From: Oceanicola sp. 22II-s10i
GTDB taxonomy: Bacteria; Pseudomonadota; Alphaproteobacteria; Rhodobacterales; Rhodobacteraceae
Reading direction: 5' to 3'
DNA length: 64,000 bases
Assembly (NCBI RefSeq): GCF_002210105.1
Contig: NZ_AQQU01000008.1
Coordinates: 62,001-126,000 of the forward strand
Shown piece by piece: positions 1-64,000 of the stretch. The notes below the pieces were generated by a model that worked only from the letters and a program-made list of their open reading frames with translations, was not told the origin of the DNA and made no database searches. How positions within the stretch are numbered: the first letter of the stretch is position 1; every line of letters starts with the position of its first letter. The position numbers and the translations under genes were made by a program.

Positions 1-1
1 C

Positions 2-514
2 TCGCAGGAACGGGCGCGGGCGTTGCTGGGCAACTACTTCTACTTCCGCGACCTGACGCTGCACGACATCTACCAGCTGCGCCGCCTGCTGGAACCGGAA
101 CTGGCCGCGTCGCTGGCGGGCAGGCTGGACGAGGAGCGGCTGGTGCGGCTGGAGGCGGTGATCGCCACCTATCCGCGCCCCTCCACATCGGTCGAGGAGG
201 AGCGCGAACAGCATGTGTCGTCGCTGCGGTTCCACCAGCTTCTGGCCAGTTTCGCGGGCAACGAACTGCTGGGGTTCCTGATCGGGTTCATGGCGCAGAT
301 CCTGTCGGACCTGACGGTCTACCGAAAGCTCTACGAGCCGCCGAACCATGAACTGTGGGCCAAGGGCCGCGCCTATCAGATGGAACTGGTCGAGGCGCTG
401 AGGATCGGCGATGCGGACCGGGCCCGTCTGGTGATGTCCGATCACATGGCCACTGCCGAGACGCTGATGGAGGGGCAGGAGGCCGAGGTTCTGAAACGAT
501 TTATCGCGCAATGA
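2..514 (+). CDS. GntR/FadR-type transcriptional regulator, C-terminal part (5' truncated by window)
   Basis: Only the effector-binding half of the protein is present. The frame is open to the window edge, so the N-terminal winged helix lies upstream; an internal TTG at 23 is not a credible start. The visible residues form an all-helical FCD domain: an LRRLLEPELAA helix, FHQLLASFAGNELL, and SDHMATAE near the end, the region where FCD proteins place metal or ligand-binding His residues. It lies just upstream of, and in the same direction as, a TRAP transporter operon, so a local carboxylate-responsive repressor is the likely role. The ligand cannot be read from sequence. Confidence 0.85.
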   Translation, partial: SQERARALLGNYFYFRDLTLHDIYQLRRLLEPELAASLAGRLDEERLVRLEAVIATYPRPSTSVEEEREQHVSSLRFHQLLASFAGNELLGFLIGFMAQILSDLTVYRKLYEPPNHELWAKGRAYQMELVEALRIGDADRARLVMSDHMATAETLMEGQEAEVLKRFIAQ

Positions 515-734
515 TTCAGTCACGTGCCGAACGAACGTTTTAATCGCCTGATGGCCTTGGCATTTACCTAACGTAATTCAAGGTCAGATCACGAAAATCT
601 CAGAAACACCCCCGAAAATCGCACATTTGCCTAAAGTTTGATGTTTCGCGGTACGGAATTCGCCGCTAACTTCCGAACACTTGTAACAAAAGTGCGGGAC
701 CCATACCCGCATAAGTGCAAACGGGAGGAAATTC

Positions 735-1820
735 ATGGATCGTCGGTCCTTTCTAAAGACGTCCGCGCTCGGCGGCGGTGCCGCTGCGGCAACCACGCTG
801 GCCGCTCCGGCCATCGCGCAGGGCAACACGACTCTGACAATGGTCACCACCTGGCCGCGCGGGCTCGCCGGCGTGTGGGATTCGGTGGAACGCTTCGCCA
901 ACAACTGCTCCGAGATGTCGGGCGGCAGCCTGACCATCGACGCCAAGGCCGGCGGCGAACTTGTGGGCGCGCTGGAAAGCTTTGACGCCGTGACCGCGGG
1001 TCAGGCGGACGTCTACCACGGCGCAGACTACTACTGGGTCGGTCAGCACCCCGCATGGGCGTTCTTCACCGCAGTTCCGTTCGGCATGACCGCGCCGGAA
1101 ATCATGGTGTGGTACTACGCACAGGACGGCATGGCGCTGCACCACGAACTGGGCGAAGTCTTCGGCATCAAGCCGTTCATCGCCGGTCAGACCGCGGCAC
1201 AGGGTGGCGGCTGGTATCGCAACCCGATCAACTCGGCAGACGATTTCAAGGGCCTCAAGTTCCGCATGCCCGGCCTCGGCGGCCAGGCGCTGGCGAAACT
1301 GGGCGCATCCGTCCAGAACATCCCCGGCGGCGAGATCTACCAGGCCCTGTCCACCGGCGCGCTGGACGGGACCGAGTGGATCGGCCCGTGGTCGGACGAG
1401 AAGCTGGGCCTGCAGGAGGTCTGCGACCACTACTATCCCGCGGGCTTCCACGAGCCGGGCGCGGCACTGTCCGTGGGCGTGAACCTCGACGTCTTCAACG
1501 GCCTGTCGCCCGAGCATCAGAAGATCATCGAAAAGGCCGCGGCCGACGCGCATCAGCACAACTATGCGGTGTTCATCGCGAACAACGGCCCGGCGCTGGC
1601 CCGCCTGCAGCAGGGCGGCACGCAGGTGCACGAGTTCACCGACGACGTCTGGGACGCCTTCGGCGCGGCCTCGAAAGAGGTTCTGGACGGCTTCATGGGT
1701 GACGAGATCTTCGCCAAGATCCGCAAGTCCGTGGACGAGTCGATGGCCAACACCGCAGGCTGGGTGTCCAAGTCGGACGGCACCTACACCCGCCAGCGGG
1801 CACGCGTGACCGGCTCGTGA
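735..1820 (+). CDS. dctP: TRAP transporter substrate-binding protein (DctP/TakP-like)
   Basis: Periplasmic solute receptor of a tripartite ATP-independent transporter. The N-terminus has a twin-arginine signal (RRSFLK at residues 3-8, hydrophobic stretch, APAIAQ cleavage site). The body matches the DctP fold. The GALDGTEWIGPWSDEKLG segment followed by YYPAGFHEPG is typical of the TakP/lactate-binding subfamily that takes 2-oxoacids or hydroxyacids rather than C4-dicarboxylates. A GGGAGG ribosome site precedes the ATG by about 8 nt. It is first in an operon with the small and large permease genes. Substrate assignment is by family resemblance only. Confidence 0.9.
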   Translation: MDRRSFLKTSALGGGAAAATTLAAPAIAQGNTTLTMVTTWPRGLAGVWDSVERFANNCSEMSGGSLTIDAKAGGELVGALESFDAVTAGQADVYHGADYYWVGQHPAWAFFTAVPFGMTAPEIMVWYYAQDGMALHHELGEVFGIKPFIAGQTAAQGGGWYRNPINSADDFKGLKFRMPGLGGQALAKLGASVQNIPGGEIYQALSTGALDGTEWIGPWSDEKLGLQEVCDHYYPAGFHEPGAALSVGVNLDVFNGLSPEHQKIIEKAAADAHQHNYAVFIANNGPALARLQQGGTQVHEFTDDVWDAFGAASKEVLDGFMGDEIFAKIRKSVDESMANTAGWVSKSDGTYTRQRARVTGS

Positions 1821-1866
1821 CCGGCGCGCCCTGCAGAACTGAGGTCTGCGGGGACTGACAGATCAG

Positions 1867-1891
1867 GGCTGCGCACCACACGTGCGCAGCC
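1867..1891 (+). terminator. Intercistronic hairpin between dctP and dctQ
   Basis: Perfect 10-bp stem GGCTGCGCAC / GTGCGCAGCC with a 5-nt loop, followed by TTATC. It sits in the 92-nt gap after the binding-protein gene. Such hairpins commonly stabilise the upstream mRNA or partly terminate, so that binding protein exceeds permease. There is no strong U-tract, so partial termination or 3'-end protection is more likely than full termination. Confidence 0.6.
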
Positions 1892-1912
1892 TTATCACAT
1901 GGGGGACGCACG

Positions 1913-2806
1913 ATGCTGGATGCACTTGGCTGGCTCGCGACGAATATCGGCCTCGGATTCTACAACCTGTTCTACGCGCTGACCCACACCGGCCTCTGGC
2001 TGGACTGGTCGGATCCGGAAAACCTGTTGCGCTTCGTCTACTACGGCGGCTCGGTCGAGCTGTTCTTCGTCGTGTTCGACATCTTCCTTGTCGTCACGAT
2101 CATCGGGCTGATCTGGCGGCCGTTCATGTGGGGCTGCGTCCGGGTGCTGGAGGGCTTTGCCAACACGCTCGGCCGGACTGCCGCATGGGCCGGTCTGATC
2201 ATGGTGGCGATCCAGACCATGGTGGTCTTCCTGCAGTCCATCTTTCGACTGGGCGAGATCACGGTGGCGCCGATCGGCCTCGGGATCAGCCAGTCGGTCG
2301 GCTGGTGGTCCGAAGGGCTGAAGTTCTGGAACGCGGTCGTCATCGCGCTCTGCGTGTCCTACACCTTCATCCAGGGCGGGCACGTGCGGGTCGATCTGGT
2401 CTATGCGCCGCTGAAGCACCGCGCCAAGCGGGTGATCGATATGTTCGGTTCGCTCTTCTTCATGATCCCGGCGGCGGTGCTGACGTGGATGTACGCCTGG
2501 TTCTTCCTGTGGCGGCACCTGATCACGCCCAAGGTTTCGGCCAGCGATCAGCTGGATCTGATGCTGCGCAAGGCGCGGATCGTGAAATGGAACGTGGAAA
2601 CCATCGCGTTCAGCCCGGACGGGTTCAACGGCTACTTCCTGTTCAAGATCCTGATGCTCTGCTTCGTCGCGCTGGTGATGTTGCAGGCCGTCGCCTTCTT
2701 CTACCGCTCGTTCCTCGAATTCGTGGAGGGCGAGGGCTCGAAGGACAAATACCTCGACCGCGACACGCTGGGCGAGGGCGAAGAAGCCTACGAAGGCACA
2801 CACTGA
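1913..2806 (+). CDS. dctQ: TRAP transporter small permease (DctQ)
   Basis: Small membrane subunit of the TRAP system. At 297 residues it is longer than the usual 160-200. Hydrophobic segments include LFFVVFDIFLVVTIIGLI, the AAWAGLIMVAIQTMVVFLQ region, NAVVIALCVSYTFIQGGHVRVDLVY and two more near the C-terminus. GHVRVDLVY is the classical DctQ signature, followed by a RAKRVIDMFGSLFF helix. It lies between the binding protein and the large permease. The extra length agrees with the enlarged DctM partner and marks the TakPQM-like subfamily. Confidence 0.88.
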   Translation: MLDALGWLATNIGLGFYNLFYALTHTGLWLDWSDPENLLRFVYYGGSVELFFVVFDIFLVVTIIGLIWRPFMWGCVRVLEGFANTLGRTAAWAGLIMVAIQTMVVFLQSIFRLGEITVAPIGLGISQSVGWWSEGLKFWNAVVIALCVSYTFIQGGHVRVDLVYAPLKHRAKRVIDMFGSLFFMIPAAVLTWMYAWFFLWRHLITPKVSASDQLDLMLRKARIVKWNVETIAFSPDGFNGYFLFKILMLCFVALVMLQAVAFFYRSFLEFVEGEGSKDKYLDRDTLGEGEEAYEGTH

Positions 2807-2819
2807 GGGGTAGAGGCGG

Positions 2820-5174
2820 ATGCTTTTCGGACTTGATGGCGTCGAGATCGGCCTGCTGATCGTATTTCTGAGCCTCTTCGCGGGGATCCTGTCGGGCTTC
2901 CCGGTGGCTTTCGCGATTTCCGGTGCGGGCGTCATCGCCTTCGCCATCATCGCCTTTCTCGATTCCACCGGCACACTGGTGCATTACGTGGTCGACACCT
3001 CGACCCAGGCCTACAAGGACGTCCTGGCGACGGGGGTGAGGCCGGATTCAGTCTCGACCTTCCGATACCCGGATCTGCCGACCATCGCGCAGCCGATATT
3101 CGACCGGGGGTGGGAGGTCGCGATCGACCGGAACCTGTCGTTCATCGTGAACCGGATGAACGAACGGGTTTTTGCCGGCCAGTCGATCGAGACGCTGCTT
3201 GCCGTGCTGATGTTCGTCCTGATGGGCATCACGCTGGAACGCTCCAAGATCGCCAACGACCTGCTAACGACCATGGCGCGGATCTTCGGCCCGCTGCCGG
3301 GGGGTCTGGCCGTGTCGGTCGTCGTCGTCGGCGCCTTCCTGGCCGCCTCGACCGGGATCGTCGGCGCGACCGTTGTCACGATGGGCCTGCTGTCGCTGCC
3401 CACGATGCTGCGCAACGGCTATTCGCCCGAGCTGTCCACCGGGGTCATCGCGGCCTCGGGGACACTCGGGCAGATCATTCCGCCCTCCATCGTCATCGTC
3501 CTCTTGGGCACGCTTGCGGGCGATCTCTACTCGACCGCGCAGGAGACCCGTGCGCAGAGCTTCGGCTGTTCCGATGCGCTGACTTACCTGGGCCGTCCGG
3601 CGGTGGTGTCGGTCGGCACGCTGTTCCAGGCGGCGATGCTGCCCGGCGTGCTGCTGGCGGTGCTCTATGCTGGCTACGCCTTCGTCTATGCACTGCTGAA
3701 CCCCTCCAAGGCGCCCGCGGTCCATGTCGAATACAGCGGCGGCGAGACGATCACCCGCGCCGAGGGCCTGACCTGGTTCATCTTCGCGCCGGTCCTGCTG
3801 ATCGGGACGCTGTTCCTGCTCTACGAGGTCAACGTCGTCGGCTCGCAGGACCTGACGGTGTCGAGCTATTCCGAAGGCACCGAGGGCGCGGTCCTGCGCA
3901 CCAATGTCAGCGAAAGCTGTCAGGCCGCGATGATCGAGCTGCACGGGCAAGAGAAATGGGATCTGGCCCTCGAGCAGCAGCGCGCCATCGAGGAGTCGGG
4001 CGGGGCACAGGCCAGCGTCGCGCTGACACCCGAGCAGATCGAAGAGGCACGGGCCGCCAAGCTGGCCGCCGCCGCGCCGATCGGGACCGGGCTGTCGATC
4101 CTCGCGCTGGTGTTCCTGCTGACCTTCGCCTTCGCCCGCGGCGTGAAGCCCGCCGACGCGGCCGAGCCGCTGATGATCGGCGCGGCGGGGGCGGTGGCGA
4201 TCCTTCTGGCGGACGTCTTCTTCGTTAGGCCCACGACATCGCCGATGTCGACGGTGCTCATCATCGCGCTGCCGGTGCTGGTGGCGCTCTGGGGCATGCG
4301 ACACGCGGCGGGACGTCTGGCGCAGAACGAACTGGTGCGCGTGGTCTTCCCGCCGCTGGTGCTGATCGTCGCCGTTCTGGGCTCGATCCTCGGCGGGATC
4401 ACCAACCCGACGCCGGCTGCGGCGCTCGGGGCGGCGGGGGCCATCATGCTGGCGGCCTATCGCAAGCTCAAGGAAGAGAACCGCACCGGCAAGATCATCA
4501 TCAACTCCACCTTCGCGGTGGTGATCATGATCCTGATCGGCGCCAACTTCGACGTGCGCATCAACCAGAGCCAGGTCGGGCTGGAGAACTGGATCGCCTT
4601 CCTCGTCGCCTACGCGGCCTTCCTCTATGCCGCCTTTGGCCTGGCCTATGCGGGTTGGACGCTCTACCGCACCTCGGTGCTGAGCCCGGTGGTGCGCGAG
4701 ACGGCCAAGGTGACCTCGATGGTGTTCACCATCCTGATCGGGTCGCAGCTGCTGAACCTCGTGGTGATCTCCTTCGGGGGCGAGCATTACATCCAGCAGT
4801 TCCTGCGCAGCTTCGACAGCGAGTTCCAGGTCTTCCTGATCGTGATGCTGGTGCTGTTCATCCTCGGCTTCGTGCTCGACTTCCTCGAGATCATCTACAT
4901 CGTGATCCCGATCGTCGGGCCGGTGATCTACGGCGGCACGTTCGACCCGAAATGGGTGACGATCATGATCGCGGTGAACCTGCAGACCTCGTTCCTGACG
5001 CCGCCCTTCGGCTTCGCGCTGTTCTACCTGCGCGGGGTCGCGCCGCCATCGGTGACGACCGGCCATATCTACCGCGGGATCGTGCCCTTCGTGCTGATCC
5101 AGGTCGCGGGGCTGGCGCTGCTGTGGTTCGTACCGTCCATCGTGACCATCGTGCCGGACCTGATGCCGAACTGA
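2820..5174 (+). CDS. dctM: TRAP transporter large permease (DctM), enlarged 784-residue form
   Basis: Main membrane channel of the TRAP importer, driven by the ion gradient. Core DctM segments are recognisable: the N-terminal GFPVAFAISGAG helix, the central STGIVGATVVTMGLLSLPTM and ASGTLGQIIPPSIVIVLLG motifs, GGITNPTPAAALGAAGAI, and the C-terminal LDFLEIIYIVIPIVGPVI. Typical DctM proteins have about 430 residues. The excess is an insertion of about 200 residues (about 303-510, partly hydrophilic and Glu/Ala-rich) and a second of about 65 near 555-620. Start ATG 13 nt after dctQ. A strong terminator follows the stop. Confidence 0.9.
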   Translation: MLFGLDGVEIGLLIVFLSLFAGILSGFPVAFAISGAGVIAFAIIAFLDSTGTLVHYVVDTSTQAYKDVLATGVRPDSVSTFRYPDLPTIAQPIFDRGWEVAIDRNLSFIVNRMNERVFAGQSIETLLAVLMFVLMGITLERSKIANDLLTTMARIFGPLPGGLAVSVVVVGAFLAASTGIVGATVVTMGLLSLPTMLRNGYSPELSTGVIAASGTLGQIIPPSIVIVLLGTLAGDLYSTAQETRAQSFGCSDALTYLGRPAVVSVGTLFQAAMLPGVLLAVLYAGYAFVYALLNPSKAPAVHVEYSGGETITRAEGLTWFIFAPVLLIGTLFLLYEVNVVGSQDLTVSSYSEGTEGAVLRTNVSESCQAAMIELHGQEKWDLALEQQRAIEESGGAQASVALTPEQIEEARAAKLAAAAPIGTGLSILALVFLLTFAFARGVKPADAAEPLMIGAAGAVAILLADVFFVRPTTSPMSTVLIIALPVLVALWGMRHAAGRLAQNELVRVVFPPLVLIVAVLGSILGGITNPTPAAALGAAGAIMLAAYRKLKEENRTGKIIINSTFAVVIMILIGANFDVRINQSQVGLENWIAFLVAYAAFLYAAFGLAYAGWTLYRTSVLSPVVRETAKVTSMVFTILIGSQLLNLVVISFGGEHYIQQFLRSFDSEFQVFLIVMLVLFILGFVLDFLEIIYIVIPIVGPVIYGGTFDPKWVTIMIAVNLQTSFLTPPFGFALFYLRGVAPPSVTTGHIYRGIVPFVLIQVAGLALLWFVPSIVTIVPDLMPN

Positions 5175-5198
5175 ACGGGCCGGGTCTGACCTGAAGGA

Positions 5199-5230
5199 AA
5201 AGCCGCGCCTTCGGGCGCGGCTTTGTTCTT
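5199..5230 (+). terminator. Rho-independent terminator of the TRAP operon
   Basis: Eleven-bp stem AAAGCCGCGCC / GGCGCGGCTTT closed by a TTCG tetraloop and followed by TTTGTTCTTT. It begins 25 nt after the dctM stop and lies between convergent genes. Confidence 0.9.
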
Positions 5231-5276
5231 TCGTGCCTCGCGCCGCCTGCGGCTGTGCGGGGCCGTCGGCGGCGGT

Positions 5277-5792
5277 TCAGCCGCGGCGCGCGGGGACGTA
5301 GCGGTGCAGGCTGGCGATGAAGGCGTCGATTTCGGCGGCCATCGGCCCGTGGTCGAAACCGGCGAGGGTTTCCGACGCGAGGGCGTCGGGCCAGAGCGCG
5401 CGATCGAGCCGGTCGCGGGTCGCCGCGTCGTCCTTGGCGAGGGGCAGGGCCTCGGCGGCGGTCAGCAGTTCCAAGCGGCGGTGGACGGCGCGCATGTCGC
5501 TGAAAGCGGCCATCATCGGGGCCAGCAGCGCGGGATCGTCCTGCCAGCTCTTGCCCGCGAAGAGGTCTTGCGTGACCCGCTGCCCGGCGCCGGTGCAGTC
5601 GTAGCGGACGCAGCCAGCGAAGCCGGTGGCATCGAGGCGGGCGTGGATCGAACAGGCGTGACCGGCAAGATTGGGGCAGGGGGTGCCCGCCGGTTTGTCG
5701 ATGGCGAAGTCCTCGCCCCGGTCGAATGCCAGCGCCACGCAGCAGAGCGCGGCACAGTTGCCGCAATCGGCGGTGAGCGCGGGGCGGCTCAT
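5277..5792 (-). CDS. Cysteine-cluster protein (YkgJ-like), function unknown
   Basis: A 171-residue protein. Its N-terminal third carries a dense Cys pattern: CGNCAALCC near residues 10-18, then CPNLAGHAC, and CVRYDCTGAGQ. This resembles the CxxCxxxCC arrangement of YkgJ-family putative Zn/Fe-S-binding proteins. The C-terminal half is helical with no recognisable catalytic motif. The start overlaps the end of the upstream DUF1638 gene by 4 nt, so the two are translationally coupled. The neighbourhood suggests a corrinoid or one-carbon role. No biochemical function can be assigned from sequence. Confidence 0.7.
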   Translation of the reverse strand: MSRPALTADCGNCAALCCVALAFDRGEDFAIDKPAGTPCPNLAGHACSIHARLDATGFAGCVRYDCTGAGQRVTQDLFAGKSWQDDPALLAPMMAAFSDMRAVHRRLELLTAAEALPLAKDDAATRDRLDRALWPDALASETLAGFDHGPMAAEIDAFIASLHRYVPARRG

Positions 5793-6436
5793 GCCCCGGC
5801 GCGGGCGGCCATCGCCGTGGCAAGGTCGCCGTAGCCGGTGAAGCGACGCTCGAACGCGAGGCCGAGCCGATGCGCCGCCGCCTCGGCCTGAGCCGTCAGC
5901 GCCGGATCCTCGGTCTGGGCGAGATAGACCAGCCGGTCGTAATTGCCGAAATACATGTCCCGCAGCTCCGGATGCCTGTCGAGGCCGAGCGGCTTGATGA
6001 CGAAAGTCTCGAACTGGCGGGCGAGGAAATCGGTCAGGTAGAAGGCCGTCACCTCGTCCCGCGCGGCAAAGGCCGCATCGCCGTCGAAGAAGCTGTAGCA
6101 GTGCGGCCCTGCCAGCATCTCGATCCCCAGCCGGTCGCAGGTCGTTTCAAGCTGCCCGCCGGTGCCGCAGTCGGCATAGAGCACGAAGATGTCGTCGTAA
6201 TCCGCGCGGAAGCGTTCGACCGCCTGTTCCACCGCCGGACCGATCCGTTCCGGGTGGTTGTGCAGGATGGCGGGCAGGCAGTGCAGGTCGTAGAGCTGCC
6301 AGTCGTTCAGCCGGATCAGCGCCAGGACCTCGCGCGCCAGCGCCCCGCAGGCCAGCAGCAGGACCTTGCCCTCGCCGCTGGCGGCAAGGCCGGTCCGTGT
6401 CAGCGCGCTGTCGTCGGGAAGCTCCATATCCGCCAT
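5789..6436 (-). CDS. DUF1638 domain-containing protein
   Basis: A 215-residue protein. The KVLLLACGALAREVLAL opening, the HNHPERI segment, LYADCGTGGQLE and the HCYSFFDG motif are characteristic of DUF1638. From family knowledge, DUF1638 genes recur beside corrinoid methyltransferase genes, including those for methylamine and glycine betaine, but the biochemical role is not established. Conserved Cys and His residues (ACG, DCGTGG, GPHCYSFF) suggest metal binding. It is translated just before the Cys-cluster gene. The corrinoid-binding protein and the homocysteine methyltransferase lie within 5 kb, which supports a link to B12-dependent methyl transfer. Confidence 0.8.
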   Translation of the reverse strand: MADMELPDDSALTRTGLAASGEGKVLLLACGALAREVLALIRLNDWQLYDLHCLPAILHNHPERIGPAVEQAVERFRADYDDIFVLYADCGTGGQLETTCDRLGIEMLAGPHCYSFFDGDAAFAARDEVTAFYLTDFLARQFETFVIKPLGLDRHPELRDMYFGNYDRLVYLAQTEDPALTAQAEAAAHRLGLAFERRFTGYGDLATAMAARAGA

Positions 6437-6458
6437 GTGGCAGCGCGCCGCCGCGCGG

Positions 6459-7085
6459 TCAAGATGGCGCGGGGCCGAGGTAGCGGTCCAGCAGCGCCTC
6501 GGCGATCACGCGGACCGCCCGGCGCGCATCCTCGCCGCTGACCTCGGCGATGTCGTGCAGGGCGAGCATCGCCTCGCTGCCGGTTGCGAGCGTCAGCGCG
6601 CTGACGAGATCGCGGAAGTCGCCGTCCGACAGCCGGTGCCGGTCGGCGTCCAGCGCGGCCTCGAACATCGGCACCCGGCGCGCGCCGCGTAGCGAGCGTT
6701 TCCCGTTTTCGGCGATCCATGCGTCGAGGTTGCGGGCGAGGAAGGTGCGGAACGCGGTTTCGTGTTGGACGGACAGGTCGAAGATGTAGAGCGACACCGC
6801 CAGCACCTTCTCGCGCGAGGTGACGGTGCCCTCGATCACCTTGTCGTAGGGCCAGACCTGCACTGCCAGCCCCGCCTCGGCGGCCAGCACGGCGGGGTCC
6901 GAAAAGTAGCGGTAAGCGGTCGCGCGCGAAATGCCTGCGGCCTCGGCCGCGGCATTGACCGTCACCGGTTCGCCCCGCGCCAGCACCTCGCGTGCGCCGG
7001 CGAGGATCGCCTCGCGCGTCCGGGACTTCTGTGCACTGCGGTCCCGGGTCGTATCCGGGACCTGCCGCGTGTCTTGGCCTGCCAT
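6459..7085 (-). CDS. TetR/AcrR-family transcriptional regulator
   Basis: The N-terminal TetR helix-turn-helix is clear: TREAILAGAREVLARG, then VNAAAEAAGISRATAYRYFSD. The remaining about 140 residues form an all-helical ligand domain without further recognisable features. The chosen start (MAGQ) is preceded by AGAAAGG. A longer in-frame ATG at 7128-7130 would extend translation through the operator repeats and is unlikely. It is divergent from a cupin gene, with a tandem inverted repeat between them, so it probably represses itself and the cupin. Confidence 0.88.
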   Translation of the reverse strand: MAGQDTRQVPDTTRDRSAQKSRTREAILAGAREVLARGEPVTVNAAAEAAGISRATAYRYFSDPAVLAAEAGLAVQVWPYDKVIEGTVTSREKVLAVSLYIFDLSVQHETAFRTFLARNLDAWIAENGKRSLRGARRVPMFEAALDADRHRLSDGDFRDLVSALTLATGSEAMLALHDIAEVSGEDARRAVRVIAEALLDRYLGPAPS

Positions 7086-7101
7086 GTGCACCTTTCTTAA
7101 A

Positions 7102-7136
7102 TGAGACTCTTGTCTCAATATGAGACGCATGTATCA
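7102..7136. promoter_or_regulatory. Tandem TetR operator (two inverted repeats)
   Basis: Two 16-bp inverted repeats start 19 bp apart. The first, TGAGACTCTTGTCTCA (7102-7117), is a perfect TGAGAC-N4-GTCTCA. The second, TGAGACGCATGTATCA (7121-7136), has one mismatch. They fill the gap between the divergent tetR and cupin genes, which fits binding of two TetR dimers at shared promoters. Confidence 0.75.
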
Positions 7137-7171
7137 TGAATACAAGAATCGCATTTCAGAGGAAAGACCAT

Positions 7172-7636
7172 ATGACCGACCGCCATCGCACTTATGAAGT
7201 TCTCGGGATCCTGATGAAATTCCACGCCTTCCCGGCGGATGTGCAGGGCAAGTACTGCCTTGTCGAAGCCGTCGTCCCGCCGGGCTGCGGCGCACCGCCG
7301 AACCATCACGCGGGCGAGACGGAGGCGTTCCACATTCTGGAGGGCACGTTCGAGTTCATGGTCGACGGCAAGGTGTTCGAGGCAAAGGCCGGCGATCACG
7401 TCCGGGTGCCCGATGGGGCCGTGCATGCCTTTTCGGCCACCGGAGACACGCCCGGCCGGGTGCTGATCCTGAACGCGCCCGGCGAGATGCACGATACCTT
7501 TTTCACAGGGCTCGGTGTCGAGGTGCCGGACGATACGACCATGCCGCAGCCGATGGACGGCCCACCGGACGTGGCCCGTGTCGTGGCGATGGCCGAGAAG
7601 GTCGGCATGAAGGTGGTCGCGCCCGCTGGCGCCTGA
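7172..7636 (+). CDS. Cupin-domain protein
   Basis: A single-domain cupin of 154 residues. Cupin motif 1 is seen as NHHAGETEAFHILEGTFEF, with His-His-Glu-His metal ligands. Motif 2 is GDHVRVPDGAVHAF. The family covers metal-dependent dioxygenases, isomerases and small-molecule binding proteins, so the reaction is unknown. The ATG at 7172 is chosen because GAGGAAAG lies just upstream; an earlier ATG at 7136 overlaps the operator. It is likely the regulatory target of the divergent TetR gene, which suggests a role in handling the small molecule sensed by TetR. Confidence 0.82.
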   Translation: MTDRHRTYEVLGILMKFHAFPADVQGKYCLVEAVVPPGCGAPPNHHAGETEAFHILEGTFEFMVDGKVFEAKAGDHVRVPDGAVHAFSATGDTPGRVLILNAPGEMHDTFFTGLGVEVPDDTTMPQPMDGPPDVARVVAMAEKVGMKVVAPAGA

Positions 7637-7663
7637 ATTCAGTTAAGGCAATTTCATAAAGAA

Positions 7664-7690
7664 GGGCCCGGACTTGCGTCCGGGCCCCAT
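7664..7690. terminator. Bidirectional terminator between cupin and corrinoid-protein genes
   Basis: Perfect 10-bp stem GGGCCCGGAC / GTCCGGGCCC with a TTGC loop between convergent genes. It is followed by CATTTCG on the plus strand and by TTCTTTAT on the minus strand. The minus-strand U-rich tail is the better one. Confidence 0.8.
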
Positions 7691-7717
7691 TTCGTTCCGC
7701 CTGTCGGCAGGCTCGGC

Positions 7718-8422
7718 TCAGCTCGCCACGCCCTGGTTGTGCTTGCGGGCGACGAAGGCTTTCGCCGTCTCGACCGCCACGGCCGCGTCGCGGCAATAGG
7801 CGTCGGCGCCGATGGCCTTGCCGAATTCCTCGTTCAGGGGCGCGCCGCCGACCAGCACGATATAATCGTCGCGGATGCCCTGTTCCTTCATCGTGTCGAT
7901 CACGACCTTCATGTAGGGCATCGTCGTCGTCAGCAGGGCCGACATGCCGAGGATGTCGGGCTGTTCCGAGGCCAGCGCCTCGAGATACTTCTCGACCGAG
8001 TTGTTGATCCCGAGATCGAGGATCTCGAACCCTGCGCCTTCCATCATCATGGCGACGAGGTTCTTGCCGATATCGTGGATGTCGCCCTTGACGGTGCCGA
8101 TGACCATCTTGCCCATCCGGGGGGCGCCGGTTTCGACCAGCAGCGGCTTGAGGATGGACATGCCGCCCTTCATCGCGTTGGCGGCCAGCAGCACCTCGGG
8201 GACGAACAGGATGCCGTCGCGGAAGTCGTTGCCGACGATGGTCATCCCGCCGACCAGCGCCTTGGTCAGGATGTCGTAGGGAGTCCAGCCGCGCTCGAGC
8301 AGGATGTTCACGCCCTCTTCGATCTCTTCCTTGAGACCGTCGTAGAGGTCGTCGAACATCTGCTGCACAAGTTCGTCGTCGTCGAGTTCGGAGAGGATGA
8401 TCTCGTCGTCTTCGTCGGACAT
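7718..8422 (-). CDS. Corrinoid (B12)-binding methyltransferase subunit
   Basis: A 234-residue two-domain corrinoid protein like the cobalamin-binding part of MetH or MtaC. Residues 1-90 are the helical cap domain (VNILLERGWTPYDILTKALVGGMTIVG, FVPEVLLAANAMKGG). The rest is the Rossmann-like B12 domain, with DIHDIGKN supplying the His that ligates cobalt (DxHxxG), then SALLTTTMPYM and LVGGAPLNEEF. It lacks pterin- and homocysteine-binding domains. With the homocysteine methyltransferase at 10176-11186 it fits a split methionine synthase as described in roseobacters such as Phaeobacter. Start MSDEDD follows AAGGATAG; an upstream in-frame ATG is less well placed. Confidence 0.9.
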   Translation of the reverse strand: MSDEDDEIILSELDDDELVQQMFDDLYDGLKEEIEEGVNILLERGWTPYDILTKALVGGMTIVGNDFRDGILFVPEVLLAANAMKGGMSILKPLLVETGAPRMGKMVIGTVKGDIHDIGKNLVAMMMEGAGFEILDLGINNSVEKYLEALASEQPDILGMSALLTTTMPYMKVVIDTMKEQGIRDDYIVLVGGAPLNEEFGKAIGADAYCRDAAVAVETAKAFVARKHNQGVAS

Positions 8423-8666
8423 GGGTCGTCTATCCTTGGTGGCCGGGCATTGAGTCCGGGATGAGAGGGTTTCCCAACCCATCTGTCAAAACCGGCATTT
8501 CGACTGGCCAGATTACGACATGGGCGGTGGTTCAACCGACCTATAGACTGATTGTGCCTGCCAGAGTGTTGAAAAATCCTCATGCAGATCATGCCCTCAG
8601 GCGGGGTTCTGCCGTCTTTGCGTGCAGGGGGCTTGTCGATGTTCCCGTAATGTTCCAGGTTGAGGC

Positions 8667-9749
8667 ATGGACCGCCCAATCGTCAGAACCCCCGGCCGCG
8701 CCGCGGCGTCGAACCCGGCCAACCGCTACGACCGCCTGCGGTCGGAGACGGAGGACGAGGCGTTCGGTTATGACGATGAACTGCCCGTGCTGCGCACCGA
8801 AGTGTCCGAGGAGGTGCCGCGCCGGGTGCTGACCTTCAACAGCTCGCCCGATCTGCCCTTCGATCGCTCGGTCAACGCCTATCGCGGCTGCGAACACGGC
8901 TGCATCTACTGTTTCGCCCGGCCCAGCCATGCCTACCTCGGCCTGTCGCCCGGTCTGGATTTCGAGACGCGGCTGATCGCCCGGCCAGACGCGGCCCGTA
9001 TCCTGCGCAAGGAACTGGCGTCGAAGTCCTACCGCGTCGCGCCGATTGCCATGGGAACGAACACCGACCCCTACCAGCCGGTCGAGGGGCGTTACGCGAT
9101 CACCCGGTCGTTGCTGGAGCTGATGGCCGAGACGCGGCATCCGGTGGGGATCGTCACCAAGGGGCGCCTGATCCTGCGGGACATCGACCTGCTGGCCGGG
9201 CTGGCGGAACAGGGGCTCGTGCGGGTCGGGGTCTCGATGACCACGCTGGACGCGGACCTGAGCCGCCGGATGGAGCCGCGCGCGCCTGCGCCCGCGATGC
9301 GGTTGCGGATGATCCGCACGCTGACCGAGGCCGGGATCCCGGTGCGGGTCATGACTTCGCCGCTGGTGCCGGGCCTGACGGATCACGAGCTGGAACGGAT
9401 GCTGGAAGCGGCGGCCGAAGCGGGGGCCGTCGCGGCCAGCTGGATCATGCTGCGCCTGCCGCTGGAGGTGTCTCCGCTGTTCCGTGACTGGCTGGCCGAG
9501 CACTACCCCGACCGGGCGGCCCGCGTCATGGCGCGGGTGCGCGAGATGCACGGGGGCCGGGACTACTCCGCCGAATGGGGCAAGCGGATGCGGGGCGAGG
9601 GGCACTATGCCGGGATCATCGCGCAGCGCTTCAAGGCGGCCGCCCGACGGTTGGGGCTGGACCGGCCGCAGCCCGAGCTGCGCTGTGACCTGTTCCGGGC
9701 GCCGCGGCTGGATACCCGGCAAGGCGACCTGTTCGGGGATCCGTGTTGA
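8667..9749 (+). CDS. PA0069-family radical SAM protein
   Basis: A 360-residue radical SAM enzyme. NAYRGCEHGCIYCFARPSH contains the CxxxCxxC motif for the [4Fe-4S] cluster that binds S-adenosylmethionine. It is preceded by the conserved RVLTFNSSPDLPFDRSVN segment of the PA0069 / spore-photoproduct-lyase-like family. The TNTDPYQPVEGRYAITR and VTKGRLILRDIDLL stretches also match. No physiological substrate is established for this family, and a link to DNA repair is only by distant similarity to photoproduct lyase. It is divergent from the corrinoid gene. Confidence 0.88.
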   Translation: MDRPIVRTPGRAAASNPANRYDRLRSETEDEAFGYDDELPVLRTEVSEEVPRRVLTFNSSPDLPFDRSVNAYRGCEHGCIYCFARPSHAYLGLSPGLDFETRLIARPDAARILRKELASKSYRVAPIAMGTNTDPYQPVEGRYAITRSLLELMAETRHPVGIVTKGRLILRDIDLLAGLAEQGLVRVGVSMTTLDADLSRRMEPRAPAPAMRLRMIRTLTEAGIPVRVMTSPLVPGLTDHELERMLEAAAEAGAVAASWIMLRLPLEVSPLFRDWLAEHYPDRAARVMARVREMHGGRDYSAEWGKRMRGEGHYAGIIAQRFKAAARRLGLDRPQPELRCDLFRAPRLDTRQGDLFGDPC

Positions 9750-9794
9750 CTTGGCACGAGGGCAGCGCCATTAATTAACTTATGTGTTAAATAA
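9746..9794 (+). promoter_or_regulatory. Promoter and operator-like palindrome upstream of the GFA-family gene
   Basis: A possible sigma70 promoter has -35 TTGACT (9746-9751) and -10 CATTAA (9769-9774), 17 nt apart. An AT-rich imperfect palindrome spans 9771-9794, with core TTAAC-N6-GTTAA (9775-9790). It covers the -10 and expected start site, as an operator would. It stands out against very GC-rich surroundings. Confidence 0.5.
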
Positions 9795-9805
9795 TGGAGG
9801 TGACG

Positions 9806-10162
9806 ATGAGCGCTCAGCATTACGAAGGCGGATGTCAGTGCGGCAAGGTCAGCTACGAGGTCGACGTCGATCTCGACCAGGCGATCGTCTGCAACTGCTC
9901 GCGCTGCAAGCCGATGGGGTTCACCCTGACCTTTGCCCCGGCCGAGGCATTCAGGTTGAAGTCGGGCGAGGGCGAGACGACGGAATATCTGTTCAACAAC
10001 AACGTCATCCGCCACCTGTTCTGCAAGACCTGCGGGGTGCAGAGCTTTGCCTACGGACAGATGCCCGACGGCAAGCCGGTGGTGGCTGTGAACGTCAACT
10101 GCCTGAAAGGCGTCGATCCGCGCGCGCTGTCCGTGACGGCCTACGACGGCGCGTCCATGTGA
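9806..10162 (+). CDS. GFA-family protein (glutathione-dependent formaldehyde-activating fold)
   Basis: A short zinc-binding beta-fold protein of 118 residues. It has the GFA cysteine pattern: GGCQCGKVSY at the N-terminus, CNCSRCKP, then HLFCKTCGVQSF. GFA proteins include Gfa of Paracoccus, originally linked to formaldehyde-glutathione adducts, but most members are uncharacterised. The one-carbon neighbourhood is compatible with formaldehyde handling. Start ATG 9806 is chosen because GGAGGTG lies immediately upstream; the ATG at 9794 would place that sequence inside the gene. Confidence 0.85.
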   Translation: MSAQHYEGGCQCGKVSYEVDVDLDQAIVCNCSRCKPMGFTLTFAPAEAFRLKSGEGETTEYLFNNNVIRHLFCKTCGVQSFAYGQMPDGKPVVAVNVNCLKGVDPRALSVTAYDGASM

Positions 10163-10175
10163 CCGGCCAGAAGAC

Positions 10176-11186
10176 TCAGGCGCGGCGGCGGCTGCGGCGT
10201 TCGCGCTTGGGGCCGTCGTCGCCCGTCCCGTCGCTGGCCGACGAGAAGCCGCCCAGTCGGGTGGCGATATCCTCGAGCGTCGGGCGCGGACCGCGCGGGC
10301 GGGTGCTGAGCGCCTCGTGCATCTTCTCCAGATGCTCGGGCATCGTGCCGCAGCAGCCGCCGATGATCGTGGCCCCGGCATCGCGGGCGAGGCAGGCGTA
10401 ATCGGCCATCAGTTCCGGCGTGCCGTCGTAATGGATGTGCCCGTCGACATACTTGGGGATCCCGGCGTTGCCCTTGGAGATGATCGGCCGCTCGGACCCC
10501 TGTGCGACAAAGCCCAGCACGGTGCGCAGCAGGTCGGACGCGCCGACGCCGCAGTTGGCGCCATAGGCGATCGGCGGGTTCGGCAGCTTTTCGACCATCG
10601 ACACCATGTCGGCCGAGGTCAGGCCCATCATGGTCCGGCCCGCGGTGTCAAAGCTCATCGTGCCGCACCACGGCATGTCCGCCAGGGCAAAGGCTTCGGC
10701 GGCGGCCCTGTATTCCTCGGGGGCGGAGATCGTTTCCAGCCACAGCACGTCCGCGCCGCCTTCCTTCAGGCCCTCGGCCTGTTCGTGAAAGATTTCGACG
10801 GCGGCGGCGTGGGTCAGGCTGCCCATGGGGGCCATGATCTCGCCCGTGGGGCCGACGGAGCCGGCGACGACGACCGTGCGGCCCGAGGCGTCCGCAACCT
10901 CGCGGCCCAGTTCGGCGGCGACACGGTTCAACTCGCGCACCCGGCCCTGCGCGTCGTGCAGCTTCAGACGGGCGGCGTTGCCGCCGAAGCTGTTGGTCAG
11001 GAAGATATCGCTGCCTGAATTCACGGCGTAGGCGTAGAGCGTCTTGATCTTTTCCGGTTCGTCCACGTTCCAGAGCTCGGGCGCATCGCCCGCGCCGAGG
11101 CCCATGTTGAACAGGTTGGTGCCGGTTGCTCCGTCCGCCATGAGCCAGTCGCGATCTTTCAGAAGGCGGGTCAGGGCGTCGGTCAT
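10176..11186 (-). CDS. bmt: Homocysteine S-methyltransferase (betaine--homocysteine/MetH N-domain type)
   Basis: A 336-residue homocysteine-binding domain. ADGATGTNLFNMGL opens the barrel. GANCGVG and GGCCGTMPEH supply the three zinc-binding cysteines that activate the homocysteine thiolate. It aligns with the N-terminal domain of MetH and with bacterial Bmt, with no pterin or B12 domain. The last about 25 residues form a basic tail (KRERRSRRRA) of unknown role. With the stand-alone corrinoid protein nearby, it probably performs the homocysteine half-reaction of a split methionine synthase. Betaine-dependent activity cannot be excluded. It lies 50 nt downstream of the MprF-like gene on the same strand. 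Confidence 0.87.
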   Translation of the reverse strand: MTDALTRLLKDRDWLMADGATGTNLFNMGLGAGDAPELWNVDEPEKIKTLYAYAVNSGSDIFLTNSFGGNAARLKLHDAQGRVRELNRVAAELGREVADASGRTVVVAGSVGPTGEIMAPMGSLTHAAAVEIFHEQAEGLKEGGADVLWLETISAPEEYRAAAEAFALADMPWCGTMSFDTAGRTMMGLTSADMVSMVEKLPNPPIAYGANCGVGASDLLRTVLGFVAQGSERPIISKGNAGIPKYVDGHIHYDGTPELMADYACLARDAGATIIGGCCGTMPEHLEKMHEALSTRPRGPRPTLEDIATRLGGFSSASDGTGDDGPKRERRSRRRA

Positions 11187-11236
11187 AATGCGGCTCCGGT
11201 CAATGTCTGGGCGATGTCAGGGTCGTGCCCGGTGTC

Positions 11237-13141
11237 TCATGTCCGGCGTCGAAAGGCAATGGCGCGGGCCGCCAGCGCCTTTGGCCGCGCAAGCGGCGAC
11301 GGGCGCGGTTCGGTCGAAGTCGCGCGGATCGCACGGGCCAGATCCGCGAGCGCCAGCGCCAGCCCGGCGCGGGTCGGTGCGGCGGCGTAGAGCGGTTCGC
11401 ACCGCGGGGCGAAGGCGGATTTGAAGCGGATCAGCCCGGCGCCACCGCTGCGCTGCGCGATCTCGGCGCGCAGGCGGGCGGTCAGGCGTCCTTCACACGC
11501 CGGTCGGGCGGGCATTGCGGCCAGAGAAAGGCGGGGCACCCCGGCTGCGCGGGCATCGGCCAGGGCGGTTGCGATCAGGCTCTGCATCGTGCCGTCGGGC
11601 AGGTCGGGCAGGTGACGCATCAGGTCGAGCGTCCATTCCGCCGGGCCCTCGTGGAAGGTGACGAAGGCGATTGGCGCGCCGTCCTGTTCGGCCAGATAGA
11701 CCCGCTGGGTTTCGACATAGGCGGGATCGAACAGGCCGACCGTCAGGCCGCGCGCGCCGCCATGGGCCTTGGACCAGATGCGGTCGATGCGGCTGAGATG
11801 GCCGAGGGGCAGGGTCAGGCCGTGACGGACCGTGACGCCCGCCTTTTCGGCATGGCGCAGCTTGCGCCGCAGCTGGCGGTGTGTGGAGCCGGAGAGGTCG
11901 AAGGCGGCAGGGGCGATCACCGCCTCGTCCGCGATCCGGGCCACGCGCCATCCGGCGCGGCGGGCCAGCGCGGCGTCACGCGCGGAAATCTTGTAGAGAC
12001 AGGGGGTTCTGTTGGTGCGTTCAGCCTCTGCGTGAAGGGCAGGCAACAGGGCGCTGAGCCGCCCGCGCGTGGGGGCGAAGAGCAGGCTGAGGGCCTGTGC
12101 GGTGCCGATTACGGCGGCGCGGGCGCCGCGCGCCTCGAGCCCGCGGGCGCCGTTCTGCCGGGCGACCCCCAATTCGGCCCGCGTGGCCAGCGCGATGTCG
12201 CGCGGCGCCTCGGGCGACAGGCGCGGGCGGCTGCGGGCGGCCATGCCGCGGCGGAAGGGTCGCGCCATCGGCACCAGCGCCAGACATGCGGGCAGCGCGT
12301 AGTAGACGGCGCGGAAGGCCACGATGCTGGCCAGCAGTTCGGCATCCGGGACACTTGGCAGCAGCGCCACAAGCGCGAGTTCGAACGGCCCGACGCCGCC
12401 CGGCGTGCCGGTCGCCAGCGCGGCGCCGAGGGCGAGCAGGTAGGCGGCGAAGACGGTGCCGGGATCGGGCGCGAGGCCGGCCGGCAGGAGCATGTAGAAC
12501 GCGAGCGCCGCGGCAGCGGTGTCCAGCGCGGTGAAGCCGAGGATCGCCGTCAGCGCGGGCAGGCTGGGCAGGTCGATCCGACGACCGAAGAACGGCAGTG
12601 TCGGAACGAAGAAGGCGGTCAGGGCCAGGCCGAGGGCCATGGCCAGGACGGCCGGGGATGTGAACCATGGCAGGGCGGCGACGGGAAAGGCCAGCGTCAC
12701 CAGCGCCGTCACCACCGCCCAGGCCCCCATGAACGACACAGCGACCAAAGCCGACACGCGGGCGGCGTCGAGGGGGCTGAGGCCGGGCAGCATCCGCCAG
12801 CGCGCCAGCGCACCGGTCACGACGCCCATCCCCAGCACCTGCGACAGTGCGATGGCCGCCGCGCCGGAGCGCAGGGCGGCACTTGTGCGGACGCCGGTGC
12901 GCAGGTGCCGGTGCACCACCGCGTCATAGCGCCCCAGCGACCAGAAGCTGAGGGACGTCGCCGCCAGCGCGGCAAGCCACTGGAGCGGCGTGATCGCCCC
13001 GACGGCACCGCGCACAGAGGCGGCATCCAGCCCCTCGAGCCGGTCGCTCAATGCCACGATACAGATGATGCCCAACCCGATGGGGGCGGCCAAACGAATG
13101 ATCCGCTGCGCCCGTGCGGCGCGCAGTTTTCCTGCCTGCAA
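11237..13141 (-). CDS. MprF-like bifunctional aminoacyl-phosphatidylglycerol synthase/flippase
   Basis: A 634-residue protein in two parts. The N-terminal about 310 residues are multi-spanning membrane helices like the MprF flippase (LATGTPGGVGPFELALVALLP is the conserved UPF0104-type motif). The C-terminal about 300 residues are the soluble DUF2156 acyl-transfer domain (YKISARDAALARRAGW, HRQLRRKLRHAEKAGV, AFVTFHEGPAEWTLDLMR). MprF/LpiA proteins transfer lysine or alanine from aminoacyl-tRNA to phosphatidylglycerol, lowering surface charge and raising tolerance to cationic peptides and acid. Which amino acid is used cannot be read from the sequence. Confidence 0.85.
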   Translation of the reverse strand: MQAGKLRAARAQRIIRLAAPIGLGIICIVALSDRLEGLDAASVRGAVGAITPLQWLAALAATSLSFWSLGRYDAVVHRHLRTGVRTSAALRSGAAAIALSQVLGMGVVTGALARWRMLPGLSPLDAARVSALVAVSFMGAWAVVTALVTLAFPVAALPWFTSPAVLAMALGLALTAFFVPTLPFFGRRIDLPSLPALTAILGFTALDTAAAALAFYMLLPAGLAPDPGTVFAAYLLALGAALATGTPGGVGPFELALVALLPSVPDAELLASIVAFRAVYYALPACLALVPMARPFRRGMAARSRPRLSPEAPRDIALATRAELGVARQNGARGLEARGARAAVIGTAQALSLLFAPTRGRLSALLPALHAEAERTNRTPCLYKISARDAALARRAGWRVARIADEAVIAPAAFDLSGSTHRQLRRKLRHAEKAGVTVRHGLTLPLGHLSRIDRIWSKAHGGARGLTVGLFDPAYVETQRVYLAEQDGAPIAFVTFHEGPAEWTLDLMRHLPDLPDGTMQSLIATALADARAAGVPRLSLAAMPARPACEGRLTARLRAEIAQRSGGAGLIRFKSAFAPRCEPLYAAAPTRAGLALALADLARAIRATSTEPRPSPLARPKALAARAIAFRRRT

Positions 13142-13252
13142 GTCTGTCCCTCCACACTCTCACGGCCCGAGATAGGCCCGGTGCGTTACTGGCCGCTTAA
13201 CGCGGTAGGGCTTCTTTAAGGCAGTTCTTGGGCGGGGACATCATACAAAAGT

Positions 13253-13275
13253 ATGGGGCGCACGAAGCGCCCCAT
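13253..13275 (-). terminator. Terminator of the ATPase zeta-subunit gene
   Basis: Perfect 9-bp stem ATGGGGCGC / GCGCCCCAT with a 5-nt loop, about 50 nt past the stop of the minus-strand gene. On the minus strand it is followed by ACTTTTG. The rest of the 185-nt gap up to the MprF-like gene shows no coding potential. Confidence 0.75.
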
Positions 13276-13326
13276 CTCAAACGTCATCACACTGGTCGGC
13301 AGTGCCCGGCAGGGCGCTGAAATGGT

Positions 13327-13641
13327 TCAGCTTTCCGAGACAAGCTGACCCTTGGCCACGATCAGCATCTCTTCCATCTTGGCGCGGATCATCGCGTCGT
13401 CCGCCTTGTCGCCCAGGTCGCCGGACAGCTTGCGCACCACGTCCTCGATCCCGGCTTCCTCGAAGTCGGAGTTGATGACCTCCTTGGCGTAGGCCTCGGC
13501 ATCGTCGCCGGACTTGCCCAGCAGGCCGGCGGCCCAGAGACCGACCAGCTTGTTGCGGCGGACCTCGGCCTTGAAACGCATGTTCTCGTCATGCGCGAAC
13601 TTGTTCTCGAAGGCGTTCTCGCGGTCGTCGAAAGTGCTCAT
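13327..13641 (-). CDS. F1-ATPase inhibitor zeta subunit (DUF1476)
   Basis: A 104-residue all-helical protein matching the alphaproteobacterial DUF1476 family, opening with STFDDRENAFENKFAHDENM. In Paracoccus denitrificans this protein is the zeta subunit, which blocks ATP hydrolysis by the F1 sector; its N-terminal segment enters the alpha/beta interface. FENKFAHDE at residues 11-19 lies in that inhibitory region. Start ATG 13641 follows AAGGGGAC; the frame continues upstream but without a ribosome site. It is divergent from purC, its usual neighbour in this group. Confidence 0.9.
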   Translation of the reverse strand: MSTFDDRENAFENKFAHDENMRFKAEVRRNKLVGLWAAGLLGKSGDDAEAYAKEVINSDFEEAGIEDVVRKLSGDLGDKADDAMIRAKMEEMLIVAKGQLVSES

Positions 13642-13793
13642 GTCAGGTCCCCTTGCGGCATGATTTCCCACGATATGGCCTGCCGCGCGCTCTGGCGCAA
13701 GCCTTTGCCCCCGCCATTGCTTGCGACAATGCCGCCCATGACATATGAGGGCGCGACAGGCGGGACTCGGCCCGCCGCCGGATCGGAGAGCCC

Positions 13794-14555
13794 ATGGCAC
13801 GGCGCAAGAAAATCTACGAAGGCAAGGCGAAGATCCTTTACGAAGGCCCCGAGCCGGGCACGATCGTCCAGTACTTCAAGGACGACGCGACCGCCTTCAA
13901 CGCGCAGAAGCACGCCACGATCGAGGGCAAGGGCGTCCTGAACAACCGCCTGAGCGAGTTTTTCATGACCGGTCTCAACGCGATAGGCGTGCCGACCCAC
14001 TTCATCCGCCGCCTGAACATGCGCGAGCAGCTGTGCCGGTCTTGCGAGATCATTCCGCTGGAAGTGGTCGTGCGCAACTATGCCGCCGGATCGCTGGCCA
14101 AGCGGCTGGGGATCGAGGAAGGCACCGCGCTGCCGCGGCCGATCGTCGAGTATTACTACAAGGACGACAAGCTGGGCGACCCGATGGTGACCGAGGAGCA
14201 CATCGCGGCGTTCAACTGGGCGTCCCAGCAGGACATGGACGACATCCTGGCGCTGGCGCTCAGGGTCAACGACTTCCTGTCCGGCGTGATGATCGCGGTC
14301 GGCATCCGGCTGGTGGACTTCAAGATCGAGATCGGCCGGGTCTATGATGGCGACTATCAACGTCTTGTCGTTGCTGATGAAATCAGCCCCGACAGCTGCC
14401 GCCTGTGGGACATCGAGACCGGGCAGAAGCTGGACAAGGACGTGTTCCGCCGCGATCTGGGATCGCTGACGGATGCCTACACGGAGGTCGCGCGGCGGCT
14501 CGGGGTGATCCCGAACGAGCCGACCAAGATGACCAAGCCGACGCTGATCAACTGA
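13794..14555 (+). CDS. purC: Phosphoribosylaminoimidazole-succinocarboxamide synthase
   Basis: Joins CAIR with aspartate using ATP to form SAICAR in purine synthesis. It has 253 residues, the usual length. [14 protein letters not shown] opens the ATP-binding domain. [33 protein letters not shown] and [13 protein letters not shown] match the SAICAR synthase signatures. It is first of the purC-purS pair. Confidence 0.96.
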
Positions 14556-14566
14556 AAGGGCCCGAG

Positions 14567-14794
14567 ATGAAGGCGCGCGTGCATGTAATGCTGAAGGACG
14601 GCGTTCTGGACCCGCAGGGCGAGGCCGTGCGCCACGCCCTCGGCTCGCTCGGGTTCTCGGGCGTTCAGGGTGTCCGCCAGGGCAAGGTGATCGAGCTGGA
14701 CCTGGCAGAGGGCACCGACGAGGCGACCGTGAAAGAGATGTGCGAGAAGCTGCTCGCCAACACCGTGATCGAGAGCTACTCGGTCGAGATGTGA
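14567..14794 (+). CDS. purS: Phosphoribosylformylglycinamidine synthase subunit PurS
   Basis: A 75-residue subunit that bridges PurQ and PurL in the three-part FGAM synthase. The family pattern is clear: KARVHVMLKDGVLDPQGEAV, then GVQGVRQGKVIELDL and a C-terminal ANTVIESYSVEM. It starts 11 nt after the purC stop, behind AAGGGCCCGAG. PurQ usually follows directly; here an alcohol dehydrogenase gene and noncoding DNA intervene. Confidence 0.95.
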   Translation: MKARVHVMLKDGVLDPQGEAVRHALGSLGFSGVQGVRQGKVIELDLAEGTDEATVKEMCEKLLANTVIESYSVEM

Positions 14795-15070
14795 CCGCCG
14801 GACGGGCGGGGTGATCCCCGCCCTGCGGGTGTCGTGAATTCCCAGAGAGCGAGACTGTGTGAACCGGGCCGCGCGGCGGGGCCGGGCGAATCGGTATGCG
14901 TGCCTCGCAACCCGCTGGACCTGCAGTCGGTATCGCGAGTGCGTCGCTGTGACCGGCTGCGCAGGTGTCGCTGACCATGGCCGACTTGCACGGCTGGGAC
15001 CCGAGGGCGCCCTGCGTGAGGTTTGCGGTCCTGTGCATCTGTGAAAGCTTTGCATGGGATGGAGGGTGCG

Positions 15071-15137
15071 GAGGGGGGCTGTCTGCCCCTCGCGGTCTGC
15101 GACCGCGCCCCCCGAAGGTATTTGGAACCAGAAGAAG
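15071..15137 (+). repeat. GC-rich intergenic repeat, copy 1
   Basis: Same layout as copy 2 at 17115-17178. A G-run with a small hairpin (GGGGGGCTGTCTGCCCC) is followed by a perfect short stem-loop, CGCGGTC-TGC-GACCGCG. It ends with CCCCCCGAAGGTATTTGG and ACCAGAAGAAG. The flanking G- and C-runs could also pair around the inner stem. The tail resembles AT-richer tails of intergenic repeats common in Rhodobacteraceae genomes. Confidence 0.6.
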
Positions 15138-15207
15138 CAGGGGACCTGCTCTGGCGGGGGCCCCGGCCGCAGACGGGACAGGTGCTCGTCTGCCGGTGCG
15201 TTGGCGC

Positions 15208-15260
15208 CAAGGCGGGAAAACGGGAAAATCGCCTTGTTCACCGTACCGTCTTGCCCGTTT
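15208..15260 (+). ncRNA. Candidate H-type pseudoknot in the leader of the alcohol dehydrogenase gene
   Basis: Two perfect 7-bp pairings interlock: CAAGGCG (15208-15214) with CGCCTTG (15230-15236), and AAACGGG (15218-15224) with CCCGTTT (15254-15260). The second 5' strand lies in the loop of the first, giving pseudoknot topology about 120 nt before the ATG. It matches no riboswitch consensus that I know. It may be chance pairing. Confidence 0.3.
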
Positions 15261-15382
15261 GACATGCGGTCGGGGTGGGGGACCCTGAGAACGCGTCGGA
15301 GCGGGGCGGGGTTCCGCGTGGCGCTTGATTTCCGGGATCGGGGGCTGGATTGTGCCGGAAAGGGACAAGGGAGGACCTGCCG

Positions 15383-16420
15383 ATGAAAGCCGCCGTTCTG
15401 CGCGCCTACAACGAAGACCTGAGCATCGAGGATGTGGCGATGCCGTCCTGTCCCGAGGACGGGGTGGTGCTGAAGGTGCTGGCCTGCGGGGTCTGCCGGA
15501 GCGACTGGCATGGCTGGACGGGCGAGCATCCGCGGGTGAAGCCGGGGCAGATCGGCGGGCACGAGTATTGCGGCGAGGTGGTCGAGGCGGGGCCCGCGTC
15601 GAACTGGAAGGTGGGCGACGTGCTGGTCGCGCCGTTCATCCTCGCCTGCGGGACCTGTCCGCAGTGCCAGATGGGGGCGCAGAACACCTGTCTGGACCAG
15701 CGGCTGCCGGGCTTCATCGAGCCAGGGGCCTTTGCCGAATACGTGGCGGTGCCGCGCGATCACAACCTCGCCCGGCTGCCGGAGGGGATGAGCCCGACAC
15801 TGGCCGCGGGGCTGGGGTGCCGGGTGACGACTTCGTGGCACGCGCTGACGGGGCGCGCGGCGCTTCAGGGCGGTGAATGGCTGGCGGTGCACGGGACCGG
15901 CGGGATCGGGCTGTCGGCGGCTCTGCTGGGGCGTGCGCTCGGGGCGCATGTGATCGTGGTGGATGTGGTGCAGGAGAAGCTGGACCATGCGCTGTCGCTG
16001 GGGATCGACGCAGCCGTGAACGCGAAGGACGGCAATGTCGGGGCGCAGATCAAGGAACTGACCGGGGGCGGCGCGCATGTGAGCGTCGAGGCGCTCGGGA
16101 TCGAGGCGACGGTGAACGGGTCGCTGGAGTGCCTGCGGCCCCTTGGGCGGCATGTGCAGGTGGGGATGCCCGTGGGGCATACGGCGCGTATGAACGTGAA
16201 CATGAGCGCCATTTATCAGGGCAATATCGCGGTCTACGGGACGCGCGGGATGCCGGCCTGGCGCTATCCCTCTCTGCTTGGATTGATCACCGCCGGAAAG
16301 GTGGATATGAGCCCGCTCATCGCACGGGAGATTCCGCTCAGCCGGACAGGCGCGGAGCTTGCGGCGTTCAACGGCCCGACGCCTCCGGGCGTGGCGGTCA
16401 TCACCGACTTCACGCGCTAG
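15383..16420 (+). CDS. Zinc-dependent alcohol dehydrogenase (medium-chain family)
   Basis: A 345-residue MDR enzyme. Catalytic zinc ligands are visible in [11 protein letters not shown] and GGHEYCGEV. The structural zinc loop is [15 protein letters not shown], all four Cys kept. The Rossmann motif is [18 protein letters not shown], with [12 protein letters not shown] after it, an acidic residue favouring NAD. The substrate alcohol or aldehyde is unknown. Start ATG follows GGGAGG. It sits between purS and purQ with 11 nt to purQ, flanked by two copies of an intergenic repeat. This suggests a later insertion into the purine cluster. Confidence 0.88.
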
Positions 16421-16431
16421 GGAGTGCCCCC

Positions 16432-17100
16432 ATGAAAGCCGCCGTCCTCGTTTTCCCCGGATCGAACTGCGACCGTGACCTCAAGGTCGCCTTCGAGCGT
16501 GCGGGGGCGGATGTCACGATGGTCTGGCACAAGGACACGCAGCTGCCCGAGGGGGTGGATATCGTAGGCGTGCCGGGCGGGTTCTCCTACGGCGACTACC
16601 TGCGCTGCGGGGCGATCGCGGCGAATTCGCCGATCTGCACGGAGCTGAAGCGCCATGTGGAGCGGGGGGGCTATGCGCTCGGTGTCTGCAACGGGTTCCA
16701 GATCCTGACCGAGACGCGGCTGCTGCCGGGGGCGCTGCTCAGGAACGCGAACCTGAAATACGTCTGCCGCACGGTGCCGCTGACGGTGCGGACCTCGGAC
16801 TCGGTCTTCACGCGGGCATGGAACGCGGGGACGGAGCTGCAGATCCCGATCGCGCATCACGACGGGAACTACCGGGCCGACGACGAGCTGTTGCGGCAGC
16901 TGGAGGCGGAGGACCGGATCGCCTTCACCTACAACGACAACCCCAATGGCTCGGCCGGGGATATCGCGGGCGTGCTGAGCGCGAACCGGCGGGTGCTCGG
17001 CATGATGCCGCATCCCGAGCGGGCGGCGGACGAGGGGCATGGCGGGACCGATGGCCGGGCCATGTTCACCGGGCTGATGGACGCGCTGGTCGCGGCCTGA
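16432..17100 (+). CDS. purQ: Phosphoribosylformylglycinamidine synthase, glutaminase subunit
   Basis: Class I glutamine amidotransferase that supplies ammonia to PurL. It has 222 residues. [15 protein letters not shown] opens the protein. The nucleophile Cys lies in [11 protein letters not shown] and the His-Glu pair in [26 protein letters not shown] is the family-specific oxyanion region. PurL is not within the window. Confidence 0.95.
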
Positions 17101-17114
17101 CGGCGGGCTGAGGT

Positions 17115-17178
17115 TGGGGGCTCTGCCCCCGTCCGGCCTGTGGCCGGACTCCCCCGGAGTTTACCGGGCCAGATGAAG
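17115..17178 (+). repeat. GC-rich intergenic repeat, copy 2
   Basis: Begins 14 nt after purQ. Small hairpin GGGGGCTCTGCCCCC, then a perfect 8-bp stem GTCCGGCC-TGT-GGCCGGAC, then CCCCCGGAGTTTACCGGG and CCAGATGAAG. Layout and ends match copy 1 at 15071-15137, while the inner stem differs in sequence but not in structure. It may also end the purQ message. Confidence 0.6.
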
Positions 17179-17324
17179 CCGGGGATCGGGCCCGTCCATT
17201 CGGGCAGGGCCTGACGGTCACGGTTCCATCACCTTATGGCGAAGAGCCGCCCATTCCGGGCGCCCGCGCTTGAGCGCGGCGGGGGGCGGGCGTATCCTGT
17301 CACGATCTTTTGTGCGGGACGCGA

Positions 17325-19082
17325 ATGTCAGCGACGGACGATCAGGAGCAGGAACAGGGGCGGACGATCAGCTGGCGGGCGCGGGTCGCCCTGCTGATAT
17401 TCGTCGCTATTGCCTGTTGCGTCGTGCTCGTCACCAACTGGCTGCTGACCGAGCGGTTCACCCAGAACACGCGCAACCGGGCGGAGCTGCGGCTGGCGCT
17501 CTATGGCGGGAACCTCGTCAGCGAATTGCAGCGGAATTCCATCGTGCCGCAGCTGCTGAGCCGCGACCCGGAGCTGATCGGGGCACTGAATTCGGGTGAC
17601 TATTCGCGATCGACGCAGCGGCTGATCTCCTTCGTGGACGAGATCGAGGCGGCCTCGCTCATGCTGCTGGACGCGGACGGGCGGATCGTCGCCGCGACCG
17701 ACCGCAACCGGCTGGGCGAGCAGCACCGCGCGCAGTCGTTCTTTGTCGACGCGCTGCGGTCCAACGGGACCGTGTTCTCGGCCCTGCAGCGCGAGACCGG
17801 GGGCTACCGGTTCACCTATTCGCGCAAGATCGAGACGCAGGGGACAGCTATCGGGGTCGTTCTGGTCGAGGTCGATCTGCAGAAATTCGAACGGGCCTGG
17901 GCCGGGTTCGCGGATGCGGTGCACGTGACGGATTCCACCGGCACGATCATCCTGGCCACCGAGCTGCGCTGGCGCGGCAAGTCCGAGGCCGACGCGCTGG
18001 CGGCCGAACCGCCGGCGAGCGCGATCCAGCGGGCGATCCAGGCCACCGCCGACTGGACGGCGCTGCCGGCCGACGCCTACCTGGGCGGCGAGGCGGTGAT
18101 GCGGATGTCCTCGCGCATTCCGTTCCGGGGCTGGCAGATCACCAGCTACACGACCTATGCCAGCATCCGGGAACGGGTGAACGGGGTGATCGCCTCCGAG
18201 ATCATGGCCTTCGCCATCCTGCTGGCGCTGGCCTTCTATGTTTTGAGCCGCAAGAACGCCCTGCAGAGCGCCTTCTTCCAGAAGGAGAGCGCGACGCTCC
18301 GGGCGCTGAACGAGCGGCTGCAGCGCGAGATCGCGGAGCGCGAGCGGGTGCAGGAGAACCTCGCCGTGGCCGAGCAGACGCTGGCGCAGTCGTCCAAGCT
18401 GGCCGCACTGGGCGAGATGTCGGCGGCGGTCAGTCACGAGCTGAACCAGCCACTGGCGGCGATGCGGACCTATCTGGCGGGCGCGGGGCTGCTGTTGCGG
18501 CGGAACCGGCCGGACGAGGCGCTGTCGTCCTTCCAGCGGATCGACGACCTGATCGAACGGATGGGCGCGATCACGCGGCAGCTGAAATCCTATGCCCGCA
18601 AGGGCGGCGAGGATCTGGCGCCCGTGGACATGGGGCAGGCGGTGCATTCGGCGCTGTCGATGATGGAGCCGCAACTGCGCCAGCGAAAGATACGGATGAA
18701 CGTCGCCCTGCCGGACCGGCGGGTGATGGTGATGGGTGACCGGGTGCGGATCGAGCAGGTCATCATCAACCTGATGCGCAACGCCATCGACGCCACCCAG
18801 ACCGTGCAGACCCCGGAAATCGACGTCCTGCTGGCCGCCGGCGAGACCGCCGTTCTGACGGTCCGGGACAACGGTCACGGGATCGACGACCTGACGTCTT
18901 TGTTCGAGCCTTTCTACACCACCAAGCAGCCCGGAGACGGTGTCGGACTGGGTCTTGCCATCTCTTCGGGGATCGTCAACGACCTCGGTGGACGACTGAC
19001 GGCACGGAACGGAAGGGCCGGTGGGGCTGTTTTCGAGATGCAACTGCCTATCTTGTCAGAAGACATGGAGGCGGCCGAGTAG
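17325..19082 (+). CDS. DctB-like sensor histidine kinase
   Basis: Membrane sensor of about 585 residues. TM1 lies near residues 15-40 and TM2 near 290-310, bracketing a periplasmic double-PAS-like sensor (SLMLLDADGRIVAATDRNRLGE, GYRFTYSRKIETQG). After a coiled-coil stretch (ALNERLQREIAERERVQ) comes the DctB-type H-box LGEMSAAVSHELNQPLAAMR with His371, then N (LMRNAIDAT), G1 (DNGHGI) and G2 (GVGLGLAISSGI) boxes. The next gene, 13 nt on, encodes the response regulator. It probably senses a carboxylate in the periplasm. Start 17325 is chosen over the in-frame 17310 start; neither has a strong ribosome site. Confidence 0.9.
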   Translation: MSATDDQEQEQGRTISWRARVALLIFVAIACCVVLVTNWLLTERFTQNTRNRAELRLALYGGNLVSELQRNSIVPQLLSRDPELIGALNSGDYSRSTQRLISFVDEIEAASLMLLDADGRIVAATDRNRLGEQHRAQSFFVDALRSNGTVFSALQRETGGYRFTYSRKIETQGTAIGVVLVEVDLQKFERAWAGFADAVHVTDSTGTIILATELRWRGKSEADALAAEPPASAIQRAIQATADWTALPADAYLGGEAVMRMSSRIPFRGWQITSYTTYASIRERVNGVIASEIMAFAILLALAFYVLSRKNALQSAFFQKESATLRALNERLQREIAERERVQENLAVAEQTLAQSSKLAALGEMSAAVSHELNQPLAAMRTYLAGAGLLLRRNRPDEALSSFQRIDDLIERMGAITRQLKSYARKGGEDLAPVDMGQAVHSALSMMEPQLRQRKIRMNVALPDRRVMVMGDRVRIEQVIINLMRNAIDATQTVQTPEIDVLLAAGETAVLTVRDNGHGIDDLTSLFEPFYTTKQPGDGVGLGLAISSGIVNDLGGRLTARNGRAGGAVFEMQLPILSEDMEAAE

Positions 19083-19095
19083 CCGAGCGGAGTAA

Positions 19096-20436
19096 ATGAG
19101 CATGCAAAAAGGCATGAAGATTGCCATCGTCGACGATGAGCAGGACATGCGGCAGTCGATCAGCCAGTGGCTGGCCCTGTCGGGATACGACACCGAGACG
19201 TTTTCCAGCGCCGAGGACGCGCTGAAGAACCTCGGGCCGGAATATCCCGGCATCGTGATTTCGGACATCAAGATGCCCGGCATGGACGGGATGCAGTTCC
19301 TGAAGAAGCTGATGGGGACCGACTCTGCCCTGCCGGTGATCATGATCACCGGCCACGGCGACGTGCCGATGGCGGTCGAGGCGATGCGGATTGGGGCGTT
19401 CGACTTCCTCGAGAAGCCGTTCAACCCGGACCGGATGACCGAACTGGCCAAGAAGGCGGCCAATGCGCGCCGCCTGACGATGGACAACCGCCAGCTGCGG
19501 CGGGAACTGTCGGACGGGTCGCAGCTGATGAAGAAACTGATCGGCAACTCTCCGACGATGGAACGGCTGCGCGAGGACATTCTGGATCTCGGGCAGGCCG
19601 ACGGGCACGTGCTGATCGACGGCGAGACCGGGACCGGCAAGACGCTGGTGGCGCATGCGCTGCATGCGGTCGGCGCGCGGGCGGGCAAGAAGTTCGTGCT
19701 GCTGTCCTGCGGCGCGATGGACGAGGCGCGGCTGGAAAAGCGGCTGTTCGGGCCGATGCTGCCCGAGGACAGCCAGCTGCCCGCGATCGAGGAAGCGCGC
19801 GGCGGGACGCTGGTGCTGGAGGATATCGAGAAGCTGAGCGAGACGCTGCAATCGCGCCTGCTGTCGGTCATCAATGAGCAGGGCACGCCCGCCGAGACGC
19901 GGATCGTCGCCATTTCCAACCTGCAGGAGCAGAACAAGACCTGCGAGGATGCGCTGCGGCCCGATCTGTTCTACCGGCTGGCCGCGCTCAGGATCACCGT
20001 GCCGCCGCTGCGCCAGCGTGGCGAGGATATCCTGCTGATGTTCACCCAGCTGTCCGAGCAGTTCGCGGACGAATACGGCTGCGAGACGCCCAACGTGACC
20101 GCGCAGGAGGCCGCGCAGCTGCTGCAGGCGCCGTGGCCGGGCAACGTGCGGCAGCTGATCAACGTGGCCGAACGGGCGGTGCTGCAATCGCGGCGCGGGT
20201 CCGGGACCATCGCCTCGCTGCTGATGAGCGATCACGACGAAATGCAGCCGGTGATGACGACCGAGGGCAAGCCGCTCAAGGAATACGTCGAAGCCTTCGA
20301 GCGGATGCTGATCGACAACACGATGCGACGGCACAAGGGCTCGATCGCGTCCGTGATGGACGAGCTGTGCCTGCCGCGCCGGACGCTGAACGAGAAGATG
20401 GCGAAGTACGGGCTGCAGCGGCAGGACTACCTGTAA
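19096..20436 (+). CDS. DctD/NtrC-type response regulator lacking the GAFTGA loop
   Basis: 446 residues: receiver domain (phospho-acceptor Asp57 in ISDIKMPGMDG, Lys in FLEKPFNPD), AAA+ domain (Walker A GETGTGKT at 176-183, Walker B-like GGTLVLEDIE, arginine region RPDLFYRLAALRITVPPLRQR) and a C-terminal Fis-type helix-turn-helix (GSIASVMDELCLPRRTLNEKMAKYG). Canonical sigma54 activators have GAFTGA after LFG. Here that stretch reads LFGPMLPEDSQLP (217-229), with the loop replaced and about five residues lost. It may therefore not open sigma54 promoters, as known for Rhodobacter capsulatus NtrC, which works with sigma70. Confidence 0.9.
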   Translation: MSMQKGMKIAIVDDEQDMRQSISQWLALSGYDTETFSSAEDALKNLGPEYPGIVISDIKMPGMDGMQFLKKLMGTDSALPVIMITGHGDVPMAVEAMRIGAFDFLEKPFNPDRMTELAKKAANARRLTMDNRQLRRELSDGSQLMKKLIGNSPTMERLREDILDLGQADGHVLIDGETGTGKTLVAHALHAVGARAGKKFVLLSCGAMDEARLEKRLFGPMLPEDSQLPAIEEARGGTLVLEDIEKLSETLQSRLLSVINEQGTPAETRIVAISNLQEQNKTCEDALRPDLFYRLAALRITVPPLRQRGEDILLMFTQLSEQFADEYGCETPNVTAQEAAQLLQAPWPGNVRQLINVAERAVLQSRRGSGTIASLLMSDHDEMQPVMTTEGKPLKEYVEAFERMLIDNTMRRHKGSIASVMDELCLPRRTLNEKMAKYGLQRQDYL

Positions 20437-20455
20437 GCCCTGCCACGCCTTGCCG

Positions 20456-20479
20456 CGCGCGCCCTTAGCCGGGCGCGCG
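20456..20479. terminator. Hairpin between convergent dctD-like and SDR genes
   Basis: Perfect 9-bp stem CGCGCGCCC / GGGCGCGCG with a TTAGCC loop. It overlaps the stop codon of the minus-strand SDR gene. No U-tract follows on either strand, so terminator function is uncertain. Confidence 0.4.
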
Positions 20480-21268
20480 TCGGTTGCTGCCCGCTGTCAC
20501 ACCCCCGTCGATCACCAGTTCCGACCCTGTCATGTAGCGTGACGCATCGGAGGCGAGGAACAGCACGCCGTTCGCGATCTCTTGCGGATCGGCGGCGTGT
20601 CCGATGGGGGTGTTGCGGCCCATCTCCTGACCGACGGACGGGCCGTTGTGGCCTGCGGCCTCGGGGCGGATCGCGTTCCAGATCGGCGTGTCGATGATGC
20701 CGGGATGGACCGAGTTCACCCGGATTCCGTCCCCCGCTGCGGTGCATTCCAGCGCCACCGATTTGGACAGCAGCCGCACGGCGCCCTTGGTGGCCGAGTA
20801 GCCCGCCAGCGACGGAGCGCCGCGCAGGCCCGCGATCGACGACATCACGACGATCGAACCACCGCGCCCGCCCTGTCGCATCAGCGGCAGGCCGTGGCGG
20901 ATGGTCAGGAAAACGCCGTCGATGTTGACGGCGGTCTGCTTGCGCCAGTCGGCCAGCGACATCTGGGTGATCGAGGCAGCGGGCACGGCGATGCCCGCGT
21001 TGGCGACTAGGATGTCGAGGCGCCCGTGCGTGGCCTCGATGTGGGCGATGACCTCGGACCAGCGGGATTCGTCGGTGACGTCCTGCGGCAGGAACTCGGC
21101 CATGCCGCCCGCCGCTTCGATGTCGCGCACCACCGCCGCGCCGCCAACGGGGTCGAGGTCCGTCACCACAACGGTGGCCCCTTCGCCCGCCAGTGTCGTC
21201 GCGCAGCGGGCACCGATGCCGGATGCCGCGCCGGTCACGAGGGCGATCCGCCCGTCGAGTTGTCCCAT
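20465..21268 (-). CDS. Short-chain dehydrogenase/reductase (SDR)
   Basis: A 267-residue classical SDR. TGAASGIGARC is the cofactor loop, TDLDPVGG has an acidic residue consistent with NAD preference, LVANAGI is the NAG motif, and YSATKGAVR carries the catalytic Tyr and Lys. The C-terminal SRYMTGSELVIDGGVTAG is typical. Substrate unknown. The chosen ATG follows GGGAGGACAC; the longer open frame has no ribosome site. It is divergent from the gntR-tcuAB operon and shares its control region, so it may act in the same carboxylate pathway. Confidence 0.88.
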   Translation of the reverse strand: MGQLDGRIALVTGAASGIGARCATTLAGEGATVVVTDLDPVGGAAVVRDIEAAGGMAEFLPQDVTDESRWSEVIAHIEATHGRLDILVANAGIAVPAASITQMSLADWRKQTAVNIDGVFLTIRHGLPLMRQGGRGGSIVVMSSIAGLRGAPSLAGYSATKGAVRLLSKSVALECTAAGDGIRVNSVHPGIIDTPIWNAIRPEAAGHNGPSVGQEMGRNTPIGHAADPQEIANGVLFLASDASRYMTGSELVIDGGVTAGSNRRAPG

Positions 21269-21396
21269 GTCTGTGTCCTCCCTTGCTCCGGTGCCAGTGA
21301 TGGCACGTTCGGGACCGCGAGGGGAGGCGCTATCGCCCCGAGCGCCTTTCTCTACATGCATGCAGTCGAAAAGGGTCGGATTGACCCATCGGGTAT

Positions 21397-21424
21397 CCCT
21401 CTGTATCCCGATGGATACGGAGGG
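21397..21424. promoter_or_regulatory. 28-bp operator palindrome between SDR and gntR-tcuAB
   Basis: Two 12-nt arms, CCCTCTGTATCC and GGATACGGAGGG, are separated by CGAT and match at 11 of 12 positions. The right arm covers the gntR ribosome site. A possible promoter TTGACC (21381-21386), 17 nt, TATCCC (21404-21409) overlaps the left arm. It is probably the autoregulatory site of the adjacent GntR protein. Confidence 0.65.
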
Positions 21425-21428
21425 ATTC

Positions 21429-22109
21429 ATGCCAGACGACGGATTGCGAAAGACGGGTGCCCCGCAGGGGCGCGAGGCGTATGACCGGCTGATCGAGGCG
21501 ATCCGGGCCGGATCGCTGCTGCCCGGCGACAGGCTGACCGAGACCGATCTGGCGGCACGGCTGGGGATCAGCCGGACCCCCGTGCGCGAGGCGATCCGGC
21601 TGCTGGAGGCCGACGGGCTGGTGACGCATGTGCCGCGCTTCGGCGCGGTGATCCGGCAGCTCGATTATTCCGAAGTCACCGAGCTCTACGACATGCGCAC
21701 GACGCTGGAGGCAACGGCGGCGGGACTGGCCGCGCGGGCGGCGTCGGACGTGGAGATCGACGAGATCGCCGCGATCAATGCCGAGATGGCGGCGGCGGGC
21801 AGCAACGCGGAGCGGGCGGATCTGAACCGCCAGTTCCACCTGGCGCTGCTGGACGCGGCCAAGAACCGCTACCTGATCCGCGCGGTAAGCACGCTGCAGA
21901 AGAGCATGCTGATCCTCGGGCCCACGACGATGGCCGAGACGAAGCGGTTCGCGCAGGCGGCGGACGAACATGAATGGGTCGTCGCGGCGCTCCGCGCGCG
22001 GGACCAGGTGGATGCGGAGAACGCGATGCGCCAGCACATGCAGGGCGCGCAGCGGATGCGGTTGCGGCAGCTCAGGCTGCGGGAGAGGCAGGGGGAGGAC
22101 GGCGTATGA
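21429..22109 (+). CDS. GntR-family regulator (FCD subfamily)
   Basis: 226 residues. The N-terminal winged helix is clear: ETDLAARLGISRTPVREAIRLLEADGLV. The FCD ligand domain follows, with YDMRTTLEATAAGLAA, RQFHLALLDAAKN and NAMRQHMQGA. It likely controls the tcuA-tcuB pair that follows; its stop overlaps the tcuA start (ATGA). In Salmonella the tcu genes are run by a LysR protein, so a GntR regulator is a different arrangement. Start 21429 follows GGAGGG; an in-frame ATG at 21411 lies inside the palindrome. Confidence 0.88.
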   Translation: MPDDGLRKTGAPQGREAYDRLIEAIRAGSLLPGDRLTETDLAARLGISRTPVREAIRLLEADGLVTHVPRFGAVIRQLDYSEVTELYDMRTTLEATAAGLAARAASDVEIDEIAAINAEMAAAGSNAERADLNRQFHLALLDAAKNRYLIRAVSTLQKSMLILGPTTMAETKRFAQAADEHEWVVAALRARDQVDAENAMRQHMQGAQRMRLRQLRLRERQGEDGV

Positions 22110-23500
22110 GCGATCTGGCCGGGGTCGACTGGGATCTGGTCGTGGTGGGGGGCGGCAATGCCGCGCTCTGCGCCGCGATCGAGGCGGCGGAGACCGGGGC
22201 GCGGGTCGTGCTGCTGGAGGGCGCGCCGGAGTTCTATCGCGGCGGTAATTCGCGGCACACGCGGAACTTCCGCTGCATGCATCGCGGGCCGCTTTCGGTG
22301 CTGACGGATGCCTATGGCGAGGACGAATATTACGACGACCTGATCCGCGTGACCAAGGGCCAGACCGACGAGGGGCTGGCGCGGCTTGCGATCACGACGT
22401 CCGAGGATTGCCTGCCGTGGATGGAGAACCACGGCGTGCGGTTCCAGCCGTCGCTGTCGGGCACGCTGTCGCTGAGCCGGACGAACGCCTTCTTCCTAGG
22501 CGGGGGCAAGGCGCTGGTGAACGCCTATTACAACACGGCCGAGGACCTGGGCGTGGCCATCGCCTACGAGGCGCAGGTGAAGCACGTGGTGGTCACCGGC
22601 GGGCGGTTCGAGGCGGTCGAGGTCGAGATCGGCGGCGAACGGCTGACCATCCGGGGCAGGGCGGTCGTGCTGGCCTCTGGCGGGTTCCAGTCCGACCTGG
22701 ACTGGCTGGCACGGGCATGGGGTCCGGCGGCGCGGAACTTCCTGATCCGGGGCACGCCCTACAACCGGGGCGTGGTGCTGAAGGACATGCTGGATCAGGG
22801 CGCCGAGAGCGTGGGCGATCCGACCCAGTGCCACGCGGTGGCCATCGACGGGCGCGCGCCGCAGTATGACGGCGGGATCGTGACGCGGCTGGACTGTGTG
22901 CCGTTCTCGGTCGTGGTGAACCGCGACGGCGAACGGTTCTATGACGAGGGCGAGGATGTCTGGCCCAAACGCTATGCGATCTGGGGGCGGCTGGTGGCCG
23001 CGCAGCCGGATCAGGTGGGTTATTCGCTGATCGACGCCAAGTCGCGCGACCTGTTCATGCCTTCCGTCTTTCCGCCGATCGAGGCGGGCAGCATCGGGGA
23101 ACTGGCCGAGAAGATGGGCCTGCCGCGCGAGAAGGTGGAGGCAACGGTGGCCGCGTTCAATGCTGCCTGTCGGCCCGGCACGTTTCATCCGACCGAGCTG
23201 GACGGGCTGGCGACCGAGGGGCTGGAACCGGCCAAGACGAACTGGGCGCGGCCTTTGGATACGCCGCCCTACTACGGCTATTCGCTGCGCCCCGGCGTGA
23301 CCTTCACCTACCTCGGGCTGAAGGTCGACGACACCGCGCGGGTGACCGGGCCGGAGGGGCGGTACGAAAACGTCTGGGCGGCGGGCGAGATCATGGCGGG
23401 GTCGATCCTGGGGCAGGGCTATCTGGCCGGGTTCGGGATGACCATCGGAACGGTATTCGGACGGATTGCAGGCAGGGAGGCCGCGGCGCATGTCGCTTGA
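22106..23500 (+). CDS. tcuA: FAD-dependent tricarballylate dehydrogenase-like protein TcuA
   Basis: A 464-residue flavoprotein of the succinate dehydrogenase/fumarate reductase flavoprotein superfamily. The FAD site is DLVVVGGGNAALCAAIEA at the N-terminus. GGNSRHTRNFRC and the C-terminal TYLGLKVDDTARV, NVWAAGEIMAGSILGQGYLAG match TcuA. TcuA oxidises tricarballylate to cis-aconitate, passing electrons to TcuB. The gene overlaps gntR by 4 nt and tcuB by 11 nt. A related tricarboxylate could be the real substrate. Confidence 0.88.
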   Translation: MSDLAGVDWDLVVVGGGNAALCAAIEAAETGARVVLLEGAPEFYRGGNSRHTRNFRCMHRGPLSVLTDAYGEDEYYDDLIRVTKGQTDEGLARLAITTSEDCLPWMENHGVRFQPSLSGTLSLSRTNAFFLGGGKALVNAYYNTAEDLGVAIAYEAQVKHVVVTGGRFEAVEVEIGGERLTIRGRAVVLASGGFQSDLDWLARAWGPAARNFLIRGTPYNRGVVLKDMLDQGAESVGDPTQCHAVAIDGRAPQYDGGIVTRLDCVPFSVVVNRDGERFYDEGEDVWPKRYAIWGRLVAAQPDQVGYSLIDAKSRDLFMPSVFPPIEAGSIGELAEKMGLPREKVEATVAAFNAACRPGTFHPTELDGLATEGLEPAKTNWARPLDTPPYYGYSLRPGVTFTYLGLKVDDTARVTGPEGRYENVWAAGEIMAGSILGQGYLAGFGMTIGTVFGRIAGREAAAHVA

Positions 23501-24569
23501 TCAGGTGAACGCGGGCGCGCCCGCGCTGGAAGAGGCGCGGCGGCAGCTCGAGATCTGCAACGCCTGCCGCTATTGCGAGGGATACTGCGCGGTATTCCCG
23601 GCGATGACCCGGCAGAAGGCCTTCGCGGACGGCGACCTGACGCAGCTCGCCAACCTCTGCCACAACTGCCGGGGCTGCTATTACGCCTGCCAGTATACGG
23701 AGCCGCATGAGTTCGCCCTGAACCTGCCGGCGGCGCTGGCGGATGTGCGGGTGGAAAGCTGGGAGCGTTACGCATGGCCCACCGGGCTGGCGCCGATGTT
23801 CCAACGTAACGGGCTGGCCATCGCGATGGCGGTGATCGCGGGCTTCGCCCTGCTGTTCGCGGCCGTCGCGGCGCTGCCGGGGGGCGGCGAGGGGTTCTAT
23901 GCCTACCTGTCGCACGGGGCTATGGTGGCGATCTTCCTGCCCGCGTTCGTCTTTCCAATGGTGGCGATCGGGATCGCCCTGCGCCGCTACTGGGCGGATG
24001 TGGGCGGCAAGGCGCTGCGGGCGTCGGACGTCACCGGGGCGCTGCATGATGCCGGGCGGATGAAGAACCTCGACGGCGGGCAGGGGCAGGGCTGCAACTT
24101 CGAGGACGGTGACCGGTTCTCGAACGCGCGGCGGATCGCGCACCAGCTGATCCTCTACGGGTTCCTGCTGTGCTTTGCCTCGACCTCGGTCGCGACGCTG
24201 ATGCATTACCTGATGGGGTGGGAAGCGCCCTATGGCTTCTGGACGCCGCCCAAGATGCTTGGCGTGCCAGGGGGGATCCTGCTGGTCGCCGGTGTGCTGT
24301 GGATGGCGTCGCTCAAGGTGAAGGCGGACCACGACCTTGGGGCCAAGAACGTCGCGGGTGGCGAGATCTGGTTCTACATCGTGCTGCTGGTGGTCGCGGC
24401 TTCGGGGCTGCTGCTCTACGCGCTCGGCGGGACCGGGGCAGTGGCGGTGATGCTGCCGCTGCACCTCGGGTCGGTGCTGACCTTCTTCCTGCTGATGCCC
24501 TATTCCAAGATGGTGCACGGCTTCTTCCGCCTCGCCGCGCTGATGCGGGACCGGCAGGACAAGGGCTAG
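23490..24569 (+). CDS. tcuB: TcuB: Fe-S and heme membrane electron carrier for tricarballylate oxidation
   Basis: 359 residues. Two Cys clusters near the N-terminus (CNACRYCEGYC and CHNCRGCYYACQY) bind iron-sulfur clusters. At least five hydrophobic segments follow, with His residues (RIAHQLILYGF, LMHYLMGW, MLPLHLGSV) able to hold heme b, ending in KMVHGFFRL. TcuB reoxidises TcuA and passes electrons to quinone. No tcuC transporter gene is adjacent. It ends 2 nt from the convergent soxT1 stop. Confidence 0.88.
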   Translation: MSLDQVNAGAPALEEARRQLEICNACRYCEGYCAVFPAMTRQKAFADGDLTQLANLCHNCRGCYYACQYTEPHEFALNLPAALADVRVESWERYAWPTGLAPMFQRNGLAIAMAVIAGFALLFAAVAALPGGGEGFYAYLSHGAMVAIFLPAFVFPMVAIGIALRRYWADVGGKALRASDVTGALHDAGRMKNLDGGQGQGCNFEDGDRFSNARRIAHQLILYGFLLCFASTSVATLMHYLMGWEAPYGFWTPPKMLGVPGGILLVAGVLWMASLKVKADHDLGAKNVAGGEIWFYIVLLVVAASGLLLYALGGTGAVAVMLPLHLGSVLTFFLLMPYSKMVHGFFRLAALMRDRQDKG

Positions 24570-24571
24570 GC

Positions 24572-25630
24572 CTACTCCGCCGGGGCGAAGCCGGTGATCA
24601 GCTGGCGCAGGCCGATGGCCGCGCCGGCGAGGATCGCGGCGAAGGTCACGGGTGCGGAGAAGGCCAGCAGCGAGAAGGCCGAGATGCCTTGCCCCACGGA
24701 ACAGCCGACGGCTAGGATCGCGCCGGGGCCCATGATCGCCGCGCCGAGGATCTGGCGGCCGAGTTCGCGCGGATCCTCGCAGGCTTCCCAGCGGAAATGC
24801 CCCTTGGAGTAGGAGCCGAGGACCGCGCCGATCAGCACGCCGAAGACCGAGCCCGCCGAGAACGACAGCGCGGTGCCCGAGGCCGTCATCATGTATATGA
24901 TCGTGTCCCCGATGGGCGCGGCAAAGGTGTGGGTCTGGACCGGTTCGGCGTCGAACCCATTGGCGGCGACCCATTGCGTGCCGACCCAGCCCGACACGAC
25001 GGCGAGCCCGACCACGAGGCCCCAGACGATATGCGAGGGCGAGGCGAGCATCCGGCGCGACGACAGGCCGAGCGCGATCAGCGCCGCGCCGATGACCGCG
25101 CCGGTCAGCAGCGGCGGGATGCCGAGGTGCAGGGCCGCCAGTTGCGAGAAGCCCTGCGGGCGCTCTGCGCCGGTTTCGACCGGGAACAGCCAGACGCGGG
25201 TCTGGGCGAGGGGGCCGGACATGACCACGTATGCCGAGATGCCCATGACGAGGACGATGAAGAACGACCGCAGGTCGCCGCCGCCGAGCCGCGCCAGTGC
25301 GCCGTAGCCGCAGTTGCCCGACAGCGCCATGCCGTAGCCGAACATGAGGCCGCCGATGATCGAGCCGAGCGGATTCCAGACCTGATCGAGATAGGCGGTC
25401 TGTCCGAAATCCAGCAGGCCGAGCGCCGCCGCCCCGTGCGCGCCGATGATCGCGGCACCGATGGCCAGCGCCCACATCCGCATCCGTCGGTCGTCCGAGG
25501 AATAGAGCCAGTCCTCGATCGCGCCGAGGGTGCAGAAGCGCCCGATCCGGGCGGCGAGGCCCAGAACGATGCCGCCCGCAAGCCCGATGAGGGCGACGGC
25601 ATTCGCGTCACTCATGTAATCCAGCAGCAT
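24572..25630 (-). CDS. soxT: YeeE/YedE-family sulfur-compound transporter (SoxT1)
   Basis: A 352-residue, roughly ten-helix membrane protein. Conserved Cys residues lie in GRFCTLGAIEDW, LSGNCGYGALARLGGGDLR and VGCSVGQGISAFS, the two-repeat pattern of YeeE/YedE thiosulfate importers. It is the last gene of the minus-strand soxR-side operon, 44 nt after soxR. In other alphaproteobacteria SoxT proteins affect sox induction and thiosulfate handling. A second paralog closes the cluster at 38921-39982. Start ATG 25630 follows AAAGGG; an ATG 15 nt later is also possible. Confidence 0.87.
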   Translation of the reverse strand: MLLDYMSDANAVALIGLAGGIVLGLAARIGRFCTLGAIEDWLYSSDDRRMRMWALAIGAAIIGAHGAAALGLLDFGQTAYLDQVWNPLGSIIGGLMFGYGMALSGNCGYGALARLGGGDLRSFFIVLVMGISAYVVMSGPLAQTRVWLFPVETGAERPQGFSQLAALHLGIPPLLTGAVIGAALIALGLSSRRMLASPSHIVWGLVVGLAVVSGWVGTQWVAANGFDAEPVQTHTFAAPIGDTIIYMMTASGTALSFSAGSVFGVLIGAVLGSYSKGHFRWEACEDPRELGRQILGAAIMGPGAILAVGCSVGQGISAFSLLAFSAPVTFAAILAGAAIGLRQLITGFAPAE

Positions 25631-25674
25631 TGACGGCCCTTTCGTGTCCCGGCGCGCGCCGGCGACGGCGGGCG

Positions 25675-26061
25675 TCAGTCCTCCCGACAGAAGAGGTCGT
25701 AGACAACTTCCATGATCTTGCGGGGCCGGTCGTCCGTCAAGCTGTAGTAGATGGTCTTGCCATCACGGCGCGGTGTGACGAGCCCTTCGAGCCGGAGGCG
25801 CGACAGCTGCTGCGACACGGCGGCCTGCCGGGCCGAGAGCAGATCCTCGAGTTCGGTCACCGATTTCTCGCCGGTGGCGAGGTGGCACAGGATCATCATC
25901 CGGCCTTCGTGCGAGATCGCCTTGAGGAAGTTCGACGCGGTGGTGGCGTTCCGCAGCATGCGGTCCATATCCTCGGCGCAGGTGTTTTCGTCGAAGACGG
26001 GAAGCGAGGTGCCGCGGTCCTCGGTGTCGTATTGATCTTCGGAATTCTGCTGCAAGGTCAT
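25675..26061 (-). CDS. soxR: SoxR, ArsR-family persulfide-responsive repressor
   Basis: A 128-residue winged-helix repressor: FLKAISHEGRMMILCHLATGEKSVTELEDLLSARQAAVSQQLSRLRLEGLVTPRRDGKTIYYSL covers the DNA-binding fold in order. Cys28 (ENTCAED), Cys59 and Cys125 (DLFCRED) are present; the outer pair matches the two cysteines that form a polysulfide link in SqrR/BigR. It is expected to release the sox promoters when sulfane sulfur appears. Matching ATTC-N8-GAAT-like sites lie at the soxS/soxV and soxW/soxX gaps. ATG 26061 is preferred over a TTG at 26088 that would overlap soxS. Confidence 0.92.
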   Translation of the reverse strand: MTLQQNSEDQYDTEDRGTSLPVFDENTCAEDMDRMLRNATTASNFLKAISHEGRMMILCHLATGEKSVTELEDLLSARQAAVSQQLSRLRLEGLVTPRRDGKTIYYSLTDDRPRKIMEVVYDLFCRED

Positions 26062-26065
26062 ACGT

Positions 26066-26437
26066 CTAGCCAGCCTTCTTGTAATCAATCTGCGCCCGGT
26101 CCAGCATCATGCCGAGCAAGCCCCAAAAGAAATCCTCACCGGGATACCCTTCCATGCGGTCGATTTCCACCCCGTCGCGGACCAGCACGAAGGTCGGGGT
26201 AAAGGCAATCTTGCGCGCCAGCGTAACGCCGTCGGGCGTGCCCTCGGTCTTGTCGAAGCGTTCCAGCGGGGCGGCTTCGCCCTCTGGCGTCTTGGGGTAG
26301 ATCGCGGAGACCTCCCGGTCCCAGCGTTCGCACCACGCGCAGCCCGGCTGCTCGGCCATGAGCAGGCGGGTCTCGGCGAGGCCGAGTGCGGGGGCGAGCG
26401 ACAGGAACCCTGCCGCGAGAATTGTCATCAGTCGCAT
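26066..26437 (-). CDS. soxS: SoxS periplasmic thioredoxin
   Basis: A 123-residue exported thioredoxin-like protein. Signal peptide MRLMTILAAGFLSLAPALGLAE, then MAEQPGCAWCERWDRE with the CAWC redox pair, and the cis-Pro region IAFTPTFVLVRDG. In Paracoccus SoxS keeps SoxY active by thiol-disulfide exchange. It overlaps nothing, but its stop is 4 nt before the soxR start. ATG 26437 places the signal peptide properly; the longer frame would prepend a hydrophilic, Cys-containing stretch. Confidence 0.9.
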   Translation of the reverse strand: MRLMTILAAGFLSLAPALGLAETRLLMAEQPGCAWCERWDREVSAIYPKTPEGEAAPLERFDKTEGTPDGVTLARKIAFTPTFVLVRDGVEIDRMEGYPGEDFFWGLLGMMLDRAQIDYKKAG

Positions 26438-26449
26438 GTCGATGTCCGA

Positions 26450-26497
26450 TTGACGGGACCAGCAGGGCAAACATAATCTTATATTTGAATTTCTCAA
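26450..26497. promoter_or_regulatory. Divergent soxS/soxV promoters with a SoxR operator-like site
   Basis: Towards soxV: -35 TTGACG (26450-26455), 16 nt, -10 CATAAT (26472-26477). Towards soxS: -35 TTGAGA (26497-26492), 16 nt, -10 TATGTT (26475-26470). The shared core AATC-TTATATTT-GAAT (26475-26490) differs by one base from the ATTC-N8-GAAT motif of SqrR-type repressors and covers both -10 areas. One bound dimer could shut both promoters. Confidence 0.65.
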
Positions 26498-26515
26498 CCG
26501 GGTTCAGGCTGCGGC

Positions 26516-27256
26516 ATGTTCGACGTATCGTTTTTCGGCGCTCTTGTTGCAGGTCTGCTGTCTTTTCTATCACCCTGCATCCTGCCGATCGTCCCGTTCT
26601 ACCTGAGCTATCTCGCCGGCGCGGGCGTTCACCAGATCGCGGCGGGGGGCGAAGCACCGCCGGGCGTGCGCCGCCGGGCGGTAATCGCGGCGATCATGTT
26701 CGCGCTCGGGGTCATCACGGTCTTCATGGGGCTGGGGGCGACGGCGACGGTCTTCGGCCAGATGGTGCGGGAATATTTCGACGTCCTCAGATGGGTGGCG
26801 GCGGCGATTATCATCGCCATGGGGCTGCATTTCCTCGGGGTGATCCGCATCGGCATCCTTTACCGCCAGTTCCGCGCGGATGCGGGCGACACCAAGGATG
26901 TCAGCCTGCTTGGGGCCTTCGTCATCGGGCTCGCCTTCGCCTTTGGCTGGACGCCCTGCGTGGGGCCGGTGCTGGCGGCGATCCTGTTCACCGCCGCCGG
27001 GGCCGAGACGGCGACGCGCGGTGCGATGCTGCTCTTCGTCTACGGGGTGGGGATGACCGCGCCCTTCGTGATCGCGGCGCTTTTCATCGGGCCGTTCATG
27101 CGCTGGATGGCGGGGTTCCGGAAACATCTGGGCACAGTGGAAAAGGCCATGGGCGTGCTGTTGATCCTGTTCGGCGTCCTGATCGCGACCAATACCGTGA
27201 ACATCATCGCCCAATGGATGCTGGACACCATCCCGTGGTTCAGCTCCGTCGGGTAA
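26516..27256 (+). CDS. soxV: SoxV, CcdA-type membrane reductant carrier
   Basis: A 246-residue CcdA/DsbD-like protein with six membrane helices. The two transport cysteines are in FLSPCILPIVPFYLSYLAG and GWTPCVGPVLAA, each next to Pro. It moves electrons from cytoplasmic thioredoxin to periplasmic SoxW/SoxS. The soxW gene follows after 14 nt. The ATG at 26516 has no strong ribosome site (GGCTGCGGC upstream). Confidence 0.93.
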   Translation: MFDVSFFGALVAGLLSFLSPCILPIVPFYLSYLAGAGVHQIAAGGEAPPGVRRRAVIAAIMFALGVITVFMGLGATATVFGQMVREYFDVLRWVAAAIIIAMGLHFLGVIRIGILYRQFRADAGDTKDVSLLGAFVIGLAFAFGWTPCVGPVLAAILFTAAGAETATRGAMLLFVYGVGMTAPFVIAALFIGPFMRWMAGFRKHLGTVEKAMGVLLILFGVLIATNTVNIIAQWMLDTIPWFSSVG

Positions 27257-27270
27257 GTGGAGGAGAAATC

Positions 27271-27828
27271 ATGCGAAAACTTCTGATCCTGCTGGCGACG
27301 CTGCTGACCGCAGGCCATGTCGCGGCGGCCGAGATGGGCGACGACGGGCTGCACAAGGCAGCCTGGATGCACGACACGTTCAAGGACCTGCGCGACGATC
27401 TGGCCGAGGCCAATGCAGAGGGCAAGCGGCTGATGATCCTGATCGAACAGCGCGGCTGCATCTACTGCCGCAAGATGCACGAGGAGGTCTATCCGACCCC
27501 CAAGATCGACGCACTGCTGAACGAGCGATTCTTCGTCATCCAGATGAACATGTTCGGCGACACCGAGGTGACGGATTTCGACGGCGAGTCGCTGTCCGAG
27601 AAGGACGCCGTCAGCAAGTGGGGCGCGATCTTTACGCCCACCATGATCTTCCTGCCCGAGGAGGTGCCCGAAGGTGTCTCGGCAGCCAAGGCGGCGGTGG
27701 TCACGATGCCCGGCGCGTTCGAGAAAGGAACGACCTATAACCTGCTGAACTGGGTGCTGGAAAAAGGCTATGCCGGTGACGAGCCGTTCCAGAAATACCA
27801 TGCCCGGAACCTCGGCAGCTGGAAGTGA
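27271..27828 (+). CDS. soxW: SoxW periplasmic thioredoxin
   Basis: A 185-residue exported thioredoxin. Signal MRKLLILLATLLTAGHVAAAE, redox motif QRGCIYCRKMHEE, and cis-Pro in IFTPTMIFLP. SoxW is reduced by SoxV and in turn helps keep SoxYZ in the active thiol state. GGAGGAG precedes the ATG. It ends 148 nt before soxX, with an operator between them. Confidence 0.92.
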   Translation: MRKLLILLATLLTAGHVAAAEMGDDGLHKAAWMHDTFKDLRDDLAEANAEGKRLMILIEQRGCIYCRKMHEEVYPTPKIDALLNERFFVIQMNMFGDTEVTDFDGESLSEKDAVSKWGAIFTPTMIFLPEEVPEGVSAAKAAVVTMPGAFEKGTTYNLLNWVLEKGYAGDEPFQKYHARNLGSWK

Positions 27829-27860
27829 CGAAAGTTGCGCGGGGCGCTGCAGCGCGGCAA

Positions 27861-27886
27861 GAATATTTAAATTCATGTAAGTGAAT
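27861..27886. promoter_or_regulatory. SoxR/SqrR-type operator upstream of soxX
   Basis: ATTCATGTAAGTGAAT (27871-27886) is an exact ATTC-N8-GAAT. An adjoining GAATATTTAAATTC (27861-27874) shares its ATTC and adds a further GAAT half-site. The block is AT-rich in a GC-rich gap of 148 nt before soxX. A possible promoter, TTGCGT (27893-27898), 18 nt, TACGGT (27917-27922), lies just downstream. Confidence 0.7.
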
Positions 27887-27976
27887 TTGATGTTGCGTTT
27901 TGTCGCGTCCGTGGCCTACGGTATGCAACAGCCCACAGCGCCGGAGAGGCGGCGCAACGCGCTCAGGGGAGGAAAC

Positions 27977-28447
27977 ATGAGGCTTACAGCAACAGCACTG
28001 GCCGCCACGCTGGTCGCAGGTGTCGCCATCGCGGCGCCGGTCGCGCCGGACGACGTGGCATATGACGGCGGCGCCATCGAGGCATCGCTGACCGGCACGG
28101 CGGGCGATCCCGAAAACGGCAAGGCCATCATGACCAACCGGGCCAAGGGCAACTGCGTCGCCTGCCACGAGGTCACGGCGCTGAGCGCGGCGCCGTTCCA
28201 CGGCACCGTCGGCCCGACGCTGGATTCGGTCGGCGATACCTGGTCCGAGGCGGAACTGCGCGGGATCGTGGCCAATGCCAAGATGACCTTCGACGGGACG
28301 GTGATGCCGCCCTTCTACAAGGTCAGCGGCTTCACCCGTCCGGGCGACGGCTATACCGGCAAGGCCGCACCGGCCGATCTGGCGCCGATCCTGACGGCGC
28401 AGGAAATCGAGGATGTGGTCGCCTTCCTCAAGACCCTCAAGGAATGA
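27977..28447 (+). CDS. soxX: SoxX monoheme cytochrome c
   Basis: 156 residues. Signal peptide with an AIAA-PVAP junction, heme site CVACH (60-64), and a distal Met candidate in FDGTVMPPFYKV (Met110). Pairs with SoxA to attach thiosulfate oxidatively to the SoxY swinging arm. GGGGAGGAAAC precedes the ATG. It is first of the soxXYZA group and overlaps the next frame's earliest start by an ATGA. Confidence 0.93.
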   Translation: MRLTATALAATLVAGVAIAAPVAPDDVAYDGGAIEASLTGTAGDPENGKAIMTNRAKGNCVACHEVTALSAAPFHGTVGPTLDSVGDTWSEAELRGIVANAKMTFDGTVMPPFYKVSGFTRPGDGYTGKAAPADLAPILTAQEIEDVVAFLKTLKE

Positions 28448-28467
28448 GCGACAGAGATAGGAGACAT

Positions 28468-28890
28468 ATGACGATGAGCTTCACACGACGCGATACACTG
28501 GCGCTTGGCGCCGGCGCCGCGCTGATGACGTTCCTGCCGTTCCGCGTCAACGCGGCGGCCGAGGACGCGATCGCGGCCTTCACCGGCGGCGCCGCCGTGA
28601 CGGATGGCGGGGTCGACCTGACCGCGCCCGAAATCGCCGAAAACGGCAACACCGTTCCGATCGAGGTCGGCGCCGAGGGCGCGGCCGCCATCCTGCTGCT
28701 GGCGACCGGCAACCCGACACCGGGCGTCGCCACCTTCACCTTCGGTCCGCTCGCCGGCGCGTCGCGCGCGGCGACGCGCATCCGCCTTGCGGGCACCCAG
28801 GACGTCGTGGCGATTGCCAAGATGGCCGACGGTTCGTTCGCGCGTGCGTCGAAGACCGTCAAAGTCACCATCGGCGGCTGCGGCGGCTGA
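28468..28890 (+). CDS. soxY: SoxY sulfur-carrier subunit
   Basis: 140 residues with a twin-arginine-type signal (FTRRDTLALGAGAALMTF) and the hallmark C-terminal swinging arm ending GGCGG. The penultimate-region Cys carries sulfur intermediates between SoxXA, SoxB and SoxCD. The Ig-like body contains VPIEVGAEG and FTFGPLAGASRAATRIRLA. GGAG lies upstream of the ATGs at 28468 and 28474; an ATG at 28444 overlapping soxX is less likely. Confidence 0.94.
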   Translation: MTMSFTRRDTLALGAGAALMTFLPFRVNAAAEDAIAAFTGGAAVTDGGVDLTAPEIAENGNTVPIEVGAEGAAAILLLATGNPTPGVATFTFGPLAGASRAATRIRLAGTQDVVAIAKMADGSFARASKTVKVTIGGCGG

Positions 28891-28908
28891 GCGTAGGAGA
28901 ACCGGATC

Positions 28909-29238
28909 ATGGCAAACGATGCAAAACCCCGCGTGAAGGTGCCGAAGTCGGCATCCGCCGGCGAGGTCATCACGATCAAGTCGCTGATCAACCACCAGAT
29001 GGAAAGCGGTCAGCGCAAGGGCAGCGACGGGAACCTCATTCCGCGCTCGATCATCAACCGCTTCACCTGTGACTTCAACGGTCAGAACGTGGTGGACGTG
29101 AAGATGGAGCCCGCGATCTCGACCAACCCGTATTTCGAATTCGACGCCAAGGTCGATGCCTCGGGCGAGTTCAAGTTCACCTGGTACGACGACGACGGCT
29201 CTGTCTACGAAGACGTCAAGCCGATCACCGTCGGCTAA
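28909..29238 (+). CDS. soxZ: SoxZ, partner of SoxY
   Basis: A 109-residue Ig-fold protein with no signal peptide; it is exported as a complex with SoxY through the Tat route. IKSLINHQMESGQRKG and FTCDFNGQNVVDVKMEPAISTNPYFEF match SoxZ across the length. It follows soxY after 18 nt with GTAGGAGAA before the ATG. Confidence 0.94.
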   Translation: MANDAKPRVKVPKSASAGEVITIKSLINHQMESGQRKGSDGNLIPRSIINRFTCDFNGQNVVDVKMEPAISTNPYFEFDAKVDASGEFKFTWYDDDGSVYEDVKPITVG

Positions 29239-29245
29239 GGGCTTG

Positions 29246-29273
29246 CCCTGTCCCGCGGGGCCGCGGGGCAGGG
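29246..29273 (+). terminator. Intercistronic hairpin between soxZ and soxA
   Basis: A 13-bp stem, CCCTGTCCCGCGG with CCGCGGGGCAGGG (one U-G pair), closed by a 2-nt loop. No U-tract follows, and soxA begins 21 nt later. It is more likely an mRNA processing or stability element that sets the soxYZ:soxA ratio than a true terminator. Confidence 0.55.
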
Positions 29274-29293
29274 TCCATCAGGGGAGGAACACC

Positions 29294-30145
29294 ATGAAAT
29301 TCAAGGCATTGTCCGTTGCCGCGCTGGCCCTTGCGACCACCGCGACCCTGACATGGGCCGAAGCCGACGACGACCAGCTGGTCATCAACGGCGATCTCGA
29401 GATCACCACCAAGGCCGCCGCGCCCGCGCATCTGGACGGCGCGCTGGACGAGGTCATTTCCGGCTGGCATTTCCGGGACGACGAGACCCAGGCGATGGAG
29501 CAGGACGACTTCGACAACCCCGGCATGATCTTCGTCGACAAGGCGCGCGATCAGTGGGCGATGGTCGAAGGGTCCGAGGGCAAATCCTGCGCGTCCTGCC
29601 ACAACGACCCGGAAAGCATGGCGGGCGTGAAGCCGACCTATCCCAAGTGGAACGAGGCGGCGGGCGAGGTGCGGACGATCCAGATGCAGGTCAACGCCTG
29701 CCGGACCGAACGGATGGGCGCCGAGCCGCTGAAGCTCGACTCGGACGACGCGCTGAACATGGAGGCGCTGATCGCCTCGGTGTCGCGCGGAATGCCGATG
29801 AACGTGGCGATCGACGGCCCGGCCCAGGAAACATGGGCGAAGGGCAAGGAGATCTACTACACCCGTTTCGGCCAGCTGGAACTGTCCTGCGCCAACTGCC
29901 ACGAGCAGAACTACGGCAACTACATCCGCTCGGACCACCTGAGCCAGGGTCAGATCCAGGCGTTTCCGGCCTACCGTCTGAAGGACGCCAAGCTGGTCGG
30001 CGTGCAGGGCCGCTTCCGTGGCTGCGTGCGCGACACCCGTGGCGAGACCTTCGCGGCGGGCAGCCCGGAGTTCATCGCACTGGAGCTCTACGTCGCCTCG
30101 CGCGGCAACGGCCTGTCGGTCGAGGGCCCTTCGGTCCGCAACTAA
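29294..30145 (+). CDS. soxA: SoxA diheme cytochrome c, L-cysteine S-thiosulfotransferase subunit
   Basis: 283 residues with a signal peptide ending near LTWA-EAD. Heme sites are CASCH (99-103) and CANCH (199-203), so this is the two-heme type known from Rhodovulum and Paracoccus. Cys244 in RFRGCVRDTRG is the ligand of the active-site heme that becomes the persulfide. Works with SoxX to conjugate thiosulfate to SoxY. GGGGAGGAAC precedes the ATG. Confidence 0.94.
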   Translation: MKFKALSVAALALATTATLTWAEADDDQLVINGDLEITTKAAAPAHLDGALDEVISGWHFRDDETQAMEQDDFDNPGMIFVDKARDQWAMVEGSEGKSCASCHNDPESMAGVKPTYPKWNEAAGEVRTIQMQVNACRTERMGAEPLKLDSDDALNMEALIASVSRGMPMNVAIDGPAQETWAKGKEIYYTRFGQLELSCANCHEQNYGNYIRSDHLSQGQIQAFPAYRLKDAKLVGVQGRFRGCVRDTRGETFAAGSPEFIALELYVASRGNGLSVEGPSVRN

Positions 30146-30150
30146 CCCGG

Positions 30151-30185
30151 AACCCCGCGCGGGCCTGACCTCGCGCGGGGTTTCT
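30151..30185 (+). terminator. Terminator-like hairpin between soxA and soxB
   Basis: Perfect 11-bp stem AACCCCGCGCG / CGCGCGGGGTT with a 10-nt loop, then TTCTCGCTC. It starts 6 nt after soxA, splitting the sox operon into a promoter-proximal XYZA part and a distal B-onwards part. Confidence 0.75.
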
Positions 30186-30200
30186 CGCTCTTAAAGCATT

Positions 30201-30218
30201 CACACATGCGCATGTGTG
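30201..30218. promoter_or_regulatory. Perfect 18-bp palindrome upstream of soxB
   Basis: CACACATGCGCATGTGTG is fully self-complementary, with ATTC just before and GAATTC just after. It lies between the soxA terminator and the soxB start, where a second sox promoter would be expected. It differs from the ATTC-N8-GAAT sites, so a different regulator may bind. Confidence 0.55.
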
Positions 30219-30239
30219 TCGAATTCAGGAACCAGTGAC

Positions 30240-31937
30240 ATGATCTCGAGACGCGATTTCCTGCAGGTGTCGATGGCCGCCTCGGCCATGCTCGGCGCTT
30301 CGGGCTTCGGCAAATGGGCGCGGCTGGCCGCGCAGCAGACGCTGACGCAGGACCAGCTCCTGCAGTTCGACACGTTCGGGAACGTCTCGCTGATCCACGT
30401 CACGGACATCCACGCCCAGCTCAAGCCGATCTACTTCCGCGAACCCTCGGTCAACATCGGCGTGGGCGAGAACAAGGGCGCGGTGCCGCACATCACCGGC
30501 GCGGACTTCCGCAAGTTCTACGGGGTGGAGGACGGCAGCGCCTATCACTACGCCCTGTCCTCCGGCGATTTCGAGGCGCTGGCCAAGGGCTATGGCCGGG
30601 TCGGCGGCCTCGACCGTGTGGCGACCGTCATCAACGCGATCCGGGCCGAACGGCCGGATGCGCTGCTGCTGGACGGCGGCGATACCTGGCACGGGTCCTA
30701 CACCTGCTATCAGACCGAAGGCCAGGACATGGTCAACGTGATGAACGCGCTCAGGCCCGACGCGATGACCTTCCACTGGGAATTCACGCTTGGCTCCGCG
30801 CGGGTCGAGGAGCTGGTCGGCGGGCTGCCCTTCGCGGCGCTTGGCCAGAACATCTTCGACGCGGAGTGGGACGAGCCGTCGGAGCTGTTCCCGCCCTACA
30901 AGATGTTCGAACGCGGCGGCGTCAAGATCGCGGTGATCGGTCAGGCCTTCCCCTACATGCCGATCGCCAACCCGCGCTGGATGTTCTCGGAATACTCCTT
31001 CGGCATCCGCGACGAGAACATGCAGGAAATGGTGGACGAAGTCCGTGCCGAGGGCGCGGAGCTGGTGGTCTGCCTGTCGCACAACGGTTTCGACGTGGAC
31101 AAGAAGATGGCGTCCAAGGTGACGGGCATCGACGTGATCCTGTCCGGCCACACCCACGACGCGCTGCCCGAGCCGGTTCTTGTGGGCGAGACGATCATCG
31201 TCGCCTCCGGCTCCAACGGGAAATTCGTCAGCCGCGTCGATCTGGACGTGCAGAACGGCCGGATGATGGGCTTCCGCCACAAGCTGATCCCGATCTTTGC
31301 CGACGTGATCGAGCCGGACAAAGAGGTCGCGGCGCTGATCGACGCGGAGCGCGCCCCCTACGCGGATGCACTGAAAGAGGTCGTCGGCCAGACCGACAGC
31401 CTGCTCTACCGGCGCGGCAACTTCAACGGGACGTGGGACGACCTGATCTGCGAGGCCCTGCTGAGCGAGCGCGAGGCCGACATCGCGATGTCCCCCGGCG
31501 TCCGCTGGGGGCCGAGCCTGATCCCCGGCGACGACATCACGCGCGAGGACATCTGGAACGTCACCTCGATGTCCTACGGCGAGGCCTACCGGTCCGAGAT
31601 GACCGGCGAGTTCATCAAGGTGATCCTCGAGGACGTGGCCGACAACATCTTCAACCCCGATCCCTACTACCAGCAGGGCGGCGACATGGTCCGCATCGGG
31701 GGCATGGGCTACCGCATCGACATCACCAAACCGCAGGGCGAGCGCGTCAGCGAGATGACGCTGCTGAAGACGGGCGAAGCCATTGATCCGGCGAAGAATT
31801 ACGTCGTCGCGGGCTGGGCCAGCGTGAACGAGGGCACCGAGGGACCGCAGATCTGGGACGTGGTCGAGGCGCATATCAAGAAGATGGGCACGGTGACGGT
31901 CGCGCCGAACAACAGCGTGACGGTGGTCGGGGCCTGA
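30240..31937 (+). CDS. soxB: SoxB thiosulfohydrolase
   Basis: A 565-residue dimanganese hydrolase that removes sulfate from SoxY-bound S-thiosulfonate. Tat signal ISRRDFLQVSMAAS. Metal motifs are VTDIHAQLKP (Asp56, His58), LDGGDTWHGS, TFHWEFTLG (the SoxB version of GNHE), CLSHNGFDVD and LSGHTHDALPEP. SoxB is the usual marker gene of the pathway. ATG 30240 has AGGA upstream; the in-frame start at 30216 falls in the palindrome. Confidence 0.95.
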   Translation: MISRRDFLQVSMAASAMLGASGFGKWARLAAQQTLTQDQLLQFDTFGNVSLIHVTDIHAQLKPIYFREPSVNIGVGENKGAVPHITGADFRKFYGVEDGSAYHYALSSGDFEALAKGYGRVGGLDRVATVINAIRAERPDALLLDGGDTWHGSYTCYQTEGQDMVNVMNALRPDAMTFHWEFTLGSARVEELVGGLPFAALGQNIFDAEWDEPSELFPPYKMFERGGVKIAVIGQAFPYMPIANPRWMFSEYSFGIRDENMQEMVDEVRAEGAELVVCLSHNGFDVDKKMASKVTGIDVILSGHTHDALPEPVLVGETIIVASGSNGKFVSRVDLDVQNGRMMGFRHKLIPIFADVIEPDKEVAALIDAERAPYADALKEVVGQTDSLLYRRGNFNGTWDDLICEALLSEREADIAMSPGVRWGPSLIPGDDITREDIWNVTSMSYGEAYRSEMTGEFIKVILEDVADNIFNPDPYYQQGGDMVRIGGMGYRIDITKPQGERVSEMTLLKTGEAIDPAKNYVVAGWASVNEGTEGPQIWDVVEAHIKKMGTVTVAPNNSVTVVGA

Positions 31938-31960
31938 ACATCGGAAAGGGAGGAAAACCG

Positions 31961-32398
31961 ATGATGAAGACCGGACTGGGCGCTGCCGCGCTCGCACTGT
32001 GCCTGACGACCGGGGCATGGGCCGAAGGGATGATGCACAAGGTCGCGGTCCACGTGGACCAGAACGACCCGCAGGTGCTGAACATGGCGCTGAACAACGT
32101 CCAGAACCTCGCCAGCTACTACAAGGAGAACGGCGACCAGGCGACAGTCGAAATCGTCGCCTATGGCCCCGGCCTGATGATGTTTGTCGAGGGCAAGAGC
32201 CCGGTGGCGGACCGGATCTCGGCGATGGCGCTGGAGCTGGAGCACGTCACCTTCTCCGCCTGCGAGAACACGCTGGAAAACATGAAGAAAAAGCAGGGCC
32301 AGGATATCGCGCTGCTCGACGAGGCACGGATCGTGCCGTCCGGCGTGGTCCGGCTGATCGAGCTGCAGGAACAGGGCTATGCCTATGTGCGCCCCTGA
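31961..32398 (+). CDS. Secreted DsrE-like protein between soxB and soxC
   Basis: A 145-residue protein with a signal peptide (LGAAALALCLTTGAWA-EGM). The mature part has a DsrE/DsrF-type alpha/beta fold pattern: HKVAVHVDQNDPQVLNMALNNVQNL, VEIVAYGPGLMMFVEG, FSACENTLENMKKK. The only mature Cys is Cys101, at the place where sulfur-relay DsrE-family proteins carry theirs. It is not among the named sox genes of Paracoccus. Position between soxB and soxC (23 nt and 47 nt gaps) suggests a periplasmic sulfur-binding accessory. That role is inferred. Confidence 0.75.
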   Translation: MMKTGLGAAALALCLTTGAWAEGMMHKVAVHVDQNDPQVLNMALNNVQNLASYYKENGDQATVEIVAYGPGLMMFVEGKSPVADRISAMALELEHVTFSACENTLENMKKKQGQDIALLDEARIVPSGVVRLIELQEQGYAYVRP

Positions 32399-32420
32399 CG
32401 GGCGGATGCCCGCACGGGGC
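32391..32420 (+). terminator. Intercistronic hairpin upstream of soxC
   Basis: Two-tier stem: outer GCCCC / GGGGC and inner CGGGC / GCCCG around GGAT. It begins at the end of the DsrE-like gene and has no U-tract. It may tune soxC expression; weak evidence. Confidence 0.35.
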
Positions 32421-32445
32421 AGGTAATACGAAACTGGAGTTGATG

Positions 32446-33726
32446 ATGGACACTGAGAAGAAAGGACAGTCGCGCCGCGCTTTCCTGACCTCGGCCGCCG
32501 CTGTCGGGGCAGGGGCGGTCGCGGCAGGCGCGGTGCGCGCCGCCGGGCCCGACCCGCTGATCACCGAGGTCCAGCCATGGGCCTCGGGCACCGGGCTGGG
32601 TGTGGATGCGACGCCATACGGCATGCCGATCGAGTTTGAATCGGATGTCATCCGGCGCAACGTGCCCTGGCTGACGGCCGATCCGATCAGCTCCATCAAC
32701 TTCACGCCGATCCACGCGCTCGATGGCACGATCACCCCGCAGGGCTGCGCCTTCGAGCGCCACCACTCCGGCGCGATCGAACTGCGCAAGGAAGATTACC
32801 GGCTGATGATCAACGGGCTGGTCGACCAGCCGCTGGTCTTCACCTACGCCGACCTCGAACGCTTCCCGCGCGAGAACCACGTCTACTTCTGCGAATGTGC
32901 GGCCAACACCGGCATGGAATGGGCGGGGGCGCAGCTGAACGGCGCGCAGTTCACGCACGGTATGATCCACAACATGGAATATTCCGGCGTCTCGCTCAGG
33001 ACGCTGCTGAACGAGGCCGGGCTCTCGGCCGCCGGCGACCTCACGGACAAGTGGGTTTATGTCGAAGGCGCCGACGCTTCGTCCAACGGCCGCTCGATCC
33101 CGATGGAAAAAGCGCTCGACGACGTGCTGGTCGCCTTCAAGGCCAATGGCGAGGCGCTCAGGATGGAACATGGCTATCCCGTCCGGCTGGTCGTGCCGGG
33201 CTGGGAAGGCAACATGTGGATCAAGTGGCTGCGCCGGATCGAAGTCACCGCGCAGGCCATCGAGAGCCGCGAGGAGACGTCGAAATACACCGACACCCTG
33301 GCCGACGGCATCTCGCGCAAATGGACATGGGTGATGGATGCGAAATCCGTCATCACCAGCCCCAGCCCGCAGGCGCCGATCACCCATGGCAACGGACCGC
33401 TGGTGATCACCGGTCTGGCGTGGTCGGGCCACGGGCGGATCACGCGCGTCGACGTGTCCAAGGACGGCGGCATCACCTGGGAAACCGCGCGGCTTGGCCG
33501 GACGCAGGGCGACACGAAGGCGCTGACCCGGTTCTACCTCGACACCGAGTGGAACGGCGAGGAGATGCTGCTGCAGTCCCGCGCCATCGACGAGACGGGC
33601 TATGTCCAGCCGACCAAGGCGCAGCTGCGCGAGGTGCGCGGTCTGAACTCCGTCTATCACAACAACTGTATCCAGACCTGGCACGTCACGCCCACCGGGG
33701 AGGCAGAGAATGTCGAAGTCTCTTAA
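32446..33726 (+). CDS. soxC: SoxC molybdoenzyme subunit of sulfur dehydrogenase
   Basis: A 426-residue sulfite-oxidase-family protein with Tat signal [31 protein letters not shown] holds the molybdenum-binding Cys (most likely Cys151, position of the sulfite oxidase ligand). The dimerisation Ig-like domain follows ([20 protein letters not shown]). With SoxD it oxidises the SoxY-bound sulfane sulfur with six electrons. Presence of SoxCD means thiosulfate can go fully to sulfate without sulfur globules. GGAG lies 6 nt before this ATG; an ATG directly before is also possible. Confidence 0.94.
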
Positions 33727-35116
33727 TCTGTTGATGCCCGCCCTCGGCGGCGCGGCGATCGTCCTCGGGGCGGCCTATGGCCTGTCCACGCGCGACTACC
33801 GCGCGCAGGAGGCCGAGATGGCGCAGACCCAGGCCGAAACCGCCACCGCGCGCGCGGCAGCGGCCGAGGAAAAGGCCGGTGCCGCATCGGAGGCGGCCAA
33901 GACCGCCGAGGCCCGGCTGGCCGAGGTCGAGGCCGAGGCGAAATCCGCCGTCGACGCGGCCACGGAAGAGCTCGAGGCGCTGAAGACACGGTTGGCACAG
34001 GCCGAAGAGGCCGCCCGCAACGCGTCTTCCGGCGATGCGCCGGTCAAGGTGGCCGCGGACACCGGTCCTGCCGAAACGCCCGCAGCGCCCGAGGGCGGTT
34101 ACGGGATCGGACGCGCCGCGCTGCCCGAAGAAGTCGCGGCATGGAACATCGACGTCAGCCCGGACGGCACCGGCCTGCCGGTCGGCTCCGGCTCGGTCGA
34201 GGATGGTGAGCGGATCTTCTCGGAAAACTGCGCCGCATGCCACGGCGAGTTTGCCGAAGGGGCGGGCAACTGGCCCAAGCTGGCAGGCGGCGACGGTTCG
34301 CTGGCGGACGAGGACCCGCTCAAGACCGTCGGCAGCTACTGGCCCTACCTCTCCACGACCTTCGATTATGTCCACCGGTCGATGCCCTTCGGCGCGGCGC
34401 AGACGATGTCGGTCGACGACACCTACGCGATCGTCGCCTACATCCTCTATTCCAACTACATCGTCGAAGACGACTTCGTCCTGTCGAACGAGAACTTCCT
34501 CGACGTGGAGATGCCGAACGCCGACGGGTTCATCGTCGATGACCGTCCCGAGACGGAATACGCCAAGTGGCGGGTCGAACCCTGCATGGTGGATTGCAAG
34601 CCCTCGGTCGAGATCACCAAGCGCGCCACCGTGCTGGACGTGACGCCGGAAGAAACCGCCGCCAAGGACGTGGCGGCGGGCGGCGGAGCGTCCTCGCAGG
34701 ACGAGGCAAAGGTCGAACCGGTCAGCGCGGAGACCCCGTCAGCCGAGGCTCCGAAGGCCGAGGAAAGCGCGAAGGCGGAAACGGCCTCCGCCGATCCGGA
34801 ACTGGTCGCGGCCGGTGAAAAGGTCTTTGGCAAGTGCAAGGCCTGCCACGAGGTCGGTGCGGGGGCCAAGAACAAGACCGGGCCCGAGCTGAACGGCGTC
34901 ATCGGGCGGGTCATGGGGTCCATCGACGGCTTCAAGTACTCCAAGGGCTTCCAGCAGGCGCATGACGAGGGCCGGGTCTGGGACGAGGCCGCGATGGCCG
35001 AGTTCATGGCCAATCCCAAGGCCTTCATGAAGGGCACGCGGATGTCCTTTGTCGGGCTCAAGAAGGACGAGGATGTCGCGGCCCTGATCGCCTATCTCTC
35101 GACCATCCCGGAGTGA
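33710..35116 (+). CDS. soxD: SoxD diheme cytochrome c subunit, with N-terminal coiled coil
   Basis: 468 residues, longer than the Paracoccus protein. A hydrophobic anchor or signal ([20 protein letters not shown]) is followed by an Ala/Glu-rich heptad-like coiled coil (about 30-106). First heme CAACH (174-178) lies in the SoxD core, with [10 protein letters not shown] supplying Met candidates. After a Glu/Ala/Pro linker comes a second cytochrome domain with CKACH (376-380) and [11 protein letters not shown]. It overlaps soxC by 17 nt. The coiled coil may act as a spacer holding the complex off the membrane (inference). Confidence 0.92.
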
Positions 35117-35120
35117 GCCG

Positions 35121-35831
35121 GTGCGCGCCCTGATCCGTTCCTCCCTGCTGGTTGGCGCGACCGTCCTCGCGACGGACGCACCGGCCAGCGAATTGGGCGA
35201 CGCGGGGCGGGGCGAAAAGCTGTTCAGCCAGTGCAAGGGCTGTCACCAGATCGGACGGGGCGCCGAGAACCGGATCGGCCCCCACCTCAACACGCTCTTC
35301 GGCCGCAAGGCCGGGGGGCTGGAGGACTTCCGCTACTCCAAGAGCATGGCGCGCGCCGGTGCGGCCGGGCTGGAGTGGCACGCCGAAACGCTGGACGGGT
35401 TCCTCGAGAACCCGCGTTCCATCGCGTCGGGCACGCGGATGAGCTATCGCGGCATGAAGGACGACGGGCAGCGCGCTGATCTCATTGCCTATCTCCGGGT
35501 CCATTCCGACAGTCCGCGCGACATCCCCGAGGCCGATCCGACGGCAAGCGGGACGGATCACGATGTCGATCCGGAAATACTCGCCATCGCCGGCGACCCG
35601 GAATACGGCGAATACCTCTCGTCCGAATGCAAGACCTGCCATCAGTCGGACGGCGGCGATGACGGAATCCCGTCGATCACGCTCTGGCCGGTCGAAGACT
35701 TCGTGGTCGCGATGCATGCCTACAAGGAAAAGAAGCGTCAGAACCCGGTCATGCAGATGATGGCCGGCCGGCTGAGCAACGAGGAGATTGCGGCGCTGGC
35801 CGCGTATTTCGGGGCGCTGGAGGAGGACTAG
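35121..35831 (+). CDS. soxE: SoxE diheme cytochrome c
   Basis: 236 residues. Signal MRALIRSSLLVGATVLATDAPAS, then two cytochrome domains with CKGCH (38-42; Met ligand likely in ASGTRMSYRG) and CKTCH (170-174; PVMQMMAGRLS). The first domain is a class I cytochrome c very like the SoxD C-terminal domain. Together with SoxF it resembles flavocytochrome c sulfide dehydrogenase. GTG start, 4 nt after soxD. Confidence 0.88.
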   Translation: MRALIRSSLLVGATVLATDAPASELGDAGRGEKLFSQCKGCHQIGRGAENRIGPHLNTLFGRKAGGLEDFRYSKSMARAGAAGLEWHAETLDGFLENPRSIASGTRMSYRGMKDDGQRADLIAYLRVHSDSPRDIPEADPTASGTDHDVDPEILAIAGDPEYGEYLSSECKTCHQSDGGDDGIPSITLWPVEDFVVAMHAYKEKKRQNPVMQMMAGRLSNEEIAALAAYFGALEED

Positions 35832-35859
35832 CGCGCCATATTTTCAGGGAGGAGATACT

Positions 35860-37122
35860 ATGGCTTTGAACAGACGGGTCTTTCTGGGAACGACAGCGGC
35901 CCTTGCCGCAACGCTGACCGCGCCCGCGGCGATCGGGCAGGCCCGGCCACGGGTCGTGGTGATCGGTGGCGGTGCAGGCGGGGCGACCGCCGCGCGCTAT
36001 ATCGCCAAGGACAGCAAGGGTGCGGTGGACGTCACGCTGGTCGAACCGACGCGGACCTACTTCACCTGCTTCTTCTCCAACCTCTACCTCGGCGGGTTCC
36101 AGGAACTGGCCGACATCGGCCACACCTACGGGACGCTGGCGGCGGACTACGGCATCAACGTCATCCACGACTGGGCCACCGGGGTGGACCGGGACGCCAA
36201 GACCGTCACGCTCGCGGGCGGGCACACGCTGTCCTATGACAAGCTGATCCTGTCGCCTGGCATCGACTTCGTCGATGGCGCGGTGCCGGGCTGGGACGTG
36301 ACCCAGCAGAATCGGATGCCGCATGCCTACAAGGCCGGGTCGCAGTCCGAACTGCTCAAGGCGCAGCTGATGGCGATGCCCGAGGGCGGGACCTTTGCAA
36401 TGATCGCGCCGCCGAACCCCTATCGCTGCCCGCCGGGACCCTACGAGCGGGTGTCGATGGTGGCGCATCTGCTGAAGCAGAACAATCCGACGGCCAAGAT
36501 CCTCGTGGTCGACCCGAAGGAGAAGTTCTCGAAACAGGCGCTGTTCGAGGAAGGCTGGGCCAAGCATTACGGCGGCATGATCGAACGCATCGGCCCGGAT
36601 TTCGGCGGCGGCAACGTCAAGGTCGATGCGCAGGCGATGACCGTCGATATCGACGGCTCGGTCGAGACGGTGGATGTCTGCAACGTCATCCCGGCGATGA
36701 AGGCGGGCCGGATCGCCGAGATCGCGGGCGTGACCGAGGGCAACTGGGCGCCGGTGAACGCGGCGGACATGTCGACCAAGGCGGACCCGGATGTCTACGT
36801 GCTGGGCGATGCGGCGGCGCAGGGCGACATGCCGAAGTCCGGCTTCTCGGCCAACAGCCAGGCCAAGGTCTGCGCCAACGCCGTGCGGGGCGCGCTGACC
36901 GGGTCCAAGGTGTTCCCGGCCAAGTTCTCCAACACCTGCTGGTCGCTGATTGCGCCCGAGGATGGCGTAAAGGTCGGCGCGACCTACGAGGCGACGCCGG
37001 AGAAGATCGCCTCGACCGAAAGCTTCGTGAGCCAGACGGGCGAGGATGCGGACACCCGCGCGGCGACCTACCGGGAATCGCTGGGCTGGTATCAGGGCAT
37101 CACCGCGGACATGTTCGGCTGA
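35860..37122 (+). CDS. soxF: SoxF, flavocytochrome c sulfide dehydrogenase flavoprotein subunit
   Basis: 420 residues with a Tat signal (NRRVFLGTTAALAATL). FAD site VVVIGGGAGGATAARYIA. The redox-active Cys pair matches FccB: Cys190 (NPYRCPPGPYERV) and Cys360 (SNTCWSLIAPEDG). VYVLGDAAAQGDMPKSGFSANSQ is the second FAD motif. Oxidises sulfide or sulfane sulfur and passes electrons to SoxE. GGGAGGAG precedes the ATG; soxE ends 28 nt upstream. Confidence 0.93.
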   Translation: MALNRRVFLGTTAALAATLTAPAAIGQARPRVVVIGGGAGGATAARYIAKDSKGAVDVTLVEPTRTYFTCFFSNLYLGGFQELADIGHTYGTLAADYGINVIHDWATGVDRDAKTVTLAGGHTLSYDKLILSPGIDFVDGAVPGWDVTQQNRMPHAYKAGSQSELLKAQLMAMPEGGTFAMIAPPNPYRCPPGPYERVSMVAHLLKQNNPTAKILVVDPKEKFSKQALFEEGWAKHYGGMIERIGPDFGGGNVKVDAQAMTVDIDGSVETVDVCNVIPAMKAGRIAEIAGVTEGNWAPVNAADMSTKADPDVYVLGDAAAQGDMPKSGFSANSQAKVCANAVRGALTGSKVFPAKFSNTCWSLIAPEDGVKVGATYEATPEKIASTESFVSQTGEDADTRAATYRESLGWYQGITADMFG

Positions 37123-37136
37123 TGCGGATGTGACAG

Positions 37137-37174
37137 GGCGGCGGGACTTTGCGCGATATCAACGACCCGCCGCC
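37137..37174 (+). terminator. Hairpin downstream of soxF
   Basis: Nine-bp stem GGCGGCGGG / CCCGCCGCC with a 20-nt loop in the 88-nt gap between soxF and the DUF302 gene. No U-tract. It may reduce read-through into the accessory genes. Confidence 0.4.
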
Positions 37175-37210
37175 GCAGCCGTGACAGGCTGAAACCCAAA
37201 GGAGATTCCG

Positions 37211-37636
37211 ATGCGACACCTGTCTCTTGCTCTGATCCTCGCACTGCCCCTGCCGGCAGTTGCGGAAGAAATCGTGGCCGTGCCTTTCGAGGGCAGCTAC
37301 GACGATGCCGCTTTCGCGGTCGAGAATGCCATCGTCGGACGCGGGCTGGTCGTGGACCACGTCAGCCACGTCGGCGAGATGCTGAACCGCACGGCGGCGG
37401 ATGTGGGCGCGACGAAGCAGATCTTCACCGACGCGCAGGTGTTCCAGTTCTGCTCGGCCGTGGTGTCGCGGCAGGTGATGGAGGCCGATCCGCTGAACGT
37501 CGGCTACTGTCCTTACGGAATTTTCGTATTCGAGAACGAAGACGGTGTGAAAATCGGTTACCGAACCTATCCGGACGGGCCGATGGACGTGGTCGAGGAC
37601 CTGCTGAAAGACATCGTCGAAGAAGCCGGAGGCTGA
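37211..37636 (+). CDS. Exported DUF302 protein
   Basis: A 141-residue protein with a signal peptide ([19 protein letters not shown]). The body is DUF302-like: [53 protein letters not shown]. Two Cys (FCSA, GYCPYG) are conserved-looking and could bind metal or heme. DUF302 proteins often accompany sulfur or redox gene clusters, but function is unknown. AAAGGAGA precedes the ATG. It sits 88 nt after soxF and 7 nt before hemA. Confidence 0.8.
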
Positions 37637-37643
37637 CTTTTCA

Positions 37644-38867
37644 ATGGATTACAACGCATACTTCGCATCCGAGCTGACGCGGCTGAAGGACGAGGGCAAT
37701 TACCGGGTCTTCGCGGATCTGGAACGGCACCGGGGCCAGTATCCCGCTGCGACATGGCGCGGCGACGGCGGTGAGCGTGACGTCACCATCTGGTGCTCGA
37801 ACGACTATCTCGGCATGGGCCAGCACCCGGTGGTGATCGAGGCGATGCACGGCGCGCTCGACAGCTACGGCGCGGGCGCTGGCGGGACGCGGAACATCTC
37901 GGGCACCACCCATGCGCATGTGCTGCTGGAACGTGAACTCGCGGGCCTGCACGGGAAAGAAGACGCGCTGCTCTTCACCTCGGGCTACGTGTCGAACTGG
38001 GCCGCGCTCGGGACACTGGCGTCGAAGGTGCCCGGCATGGTGGTGCTGTCGGACGCGCTGAACCATGCCTCGATGATCGAGGGCATCCGCCATTCGCGGG
38101 CGAAATGCGTGGTCTGGAAACACAACGATCTCAGTGACCTGGAGGCGAAACTTCAAGCGCTTCCCGTGGACGCGCCCAAGATGATCGCCTTTGAATCGGT
38201 TTACTCGATGGACGGCGACATCGCCCCGATCCGCGAGATCTGCGATCTGGCGGAGCGCTACGGCGCGATGACCTATCTGGACGAGGTGCATGCGGTTGGT
38301 CTCTACGGCCCGCGCGGCGGCGGCGTCGCCGAGCGCGAGGGGCTGATGGACCGGCTGACTGTGATCGAGGGCACGCTCGGCAAGGCGTTCGGCGTGGTCG
38401 GCGGCTATATCGCCGCCAGCCGCGAACTCTGCGATTTCGTGCGCTCCTTCGCCAGCGGTTTCATCTTCACCACCGCTCTGCCGCCGGCCGTGGCCGCCGG
38501 AGCGGCCGCCTCGATCCGGCACCTAAAAACCAGCAGCGCCGAGCGTGAGCGTCAGCAGCAGGTGGTGGCCGAGGTTCGGGCGCGGCTCGATGCCATCGGG
38601 ATCCCGCATTTGCCGAACCCCAGCCACATCATCCCGGTGATGGTCGGCGATCCGGTGAAGTGCAAGTTCATCTCGGACATGCTGCTGCGCGACTACGGCA
38701 TCTACATCCAGCCGATCAACTATCCGACCGTGCCCAAGGGAACGGAACGGCTGCGGATCACCCCGTCGCCAGTCCATTCGCCCGAGGATGTGAACCGTCT
38801 GATCGGCGCGCTTTCGGACCTGTGGCGGCAGTGCGAACTGGCCCGCCGTCCGATGGCGGCGCAGTAG
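37644..38867 (+). CDS. hemA: 5-Aminolevulinate synthase
   Basis: Condenses glycine and succinyl-CoA to 5-aminolevulinate, first step of heme synthesis in alphaproteobacteria. 407 residues, normal length. [53 protein letters not shown], and the PLP-binding Lys247 in [13 protein letters not shown]. It lies inside the sox island, so heme supply can rise with the many Sox cytochromes. Whether it is the only hemA of the genome is unknown. Confidence 0.95.
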
Positions 38868-38920
38868 CGGGGTTGATCCAGAGCAAGGTGCGGATCGCGT
38901 AAAGAGTTTAGGCCAAGCAT

Positions 38921-39982
38921 ATGGAATGGCTCATCGAAACCCTTGGCGATCCCGGCGCGCTCGGCCTCGCCGGCGCGCTTGTCGGCCTGCTGTTCGGCGC
39001 GGCGGCCCAGCAGTCGCGCTTCTGCCTGCGCGCCTCGACGGTCGAGGTGGCCGAGGGCCATCCCGGCCCGCGCCTCGCCGTCTGGCTGCTCGCCTTCTTC
39101 ACTGCGGTGTCCAGCGTCCAGCTGGCTATCCATTTCGGTATTCTCGACCTCTCCGGCGCGCGGGTTCTGGCTGCCACCGGCTCGATGAGCGGGGCGGTGA
39201 TCGGCGGGCTGATGTTCGGCACCGGCATGATCCTCGCCCGCGGCTGCGCCTCGCGCCTGCTGGTGCTGGCCTCGTCCGGCAATCTCCGCGCGCTGGTCTC
39301 GGGCCTTGTCGTGACGCTGGTCGCGCAGTCGGCCTACAAGGGCGTCCTCAGCCCCGCGCGCGAGGCGATCTCGGCGCTCTGGACCATCCCCGGCGGCGGC
39401 GAACGGAGCCTTGCCGCCATGCTGGGCCTCTCGCCGCTTGCGGTCGGGGCGATCGCGCTGTTCTGCCTAGGCGGGGCTGTCGTCTATGCCATGCGCAACC
39501 GCGTTCCGGTATGGCACATGGCGACCGGGGCGCTGGTCGGGCTGGCCGTGGCGCTCGGATGGTGGGCGACCTTCGCGATCTCGCAGGTCTCGTTCGAGGT
39601 GGTGCCGATCTCCTCCGTCACATTCACCGGGCCCTCGACCGACACCTTGATGGTGCTGGTAACGCAGCCGCGCGTGACGCTGAGCTTCGGTATCGGCCTC
39701 GTGCCGGGCGTGGCCGTCGGGGCAGGGTTGGCGGCCCTGCTGACGCGGGAATGGCGGCTGGAACGGTTTGGGGCCGACACGCCGATGGAGCGCTACCTGG
39801 TCGGTGCGGCCCTGATGGGGTTCGGCGCGATGCTGGCGGGCGGCTGCGCGGTCGGCGCGGGTGTGTCAGGCGGCGCGGCGATGTCGGTGACGGCCTGGAC
39901 GGCGGTGTTCTGCATGTGGGTCGGCGCGATGGTGACGCAACGTGTCCTGACGCTCCGCATGGGGCAGAGCGTCAGCGCCTGA
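38921..39982 (+). CDS. soxT: YeeE/YedE-family sulfur-compound transporter (SoxT2)
   Basis: A 353-residue multi-helix membrane protein, paralog of the one at 24572-25630. Conserved Cys positions: QQSRFCLRASTVE, LARGCASRLLVLASSGNLR and AGGCAVGAGVSGGAAMS. Together with SoxT1 it brackets the sox cluster. The two differ enough that one may import thiosulfate or sulfite and the other take part in signalling, as suggested for SoxT in other bacteria. It is 53 nt after hemA. Confidence 0.87.
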   Translation: MEWLIETLGDPGALGLAGALVGLLFGAAAQQSRFCLRASTVEVAEGHPGPRLAVWLLAFFTAVSSVQLAIHFGILDLSGARVLAATGSMSGAVIGGLMFGTGMILARGCASRLLVLASSGNLRALVSGLVVTLVAQSAYKGVLSPAREAISALWTIPGGGERSLAAMLGLSPLAVGAIALFCLGGAVVYAMRNRVPVWHMATGALVGLAVALGWWATFAISQVSFEVVPISSVTFTGPSTDTLMVLVTQPRVTLSFGIGLVPGVAVGAGLAALLTREWRLERFGADTPMERYLVGAALMGFGAMLAGGCAVGAGVSGGAAMSVTAWTAVFCMWVGAMVTQRVLTLRMGQSVSA

Positions 39983-39985
39983 TCC

Positions 39986-40897
39986 TCAGCCCGCGTCAGG
40001 CACGAAACGGAAACCGTCGCCGCCGCGCTCCGCCCGGCCGATCCCGCCTTCGCCAAAGTGGAACCCGATCAGCATAGTTCGGTCCTGCGCCACCCGGTCG
40101 ATCAGCGCCGCGCGGGTGGCCGCACCGGTCTCGGCGTCCTGATCGGAGCCCGCCAGCCATCCCGGACGGCGGAAGGCGATGTGGTGGTTGCCGATGGCAT
40201 CGCCGACGATCATCACCGGATCGCCGCCCCTGTTGATCTCGAAGGACATATGGCCCGGCGTGTGGCCATGCGTGGCGACGGCCGCGACGCCCGGCAGGAC
40301 CTCTTCACCGTCATCGAAGAACTCGAACCGGTCCTCCATCGCCTCCATCCGCCGCTTCGCCCCCGCGGCGAACGAGGCCCGTTCCGCGCCGATCGTCTCG
40401 ACCGTCTCGGGGTTCCACCAATAATCCCATTCGGTCCTTCCCATGTAGTGGGCGGCATCCGGGAACATCGGATCGTCGAAATCGTCCAGCAGGCCCCAGA
40501 GGTGATCGGGATGCGCATGGGTGAATACGACATGGGTGATCTCTTCGGGTGCGACCCCGGCCGCGTCGAGCGAGGTCAGCAGCTTGCCCGCGCTCGGCAT
40601 GAAATGACTGCCCGCGCCCACGTCGAACAGGACGGTGTTCGTCCCGTCGCGCAGCAGCGTGACGTTGCAGGGCGGCTCCATCCGGTCGCGCGACAGGCCG
40701 TATTCGGCCAGAATCCCCGCGAGTTCCTCCTCGGGCAGACCGGCGCCGATCATGCTGCCGGGCAGCACGAGGTTGCCGTCGCTGACGATGGTCAGGGTGG
40801 CACCGCCCATGGCGATCTCGGAGAGAGCGAAGCGGGGAAGGGCGAGCGTGGCCCCGAAAGCGGCGGCGGAGCGCAGCATGGTGCGGCGGGTCGGCAT
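39986..40897 (-). CDS. SoxH-like metallo-beta-lactamase-fold hydrolase
   Basis: 303 residues with a Tat signal (TRRTMLRSAAAFGATLALP). Metal motif FTHAHPDHLWG, with further His in ATHGHTPGHMSF and the Asp in IVGDAIGNHH and a late GFHFGEGG. SoxH of Paracoccus is a periplasmic MBL-fold protein of unclear role at the end of the sox cluster. The present gene is convergent with soxT2 (3-nt gap). GAGGAGGA precedes the ATG. Substrate unknown; a thiol ester or persulfide is plausible. Confidence 0.85.
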   Translation of the reverse strand: MPTRRTMLRSAAAFGATLALPRFALSEIAMGGATLTIVSDGNLVLPGSMIGAGLPEEELAGILAEYGLSRDRMEPPCNVTLLRDGTNTVLFDVGAGSHFMPSAGKLLTSLDAAGVAPEEITHVVFTHAHPDHLWGLLDDFDDPMFPDAAHYMGRTEWDYWWNPETVETIGAERASFAAGAKRRMEAMEDRFEFFDDGEEVLPGVAAVATHGHTPGHMSFEINRGGDPVMIVGDAIGNHHIAFRRPGWLAGSDQDAETGAATRAALIDRVAQDRTMLIGFHFGEGGIGRAERGGDGFRFVPDAG

Positions 40898-40910
40898 GTG
40901 GAGTCCTCCT

Positions 40911-40924
40911 CATATTCGCATATG
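40911..40924. promoter_or_regulatory. Palindrome upstream of the SoxH-like gene
   Basis: CATATTCGCATATG: 5-bp arms CATAT / ATATG around TCGC. It is AT-rich, just before the ribosome site of the minus-strand hydrolase gene and close to the start of the plus-strand rRNA methyltransferase. It has the look of an ArsR-type half-site pair. Confidence 0.4.
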
Positions 40925-41007
40925 TTAATAGAATGGAGCCGGGCACGCGGCAACAGCTTCGGTTGGTCGCAGTTGTTCCGGACGGCGGATGCGGGCAGGA
41001 AGAGCCC

Positions 41008-42189
41008 ATGACGCCAGAAGCCAGAATCGCCGCCGCCGCCGAGGTGCTCGACCGGATCCTCGATGGCACCTCCGCCACGCAGGCCCTGCTGGCCTGGGGC
41101 CGTGCCAGCCGGTTTGCCGGGTCAGGCGACCGCAATGCGGTCCGAGATCATGTTTACGACGCCCTGCGCCGGCGGCGCAGCGCGGCGGCCCGCGGCGGCG
41201 GACTGACGGGGCGCGGGCTCATGATCGGGTTGCTGCGCGAAGCGGGCCAGGACCCGGCCAAATTTCTCACCGGCATGGGACACGCGCTCCAGCCGCCTGA
41301 TGCCGCCGAAGCCGAGCGATGGCGCGACCCTGAACCCGGCGCCGAGGCGCTGGATTTGCCAGATTGGTTGGCCGAACGGTTCCGGGACGCCCTTGGTGAC
41401 GACTGGCAAACGGCGGCAGAGACGCTGAGGCTGCGGGCGCCTGTCTATCTCCGGGTGAACCTGGCGAAAATCGAGCGCGACCAGGCCGTTGTCGAACTCG
41501 CCGCATCAGGCGTCACTTCTGTTCCCAGCCCCGTGTCCCGTACCGCGCTGAAGGTGAGTGAGGGCGCGCGGCGCATCGCGCAGACAGCGGCCTACACCGA
41601 AGGGCGGGTAGAATTGCAGGACCTCGCCAGCCAGCGGATCGCCGAAGACCTGCCCCTGTCCGATGGACTGAGGGTGCTCGACTATTGCGCCGGCGGCGGG
41701 GGCAAGGCGCTGGCCATCGCCGCGCTGATGCGGGGCGACATCGCATGCCACGACATCGATCCGCGCCGTATGGCGGACCTGCCAGCGCGCGCCCGCCGCG
41801 CGGGAGTGCGTGTTGCCCTCGTGGACAGGGCGCAGGTCGATCGCGCGGCACCTTACGACCTCGTCCTGTGCGACGCGCCGTGCTCTGGCAGCGGGTCATG
41901 GCGGCGCGACCCGGAAGGCAAATGGGCCCTGACCCCTGAGCGGCTGACAGAGCTGATGTCCATTCAGGACAGCATCCTTGACGAGGCGGCGGCGCTGGTG
42001 GTGCCCGGCGGGATGCTGGCCTATGCGACCTGTTCGGTTCTGAAGGAAGAAGATGAAGATCGGGTGAACGCATTTCTCGGGCGTCATCCCGGCTGGGTCT
42101 GCCGCATGGCGCGCCGCTACGGGCTGGATGAGGGCGGGGACGGCTTCTTTGCGGCGCACCTGATCCCTCCAGGCGGAGCCGGGGCGTGA
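41008..42189 (+). CDS. RsmB-type 16S rRNA m5C methyltransferase
   Basis: 393 residues. N-terminal NusB-like helical region (DRNAVRDHVYDALRRRR), then the NOL1/NOP2/Sun catalytic domain. VLDYCAGGGGKALAIAAL is the SAM site. The two catalytic Cys are in CDAPCSGSGSWRRDPEGKW and YATCSVLKEEDEDRV. The family forms m5C in 16S rRNA (RsmB-like, position 967 by analogy). ATG 41008 has GGAAGAG upstream; the frame runs 25 codons further up without support. Confidence 0.88.
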   Translation: MTPEARIAAAAEVLDRILDGTSATQALLAWGRASRFAGSGDRNAVRDHVYDALRRRRSAAARGGGLTGRGLMIGLLREAGQDPAKFLTGMGHALQPPDAAEAERWRDPEPGAEALDLPDWLAERFRDALGDDWQTAAETLRLRAPVYLRVNLAKIERDQAVVELAASGVTSVPSPVSRTALKVSEGARRIAQTAAYTEGRVELQDLASQRIAEDLPLSDGLRVLDYCAGGGGKALAIAALMRGDIACHDIDPRRMADLPARARRAGVRVALVDRAQVDRAAPYDLVLCDAPCSGSGSWRRDPEGKWALTPERLTELMSIQDSILDEAAALVVPGGMLAYATCSVLKEEDEDRVNAFLGRHPGWVCRMARRYGLDEGGDGFFAAHLIPPGGAGA

Positions 42190-42295
42190 AATTTGTCCGT
42201 CGCAGGCAGACGTTAGGGCAATCTTAACCCTTCTGCCGCCAGATGGTGGCCAGAGCGTGTCGCCCCTTCTGCGATGCCCTGGAAGGGAGGATGTC

Positions 42296-44605
42296 TTGGC
42301 CCGAGGTGCTGGTACTGCAGGGGCTCTCACGCGATTGTCGGTGTCGCTTGCGCCGCGGCTTGTCCTGCTGCCGGTCATTGCCCTGTCACTGATCGCCGCA
42401 GCGGTCGTGCTGAAGGATCCGGGCGCGTCTCGTCTCTTCGGGGCGGGTGGCGCGACGGTGATGATCGTCTTTGCCGTCCTCGGCACGCTGTTGCATCTGC
42501 ATCGCCTGCGCGAGGCGGCAGCGACTGACGCGGTTGCGGATTTCGTCGCGGATGAAGCGGCGCCGTCCTTCATCACCGCTGCAGATGGCGAAATCCTGCA
42601 TTCGAACCGTGCCGCGGCCCGCACATTTCCCAGGGTCGGCGCCGGGCTGACCGCGCTGTTCGACGGCATTTTCGCAAGCCCTGCCAGTGTTATGCGACGC
42701 CTCCGGACACGTGCCTCCGGCCAGGGCAGCGCGTCCGAGGACGTGGTTACGCAACAAGGCCACGCGCGCCTTTCCGTCCATCGGCTGCCACGAAATCGTC
42801 TGCTCTGGCGGTTCGAGGAGTTCTCGGTGCCTGTTCAGGGTGCGAACGGGTTCGATCTCGCGCTGATAACGGTGGGCCGGTCCAATTCCATCCTGTCGAT
42901 GAATCCGGCGGCGCGGCGGCTGGTCGGTGCCCGGCCCAGATCGCTTCAGGCTCTCTTCGAAACGCTGCCGCTGCGATCCGGGGAAACGCATGACCTGGTC
43001 ACCGCCACGGGTCGGATCGCCGTCCGTGTCCTGCAGATTGGCGAAACGGGCGGCCGGCGTGAACTGGTACTGCTGCCCGAGACCGGCGGTCAGGTGGAAC
43101 GCCTTGGCGGGCTGGAGGATCTGTTGTCCTCGCTGCCCGTGCCGATCCTGCTGCTGGACGCCGCGGGAACGGTCGAGCTGGCGAACATCCCGGCCCGCGA
43201 CATGCTGGGCCCGGACTGTCACGAGGGTGCACCACTCTCGGCGTTGCTGGAGGGGCTGGGCCGTTCGCTGACCGATTGGCTGGCGGAGGCGATTTCCGGC
43301 CGCGGTCCGATTCACTCCGAGTTTCTGCGCCTGTCGGCCGACGAGTCCGAAACGTTCGTCCAAGTGACGCTGAAGCCGATTGACCGGGGCGGGAGCAGGG
43401 GCGTCATCGCGACGCTCAGCGACGCGACCGAGCTCAAGACACTCGAGGCTCAGTTCGTCCAGAGCCAGAAGATGCAGGCCATCGGCCAGCTTGCCGGAGG
43501 TGTCGCGCATGACTTCAACAATCTTCTCACGGCCATCTCCGGCCATTGCGATCTGCTGCTGTTGCGTCACGATCCCGGTGATCCGGACTACTCGGATCTC
43601 ATCCAGATCAACCAGAATGCGAACCGGGCCGCGTCGCTGGTGGGGCAGTTGCTGGCCTTTTCGCGCAAGCAGACACTGCGGCCCCAGGTGCTCGACCTGC
43701 GCGATACGCTGAGCGATCTTACCCATCTTCTCAACCGGCTGGTCGGCGAAAAGGTGCGTCTGACGCTCAGTCACGATCCGTTGCTCCGCACCATACGCGG
43801 TGACAAGCGGCAGCTTGAACAGGTGATCATGAACCTCGTCGTCAATGCGCGCGACGCCATGCCGGACGGTGGCGACATACGTATCGTGACCGAAAGCTTG
43901 CGACTGTCCGAACCGATGAAGCGTGACCGGGCCGAGGTGGCGGCCGGCGAATACGTGTCGGTCAAGGTAATCGACACCGGTCGCGGTATTACGCCTGACA
44001 AGCTGGCCAAGGTCTTCGAGCCTTTCTTTACCACCAAGCGGGTCGGCGAAGGCACCGGCCTCGGGTTGTCCACGGCCTACGGCATCGTGAAGCAGTCCGG
44101 CGGGTTCATCTTCGCCGACAGCGAAGCCGACCAAGGCACGTGCTTTACCCTGCTTTTTCCGGTCTACGAGGCGCGGTCGCGACCGACGGGATGTTCCCAG
44201 AAGGCCGAGGGACCCGGCGCCCGGCGGCCGGGGCGGTTTGCCGAAGGCGTCGTTCTGCTGGTCGAGGACGAGGCCCCTGTCCGCGCGTTTGCCAGCCAGG
44301 CTCTGCGGTTGCGCGGCTATACGGTGCTGGAGGCGGACAGCGCCGAGTCCGCGCTCGAAACCCTGAACGACCGGGATCTCAAGGTGGATATCTTCGTGAC
44401 CGACGTGGTGATGCCGGGGCTGGATGGCCCCAGCTGGGTGCGCAAGGCGCTGGAGTCCCGGCCCGAGGTGCGCGTGGTCTTCGTGTCGGGCTATGCCGAG
44501 GAGAGCTTCGGCGACGCGCAGGCGCATATACCGAATTCCGTCTTCCTGCCAAAACCGTTCTCGCTGACGCAATTGACCGAGACCGTGCAACGCCAGCTGC
44601 ACTGA
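42296..44605 (+). CDS. cckA: CckA-type hybrid histidine kinase
   Basis: About 769 residues. Two N-terminal membrane helices ([34 protein letters not shown]), degenerate PAS regions, then the CckA H-box [22 protein letters not shown] (His405 from this start), N box [12 protein letters not shown] boxes DTGRGI and [15 protein letters not shown], and a receiver with Asp703 ([11 protein letters not shown]). CckA feeds ChpT and CtrA; in Rhodobacterales this controls motility and gene transfer agents. TTG 42296 is chosen because GGGAGG lies 5 nt upstream; a GTG at 42257 would add 13 residues. Confidence 0.92.
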
Positions 44606-44832
44606 CGGTGCAGGCGGTTCGACCGCTGCGGGCAGGTCATGCGACACGCTGGACGGGCCGCGTGATCAGGTCTTGGCATACCTCCGAGTGACGCGATCAC
44701 AGTCGGGATCCTGGCTGTCCGGAGATGCCGGTCGGGCCGGGCCGCCGATCCTTGTGATCCGCTCCCGCGGCAATCGGTGAATTCGTTTGCGGGGCCGCCT
44801 TCAAAGGGGGCACGCCACGTGGATCGAACCTC

Positions 44833-45771
44833 TCAGCGGCGGCGACGCATGAGGGGGTGATGATCCTCGACGAGATCCTTCAGGCGCTCGTCAAGGACGT
44901 GGGTGTAGATCTCGGTCGTGGCCAGGTCAGCATGGCCCAGCAATGTCTGGATGGCGCGCAGGTCCGCCCCCCCGGCAAGGAGGTGCGTGGCGAAGGCGTG
45001 GCGCAGGGTGTGCGGGGTCACCTTGTCCGGGGACACCCCGGCGGCGACAGCGATTTCCTTGATCAGAAGGTAGAACCGGTTTCGCGTCAGGTAGCCCTGC
45101 TTGCCGCGCGAGGGAAACAGGTGCCGCGAGGGGGGATGGCCCTTCTCGCGCGCGGCCGCATCCTCGGCGTCCCGCATCGCCAGCCATTCCGCCAGCGCGG
45201 CGCGCGCCGGGGCCGAGAGGGGCACCATGCGTTCCTTGTCGCCCTTGCCGCGGATCAGCAGCATGCGCGGATCGCCCCGAGCCGAGGACACAGGGAGCGA
45301 GACCAGTTCGGTCACCCGCATCCCGGTGGCATAGAGCAGCTCCACGAGACAGGTGTTGCGCAGCCGGTCCGCGGGGCTCCGCCCGTGATCGTGGGCGGCG
45401 AGGATCAGGCGGTCGACCTCCTCGATCGTCAGGGTCCTGGGCAGCTTCTTGTCCCGGCCGGGGCCGCGGATCTGGATGGCGGGGTTGTCCTCGCGCCAGC
45501 CCTCGTCAAAGGCGAACCGGTAGAGCTGCTTGAGGGCGGACAAACGGCGCGCGCGGGTGGCGCGGCTCAGGCCCTGCGCGTCGCAGAAGACGAGGTAGGC
45601 CTCCATCTCGGCCCGACCGGCGGCGGCGAAACTGCTGCCGCGCCGTTCCAGCCATGCCGCCACATCCTTCAGGTCCCGGCCATAGGCCAGCAGCGTGTTG
45701 CGCGCGGCGCCCAGTTCTGCTGCCTGCGCGTCGAGAAAGGCCGATATCCAGCGCGCGTCCTGATGCATCAT
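44833..45771 (-). CDS. xerD: Tyrosine recombinase XerD
   Basis: 312 residues, usual XerD length. N-terminal SAM-like core-binding domain (GAARNTLLAYGRDLKDVAAWL) and catalytic domain with the R-K-H-R-H-Y set: ATGMRVTELVSL, RGKGDKERMVPL, HTLRHAFATHLL, LGHADLATTEIYTHV. Resolves chromosome dimers at dif with XerC. It is not a phage integrase: no att repeats or phage genes lie nearby. Start overlaps the stop of the upstream gene by 4 nt. Confidence 0.93.
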   Translation of the reverse strand: MMHQDARWISAFLDAQAAELGAARNTLLAYGRDLKDVAAWLERRGSSFAAAGRAEMEAYLVFCDAQGLSRATRARRLSALKQLYRFAFDEGWREDNPAIQIRGPGRDKKLPRTLTIEEVDRLILAAHDHGRSPADRLRNTCLVELLYATGMRVTELVSLPVSSARGDPRMLLIRGKGDKERMVPLSAPARAALAEWLAMRDAEDAAAREKGHPPSRHLFPSRGKQGYLTRNRFYLLIKEIAVAAGVSPDKVTPHTLRHAFATHLLAGGADLRAIQTLLGHADLATTEIYTHVLDERLKDLVEDHHPLMRRRR

Positions 45772-47360
45772 CGGTTCCGGTCGAGGATCAGCAGCTGCAG
45801 CGCCGCCTGCCGGGCGGTGTCCTCCAGCCCCACGGCGCGGAACGTCGCCAGTGCGCGCACGGCATCCTTGTGTTCCCCCTGGACCCCGCTGGCATAGAGC
45901 GCGATGGCCTGCAGCAGCAGTTCGCCCAGCCGGTTCGCGGCGATCATCTGGCGCGTTTCCGGTATGGCCTGCGCGGGATCGGCGAACGCCTGCGCCACCG
46001 CGCGAGCGAGGGCAGAGGGTGCATCTTCGACGCGCGGCGTGCCCTTGGCGAGGCCGATCAGGAAAGTCTCTTCGCGCGTCGCGGGTGTCAGCGTTGCGGC
46101 GGCGGCCTCGTAGCCCGGCGACAGCATCGCCATGCGGAAGGCGGTCCGGCGCGCGGCCGATCCGGTCAACTGAACATCCGCCAGGTCCGCGCCGTAGAGC
46201 CCGGCGAACAGCACCTCCAGCTCGACGCTGCGCATCGCGGCCCAGGCGGCCGTCACGCGATCGCCGATTTCGTCCGTGTCACGCGCCTGCATGGCGGCAT
46301 CGAAAGCCTGAACCGCCGCCACCCGGTCCCACACCCCGCCCGAAGCGGCGGGCCGGCGGGCGGTGTAGACACCCAGCAAACGGTTGCCGCTGAGCGCGCC
46401 GGTCCGCGCCAGCCGTTCCACCGCTTCCAGCTCGGCCTTCCAGCCGGACACGTCGCGGAGGTCGGCGATGGAATAGGCGCGGGGCAGGGTTGCGGTCGCC
46501 AGCGGCTGGCCGAGCGCCTCCTGCAGGCGGAAGATCATCGGCGTGACCTCGGACGGCGGCGCAAGGGCGGGCCGTATCTCGATCAGCTCGGGTTCGAGGA
46601 ACAGTTCCAGCAGCACCTCGGTGCGGCTGTCGAATTCGCCGAGCGCCCGCATGGTCGAAAAGGTCAGCATCGCGGCATTCCAGTCGCCGAGCCGGGCCAT
46701 GCAGTAGACCTGCGCGGCGGTGCCCGGCGACAGGTCGGGGCGGGCGGCGATGCGGGCGCAGGCCTCGGTCTCGGTGCCGGTCAGCAGGGCCATGTCGAAA
46801 TAGCGCCGGAAGAGGCCCGGATGGCGTTCCGGTCCGACATGTTCGGCCAGCGCCTTGGCCGGTTCGACCGAACCGAGGTCCACCAGCCGGTCCAGTCGCG
46901 CCAGCAGCAGGTCGGGCTGGTCCCGCGCGGTGTCGGGGGGCAGGCTTTCCGTCAGCAGCAGGGCATAGAGCAGCGCCTGCATCGCAGGCAGCCGTTCCAC
47001 GCGCACCCGCTCCAGCGCGCGGTCCAGCCGGGCGGGGTCCGACCCGCGCCACAGCGACACGGGCAGACCCGTGACCGAGGTGGGGATCAGCCCGACCGGG
47101 CCGTCGATCCGGCCGTCCAGCGGGGTGACCGACACATCCGGCACGCCCGCCCCGGCCGAGACCGGCGGTTCGTCAAGCGGCAGCGCCGCCCGGCCCGGCG
47201 CCGCAGGACCGCCACGCGAGGCTCCGCCATCCGGTCGCAGCGCGGCGACCGTGTCGTTGTGATCCAGCCATTCGATGGCCGACATCGGTTGCTGCGCGGC
47301 CAGAGGACCGCCCAGCATCAGGGGCAGAAGCAGCGGGAGGAGGTGTCGGTTAATTGACAT
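45768..47360 (-). CDS. Uncharacterised exported protein upstream of xerD
   Basis: 530 residues with a signal peptide (NRHLLPLLLPLMLGGPLAAQ). After a Pro/Gly-rich stretch (about 40-95) the rest is helical, Ala/Leu-rich and TPR-like in look (LARLDRLVDLGSVEPAKALAEHV, YCMARLGDWNAAMLTFSTMRALGE), without catalytic motifs. It resembles conserved Rhodobacteraceae proteins annotated only as hypothetical. It overlaps xerD by 4 nt and the small membrane protein upstream by 11 nt, so the three are probably translated together. A scaffold role in the envelope is a guess. Confidence 0.75.
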   Translation of the reverse strand: MSINRHLLPLLLPLMLGGPLAAQQPMSAIEWLDHNDTVAALRPDGGASRGGPAAPGRAALPLDEPPVSAGAGVPDVSVTPLDGRIDGPVGLIPTSVTGLPVSLWRGSDPARLDRALERVRVERLPAMQALLYALLLTESLPPDTARDQPDLLLARLDRLVDLGSVEPAKALAEHVGPERHPGLFRRYFDMALLTGTETEACARIAARPDLSPGTAAQVYCMARLGDWNAAMLTFSTMRALGEFDSRTEVLLELFLEPELIEIRPALAPPSEVTPMIFRLQEALGQPLATATLPRAYSIADLRDVSGWKAELEAVERLARTGALSGNRLLGVYTARRPAASGGVWDRVAAVQAFDAAMQARDTDEIGDRVTAAWAAMRSVELEVLFAGLYGADLADVQLTGSAARRTAFRMAMLSPGYEAAAATLTPATREETFLIGLAKGTPRVEDAPSALARAVAQAFADPAQAIPETRQMIAANRLGELLLQAIALYASGVQGEHKDAVRALATFRAVGLEDTARQAALQLLILDRNR

Positions 47361-47499
47361 CCAGAATCACGGGGGTCCGTATCTCGGTCTGCGGCGGGGT
47401 AAAGTCCACGCCGAACCATGGCCCGAGGTAGGCATAGGCCACAAGGGCGACACCCAGCAGGACCGCGAGGAAAAATAGCCAGCGAATAACGAAGAACAT
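47350..47499 (-). CDS. Small single-pass membrane protein, 49 residues
   Basis: Not noted by long-ORF criteria. It reads MFFVIRWLFFLAVLL and onward: a hydrophobic helix through about residue 26, then a short Pro-rich polar tail (FGVDFTPPQTEIRTPVILDVN region). Its last codons overlap the start of the 530-residue exported protein (ATG at 47360) by 11 nt. That overlap, a coherent N-in helix and tail, and its place at the head of the minus-strand run support a real gene. No function known. Confidence 0.65.
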   Translation of the reverse strand: MFFVIRWLFFLAVLLGVALVAYAYLGPWFGVDFTPPQTEIRTPVILDVN

Positions 47500-47632
47500 G
47501 CCTGCCTGCCTGATGTCCCGTTCCGGATGAGATCGCGTTTTGGCGTCTTATAACTGGCATTTCCGGCAAGATCACGTCATTCAGGGCGAACCGTAAACAA
47601 ATGCGCGAGAGCCAGCCGAGCCGGACCGGAAA

Positions 47633-48178
47633 ATGCCCTACAGGTTGAAGAAAACAGTGGTTCTCGTCGGCATGATGGGGGCCGGGAAAACCGCGGTCGG
47701 GCGGGTACTTGCGGCTGAACTGGGCGTGCCGTTCCTCGATTCGGATGCCGAGATCGAAGAGGCGGCGGCGATGAGCATTCCCGAAATATTCGCCCGCGAC
47801 GGTGAGCCGTTCTTCCGCCGGAAAGAGGCGCAGGTGATCGAACGGCTGCTGACGGAGACGCCGGGAATCCTTTCGACCGGCGGCGGCGCCTACATGCAGG
47901 AGGCCAACCGCAGGGCGATCCACGACGCGGGTGTCGCGGTCTGGCTGGATGCCGATCTGGACTTGTTGTGGAAACGTGTCAGGGGCCGCGACAGCCGGCC
48001 CCTGCTGAAGACCGACAACCCCCGCGCCACGCTGGCCGCCCTTTACGAAAAACGGGTGCCCGTCTATGCGCTGGCGGAACTGAGCGTGAAGGCAAGCCCG
48101 GCCTATTCCCTGCAGGACATGGCGGGGCAGGTGGTCGCGGCGCTGCTGACCCGACCCGACGTGCTGGAGACCACATGA
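47633..48178 (+). CDS. aroK: Shikimate kinase
   Basis: 181 residues. Walker A GMMGAGKTAVG, shikimate-binding FLDSDAEIEE, RDGEPFFRRKEAQVI and the STGGGAYM motif. Phosphorylates shikimate in the chorismate pathway. Overlaps aroB by 4 nt, the usual aroKB pair. Divergent from the small membrane protein gene, with a 133-nt gap that must hold both promoters. Confidence 0.95.
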   Translation: MPYRLKKTVVLVGMMGAGKTAVGRVLAAELGVPFLDSDAEIEEAAAMSIPEIFARDGEPFFRRKEAQVIERLLTETPGILSTGGGAYMQEANRRAIHDAGVAVWLDADLDLLWKRVRGRDSRPLLKTDNPRATLAALYEKRVPVYALAELSVKASPAYSLQDMAGQVVAALLTRPDVLETT

Positions 48179-49287
48179 CCGAAACCGTCCGTGTCGACCT
48201 GTCCGAGCGGAGTTACGACATCCGCGTCGGGCCGGACCTGCTGTCCCGCGCCGGGGCAGAGATCGCGCCATATCTCAAGCGCAAACGCGTGGCGGTGCTG
48301 ACCGACGAAACGGTGGCGGGCCTGCACCTTGAGGCGCTGCGCGAGGGACTGGCGGGGGCCGGGATCGAGATGTCCGCGCTGGCGCTGCCCGCGGGCGAGG
48401 CGACCAAGGGCTGGCCGCAGTTCACCCGGGCGGTCGAATGGCTGCTGGACGAGAAGGTCGAGCGGCGGGACATGGTCGTGGCCTTCGGCGGCGGCGTGAT
48501 CGGCGACCTTGCGGGTTTTGCGGCGGCCGTGCTGCGGCGGGGCGTGGGCTTCGTGCAGATCCCCACGACGCTGCTGGCGCAGGTCGACAGTTCGGTCGGC
48601 GGCAAGACCGGGATCAACACGCGGCACGGCAAGAACCTCGTCGGCGCGTTCCACCAGCCCTCGCTGGTCCTGTGCGATACCGCGCTCCTTGGCACGCTGC
48701 CCGCGCGGGATTTTCTGGCGGGCTACGGCGAGGTGGTGAAATACGGCCTGCTGGGCGACGCGCAGTTCTACCGCTGGCTGGAGGACAATGCCCCCGCGAT
48801 GGCGGCGGGCGACATGGCGGCCCGGGTGCACGCCGTGAAACGGTCCTGCGAGATGAAGGCCGAGATCGTCGCGCGTGACGAGACCGAGCAGGGGGATCGC
48901 GCGCTGCTGAACCTCGGGCATACCTTCTGTCATGCGCTGGAGGCCGCGACCGGGTATTCGGACCGGTTGCTGCACGGCGAAGGTGTGGCGATCGGTTGCC
49001 AGTTGGCGCTCGACCTGTCGGCGCGTCTGGGGCTGTGTCCGCAGGAGGATCCGTCGCGGCTGGCCGCGCACCTCGCGCGGATGGGGACCAAGGCGACGCT
49101 GCGCGATATTCCGGGCGAACTGCCGGATGCCGATGCGCTGCTCGACCTCATGGGGCAGGACAAGAAGGTGGTGGACGGGCAGCTGCGCTTCATCCTGACG
49201 CGCGGAATCGGACAGGCCTTCGTCACCTCGGATGTGCCGCGCGATGCGGTGCGGACGCTGCTGACCGAGGCGCTCGCGGCGCGATAG
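48175..49287 (+). CDS. aroB: 3-Dehydroquinate synthase
   Basis: 370 residues. NAD and metal motifs: LPAGEATKGWPQF, AFGGGVIGDLAGFAAA, QIPTTLLAQVDSSVGGKTGIN, LNLGHTFCHALEA (zinc His) and LLHGEGVAIG. Converts DAHP to 3-dehydroquinate. ATG overlaps the aroK stop. Confidence 0.96.
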   Translation: MTETVRVDLSERSYDIRVGPDLLSRAGAEIAPYLKRKRVAVLTDETVAGLHLEALREGLAGAGIEMSALALPAGEATKGWPQFTRAVEWLLDEKVERRDMVVAFGGGVIGDLAGFAAAVLRRGVGFVQIPTTLLAQVDSSVGGKTGINTRHGKNLVGAFHQPSLVLCDTALLGTLPARDFLAGYGEVVKYGLLGDAQFYRWLEDNAPAMAAGDMAARVHAVKRSCEMKAEIVARDETEQGDRALLNLGHTFCHALEAATGYSDRLLHGEGVAIGCQLALDLSARLGLCPQEDPSRLAAHLARMGTKATLRDIPGELPDADALLDLMGQDKKVVDGQLRFILTRGIGQAFVTSDVPRDAVRTLLTEALAAR

Positions 49288-49352
49288 GCCATCCGGGCTT
49301 GCCTTTGCGGCACCGGCCCGGTGAATATCGCGGCGAGAGAGGGAGGCGCCGG

Positions 49353-49859
49353 ATGATCACGCCCGCTTATTGCGTCACGATGGCCCGTTACAACACCTGG
49401 CAGAACCGCCAGATCGCGCGGGCGATGGACAAGCTGGACGAGGCCGCGCTGACGCAGGACAGGGGCGCGTTCTTCGGCTCGATCCTTGCGACGGCGAACC
49501 ACCTTCTTTGGGGCGACCGGACGTGGATGGCGCGGTTCGGCGTGGGTGAGGCCCCCGGCGGGCGTCCCCGCGACGGCGCGACGCTGACCCCGACGCATGC
49601 CGTCTGGTATTCCGAGCGCTACCGCATGGACGGCCAGATCGAAATCTGGGCGGAACGACAGAGCTCGGTGGACCTGACCGGCAACCTGACCTGGTACTCG
49701 CCCGCCGCCGGGCGCGAGATGTCGAAACCCGTGGGCCTGTGCGTCGCGCATATGTTCAACCACCAGACCCATCACCGCGGCCAGATCCACGCGATGCTGA
49801 CCGCCGCAGGTGTCGATCCCGGCGACACCGACCTTTTCCTGATGCCCGATCCGTCGTAG
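49353..49859 (+). CDS. DinB-family protein (putative thiol transferase)
   Basis: A 168-residue four-helix DinB/YfiT-like protein. The metal triad is visible: His in ILATANHLLWGDR and the HxxxH of FNHQTHHRGQIHAML. Family members include mycothiol- and bacillithiol-dependent transferases, but most are uncharacterised. Start follows GGGAGG. It is 65 nt after aroB and 50 nt before acuI; no functional link is evident. Confidence 0.85.
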   Translation: MITPAYCVTMARYNTWQNRQIARAMDKLDEAALTQDRGAFFGSILATANHLLWGDRTWMARFGVGEAPGGRPRDGATLTPTHAVWYSERYRMDGQIEIWAERQSSVDLTGNLTWYSPAAGREMSKPVGLCVAHMFNHQTHHRGQIHAMLTAAGVDPGDTDLFLMPDPS

Positions 49860-49909
49860 ACGAGATCTGAAGAAGGCGCTGCAAGGCGCGGAAAAAGAGG
49901 AGTTTTCCA

Positions 49910-50902
49910 ATGTTCAAAGCCCTGATCCTCGAGCAGGATGCCGAAGGCCGCGCCAGCGCCCAGATCAAGGAGATCGGCGAGGACGCGCTGCCCGAGGGCG
50001 ACGTGACGGTCGCGGTCGAATATTCCACGGTCAACTACAAGGACGGGCTGTGCCTGTCGGCCAAGGGCGGCGGGCTGGTGCGCAAGTATCCCCATGTCGG
50101 CGGCATCGACTTTGCCGGGACCGTCGAGGCGTCGGACGACAGCCGTTACAAGCCCGGCGACAAGGTCGTGCTGACCGGCTGGCGCGTGGGCGAGGTGCAC
50201 TGGGGCGGCTATGCGCAGAAGGCGCGGGTCAAGGCAGACTGGCTGGTGCCGCTGCCCGAGGGGCTGTCGACCAAGCAGGCGATGGCAGTCGGAACCGCCG
50301 GGTTCACCGCGATGCTCGCCGTCATGGCGCTCGAGGATCACGGGCTGAAGCCGGGCAACGGCCCGGTTCTGGTCACGGGTGCTGCCGGCGGTGTCGGGTC
50401 CGTGGCGACGGCGATCCTCGCCGCGCTCGGGCACGAGGTGGCGGGCGTGACGGGGCGGCCCGAGACGGCGGATTACCTCAAGAGCCTCGGCGCGACGCAG
50501 ATCGTGCCGCGCGAGGAGATCAACGAGACAGTCAAGCGTCCGCTGGAAACCGAGACATGGGCCGGATGCGTCGATGCCGTGGGGGGCGACATGCTGGCGC
50601 GGGTTCTGGGTCAGATGAAATACGGCGCGTCGGTCGCCGCCGTCGGTCTGGCCGGGGGCGCGGGCCTGCCCGCGACGGTCGTGCCGTTCCTGCTGCGGGG
50701 CGTGAACCTGCTGGGCATCGACAGCGTCATGCAGCCCTACGACAACCGTCTGCGCGCGTGGCAGAGGGTCGCCAAGGACCTGCCGATGGACAAGCTCGAG
50801 GCGATGGTCCAGCCCGCGACACTGGCCGATCTGCCGGGCCTTGGTGCGGACATCCTCAAGGGGCAGATCAAGGGCCGCGTCGTGGTCGACGTGAACGCCT
50901 GA
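49910..50902 (+). CDS. acuI: Acryloyl-CoA reductase AcuI (YhdH-type MDR)
   Basis: 330-residue zinc-free medium-chain reductase. VEYSTVNYKDGLCLSAKGG, GIDFAGTVEAS, VLTGWRVGEVHWGGYAQKARV and VLVTGAAGGVGSVATAILA (NADPH loop) match AcuI/YhdH. AcuI reduces toxic acryloyl-CoA to propionyl-CoA, a detox step in DMSP use by roseobacters, where it often sits beside dmdA. dmdA is not here; a stress protein and a BCCT transporter follow. AGGAG precedes the ATG. Confidence 0.88.
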   Translation: MFKALILEQDAEGRASAQIKEIGEDALPEGDVTVAVEYSTVNYKDGLCLSAKGGGLVRKYPHVGGIDFAGTVEASDDSRYKPGDKVVLTGWRVGEVHWGGYAQKARVKADWLVPLPEGLSTKQAMAVGTAGFTAMLAVMALEDHGLKPGNGPVLVTGAAGGVGSVATAILAALGHEVAGVTGRPETADYLKSLGATQIVPREEINETVKRPLETETWAGCVDAVGGDMLARVLGQMKYGASVAAVGLAGGAGLPATVVPFLLRGVNLLGIDSVMQPYDNRLRAWQRVAKDLPMDKLEAMVQPATLADLPGLGADILKGQIKGRVVVDVNA

Positions 50903-51127
50903 CCTGACCAAAACCGACGCCACGCGTCGCTTTCGATGAAGAATTGGGCGCTGCCGGTTGTTACCGGGGCGCCTTTCGCGTTAGGTTTCCCCTATTCCGT
51001 GTGCCGGTCCGGAAGGGCGCGCGGCGATAATGAAACGCGCGGGCGGGGCCGCGACGGACCTGCCAAAGATCACCAGAAGGCCGTGGACAAACCGGTCCTG
51101 TGAACCGCGCAAACTGCGGAGGGAACA

Positions 51128-51544
51128 GTGTTTTCCAACATCATGGTGCCAGTTGACCTGGCACACGAGGATCGCCTGTCCAAGGCGCTGTCCTGCGCCG
51201 GTGAACTGGCGAAATCATCCGGTGCGACGGTGACCTACGTCGGTGTTTCTGCCGCGACCCCGTCCTCTGTGGCGCATACGCCCGAAGAGTTCGCGAAAAA
51301 GCTCGACGCCTTCGCCGCTGCGCAGGGCGAGAAGCACGGTGTGACCACGCGGGCCCATGCGGTGACCAGCCATGACCCGGCGACCGACCTCGACCCGACG
51401 CTGCTGAAGGCGGTGGACGAGACGGGGGCGGACCTCGTCGTCATGGCCAGCCACGTGCCCAACATCACCGATTACATCTGGCCGTCCAACGGCGGGTCCG
51501 TGGCGGGACATGCCAAGGTCTCGGTGCTGGTGGTGCGGGACTGA
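51128..51544 (+). CDS. Universal stress protein (UspA family)
   Basis: 138 residues with the Usp fold: NIMVPVDLAHEDRLSKAL, then DETGADLVVMASHVPN, and C-terminal VSVLVVRD. The ATP loop GxxGx9GS is degenerate (NGGSVAGHAKV). GTG start behind GGAGGGAACA. It lies 65 nt before the BCCT gene. Usp proteins paired with osmolyte transporters are known, for example TeaD with the ectoine TRAP system, where TeaD lowers uptake. A similar role is possible. Confidence 0.85.
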   Translation: MFSNIMVPVDLAHEDRLSKALSCAGELAKSSGATVTYVGVSAATPSSVAHTPEEFAKKLDAFAAAQGEKHGVTTRAHAVTSHDPATDLDPTLLKAVDETGADLVVMASHVPNITDYIWPSNGGSVAGHAKVSVLVVRD

Positions 51545-51608
51545 AAACGACCCGGGCACGCGCGCCCGGCAATGACAACAAGGAACAACAAAGGAACAGG
51601 GGGGCCAT

Positions 51609-53261
51609 ATGGCCGACACAACCAACAACCAGGGTATCCCGGAGCCGGAAGGCCACGCGGATATCATCCAGACCGATTACGAGATCGGTCAGGATAACAT
51701 CGACGGGCAGGTAGGCCCGTTCGGTTTCGACATTCACAACCCGGTCTTCCTGATCTCGGGCCTCGCGATCGTGATCTTCGTGTTCTACACGCTCGCGCTG
51801 CCCGAACAGGCGGGGGCCGTGTTCTCGTGGCTGTTCTCGGCCGTGACCAAGGGCTTCGACTGGTTCTTCCTCGGGGCGGCGAACATCTTCGTCATCTTCT
51901 GCCTGCTGCTGATCGTGACCCCGGTGGGCTCGGTCAGGCTGGGCGGCGCCGATGCGACGCCGGACTACACCTACGTCGGTTGGTTCGCGATGCTCTTCGC
52001 CGCCGGCATGGGCATCGGCCTGATGTTCTACGGCGTGTCCGAACCGCTGAGCCACTTCTCGTCCGCCGTTGGCGGCACCGCCTCGGAAGGCGGCGTGCGC
52101 ACGGACTGGGCCCCGCTGGGGGCCGCGGGCGGCGACGAGGCGGAGGCGATCCGTCTGGGCATGGCCGCGACGATCTTCCACTGGGGCCTGCACCCCTGGG
52201 CGATCTACGCGGTGGTGGCGCTGGCGCTGGCGCTGTTCACCTACAACAAGGGTCTGCCGCTGACGATCCGCTCGGCCTTCTACCCGATCCTCGGGGATCG
52301 CGTCTGGGGCTGGTGGGGCCATGTCATCGACACGCTCGCCGTGTTCGCCACGCTCTTCGGCCTCGCCACCTCGCTGGGTTTCGGCGCGACGCAGGCGAAT
52401 GCGGGCCTGAACGAGCTCTTCGGCATCGCGGTCGGATCGACGACCGAGGTGATCCTGATCTCGGCCATTACGGCGGTCGCGCTGATCTCGGTGCTGCGGG
52501 GCCTCGACGGCGGGGTCAAGATCCTGTCCGAGATCAACATGGGCCTCGCGTTCCTGCTGCTGCTCTTCGTGCTGATCGCCGGTCCGACGGTCGCGATCCT
52601 GACGGGCTTCGTCGACTACCTGATCGCCTACGTGCAGTATCTGCCGGCGCTGTCGAACCCGGTCGGGCGCGAAGATGTCAACTTCTCCCAGGGCTGGACC
52701 TCGTTCTACTGGGCGTGGTGGATCAGCTGGTCACCGTTCGTCGGCATGTTCATCGCCCGCGTCAGCCGTGGCCGGTCGGTGCGTGAGTTCGTGATCTGCG
52801 TGCTGCTGATCCCCTCGCTGGTCTGCGTGCTGTGGATGTCCGTGTTCGGCGGCGTCGCGATCCAGCAGGTGGTTCAGGACGGCTACACCGCCGCGCAGGA
52901 CGCTTCGCTGGAACTGAAGCTGTTCAAGATGCTCGACGTGCTGCCGCTGGCGGGGATCACCTCGCTGATCGGCATCGTGCTGGTGATCGTGTTCTTCGTG
53001 ACCTCGTCGGACTCCGGTTCGCTGGTGATCGACACGATCACGGCGGGCGGCAAGGTTGACGCCCCGGTCCCGCAGCGCGTGTTCTGGTGCGTGTTCGAGG
53101 GCGCCGTGGCCATTGTGCTGCTGCTGTCCGCGGGCGGCCTGCAGTCGCTGCAGTCCATGGTGATCTCGACCGGCCTGCCGTTCACGATCATCCTGCTGCT
53201 GATGTGCTGGGCGATCTGGAAGGGTCTTCAGTCCGAGCGCGACAAGCTGCGTCAGGGCTGA
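51609..53261 (+). CDS. BCCT-family transporter (betaine/carnitine/DMSP type)
   Basis: A 550-residue, 12-helix secondary transporter. GMGIGLMFYGVSEPLSH is the substrate/Na region of the betaine-type BCCT (Gly where choline carriers have Asp). FYWAWWISWSPFVGMFIARVSRGRSVREF carries the aromatic box that binds the quaternary group. Likely substrates are glycine betaine or DMSP; nearness to acuI favours DMSP (inference). AAGGAACAGGGGG precedes the ATG. Confidence 0.9.
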   Translation: MADTTNNQGIPEPEGHADIIQTDYEIGQDNIDGQVGPFGFDIHNPVFLISGLAIVIFVFYTLALPEQAGAVFSWLFSAVTKGFDWFFLGAANIFVIFCLLLIVTPVGSVRLGGADATPDYTYVGWFAMLFAAGMGIGLMFYGVSEPLSHFSSAVGGTASEGGVRTDWAPLGAAGGDEAEAIRLGMAATIFHWGLHPWAIYAVVALALALFTYNKGLPLTIRSAFYPILGDRVWGWWGHVIDTLAVFATLFGLATSLGFGATQANAGLNELFGIAVGSTTEVILISAITAVALISVLRGLDGGVKILSEINMGLAFLLLLFVLIAGPTVAILTGFVDYLIAYVQYLPALSNPVGREDVNFSQGWTSFYWAWWISWSPFVGMFIARVSRGRSVREFVICVLLIPSLVCVLWMSVFGGVAIQQVVQDGYTAAQDASLELKLFKMLDVLPLAGITSLIGIVLVIVFFVTSSDSGSLVIDTITAGGKVDAPVPQRVFWCVFEGAVAIVLLLSAGGLQSLQSMVISTGLPFTIILLLMCWAIWKGLQSERDKLRQG

Positions 53262-53274
53262 CCTGACGCGACGG

Positions 53275-53304
53275 CCCCGGCCGGGTAAAGCCGGCCGGGG
53301 TCTT
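53275..53304 (+). terminator. Terminator after the BCCT gene
   Basis: Perfect 10-bp stem CCCCGGCCGG / CCGGCCGGGG with a GTAAAG loop, followed by TCTT. Begins 14 nt after the stop. Confidence 0.75.
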
Positions 53305-53354
53305 GCCGTGACGACCGTATTGCGCGGTGCACGGTTTCCGGGTTGAGTGCAGCC

Positions 53355-54578
53355 ATGACACTCGACACCCAGTTCATCCGCTCACAGTTCCCCGCATTCT
53401 CCGAACCGGCGCTCGCCGGGCAGGCGTTCTTCGAGAACGCGGGCGGGTCCTATCCCTGCATTCAGGTCGTCGACCGCCTCGCCCGCTTCTACCGCGAGCG
53501 CAAGGTGCAGCCCTATGCGCCCTACGCCGCCTCCCGCCTCGGGGGCGAGGAGATGGACGAGGCCCGCACGCGCCTGTCCGCGATCCTCGGCGTGGCGGAG
53601 GAGGAGCTGTCCTTCGGCCCCTCGACCACGGCCAACACCTATGTGCTGGCGCAGGCGTTCCGGCAGTGGATGAACCCCGGCGACGCGATCATCGTCACCA
53701 ATCAGGACCACGAGGCGAACAGCGGCCCGTGGCGGCGGCTGGCCGACGAGGGCTTCGAGGTGCGCGAGTGGATGATGGACCCCGAGACCGGCCATCTGGA
53801 CCCCGCCGATCTGGAGGCGCTGCTGGACGAGAAGGTGCGGCTGGTCTGCTTCCCCCATTGCTCGAACGTGGTGGGCGAGGTGAACCCGGTGACCGAGATC
53901 GCCGCCATCGCCCATGCCGCCGGGGCTTTCGTCTGCGTCGACGGGGTCAGCTACGCGCCGCACGGGCTGCCGAACGTGGGTGACATGGGCGCGGATATCT
54001 ACCTGTTCTCGGCCTACAAGACCTACGGGCCGCATCAGGGCATCATGGTGATCCGCCGCGCGCTGGCGAAGCTGCTGCCGAACCAGGGGCACTACTTCAA
54101 CGGCGATGCGCTCTACAAACGGTTCACCCCCGCCGGGCCGGACCACGCGCAGATCGCGGCCTCGGCCGGGATGGCGGATTACATCGAGGCGGTGGCGGCG
54201 CATCATGGCGTCACCGGCGATACGGCGGCGGCACGCGCGCAGGGCGTGCACGACCTGATGCGCGACCACGAGATCCGGCTGATGGCCCCCCTGATCGAGG
54301 CGCTGAGCGCGCGCAACGATGTCCGACTGCTCGGGCCCCGCGACGCGGCGCGGCGCGCCCCGACGCTGGCGGTGGCGACGCAGGACGCGGGCGAGGCAGT
54401 GGCGACCCGGCTGGCGGAGCACGGCATCATGGCGGGCGGCGGCAGCTTCTACGCCGACCGCGCGCTCAAGGGGCAGGGGATCGACCCGGCCCACGGGGTG
54501 CTGCGGTTGAGCTTCGTGCACTACACGTCCGAGGCTGAGGTCGCGCGGGTGATCGACGCGCTCGACGCGGTGCTTTGA
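53355..54578 (+). CDS. Class V aminotransferase (cysteine desulfurase-like fold)
   Basis: 407-residue PLP enzyme. NAGGSYPCIQVVDRL, SFGPSTTANTYVLAQ, TNQDHEANSGPWRRLADEG, FVCVDGVSYAPHG and PLP Lys222 in LFSAYKTYGPHQG. The Csd/SufS catalytic Cys loop is not obvious. Conversion of a beta-keto or 3-amino acid, selenocysteine lyase or desulfurase activity are all possible. ATG 53355 is chosen; a TTG 12 nt earlier also fits. No operon partner. Confidence 0.83.
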   Translation: MTLDTQFIRSQFPAFSEPALAGQAFFENAGGSYPCIQVVDRLARFYRERKVQPYAPYAASRLGGEEMDEARTRLSAILGVAEEELSFGPSTTANTYVLAQAFRQWMNPGDAIIVTNQDHEANSGPWRRLADEGFEVREWMMDPETGHLDPADLEALLDEKVRLVCFPHCSNVVGEVNPVTEIAAIAHAAGAFVCVDGVSYAPHGLPNVGDMGADIYLFSAYKTYGPHQGIMVIRRALAKLLPNQGHYFNGDALYKRFTPAGPDHAQIAASAGMADYIEAVAAHHGVTGDTAAARAQGVHDLMRDHEIRLMAPLIEALSARNDVRLLGPRDAARRAPTLAVATQDAGEAVATRLAEHGIMAGGGSFYADRALKGQGIDPAHGVLRLSFVHYTSEAEVARVIDALDAVL

Positions 54579-54630
54579 CACCGGCCCGGATCGCCCCATT
54601 TCCGGGGAAAACGACCGGGACAGGACAGAC

Positions 54631-56043
54631 ATGGCAACCACGAAACCCTGCATTATCTGGTTCCGCCGCGACCTGCGGTTGAGCGATCACCCCGCCCTGC
54701 GCGAGGCGGCGGCGGGCGGGCGGCCCGTGATCCCGGTGTTCATCCGCGACGCCTCGGTCGACGGGCTCGGGGCCGCGCCGAAATGGCGGCTCGGGCTGGG
54801 CCTGGAAGCCTTCGCCGCCGCGCTCGAGGCGAAGGGAATGCGCCTGATCCTGCGGGCGGGTCCGGCGCTGGAGGTGCTGGAGGAGCTGATCGAGGAGACG
54901 GGGGCCGACACGGTCCACTGGTCCCGGCTCTACGACCCCGAGGCGCAGGAGCGGGATTCGCGGGTCAAGGCGGCGCTCCGGGACCGGGGGCTGACGGCCA
55001 AGAGCTTTCCGGGCCATCTGCTCCATGAGCCGTGGACGGTGCAGACGGGGCAGGGCGATTACTACAAGGTCTACACCCCGTTCTGGAAATCGGTGAAGGA
55101 CCGCGACCTGCCTCAGCCCTGTCCGCGCCCGGACCTGACGGCACCCGCGACCTGGCCGCAGTCCGACAGTCTGGAGGATTGGGCTCTTGGCGCGGCGATG
55201 CGCAGGGGCGGGCCGGTGGTGGCGGACTACGTCAAGGCAGGCGAAGAGGCGGCGCTGCGCAGCTTCGGACAGTTCATGGCGGACCGGATCGGCAGCTATG
55301 CCGAGGCGCGGGACATGGTGGCCGAGAACGGCACCTCGGGCATGTCGCAATACCTGTCGCTGGGCGAGGTGTCGCCCCTGACCCTCTGGCACCGCGCGCT
55401 GGAAGCCGGGACGGGCAAGGGGCCCGAGACGTTCCGCAAGGAACTGGTCTGGCGCGAGTTTGCCTATCACCTGATGTTCCACACGCCGCAGATGCTGGAC
55501 AGCAACTGGCGCAGGGAATGGGACGCCTTCCCGTGGAACGACGACGAACGCCGGGCCGAGGTCAAGGCGTGGAAACAGGGCCGGACGGGCGAACCCTTCG
55601 TCGATGCGGCGATGCGCGAGATGTACGTGACCGGCACCATGCACAACCGGGCGCGGATGATCGTGGCCAGCTACCTGACCAAGCACCTGATGTGCCACTG
55701 GCGGATCGGGCAGAAATGGTTCGACGACTGCCTTGTCGACTGGGACCCGGCCTCGAACGCGCTCGGCTGGCAATGGACGGCGGGCAGCGGGCCGGATGCG
55801 GCCCCGTTCTTCCGCATCTTCAACCCCGAAACGCAGGCCGAGAAGTTCGATCCGGACGGCACATATCGCCGTCGCTGGCTGGCCGAGGGGCAGGCGCGGC
55901 CGACGAAAACGGCGCTCAGCTATTTCGACGCGATCCCCGAACGCTGGCGGATGTCGCCCGCGGACAAGGCACCCGAGCGGATCGTGAACCTGCAGGTTGG
56001 CAGGGAGCGTGCCCTCGGGGCATACAGGGAATCACGGGATTGA
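54631..56043 (+). CDS. phrB: Deoxyribodipyrimidine photolyase
   Basis: 470 residues. N-terminal antenna domain IIWFRRDLRLSDHPAL, then the FAD domain: TSGMSQYLSLGEVSP, LVWREFAYHLMFH, WRREWDAFPWND, RTGEPFVDAAMREMYVTGTMHNRARMIVASYLTKHL, and WTAGSGPDAAPFFRIFNP. This fits class I CPD photolyase; a cryptochrome-like role cannot be excluded. It repairs UV cyclobutane dimers with light. Confidence 0.93.
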   Translation: MATTKPCIIWFRRDLRLSDHPALREAAAGGRPVIPVFIRDASVDGLGAAPKWRLGLGLEAFAAALEAKGMRLILRAGPALEVLEELIEETGADTVHWSRLYDPEAQERDSRVKAALRDRGLTAKSFPGHLLHEPWTVQTGQGDYYKVYTPFWKSVKDRDLPQPCPRPDLTAPATWPQSDSLEDWALGAAMRRGGPVVADYVKAGEEAALRSFGQFMADRIGSYAEARDMVAENGTSGMSQYLSLGEVSPLTLWHRALEAGTGKGPETFRKELVWREFAYHLMFHTPQMLDSNWRREWDAFPWNDDERRAEVKAWKQGRTGEPFVDAAMREMYVTGTMHNRARMIVASYLTKHLMCHWRIGQKWFDDCLVDWDPASNALGWQWTAGSGPDAAPFFRIFNPETQAEKFDPDGTYRRRWLAEGQARPTKTALSYFDAIPERWRMSPADKAPERIVNLQVGRERALGAYRESRD

Positions 56044-56131
56044 CTCCTAATCCATAACAATCAGTTAATCGTAGAAGATCATGCCGTAAGCGGTTCGCAT
56101 GTGGCGGCGCCGCGACATCGGAGGAGACAGA

Positions 56132-57346
56132 ATGATCCTGACCGAGACCACCGGGCAGAAGGACCTGCCGCGCTATTTCACGCAGTCTTTCGCCATTGCG
56201 AAGACCATCAAGGCCGGGCGGCTGGATTTCCGGCTGCCGGACGGACGCGTGTTCCGGGCCGAGGGCGCGGCCCCCGGACCCGTGGCCGAGCTCACGGTCC
56301 ACAACCCCGACACCTTCGCGCGGCTGATCCGCGAGGGCGATCTGGGCTTTTGCGACGCCTATATCGAGGGCTGGTGGTCGACGCCGGACCTGCAGGGATT
56401 TCTTGACCTGCTGCATTCCGGCAACGACAACGTCTATGACGGTTTCCCCGGCATGGCCTTCGTCCGCATCTATGAACGGATGCGCCACTGGATGAACCGC
56501 AATACCAAGAAGCAGGCGCAGAAGAACATTTCGTATCACTACGATCTGGGCAACGAGTTCTACGCGCTGTGGCTCGACGACACGATGACCTATTCCTCGG
56601 CCATGTTCCGCACCGGGCAGGAAAGCCTCGAAGCGGCGCAGATCGAGAAGTACAAGAGCATGGTCGACCAGATGGGGGTGAACCCGGGCGATCACGTGCT
56701 GGAAATCGGCTGTGGCTGGGGTGGTTTCGCGGAATACGCGGCAAAGGAACGCGGGCTGCGCGTCACCGGGCTGACCATCTCGCGCGAGCAGCTGAAGTAT
56801 GCGCAGGAACGTATTGAAAAGGCGGGGCTTTCCGATCAGGTCGAGTTCCGGCTGCAGGACTATCGTGACGAGCGCGGCAGCTATGACGGCATCGCCTCGA
56901 TCGAGATGTTCGAAGCGGTCGGCGAGAAGTACTGGCCGGCCTATTTCGAGACCGTGCGCGAGCGTCTGAAACCCGGCCGCAATGCCACGCTTCAGATCAT
57001 CACGATCAGCGATCAGAGGTGGGAGATCTACCGCAAGGGCGTGGATTTCATCCAGAAATACATCTTCCCCGGCGGCATGCTGCCCAGTCCGACCGTGCTG
57101 CGACAGGAGGTCGAAAAGGCCGGTCTGGGCGTCGTGCGGTCGATCGAATTCGGCGACAGCTATTCCCAGACCCTGCGGCGCTGGTACGAGACGTTCAACG
57201 ACAAATGGGATCACGTCGCCGCCCTCGGATTCGACGATCGCTTCCGCCGGATGTGGAATTTCTACCTGACCTCTTGCGCGTCGACTTTCTCGGGCGGTAA
57301 CTGTGACGTGACCCAGATCACGGTAACAAGGCCGCTCCGACCATGA
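56132..57346 (+). CDS. cfa: Cyclopropane-fatty-acyl-phospholipid synthase
   Basis: 404 residues. SAM site HVLEIGCGWGGFAEYAA; NISYHYDLGNEFYALWLDDTMTYSSAMF and FIQKYIFPGGMLPS are Cfa signatures, with CASTFSGG near the end. Methylenates unsaturated lipid chains. ATG 56132 follows GGAGGAGAC. It overlaps trgA by 4 nt, heading a cfa-trgA-trgB unit. Confidence 0.93.
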   Translation: MILTETTGQKDLPRYFTQSFAIAKTIKAGRLDFRLPDGRVFRAEGAAPGPVAELTVHNPDTFARLIREGDLGFCDAYIEGWWSTPDLQGFLDLLHSGNDNVYDGFPGMAFVRIYERMRHWMNRNTKKQAQKNISYHYDLGNEFYALWLDDTMTYSSAMFRTGQESLEAAQIEKYKSMVDQMGVNPGDHVLEIGCGWGGFAEYAAKERGLRVTGLTISREQLKYAQERIEKAGLSDQVEFRLQDYRDERGSYDGIASIEMFEAVGEKYWPAYFETVRERLKPGRNATLQIITISDQRWEIYRKGVDFIQKYIFPGGMLPSPTVLRQEVEKAGLGVVRSIEFGDSYSQTLRRWYETFNDKWDHVAALGFDDRFRRMWNFYLTSCASTFSGGNCDVTQITVTRPLRP

Positions 57347-57798
57347 TGACAATGACCCGGCTCGTTTCCGCCATCATGGTGGCGTTTCTGGGCTGGATCG
57401 TTTCGGGGATGGTCAAGGTTCAGGTGCTCGAGGTCTACGACACCTACAATTTCGGCAAATTCGTCGGCCTGACGCTGCTGATCGGCTGGATGTGCGGCTG
57501 GTTCATCATCGGTGGTCGGGCCAATGGCCGGCTCGGCTTCGGCACCGCGCCCGCGGTCGGGGTGTCGGCGGTGGCGATGATGGTGTTCTGGGTGCTGCTG
57601 CTGGTCAGCTTCAACGAGATGCTGAGGCAGGCGATGGAGCGCCGGTTCCGCGGGGCGATGGAGGCGATCAACGAGATCCCGATCATCGCCATCGACTACG
57701 GTCAGTATCTGATGACCAAGGAAATCCTGCTGACGCTGCTGATCGGCGCGATGGTGATCGGCTGGCTGGCCGATCTTTCGGCGCGCCTCTGGAAGTAA
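57343..57798 (+). CDS. trgA: TrgA-family membrane protein
   Basis: 151 residues, four hydrophobic helices (LVSAIMVAFLGWIVSGM, FVGLTLLIGWMCGWFIIGG, AMMVFWVLLLVSF, ILLTLLIGAMVIGWL). It matches TrgA of Rhodobacter sphaeroides, where trgAB with a nearby cysK contributes to tellurite resistance. Overlaps cfa, and is 7 nt before trgB. Mechanism unknown. Confidence 0.82.
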   Translation: MMTMTRLVSAIMVAFLGWIVSGMVKVQVLEVYDTYNFGKFVGLTLLIGWMCGWFIIGGRANGRLGFGTAPAVGVSAVAMMVFWVLLLVSFNEMLRQAMERRFRGAMEAINEIPIIAIDYGQYLMTKEILLTLLIGAMVIGWLADLSARLWK

Positions 57799-57805
57799 CG
57801 CCACG

Positions 57806-58924
57806 ATGCCACTGATCTTTGTCTACGGCACCTTGCGGCATCTGCCGCTGCTCGATCTGGTTGCGGGTGTGGCGGTTTCGGGGCGCGCAGCGCGGTTGCC
57901 GGGGTATCGCGTGGTGGCCGCCAAGGGCGAGGATTACCCGATGCCGCTCGCCGATCCGGGCGCATCTGCGACAGGTTTGCTCTGCGAGGTCAGCGAGACG
58001 GCGTTCGCCCGGTTGGACTGGTATGAAACCGCCTTCGGCTACAACGCGGCACCGCTCGACGTCGAAACGGACGGCGGGACGGTTTCCGCGCAGGTCTGGC
58101 TGCCGGATCCGGGGGCCGAGGCGCCGGGGGGCGACTGGGACCTGTCCCGCTGGACCGCGGGCTGGGCCGACCTGACCATGATCGCCGCCGCCGAGGCGAT
58201 GGAGCTTTTCGGCCGCGTGCCCGCAGCGCAGATCGGCCAGTTCTGGCACATGTTCCAGGGGCGGGCGGATGCGCGGCTGCGGGCAGGCCGGATGGAGCGT
58301 CCGAGGATCGGCAGTGACGTGGACCGCCGCGCGGTCACGCATGTCGCCTCCGAGATCGGCCATGCCGGCTACTTCGTCACGCGCACGGACATCCTGCGTC
58401 ACCCGACATTCTCGGGCGGCATGTCCGCAGAGCTGCGGCGCGAGATGTTCGTCGCAGGCGACGCTGCAATCGTCCTGCCATACGATCCGGTCCGCGACCG
58501 CATCCTGCTGGTGGAACAGTTCCGAATGGGGCCTTGGGGAAGGGGCGCCCGCTATCCCTTCATGCTCGAACCGGTGGCCGGCCGTCTCGATCCCGGCGAA
58601 GAGCCTGAGACTTGCGCGCGCCGCGAGACCGAGGAAGAGGCCGGGGTGAAGCTCAACGCGCTCATCAAGGTGGCGAGCTACTATCCCAGTCCCGGTTACC
58701 TCACCGAGTATTTTCACACCTACGTGGGTCTGTGTGACCTGCCTGACGGGACCGAGACAAACACTGGCGGGCTGGACACCGAGGACGAGGATATCCGGAC
58801 CCACGTTCTGTCTTTCGACACGGCGATGGACCTGCTTTCCTCGGGCGAGGCGGACAACGGACCGCTGATCCACCTTCTGACCTGGCTCAAAGCCGAACGT
58901 CCCGGATTGCGCGCCACGGCTTGA
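57806..58924 (+). CDS. trgB: TrgB: gamma-glutamylcyclotransferase-like plus Nudix fusion
   Basis: 372 residues. Residues 1-130 are a GGCT/AIG2-like fold (PLIFVYGTLRHLPLL, GYRVVAAKGEDYPM). Residues about 190-360 are a Nudix hydrolase of ADP-sugar type: the box GRLDPGEEPETCARRETEEEAGV keeps all Glu and Arg, with SYYPSPGYLTEYFHTYVG before the end. The fusion is known as TrgB in Rhodobacter, linked to tellurite resistance. The Nudix half likely cleaves ADP-ribose-type compounds (family inference). Confidence 0.87.
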   Translation: MPLIFVYGTLRHLPLLDLVAGVAVSGRAARLPGYRVVAAKGEDYPMPLADPGASATGLLCEVSETAFARLDWYETAFGYNAAPLDVETDGGTVSAQVWLPDPGAEAPGGDWDLSRWTAGWADLTMIAAAEAMELFGRVPAAQIGQFWHMFQGRADARLRAGRMERPRIGSDVDRRAVTHVASEIGHAGYFVTRTDILRHPTFSGGMSAELRREMFVAGDAAIVLPYDPVRDRILLVEQFRMGPWGRGARYPFMLEPVAGRLDPGEEPETCARRETEEEAGVKLNALIKVASYYPSPGYLTEYFHTYVGLCDLPDGTETNTGGLDTEDEDIRTHVLSFDTAMDLLSSGEADNGPLIHLLTWLKAERPGLRATA

Positions 58925-58987
58925 GTCCCCACGGCGTGGCGTCTAAGTCTTCTGCACTGGAAAGACCGTCGCGGAGGACGTCCCGAA

Positions 58988-60016
58988 ATGTATATCGCCA
59001 ATGACCTGACCGAAGCGGTCGGGAACACCCCGCTGATCAAGCTGCGGAAGGTGAGCGAGGAGACGGGCTGCACGATCCTCGGCAAGGCCGAGTTCATGAA
59101 CCCGGGCCAGTCGGTCAAGGACCGTGCCGCACTGTGGATCATCCGCGACGCTGTCGCGCGGGGCGAGCTGAAACCCGGCGGCACCATCGTCGAGGGCACG
59201 GCGGGGAACACCGGCATCGGCCTCGCGCTGGTCGGCGCCTCGCTCGGGTTCAAGACGGTGATCGTCATCCCCGAGACGCAGAGCCAGGAAAAGAAGGACA
59301 TGCTGCGGCTGGCCGGTGCCGAACTGGTGCAGGTCCCGGCGGCGCCCTACCGCAACCCCAACAACTACGTGCACTATTCCGAGCGGCTGGCGGCGGAACT
59401 CGCCAAGACCGAACCGAACGGCGCGATCTGGGCGAACCAGTTCGACAACACCGCGAACCGTCAGGCGCATTTCGAAAGCACCGGGCCCGAGATCTGGACC
59501 CAGACGGACGGCAAGGTCGACGGTTTCGTCTCGGCGGTCGGGTCGGGCGGCACGCTGGTCGGCACGGCGGACTACCTGCAGCCCAAGGGCGTCAAGGTGG
59601 CGCTGGCCGATCCGATGGGCGCGGCACTCTACAGTTTCTACACGACCGGCGAGCTGAAGGCCGAGGGCGACAGCATCACCGAGGGGATCGGGCAGGGCCG
59701 GATCACGAAGAACCTCGAAGGTTTCACCCCGGATTTCGCCTATCAGATCCCCGATGCCGAGGCGCTGCCCTACGTCTTCGATCTGCTGAGCGAGGAAGGG
59801 CTCTGCCTTGGCGGCTCGTCCGGGATCAACATTGCCGGCGCGGTGCGCCTGGCGCGCGATCTGGGGCCGGGGCATACCATCGTCACGATCCTCTGCGACT
59901 ATGGCAACCGCTATCAGTCCAAGCTGTTCAACCCGGAGTTCCTGCGCGGCAAGGGTCTGCCCACGCCATCGTGGATGACCGAGGCGCCGCGGTCCATTCC
60001 CGGCGTCTTTTCCTGA
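58988..60016 (+). CDS. cysK: Cysteine synthase (O-acetylserine sulfhydrylase)
   Basis: 342 residues, PLP enzyme. PLIKLRKVSEETGC, PLP Lys44 in NPGQSVKDRAA, GTAGNTGIGLALVGASLG for substrate and GGSSGINIAGAVRL for phosphate. Makes cysteine from O-acetylserine and sulfide. It follows trgB as in Rhodobacter sphaeroides; raising thiol supply is part of tellurite tolerance. Start has GGAGGACG upstream. Confidence 0.93.
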   Translation: MYIANDLTEAVGNTPLIKLRKVSEETGCTILGKAEFMNPGQSVKDRAALWIIRDAVARGELKPGGTIVEGTAGNTGIGLALVGASLGFKTVIVIPETQSQEKKDMLRLAGAELVQVPAAPYRNPNNYVHYSERLAAELAKTEPNGAIWANQFDNTANRQAHFESTGPEIWTQTDGKVDGFVSAVGSGGTLVGTADYLQPKGVKVALADPMGAALYSFYTTGELKAEGDSITEGIGQGRITKNLEGFTPDFAYQIPDAEALPYVFDLLSEEGLCLGGSSGINIAGAVRLARDLGPGHTIVTILCDYGNRYQSKLFNPEFLRGKGLPTPSWMTEAPRSIPGVFS

Positions 60017-60020
60017 CACC

Positions 60021-62450
60021 ATGCGGGCGCTGCGGCATATCCTGACCCGCCTGGCGCTGCTGCTGTTCCTTGCGGTGGTGCCGTCGTTCGTGGCGGCGCA
60101 GTCCGGGCCGGATTACGAGGACTGGGCGCAGACCGCGCAGCGCGCCGAGGACGCGATCGAGGCGAACCGGGCCTCGGACGACGCGCTCGGCACGCTGCGT
60201 ACCGAACTCGACCGCTGGCGGTCGCAGTTCGAGGAGGCCCGTTCCACCAATGCGGCGGCCATCGCCACGGTACGGGCGCAGCTGTCCACCCTCGGGCCAG
60301 CGCCCGAGGAGGGCGCGACCGAGGCGCCGGACATCGCCACGCAACGGGCGCAGCTGAACGAGCGGCTGGCCCAGCTGGAAGCGCCGGGGCGCGCCGCCGA
60401 GGTGGCCTGGAGCCGGGCCGACGCGCTGATCCGGGAACTGGACCGCATCCTGCGCGACCGCCAGACGGACGAACTGCTTGAGCTTGGGCCCTCGCCTCTG
60501 AACCCGGTCAACTGGCCGGGGGCGGCGACCTCGGTGATCGTCGGGTTTGAGCGGGTCGTCGAGGAATTCACGACGAACTGGAGCAGTGCGATCAAGCGGT
60601 CCGAGGCCCGCGCCAAGCTGCCGGTGATCGTCGTCCTGCTGGCCGCGTCGGTCATCCTGCTGTCGCGCGGACGGCGCTGGACGGAACTGCTGACGGAACG
60701 GGTGCAGGGACGCGAGCGCAGGGCGGAACGCTACCTGCTCGGCTTCCTCGTCTCCCTGGGCCAGATCATCCTGCCCGTCGCCGGGATGATCGCCTTCGTC
60801 GCCGCCGTCTTCGCCTCGGACATGGCCGGGCCGCGTGCGACCGTCATCCTGCAGGTGCTGCCGGGGGCGATGATCTCGTGGTCCATCGCCAGATGGGTCG
60901 GATCGCGGATGTTCCCGATCTCCGACGCCTCGCCACCGCCGCTGCTGCTGTCCGAGCAGTCGCGCCGCGAGGGGCGCTGGAACACCGCCCTGCTGGGCCT
61001 GATCCTCGCTGTCTACATCTTGATCCGCGAATTCGGCAACGCTTCGGAATGGTCGCCCGCGACGCTCAACACCGTCCTGTTCCCGCTGCTCGTCCTGACC
61101 GGCCTTCTGCTGCTGCGCGTCGCGCGGCTGCTGACACTGCATGCCGAGGCGCTCGGCGAGGGCGAAAGCGGGCAGGTCTTCCGCAAGCGGATCGTGATGC
61201 TGCTGTCCCGCGCCATCAGCCTGCTGGCCATTGTCGGGCCGCTGCTGGCGGGGATCGGCTATTTCAACGCCGGGTATTCGCTGCTCTTCCCGCTGGTCTT
61301 CACGATCCAGACGCTGGGGATCCTCGTCATCCTGCAACGCCTTGCGACCGAGCTCTACGTGCTGGCCAGCCGCAACCGCGAAGGCGCGCGCGAGGCGCTG
61401 GCGCCGGTGCTGGCGGGCTTCACGCTGATGCTGCTGTCGATCCCGGTCTTCGCGCTGATCTGGGGGGCGCGGGTCACCGACCTGACCGAGATCTGGGAAC
61501 GCTTCCAGGGCGGGTTCATGGTGGGCGAGACACGGATCAGCCCGGCCGTCTTCCTGACGATCGCGGTGGTCTTTGCGCTCGGCCTCGCGATGACGCGCGG
61601 CCTGCAGGGGGCGCTCAGGTCAACGGTCCTGCCCAAGACCAAGATGGACACGGGCGCGCAGACGGCCATCGTTTCGGGCCTCGGCTATATCGGCATCTTC
61701 CTCGCCGGGATCATCGCCGTTACCTCGGCCGGGCTGGACCTGACAGCGCTCGGCTATGTCGCCGGGGCGCTGTCCGTCGGCATCGGTTTCGGCCTGCAGA
61801 ACGTGGTGTCGAACTTCGTCTCGGGCATCATCCTGCTGATCGAACGCCCGGTGTCCGAGGGCGACTGGATCGAGGTCGGGGGCCACATGGGCTTCGTCCG
61901 GTCGATCTCAGTCCGCTCGACCCGGATCGAGACCTTCGACCGCACCGACGTCATCGTGCCGAACGCCGACCTGATCTCGGGCTCGGTCACCAACTGGACG
62001 CGCGGCAACCTCGTCGGGCGCCTGATCCTGCCGGTCGGGGTGGCCTACGGCACCGACACCCGCAAGGTCGAGGCGATCCTGCGCGAGATCGCCGAGGCGC
62101 AGCCGGTCGTCCTGCTGAACCCGCCGCCCTTCGTGCTGTTCAAGGGCTTCGGCGCGTCCTCGCTGGATTTCGAGGTGCGGATGATCTTGCGCGACATCCT
62201 GCAGATCGTGGCGCTGCAGAACGAGATGAACCACCAGATCGCCGAACGCTTCGCCGCCGAGGGGATCGAGATCCCGTTCCCGCAGCAGGACATCTGGCTG
62301 CGCAATCCCGAAACGCTCACCGGCGGCGGGCGGCAGGGCGTGCCCGGCCCGCGGCTGGAACCGGTGCCCGCGCCCCGCGAAACGACCGGAGCGGCGCATC
62401 TGACCGGCGACGACCTCGATCCGTCGTCCGGAGGAGGAGAAGACCGATGA
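60021..62450 (+). CDS. MscS-family mechanosensitive channel (DUF3772 type)
   Basis: 809 residues. Signal peptide, then a periplasmic coiled-coil DUF3772-like part (about 27-190), about eight more hydrophobic segments, and the MscS core: ALSVGIGFGLQNVVSNFVSGIILLIERPVSEGDWIEVGG, with the beta domain TFDRTDVIVPNADLISGSVTNW. Opens under membrane tension to release solutes. 4 nt after cysK and overlapping alaX by 4 nt. Confidence 0.9.
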   Translation: MRALRHILTRLALLLFLAVVPSFVAAQSGPDYEDWAQTAQRAEDAIEANRASDDALGTLRTELDRWRSQFEEARSTNAAAIATVRAQLSTLGPAPEEGATEAPDIATQRAQLNERLAQLEAPGRAAEVAWSRADALIRELDRILRDRQTDELLELGPSPLNPVNWPGAATSVIVGFERVVEEFTTNWSSAIKRSEARAKLPVIVVLLAASVILLSRGRRWTELLTERVQGRERRAERYLLGFLVSLGQIILPVAGMIAFVAAVFASDMAGPRATVILQVLPGAMISWSIARWVGSRMFPISDASPPPLLLSEQSRREGRWNTALLGLILAVYILIREFGNASEWSPATLNTVLFPLLVLTGLLLLRVARLLTLHAEALGEGESGQVFRKRIVMLLSRAISLLAIVGPLLAGIGYFNAGYSLLFPLVFTIQTLGILVILQRLATELYVLASRNREGAREALAPVLAGFTLMLLSIPVFALIWGARVTDLTEIWERFQGGFMVGETRISPAVFLTIAVVFALGLAMTRGLQGALRSTVLPKTKMDTGAQTAIVSGLGYIGIFLAGIIAVTSAGLDLTALGYVAGALSVGIGFGLQNVVSNFVSGIILLIERPVSEGDWIEVGGHMGFVRSISVRSTRIETFDRTDVIVPNADLISGSVTNWTRGNLVGRLILPVGVAYGTDTRKVEAILREIAEAQPVVLLNPPPFVLFKGFGASSLDFEVRMILRDILQIVALQNEMNHQIAERFAAEGIEIPFPQQDIWLRNPETLTGGGRQGVPGPRLEPVPAPRETTGAAHLTGDDLDPSSGGGEDR

Positions 62451-63166
62451 CCGACGCGCTGTTCCGCGAGGACGCCTATCTGCAGGAAGCCCCGGCCACG
62501 GTTCTGGCGCATACGGATCGCGGCGGCGTGGTGCTGGACCGCAGCCTGTTCTACCCGACCGGCGGCGGCCAGCCGGGCGATGCGGGGCGCCTGACCTGGG
62601 CGGGCGGCAGCATGATCGTCGCGACCACGGTCAAGGGCGAGGGCGACGAGATCGTGCTGGTCCCCGGCGAGGGGGCCGATCTGCCGCCTGTCGGCACCGA
62701 GCTCTTCCAGCACCTCGACTGGGACCGGCGCCTGTCGCACATGCGCGTCCACACCGCGCTGCATCTGCTGTCCGTGGTGATCCCGCTGCCGGTCACCGGC
62801 GGACAGATCGCCGAGGGGCAGGGGCGGCTCGATTTCGACATGCCCGAAGCGCCCGAGGACAAGGACGCGCTGGAGGCGGAACTGAACGCCCTGATCGCCC
62901 GCGATCTTGAGGTCGGCGAGACATGGATCACGGACGCGGAACTCGACGCCAATCCGGGGCTGGTCAAGACCATGTCCGTGCAGCCGCCGCGTGGATCCGG
63001 CCGGATTCGGCTGGTGCGGATCGGCGAGGGCAGCGAACAGGTCGACCTGCAGCCCTGCGGCGGCACGCATGTGAAGCGGACCGGCGAGATCGGCAGGGTG
63101 CGGATCGACAAGGTCAAGAACAAGGGCAGCCGGAACCGCCGGGTTTCGATCCTGCTGGAGGACTGA
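62447..63166 (+). CDS. AlaX-type alanyl-tRNA editing protein
   Basis: 239 residues, stand-alone version of the AlaRS editing domain. Zinc residues: HMRVHTALHLL (HxxxH) and QPCGGTHVKRTGEIG (CxxxH). LDRSLFYPTGGGQPGDAG opens it. Hydrolyses Ser- or Gly-mischarged tRNA-Ala. GAGGAGGAG precedes the ATG; overlaps the mscS-like gene by ATGA. Confidence 0.92.
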   Translation: MTDALFREDAYLQEAPATVLAHTDRGGVVLDRSLFYPTGGGQPGDAGRLTWAGGSMIVATTVKGEGDEIVLVPGEGADLPPVGTELFQHLDWDRRLSHMRVHTALHLLSVVIPLPVTGGQIAEGQGRLDFDMPEAPEDKDALEAELNALIARDLEVGETWITDAELDANPGLVKTMSVQPPRGSGRIRLVRIGEGSEQVDLQPCGGTHVKRTGEIGRVRIDKVKNKGSRNRRVSILLED

Positions 63167-63182
63167 GGGCGGGTCCCTCCGC

Positions 63183-64000
63183 TCAGCCCGTGCCGAACGC
63201 GTCCGGGTCCATCACCCGGCGCGGCAGCATCAGCACCATCGCGATCGCCAGCACCTTCAGCGCACAGGGGAGGATCGCATAGGCGAGGTTCAGCGCGGCG
63301 AGCGCCTCGGGCGGATTGGGTGCGCCGGGGGTGAAGCCCCTGAGCTGCAGCAGCGGCAGGACCACCCCCGCCGCGATCGCAAGCGTCGCCTTGGTGCAGA
63401 AGTTCCAGAACCCGAAAGCCTGCCCCGCCTGCAAGCCCGCCCGCGACAGGGTGGAGGCAAAGAGCGCCGACAGGATCACCATGTCGGCCCCGAGCGCCAC
63501 GCCCGACGCCACGCAGATCACCGCGAAGGGCAGGGCGGCGCCCGCAGGCAGGGCATAGGCCCCGATGAAACTGACGATCGCCAGCGCCATCGACACCGGC
63601 AGGACGCGCCTAGCGCCGAAACGGGCGGCAAGGCGGCTCCAGCCCGGTGCGGAGACCCCGGCGGCAACGAAGAACAGGATCAGGAACGGCCCGGCGAGGT
63701 CCGGCAGCGCCAGACGGTCCTCGACGAAGAACACGAACAGGGTCGACGTCACGGCCACCGGCAGGCTGTTGACGAGGGCCAGCGCCAGCAGCCACCCCGC
63801 GCCGGACCGCCTGAGGCCCGACAGGTCCAGCCGCATCGAGGCGATCTGCGGCCTGCGCCACAGCGGCCGCGCCACCAGCGCGGCCACCAGCGCCAGCCCC
63901 GCCAGCGCCCAGCCGAAGAGCGCATAGCCGCTGCCCGAGGGCGACAGCGCGCCGAACAGGGCGGGCGCCATCGCGCCCAGCGTGACTCCGGCGAGGATCC
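63183..64000 (-). CDS. MFS transporter, C-terminal part (5' end beyond window)
   Basis: The open frame runs off the right edge without a start; an internal ATG at 63971 is not the true start. About 270 residues remain with seven or so membrane helices (FLILFFVAAGVSAPGWSRLAARFGARRVLPVSMALAI, ICVASGVALGADMVILSALFAS). FWNFCTKATLAIAAGVVLPLLQLRGF points to the MFS_2 / GPH-like sugar symporter group. Substrate unknown. Convergent with alaX, 16 nt apart. Confidence 0.8.
   Translation of the reverse strand, partial: ILAGVTLGAMAPALFGALSPSGSGYALFGWALAGLALVAALVARPLWRRPQIASMRLDLSGLRRSGAGWLLALALVNSLPVAVTSTLFVFFVEDRLALPDLAGPFLILFFVAAGVSAPGWSRLAARFGARRVLPVSMALAIVSFIGAYALPAGAALPFAVICVASGVALGADMVILSALFASTLSRAGLQAGQAFGFWNFCTKATLAIAAGVVLPLLQLRGFTPGAPNPPEALAALNLAYAILPCALKVLAIAMVLMLPRRVMDPDAFGTG

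Follow-up and report, generated by a model that had tools for sequence, protein, structure and literature searches.

DsrE of DsrEFH and the DsrE2 and DsrE3 sulfurtransferases are cytoplasmic, working with TusA or DsrC. The available passages of PMC13047784 and PMC11582611 back this cytoplasmic setting in part, and in the accessible portion of PMC4175335 DsrE3A forms a Cys-S-thiosulfonate and hands thiosulfate to TusA. Two archaeal DsrE/F-like proteins of solved structure, MTH1491 (1l1s) and ST0148 (2pd2), have alignments that begin at chain residues 2-4, with no leader seen. For the sox side, SoxS, SoxW and SoxV are thioredoxin-type or CcdA-type proteins of a fold other than DsrE. SoxS binds SoxY (PMC11582611, passages available), and SoxYZ that lacks its sulfane works only after a lag, the active carrier bearing a sulfane atom (PMC5336275, likewise from passages available). 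How the sulfane sulfur of SoxYZ arrives in the cytoplasm is given as 'by unknown means' in an excerpt of PMC11582611, where DsbA-like or SoxS proteins are proposed to present it to SoxT. A DsrE-type gene within a sox cluster is already in print: Sulfitobacter noctilucicola and S. undariae (the latter L022 in our survey) carry an 'orf2, DsrE family protein' in the gap from soxB to soxC, its function listed as unknown, and the passage concerned (PMC11034169, in excerpt) gives neither function nor localisation. Within the passages available, PMC10090131, PMC10708946 and PMC13047784 do not mention a protein of this type, and the open-access literature, with subscription journals largely outside it, yielded no report on its function and no wider survey; the wider tie to SoxB described below is what we add.

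The window, the whole 64,000-nucleotide stretch of DNA analysed, carries such a gene in the same position as the Sulfitobacter orf2; we call it gene X and its product protein X (both distinct from soxX). The cluster reads soxR-S-V-W-X-Y-Z-A-B-[gene X]-C-D-E-F (Table 1), the sox names other than those of B, C, Y and Z being presumed from position. The annotation of Ruegeria sp. SCSIO 43209 has this gene order too, soxX-soxY-soxZ-soxA included, but without gene X. The gap from the soxB stop to the gene X start is 23 bp, with a purine-rich stretch before the start, and that from its end to soxC is 44 bp; the original prediction of a DsrE-like reading frame fitted closely between these neighbours is borne out, its flanks being true SoxB and SoxC. 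In a consensus scan, 30100-33800 showed no promoter-like site, and the gap from soxB to soxC no plus-strand terminator-like one. Two YeeE/SoxT-like transporter genes, on opposite strands, bracket the cluster. Homologs of the metallo-beta-lactamase-fold protein beyond the second of these recur close to sox clusters.

Table 1. Features of the window, with positions in the window, strands and the basis of each assignment.
Feature	Position	Strand	Basis
Control gene, presumably of tricarballylate-utilisation type	23490..24569		tentative name
YeeE/SoxT-like transporter and ArsR-type regulator (SoxR)	24572..26061	-	Sulf_transp PF04143; order as annotated in Ruegeria
First YeeE/SoxT-like transporter gene	24572..25630	-	
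soxS (-), soxV/CcdA-like (+), soxW (+)	26066..27828	mixed	position; CcdA and thioredoxin-family genes likewise ordered in Ruegeria
soxX, soxY, soxZ, soxA	27977..30145	+	SoxY TIGR04488, SoxZ TIGR04490; X and A by position
soxB	30216..31937	+	TIGR04486, 840 bits
Gene X, DsrE-like protein, 145 aa, probably secreted	31961..32398	+	ATG start; fold and family searches
Putative Sec signal peptide of protein X, residues 1-21, cleavage after AWA	31961..32023	+	by eye
Cys101 codon of gene X	32261..32263	+	only cysteine of mature protein; motif F-x-A-C-x-N-T
soxC	32443..33726	+	TIGR04555, 574 bits
soxD-type cytochrome c gene	33710..35116	+	position; c-type cytochrome annotated there in Ruegeria; homologs in sox loci
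soxE-like cytochrome and soxF-like flavoprotein	35121..37122	+	position; Ruegeria annotation of a c-type cytochrome and an FAD oxidoreductase
DUF302 protein	37211..37636	+	PF03625; recurrent neighbour of sox and DsrE-like genes
Gene between DUF302 gene and second transporter	37644..38867		place of annotated 5-aminolevulinate synthase (hemA) in Ruegeria sp. SCSIO 43209
Second YeeE/SoxT-like transporter	38921..39982	+	PF04143
Metallo-beta-lactamase-fold protein	39986..40897	-	top NCBIfam match AidB-type lactonase, far under cut-off

Gene X is real and a confident member of the DsrE family with a conserved single cysteine. Its product scores 26.4 bits against Pfam DsrE (PF02635; cut-off 22.7), while an NCBIfam search returned no significant family; the nearest solved structure is MTH1491 (phmmer E = 1.9e-9, profile E = 3.3e-24). 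The AlphaFold2 model, whose pLDDT averages 92.3 and, from residue 31 onward, stands at 96-98 block by block, has the predicted alpha/beta fold of DsrE: Foldseek places 1l1s first, with a TM of 0.90 by target length, followed by ST0148, a designed cage protein, two DsrE-like proteins and chain C of DsrEFH (E = 6e-3). With MTH1491 and ST0148, protein X has in common the fold, the domain length, a like C-terminal end and the cysteine, Cys101 aligning with the cysteine of both (C-x-N-T in MTH1491); in the model it ends the strand 96-101, ahead of helix 102-112. Across 118 aligned sequences (homologs from the fetched loci, the window's protein among them) Cys101 is kept in 117, Asn49, Thr104 and Gly128 are invariant, and in 113 the mature part holds a single cysteine. 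In a Puniceispirillum homolog (L061:5968-6408) Ser takes the place of Cys101. Since the gene has 105 coding relatives in many genomes, with Cys101 this widely kept, a chance reading frame is ruled out. In its own genome it is the sole match, whether the search is made with the protein itself or with a wide profile, A2.

Protein X is probably exported to the periplasm. Its N-terminus resembles a Sec signal peptide, with a cleavage site, judged by eye, after MMKTGLGAAALALCLTTGAWA and before E; a low-confidence helix of the model (residues 6-18) falls within this putative peptide, and a hydrophobic N-terminus is found in 112 of the 118 aligned sequences, by a crude hydropathy threshold and hand-chosen starts. 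The only cysteine besides Cys101, Cys14, lies in this peptide, and there is no CXXC. A lipoprotein was considered and dropped, because Cys14 (in LALC) has Leu at -1 and so, by eye, no lipobox. With DsrE of DsrEFH and with DsrE2 and DsrE3 the protein has a fold class and, presumably, a reactive cysteine in common, but it differs from them in carrying a putative signal peptide and in accompanying Sox. Membership in DsrEFH was considered and dropped; the signal peptide read by eye does not agree with the cytoplasmic location of that complex. The predicted fold, export signal and single conserved mature cysteine of the original prediction have in this way all stood up, the second of them as a reading of sequence.

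To follow where gene X lies, single genomes of 84,980 species were scanned first, which gave 105 coding relatives, with 80 of the 105 loci obtained, each holding at most 6 kb per side, so that farther linkage is invisible there. Ten of these loci contain soxB: eight have the order soxB-X-soxC, one (L025) has soxB-X and then a contig end, and in one (L081) X and soxB are neighbours on opposite strands. In two more (L010, L033) the side of a sox cluster that holds soxT and soxR lies downstream of X, and L070 has soxS-like and soxW-like genes near it; the remaining loci show, within their 6 kb or less on each side, none of these sox genes besides stray matches. When 49 genomes of the 70 soxB-less loci were searched, SoxC was matched in 40; in three of these the identity is as low as 43-46%, and the matches may be other sulfite dehydrogenases.

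In a survey of 199 genomes of the window's own family, nearly all of distinct genera, X and soxC lie within 20 kb of each other in 13 of the 61 genomes that have both, where a rough estimate gives about 0.6 by chance; in the other 48 they do not, although contig breaks may hide some cases. The order soxB-X-soxC is found in 6 of 126 SoxC-bearing genomes (the window and L082-L086); X follows soxD, ahead of the DUF302 gene, in three (L087-L089), lies past the DUF302 gene in two (L090, on the other strand, and L091), and is on the soxT/soxR side in two (L092, L093). Further loci have X after soxD (L094-L096, L133), directly 3' of soxB (L098, L128, L129, L131, L134-L137; in L098 and L128 with a soxT-like gene after it), or in the order soxZ-X-soxA (L130). 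Outside the family but within the class, X and SoxB occur together in 16 genomes, and in 10 of these X is at most 9 kb from soxB or soxC (G248, G269, G282, G287, G318, G350, G386, G399, G407, G479); G479 is known from a 31-residue match only, and the hits of G318, G350, G269 and G287 reach no more than 26-31% identity. Among the genomes of the phylum survey, soxB is followed by X after 67-119 bp in G663, in G623 and in five genomes of one genus (g391: G512, G581, G614, G636, G645), and G668 has the order soxY-soxZ-X-soxA-soxX-soxB.

Plasmids and doubled genes add to this variety. The plasmid pOB3b1 of Methylosinus trichosporium OB3b carries soxZ, soxB, two 'DsrE family protein' genes and a DUF302 gene, and in an unannotated region of Indioceanicola profundi that was searched by profile, two X-like genes lie no more than about 6 kb from soxB. 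Two DsrE-like genes per sox region were seen in three records (L140:4950-5831, L142:14575-15794, L054:6001-10125); those of L140 are of differing kinds, with C-A-N-S and C-A-I-T motifs, and a heteromer is possible. Acidithiobacillus caldus SM-1 likewise carries, on its small plasmid pLAtc2, a DsrE-family gene matching the profile of the X group (L139:4845-5345), and in one further plasmid region soxB is annotated without other sox genes. The DUF302 gene recurs both by sox clusters and by X (soxD-DsrE-DUF302 and soxB-DsrE-DsrE-DUF302; L087-L091, L140), and its product may be a partner protein.

The tie to Sox is also apparent from co-occurrence. Among 241 genomes of the Alphaproteobacteria (191 genera), X is found in 22, of 16 families, and SoxB in 23; both occur together in 18, of 13 families, so that SoxB is present in 18/22 genomes with X against 5/219 without (p = 3.7e-19, from a Fisher test that, like all those given here, ignores ancestry). 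Eight of the 22 X matches have E above 1e-10; with matches at 1e-10 or better only, the counts are 10/14 against 13/227 (p = 6e-9, ancestry again ignored). For SoxC they are 12/22 against 13/219 (p = 3.2e-8), with 9 of the 25 matches at 47% or less and possibly other sulfite dehydrogenases, and 11/22 against 5/219 for matches of 55% or more (p = 8e-10), both regardless of ancestry. X accompanies SoxB more often than SoxC: a SoxC match is absent in 6 of the 18 genomes with X and SoxB (G248, G304, G399, G407, G413, G479). In the family survey, where 67 genomes (about a third) match X, SoxC is present in 61/67 with it and 65/132 without (p = 1.4e-9, on the same ancestry-blind footing). A SoxC match at 37% (G071) was counted as negative; G062 has a broken copy of X and G106 a copy with an internal stop. 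In the phylum survey (219 genomes of Pseudomonadota, searched with profile A2 at an E of 1e-6) SoxB is present in 22/36 genomes with X against 10/183 (p = 1.3e-13, blind to ancestry), where the profile includes rows from class-survey genomes, three of them (G269, G301, G403) and the window itself recurring in the phylum set, where the five soxB-adjacent genomes of g391 are one genus and seven SoxB-less genomes with X another (g394), and where one SoxB match (G662) is weak (39%). An unrelated gene of the window as patchy as X (the control gene of Table 1; 20/241 class genomes) coincides with SoxB in 5/20 against 18/221 (p = 0.03, ancestry ignored) and overlaps X in 4 genomes (p = 0.09); some background co-occurrence thus exists, far weaker than that of X with SoxB.

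By co-occurrence and repeated linkage, X is a Sox-associated accessory gene, as the real tie to Sox in the original prediction implied, and not a core one present in all complete Sox systems. In the sox region of Paracoccus pantotrophus DSM 11072, which is unannotated and was searched by profile, 68 bp separate the SoxB match from that of SoxC, and the 19.7 kb around soxB contain no match to a profile of X, in keeping with the placement of X outside the Paracoccus gene set; because this region and 65 of the 126 SoxC-bearing family genomes lack X, Sox works without it, and X is dispensable for Sox. The specific action between SoxB and SoxCD that had been proposed is not supported: the slot is rare, the other positions are many, and with SoxB lacking a SoxC match in a third of the class genomes that have X and SoxB (6/18), a role tied to SoxCD was rejected. 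Carriers also exist in which no SoxB match was found (4/22 in the class and 14/36 in the phylum survey); therefore some members must do something else. The single Azospirillum plasmid region examined has no sox gene among the annotated neighbours of X.

Because protein X is probably exported, of DsrE type, endowed with one conserved cysteine and tied to SoxB with or without SoxC, it is best read as an accessory sulfur carrier of Sox that exchanges sulfur with SoxYZ, a reading to which we give a probability of roughly 0.5. Transfer by Cys101 may be its role: this residue would accept sulfane sulfur as a persulfide or S-thiosulfonate and would exchange it with the carrier cysteine of SoxY. The presence of X without SoxC fits a role at SoxYZ. 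Two directions can be envisaged: X would either load onto SoxYZ the sulfane atom required for its activation (priming), with which the lag of underivatised SoxYZ agrees (PMC5336275, in the passages available), or take sulfane off SoxYZ and pass it on, for example to SoxT for import or into SoxR signalling, and a presenter to SoxT fits the import described in the available text of PMC11582611. As chemical precedent we rate best the passing of thiosulfate from DsrE3A to TusA (PMC4175335, in excerpt).

Two other readings are each improbable, though worth weighing. Like SoxS, SoxV and SoxW, X is an accessory partner in sox clusters; it neighbours soxV and soxW in two loci (L105, L106) and lies about 0.65 kb from soxS in a third (L101), so that it could, together with these proteins, maintain the thiols of SoxYZ, SoxB or other Sox proteins as a holdase or thiol protector, handling no pathway sulfur; its one cysteine without a CXXC is, however, unlike a thiol-disulfide oxidoreductase, and its fold is of DsrE type. 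Equally improbable is a role in general sulfur homeostasis, with X as a scavenger or sensor of sulfane sulfur or polysulfide in the periplasm and its enrichment in thiosulfate oxidisers following from the large amounts they make: X is not near sox in most family genomes, adjoins methionyl-tRNA synthetase (metG), aldo/keto reductase, lepA or a ThiF-like gene in several of the 80 loci, and occurs in some genomes without SoxB, but its repeated adjacency to soxB across families exceeds what a general role needs. In a tree of 106 rows, with few columns, long branches and poor resolution, the window's protein groups with homologs that have no sox genes alongside (Tropicimonas, Thalassovita, Lutimaribacter); the label soxB-X-soxC changes 8 times on the best tree, which suggests repeated entry into this slot, and a one-clade constraint is not rejected (p-AU 0.164), while of the rows after soxD L087, L088, L089 and L094 form one well-supported branch, with L095 and L096 far off. 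A chance insertion into this operon with no Sox role would agree with that grouping and with the rarity of the slot, but is very unlikely, since X co-occurs and is linked with sox genes in further families and at further sites, and since there are 13 close pairs where about 0.6 would be expected by the rough estimate.

The accessory carrier exchanging sulfur with SoxYZ can be carried further, more tentatively, to protein X as the periplasmic sulfurtransferase still missing from many Sox systems, loading the priming sulfane or unloading it towards SoxT; Sox would then use a relay of two carriers instead of SoxYZ by itself, and some species would add a second DsrE-like subunit. X is a candidate for what turns underivatised SoxYZ into its active sulfane form (PMC5336275, passages available) and for what presents the sulfur bound to SoxYZ to the importer SoxT (PMC11582611, likewise). 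If true, this would place DsrE-type sulfur transfer outside the cytoplasm, by way of a gene present in about a third of the sampled genomes of the family (67/199) and in other Pseudomonadota.
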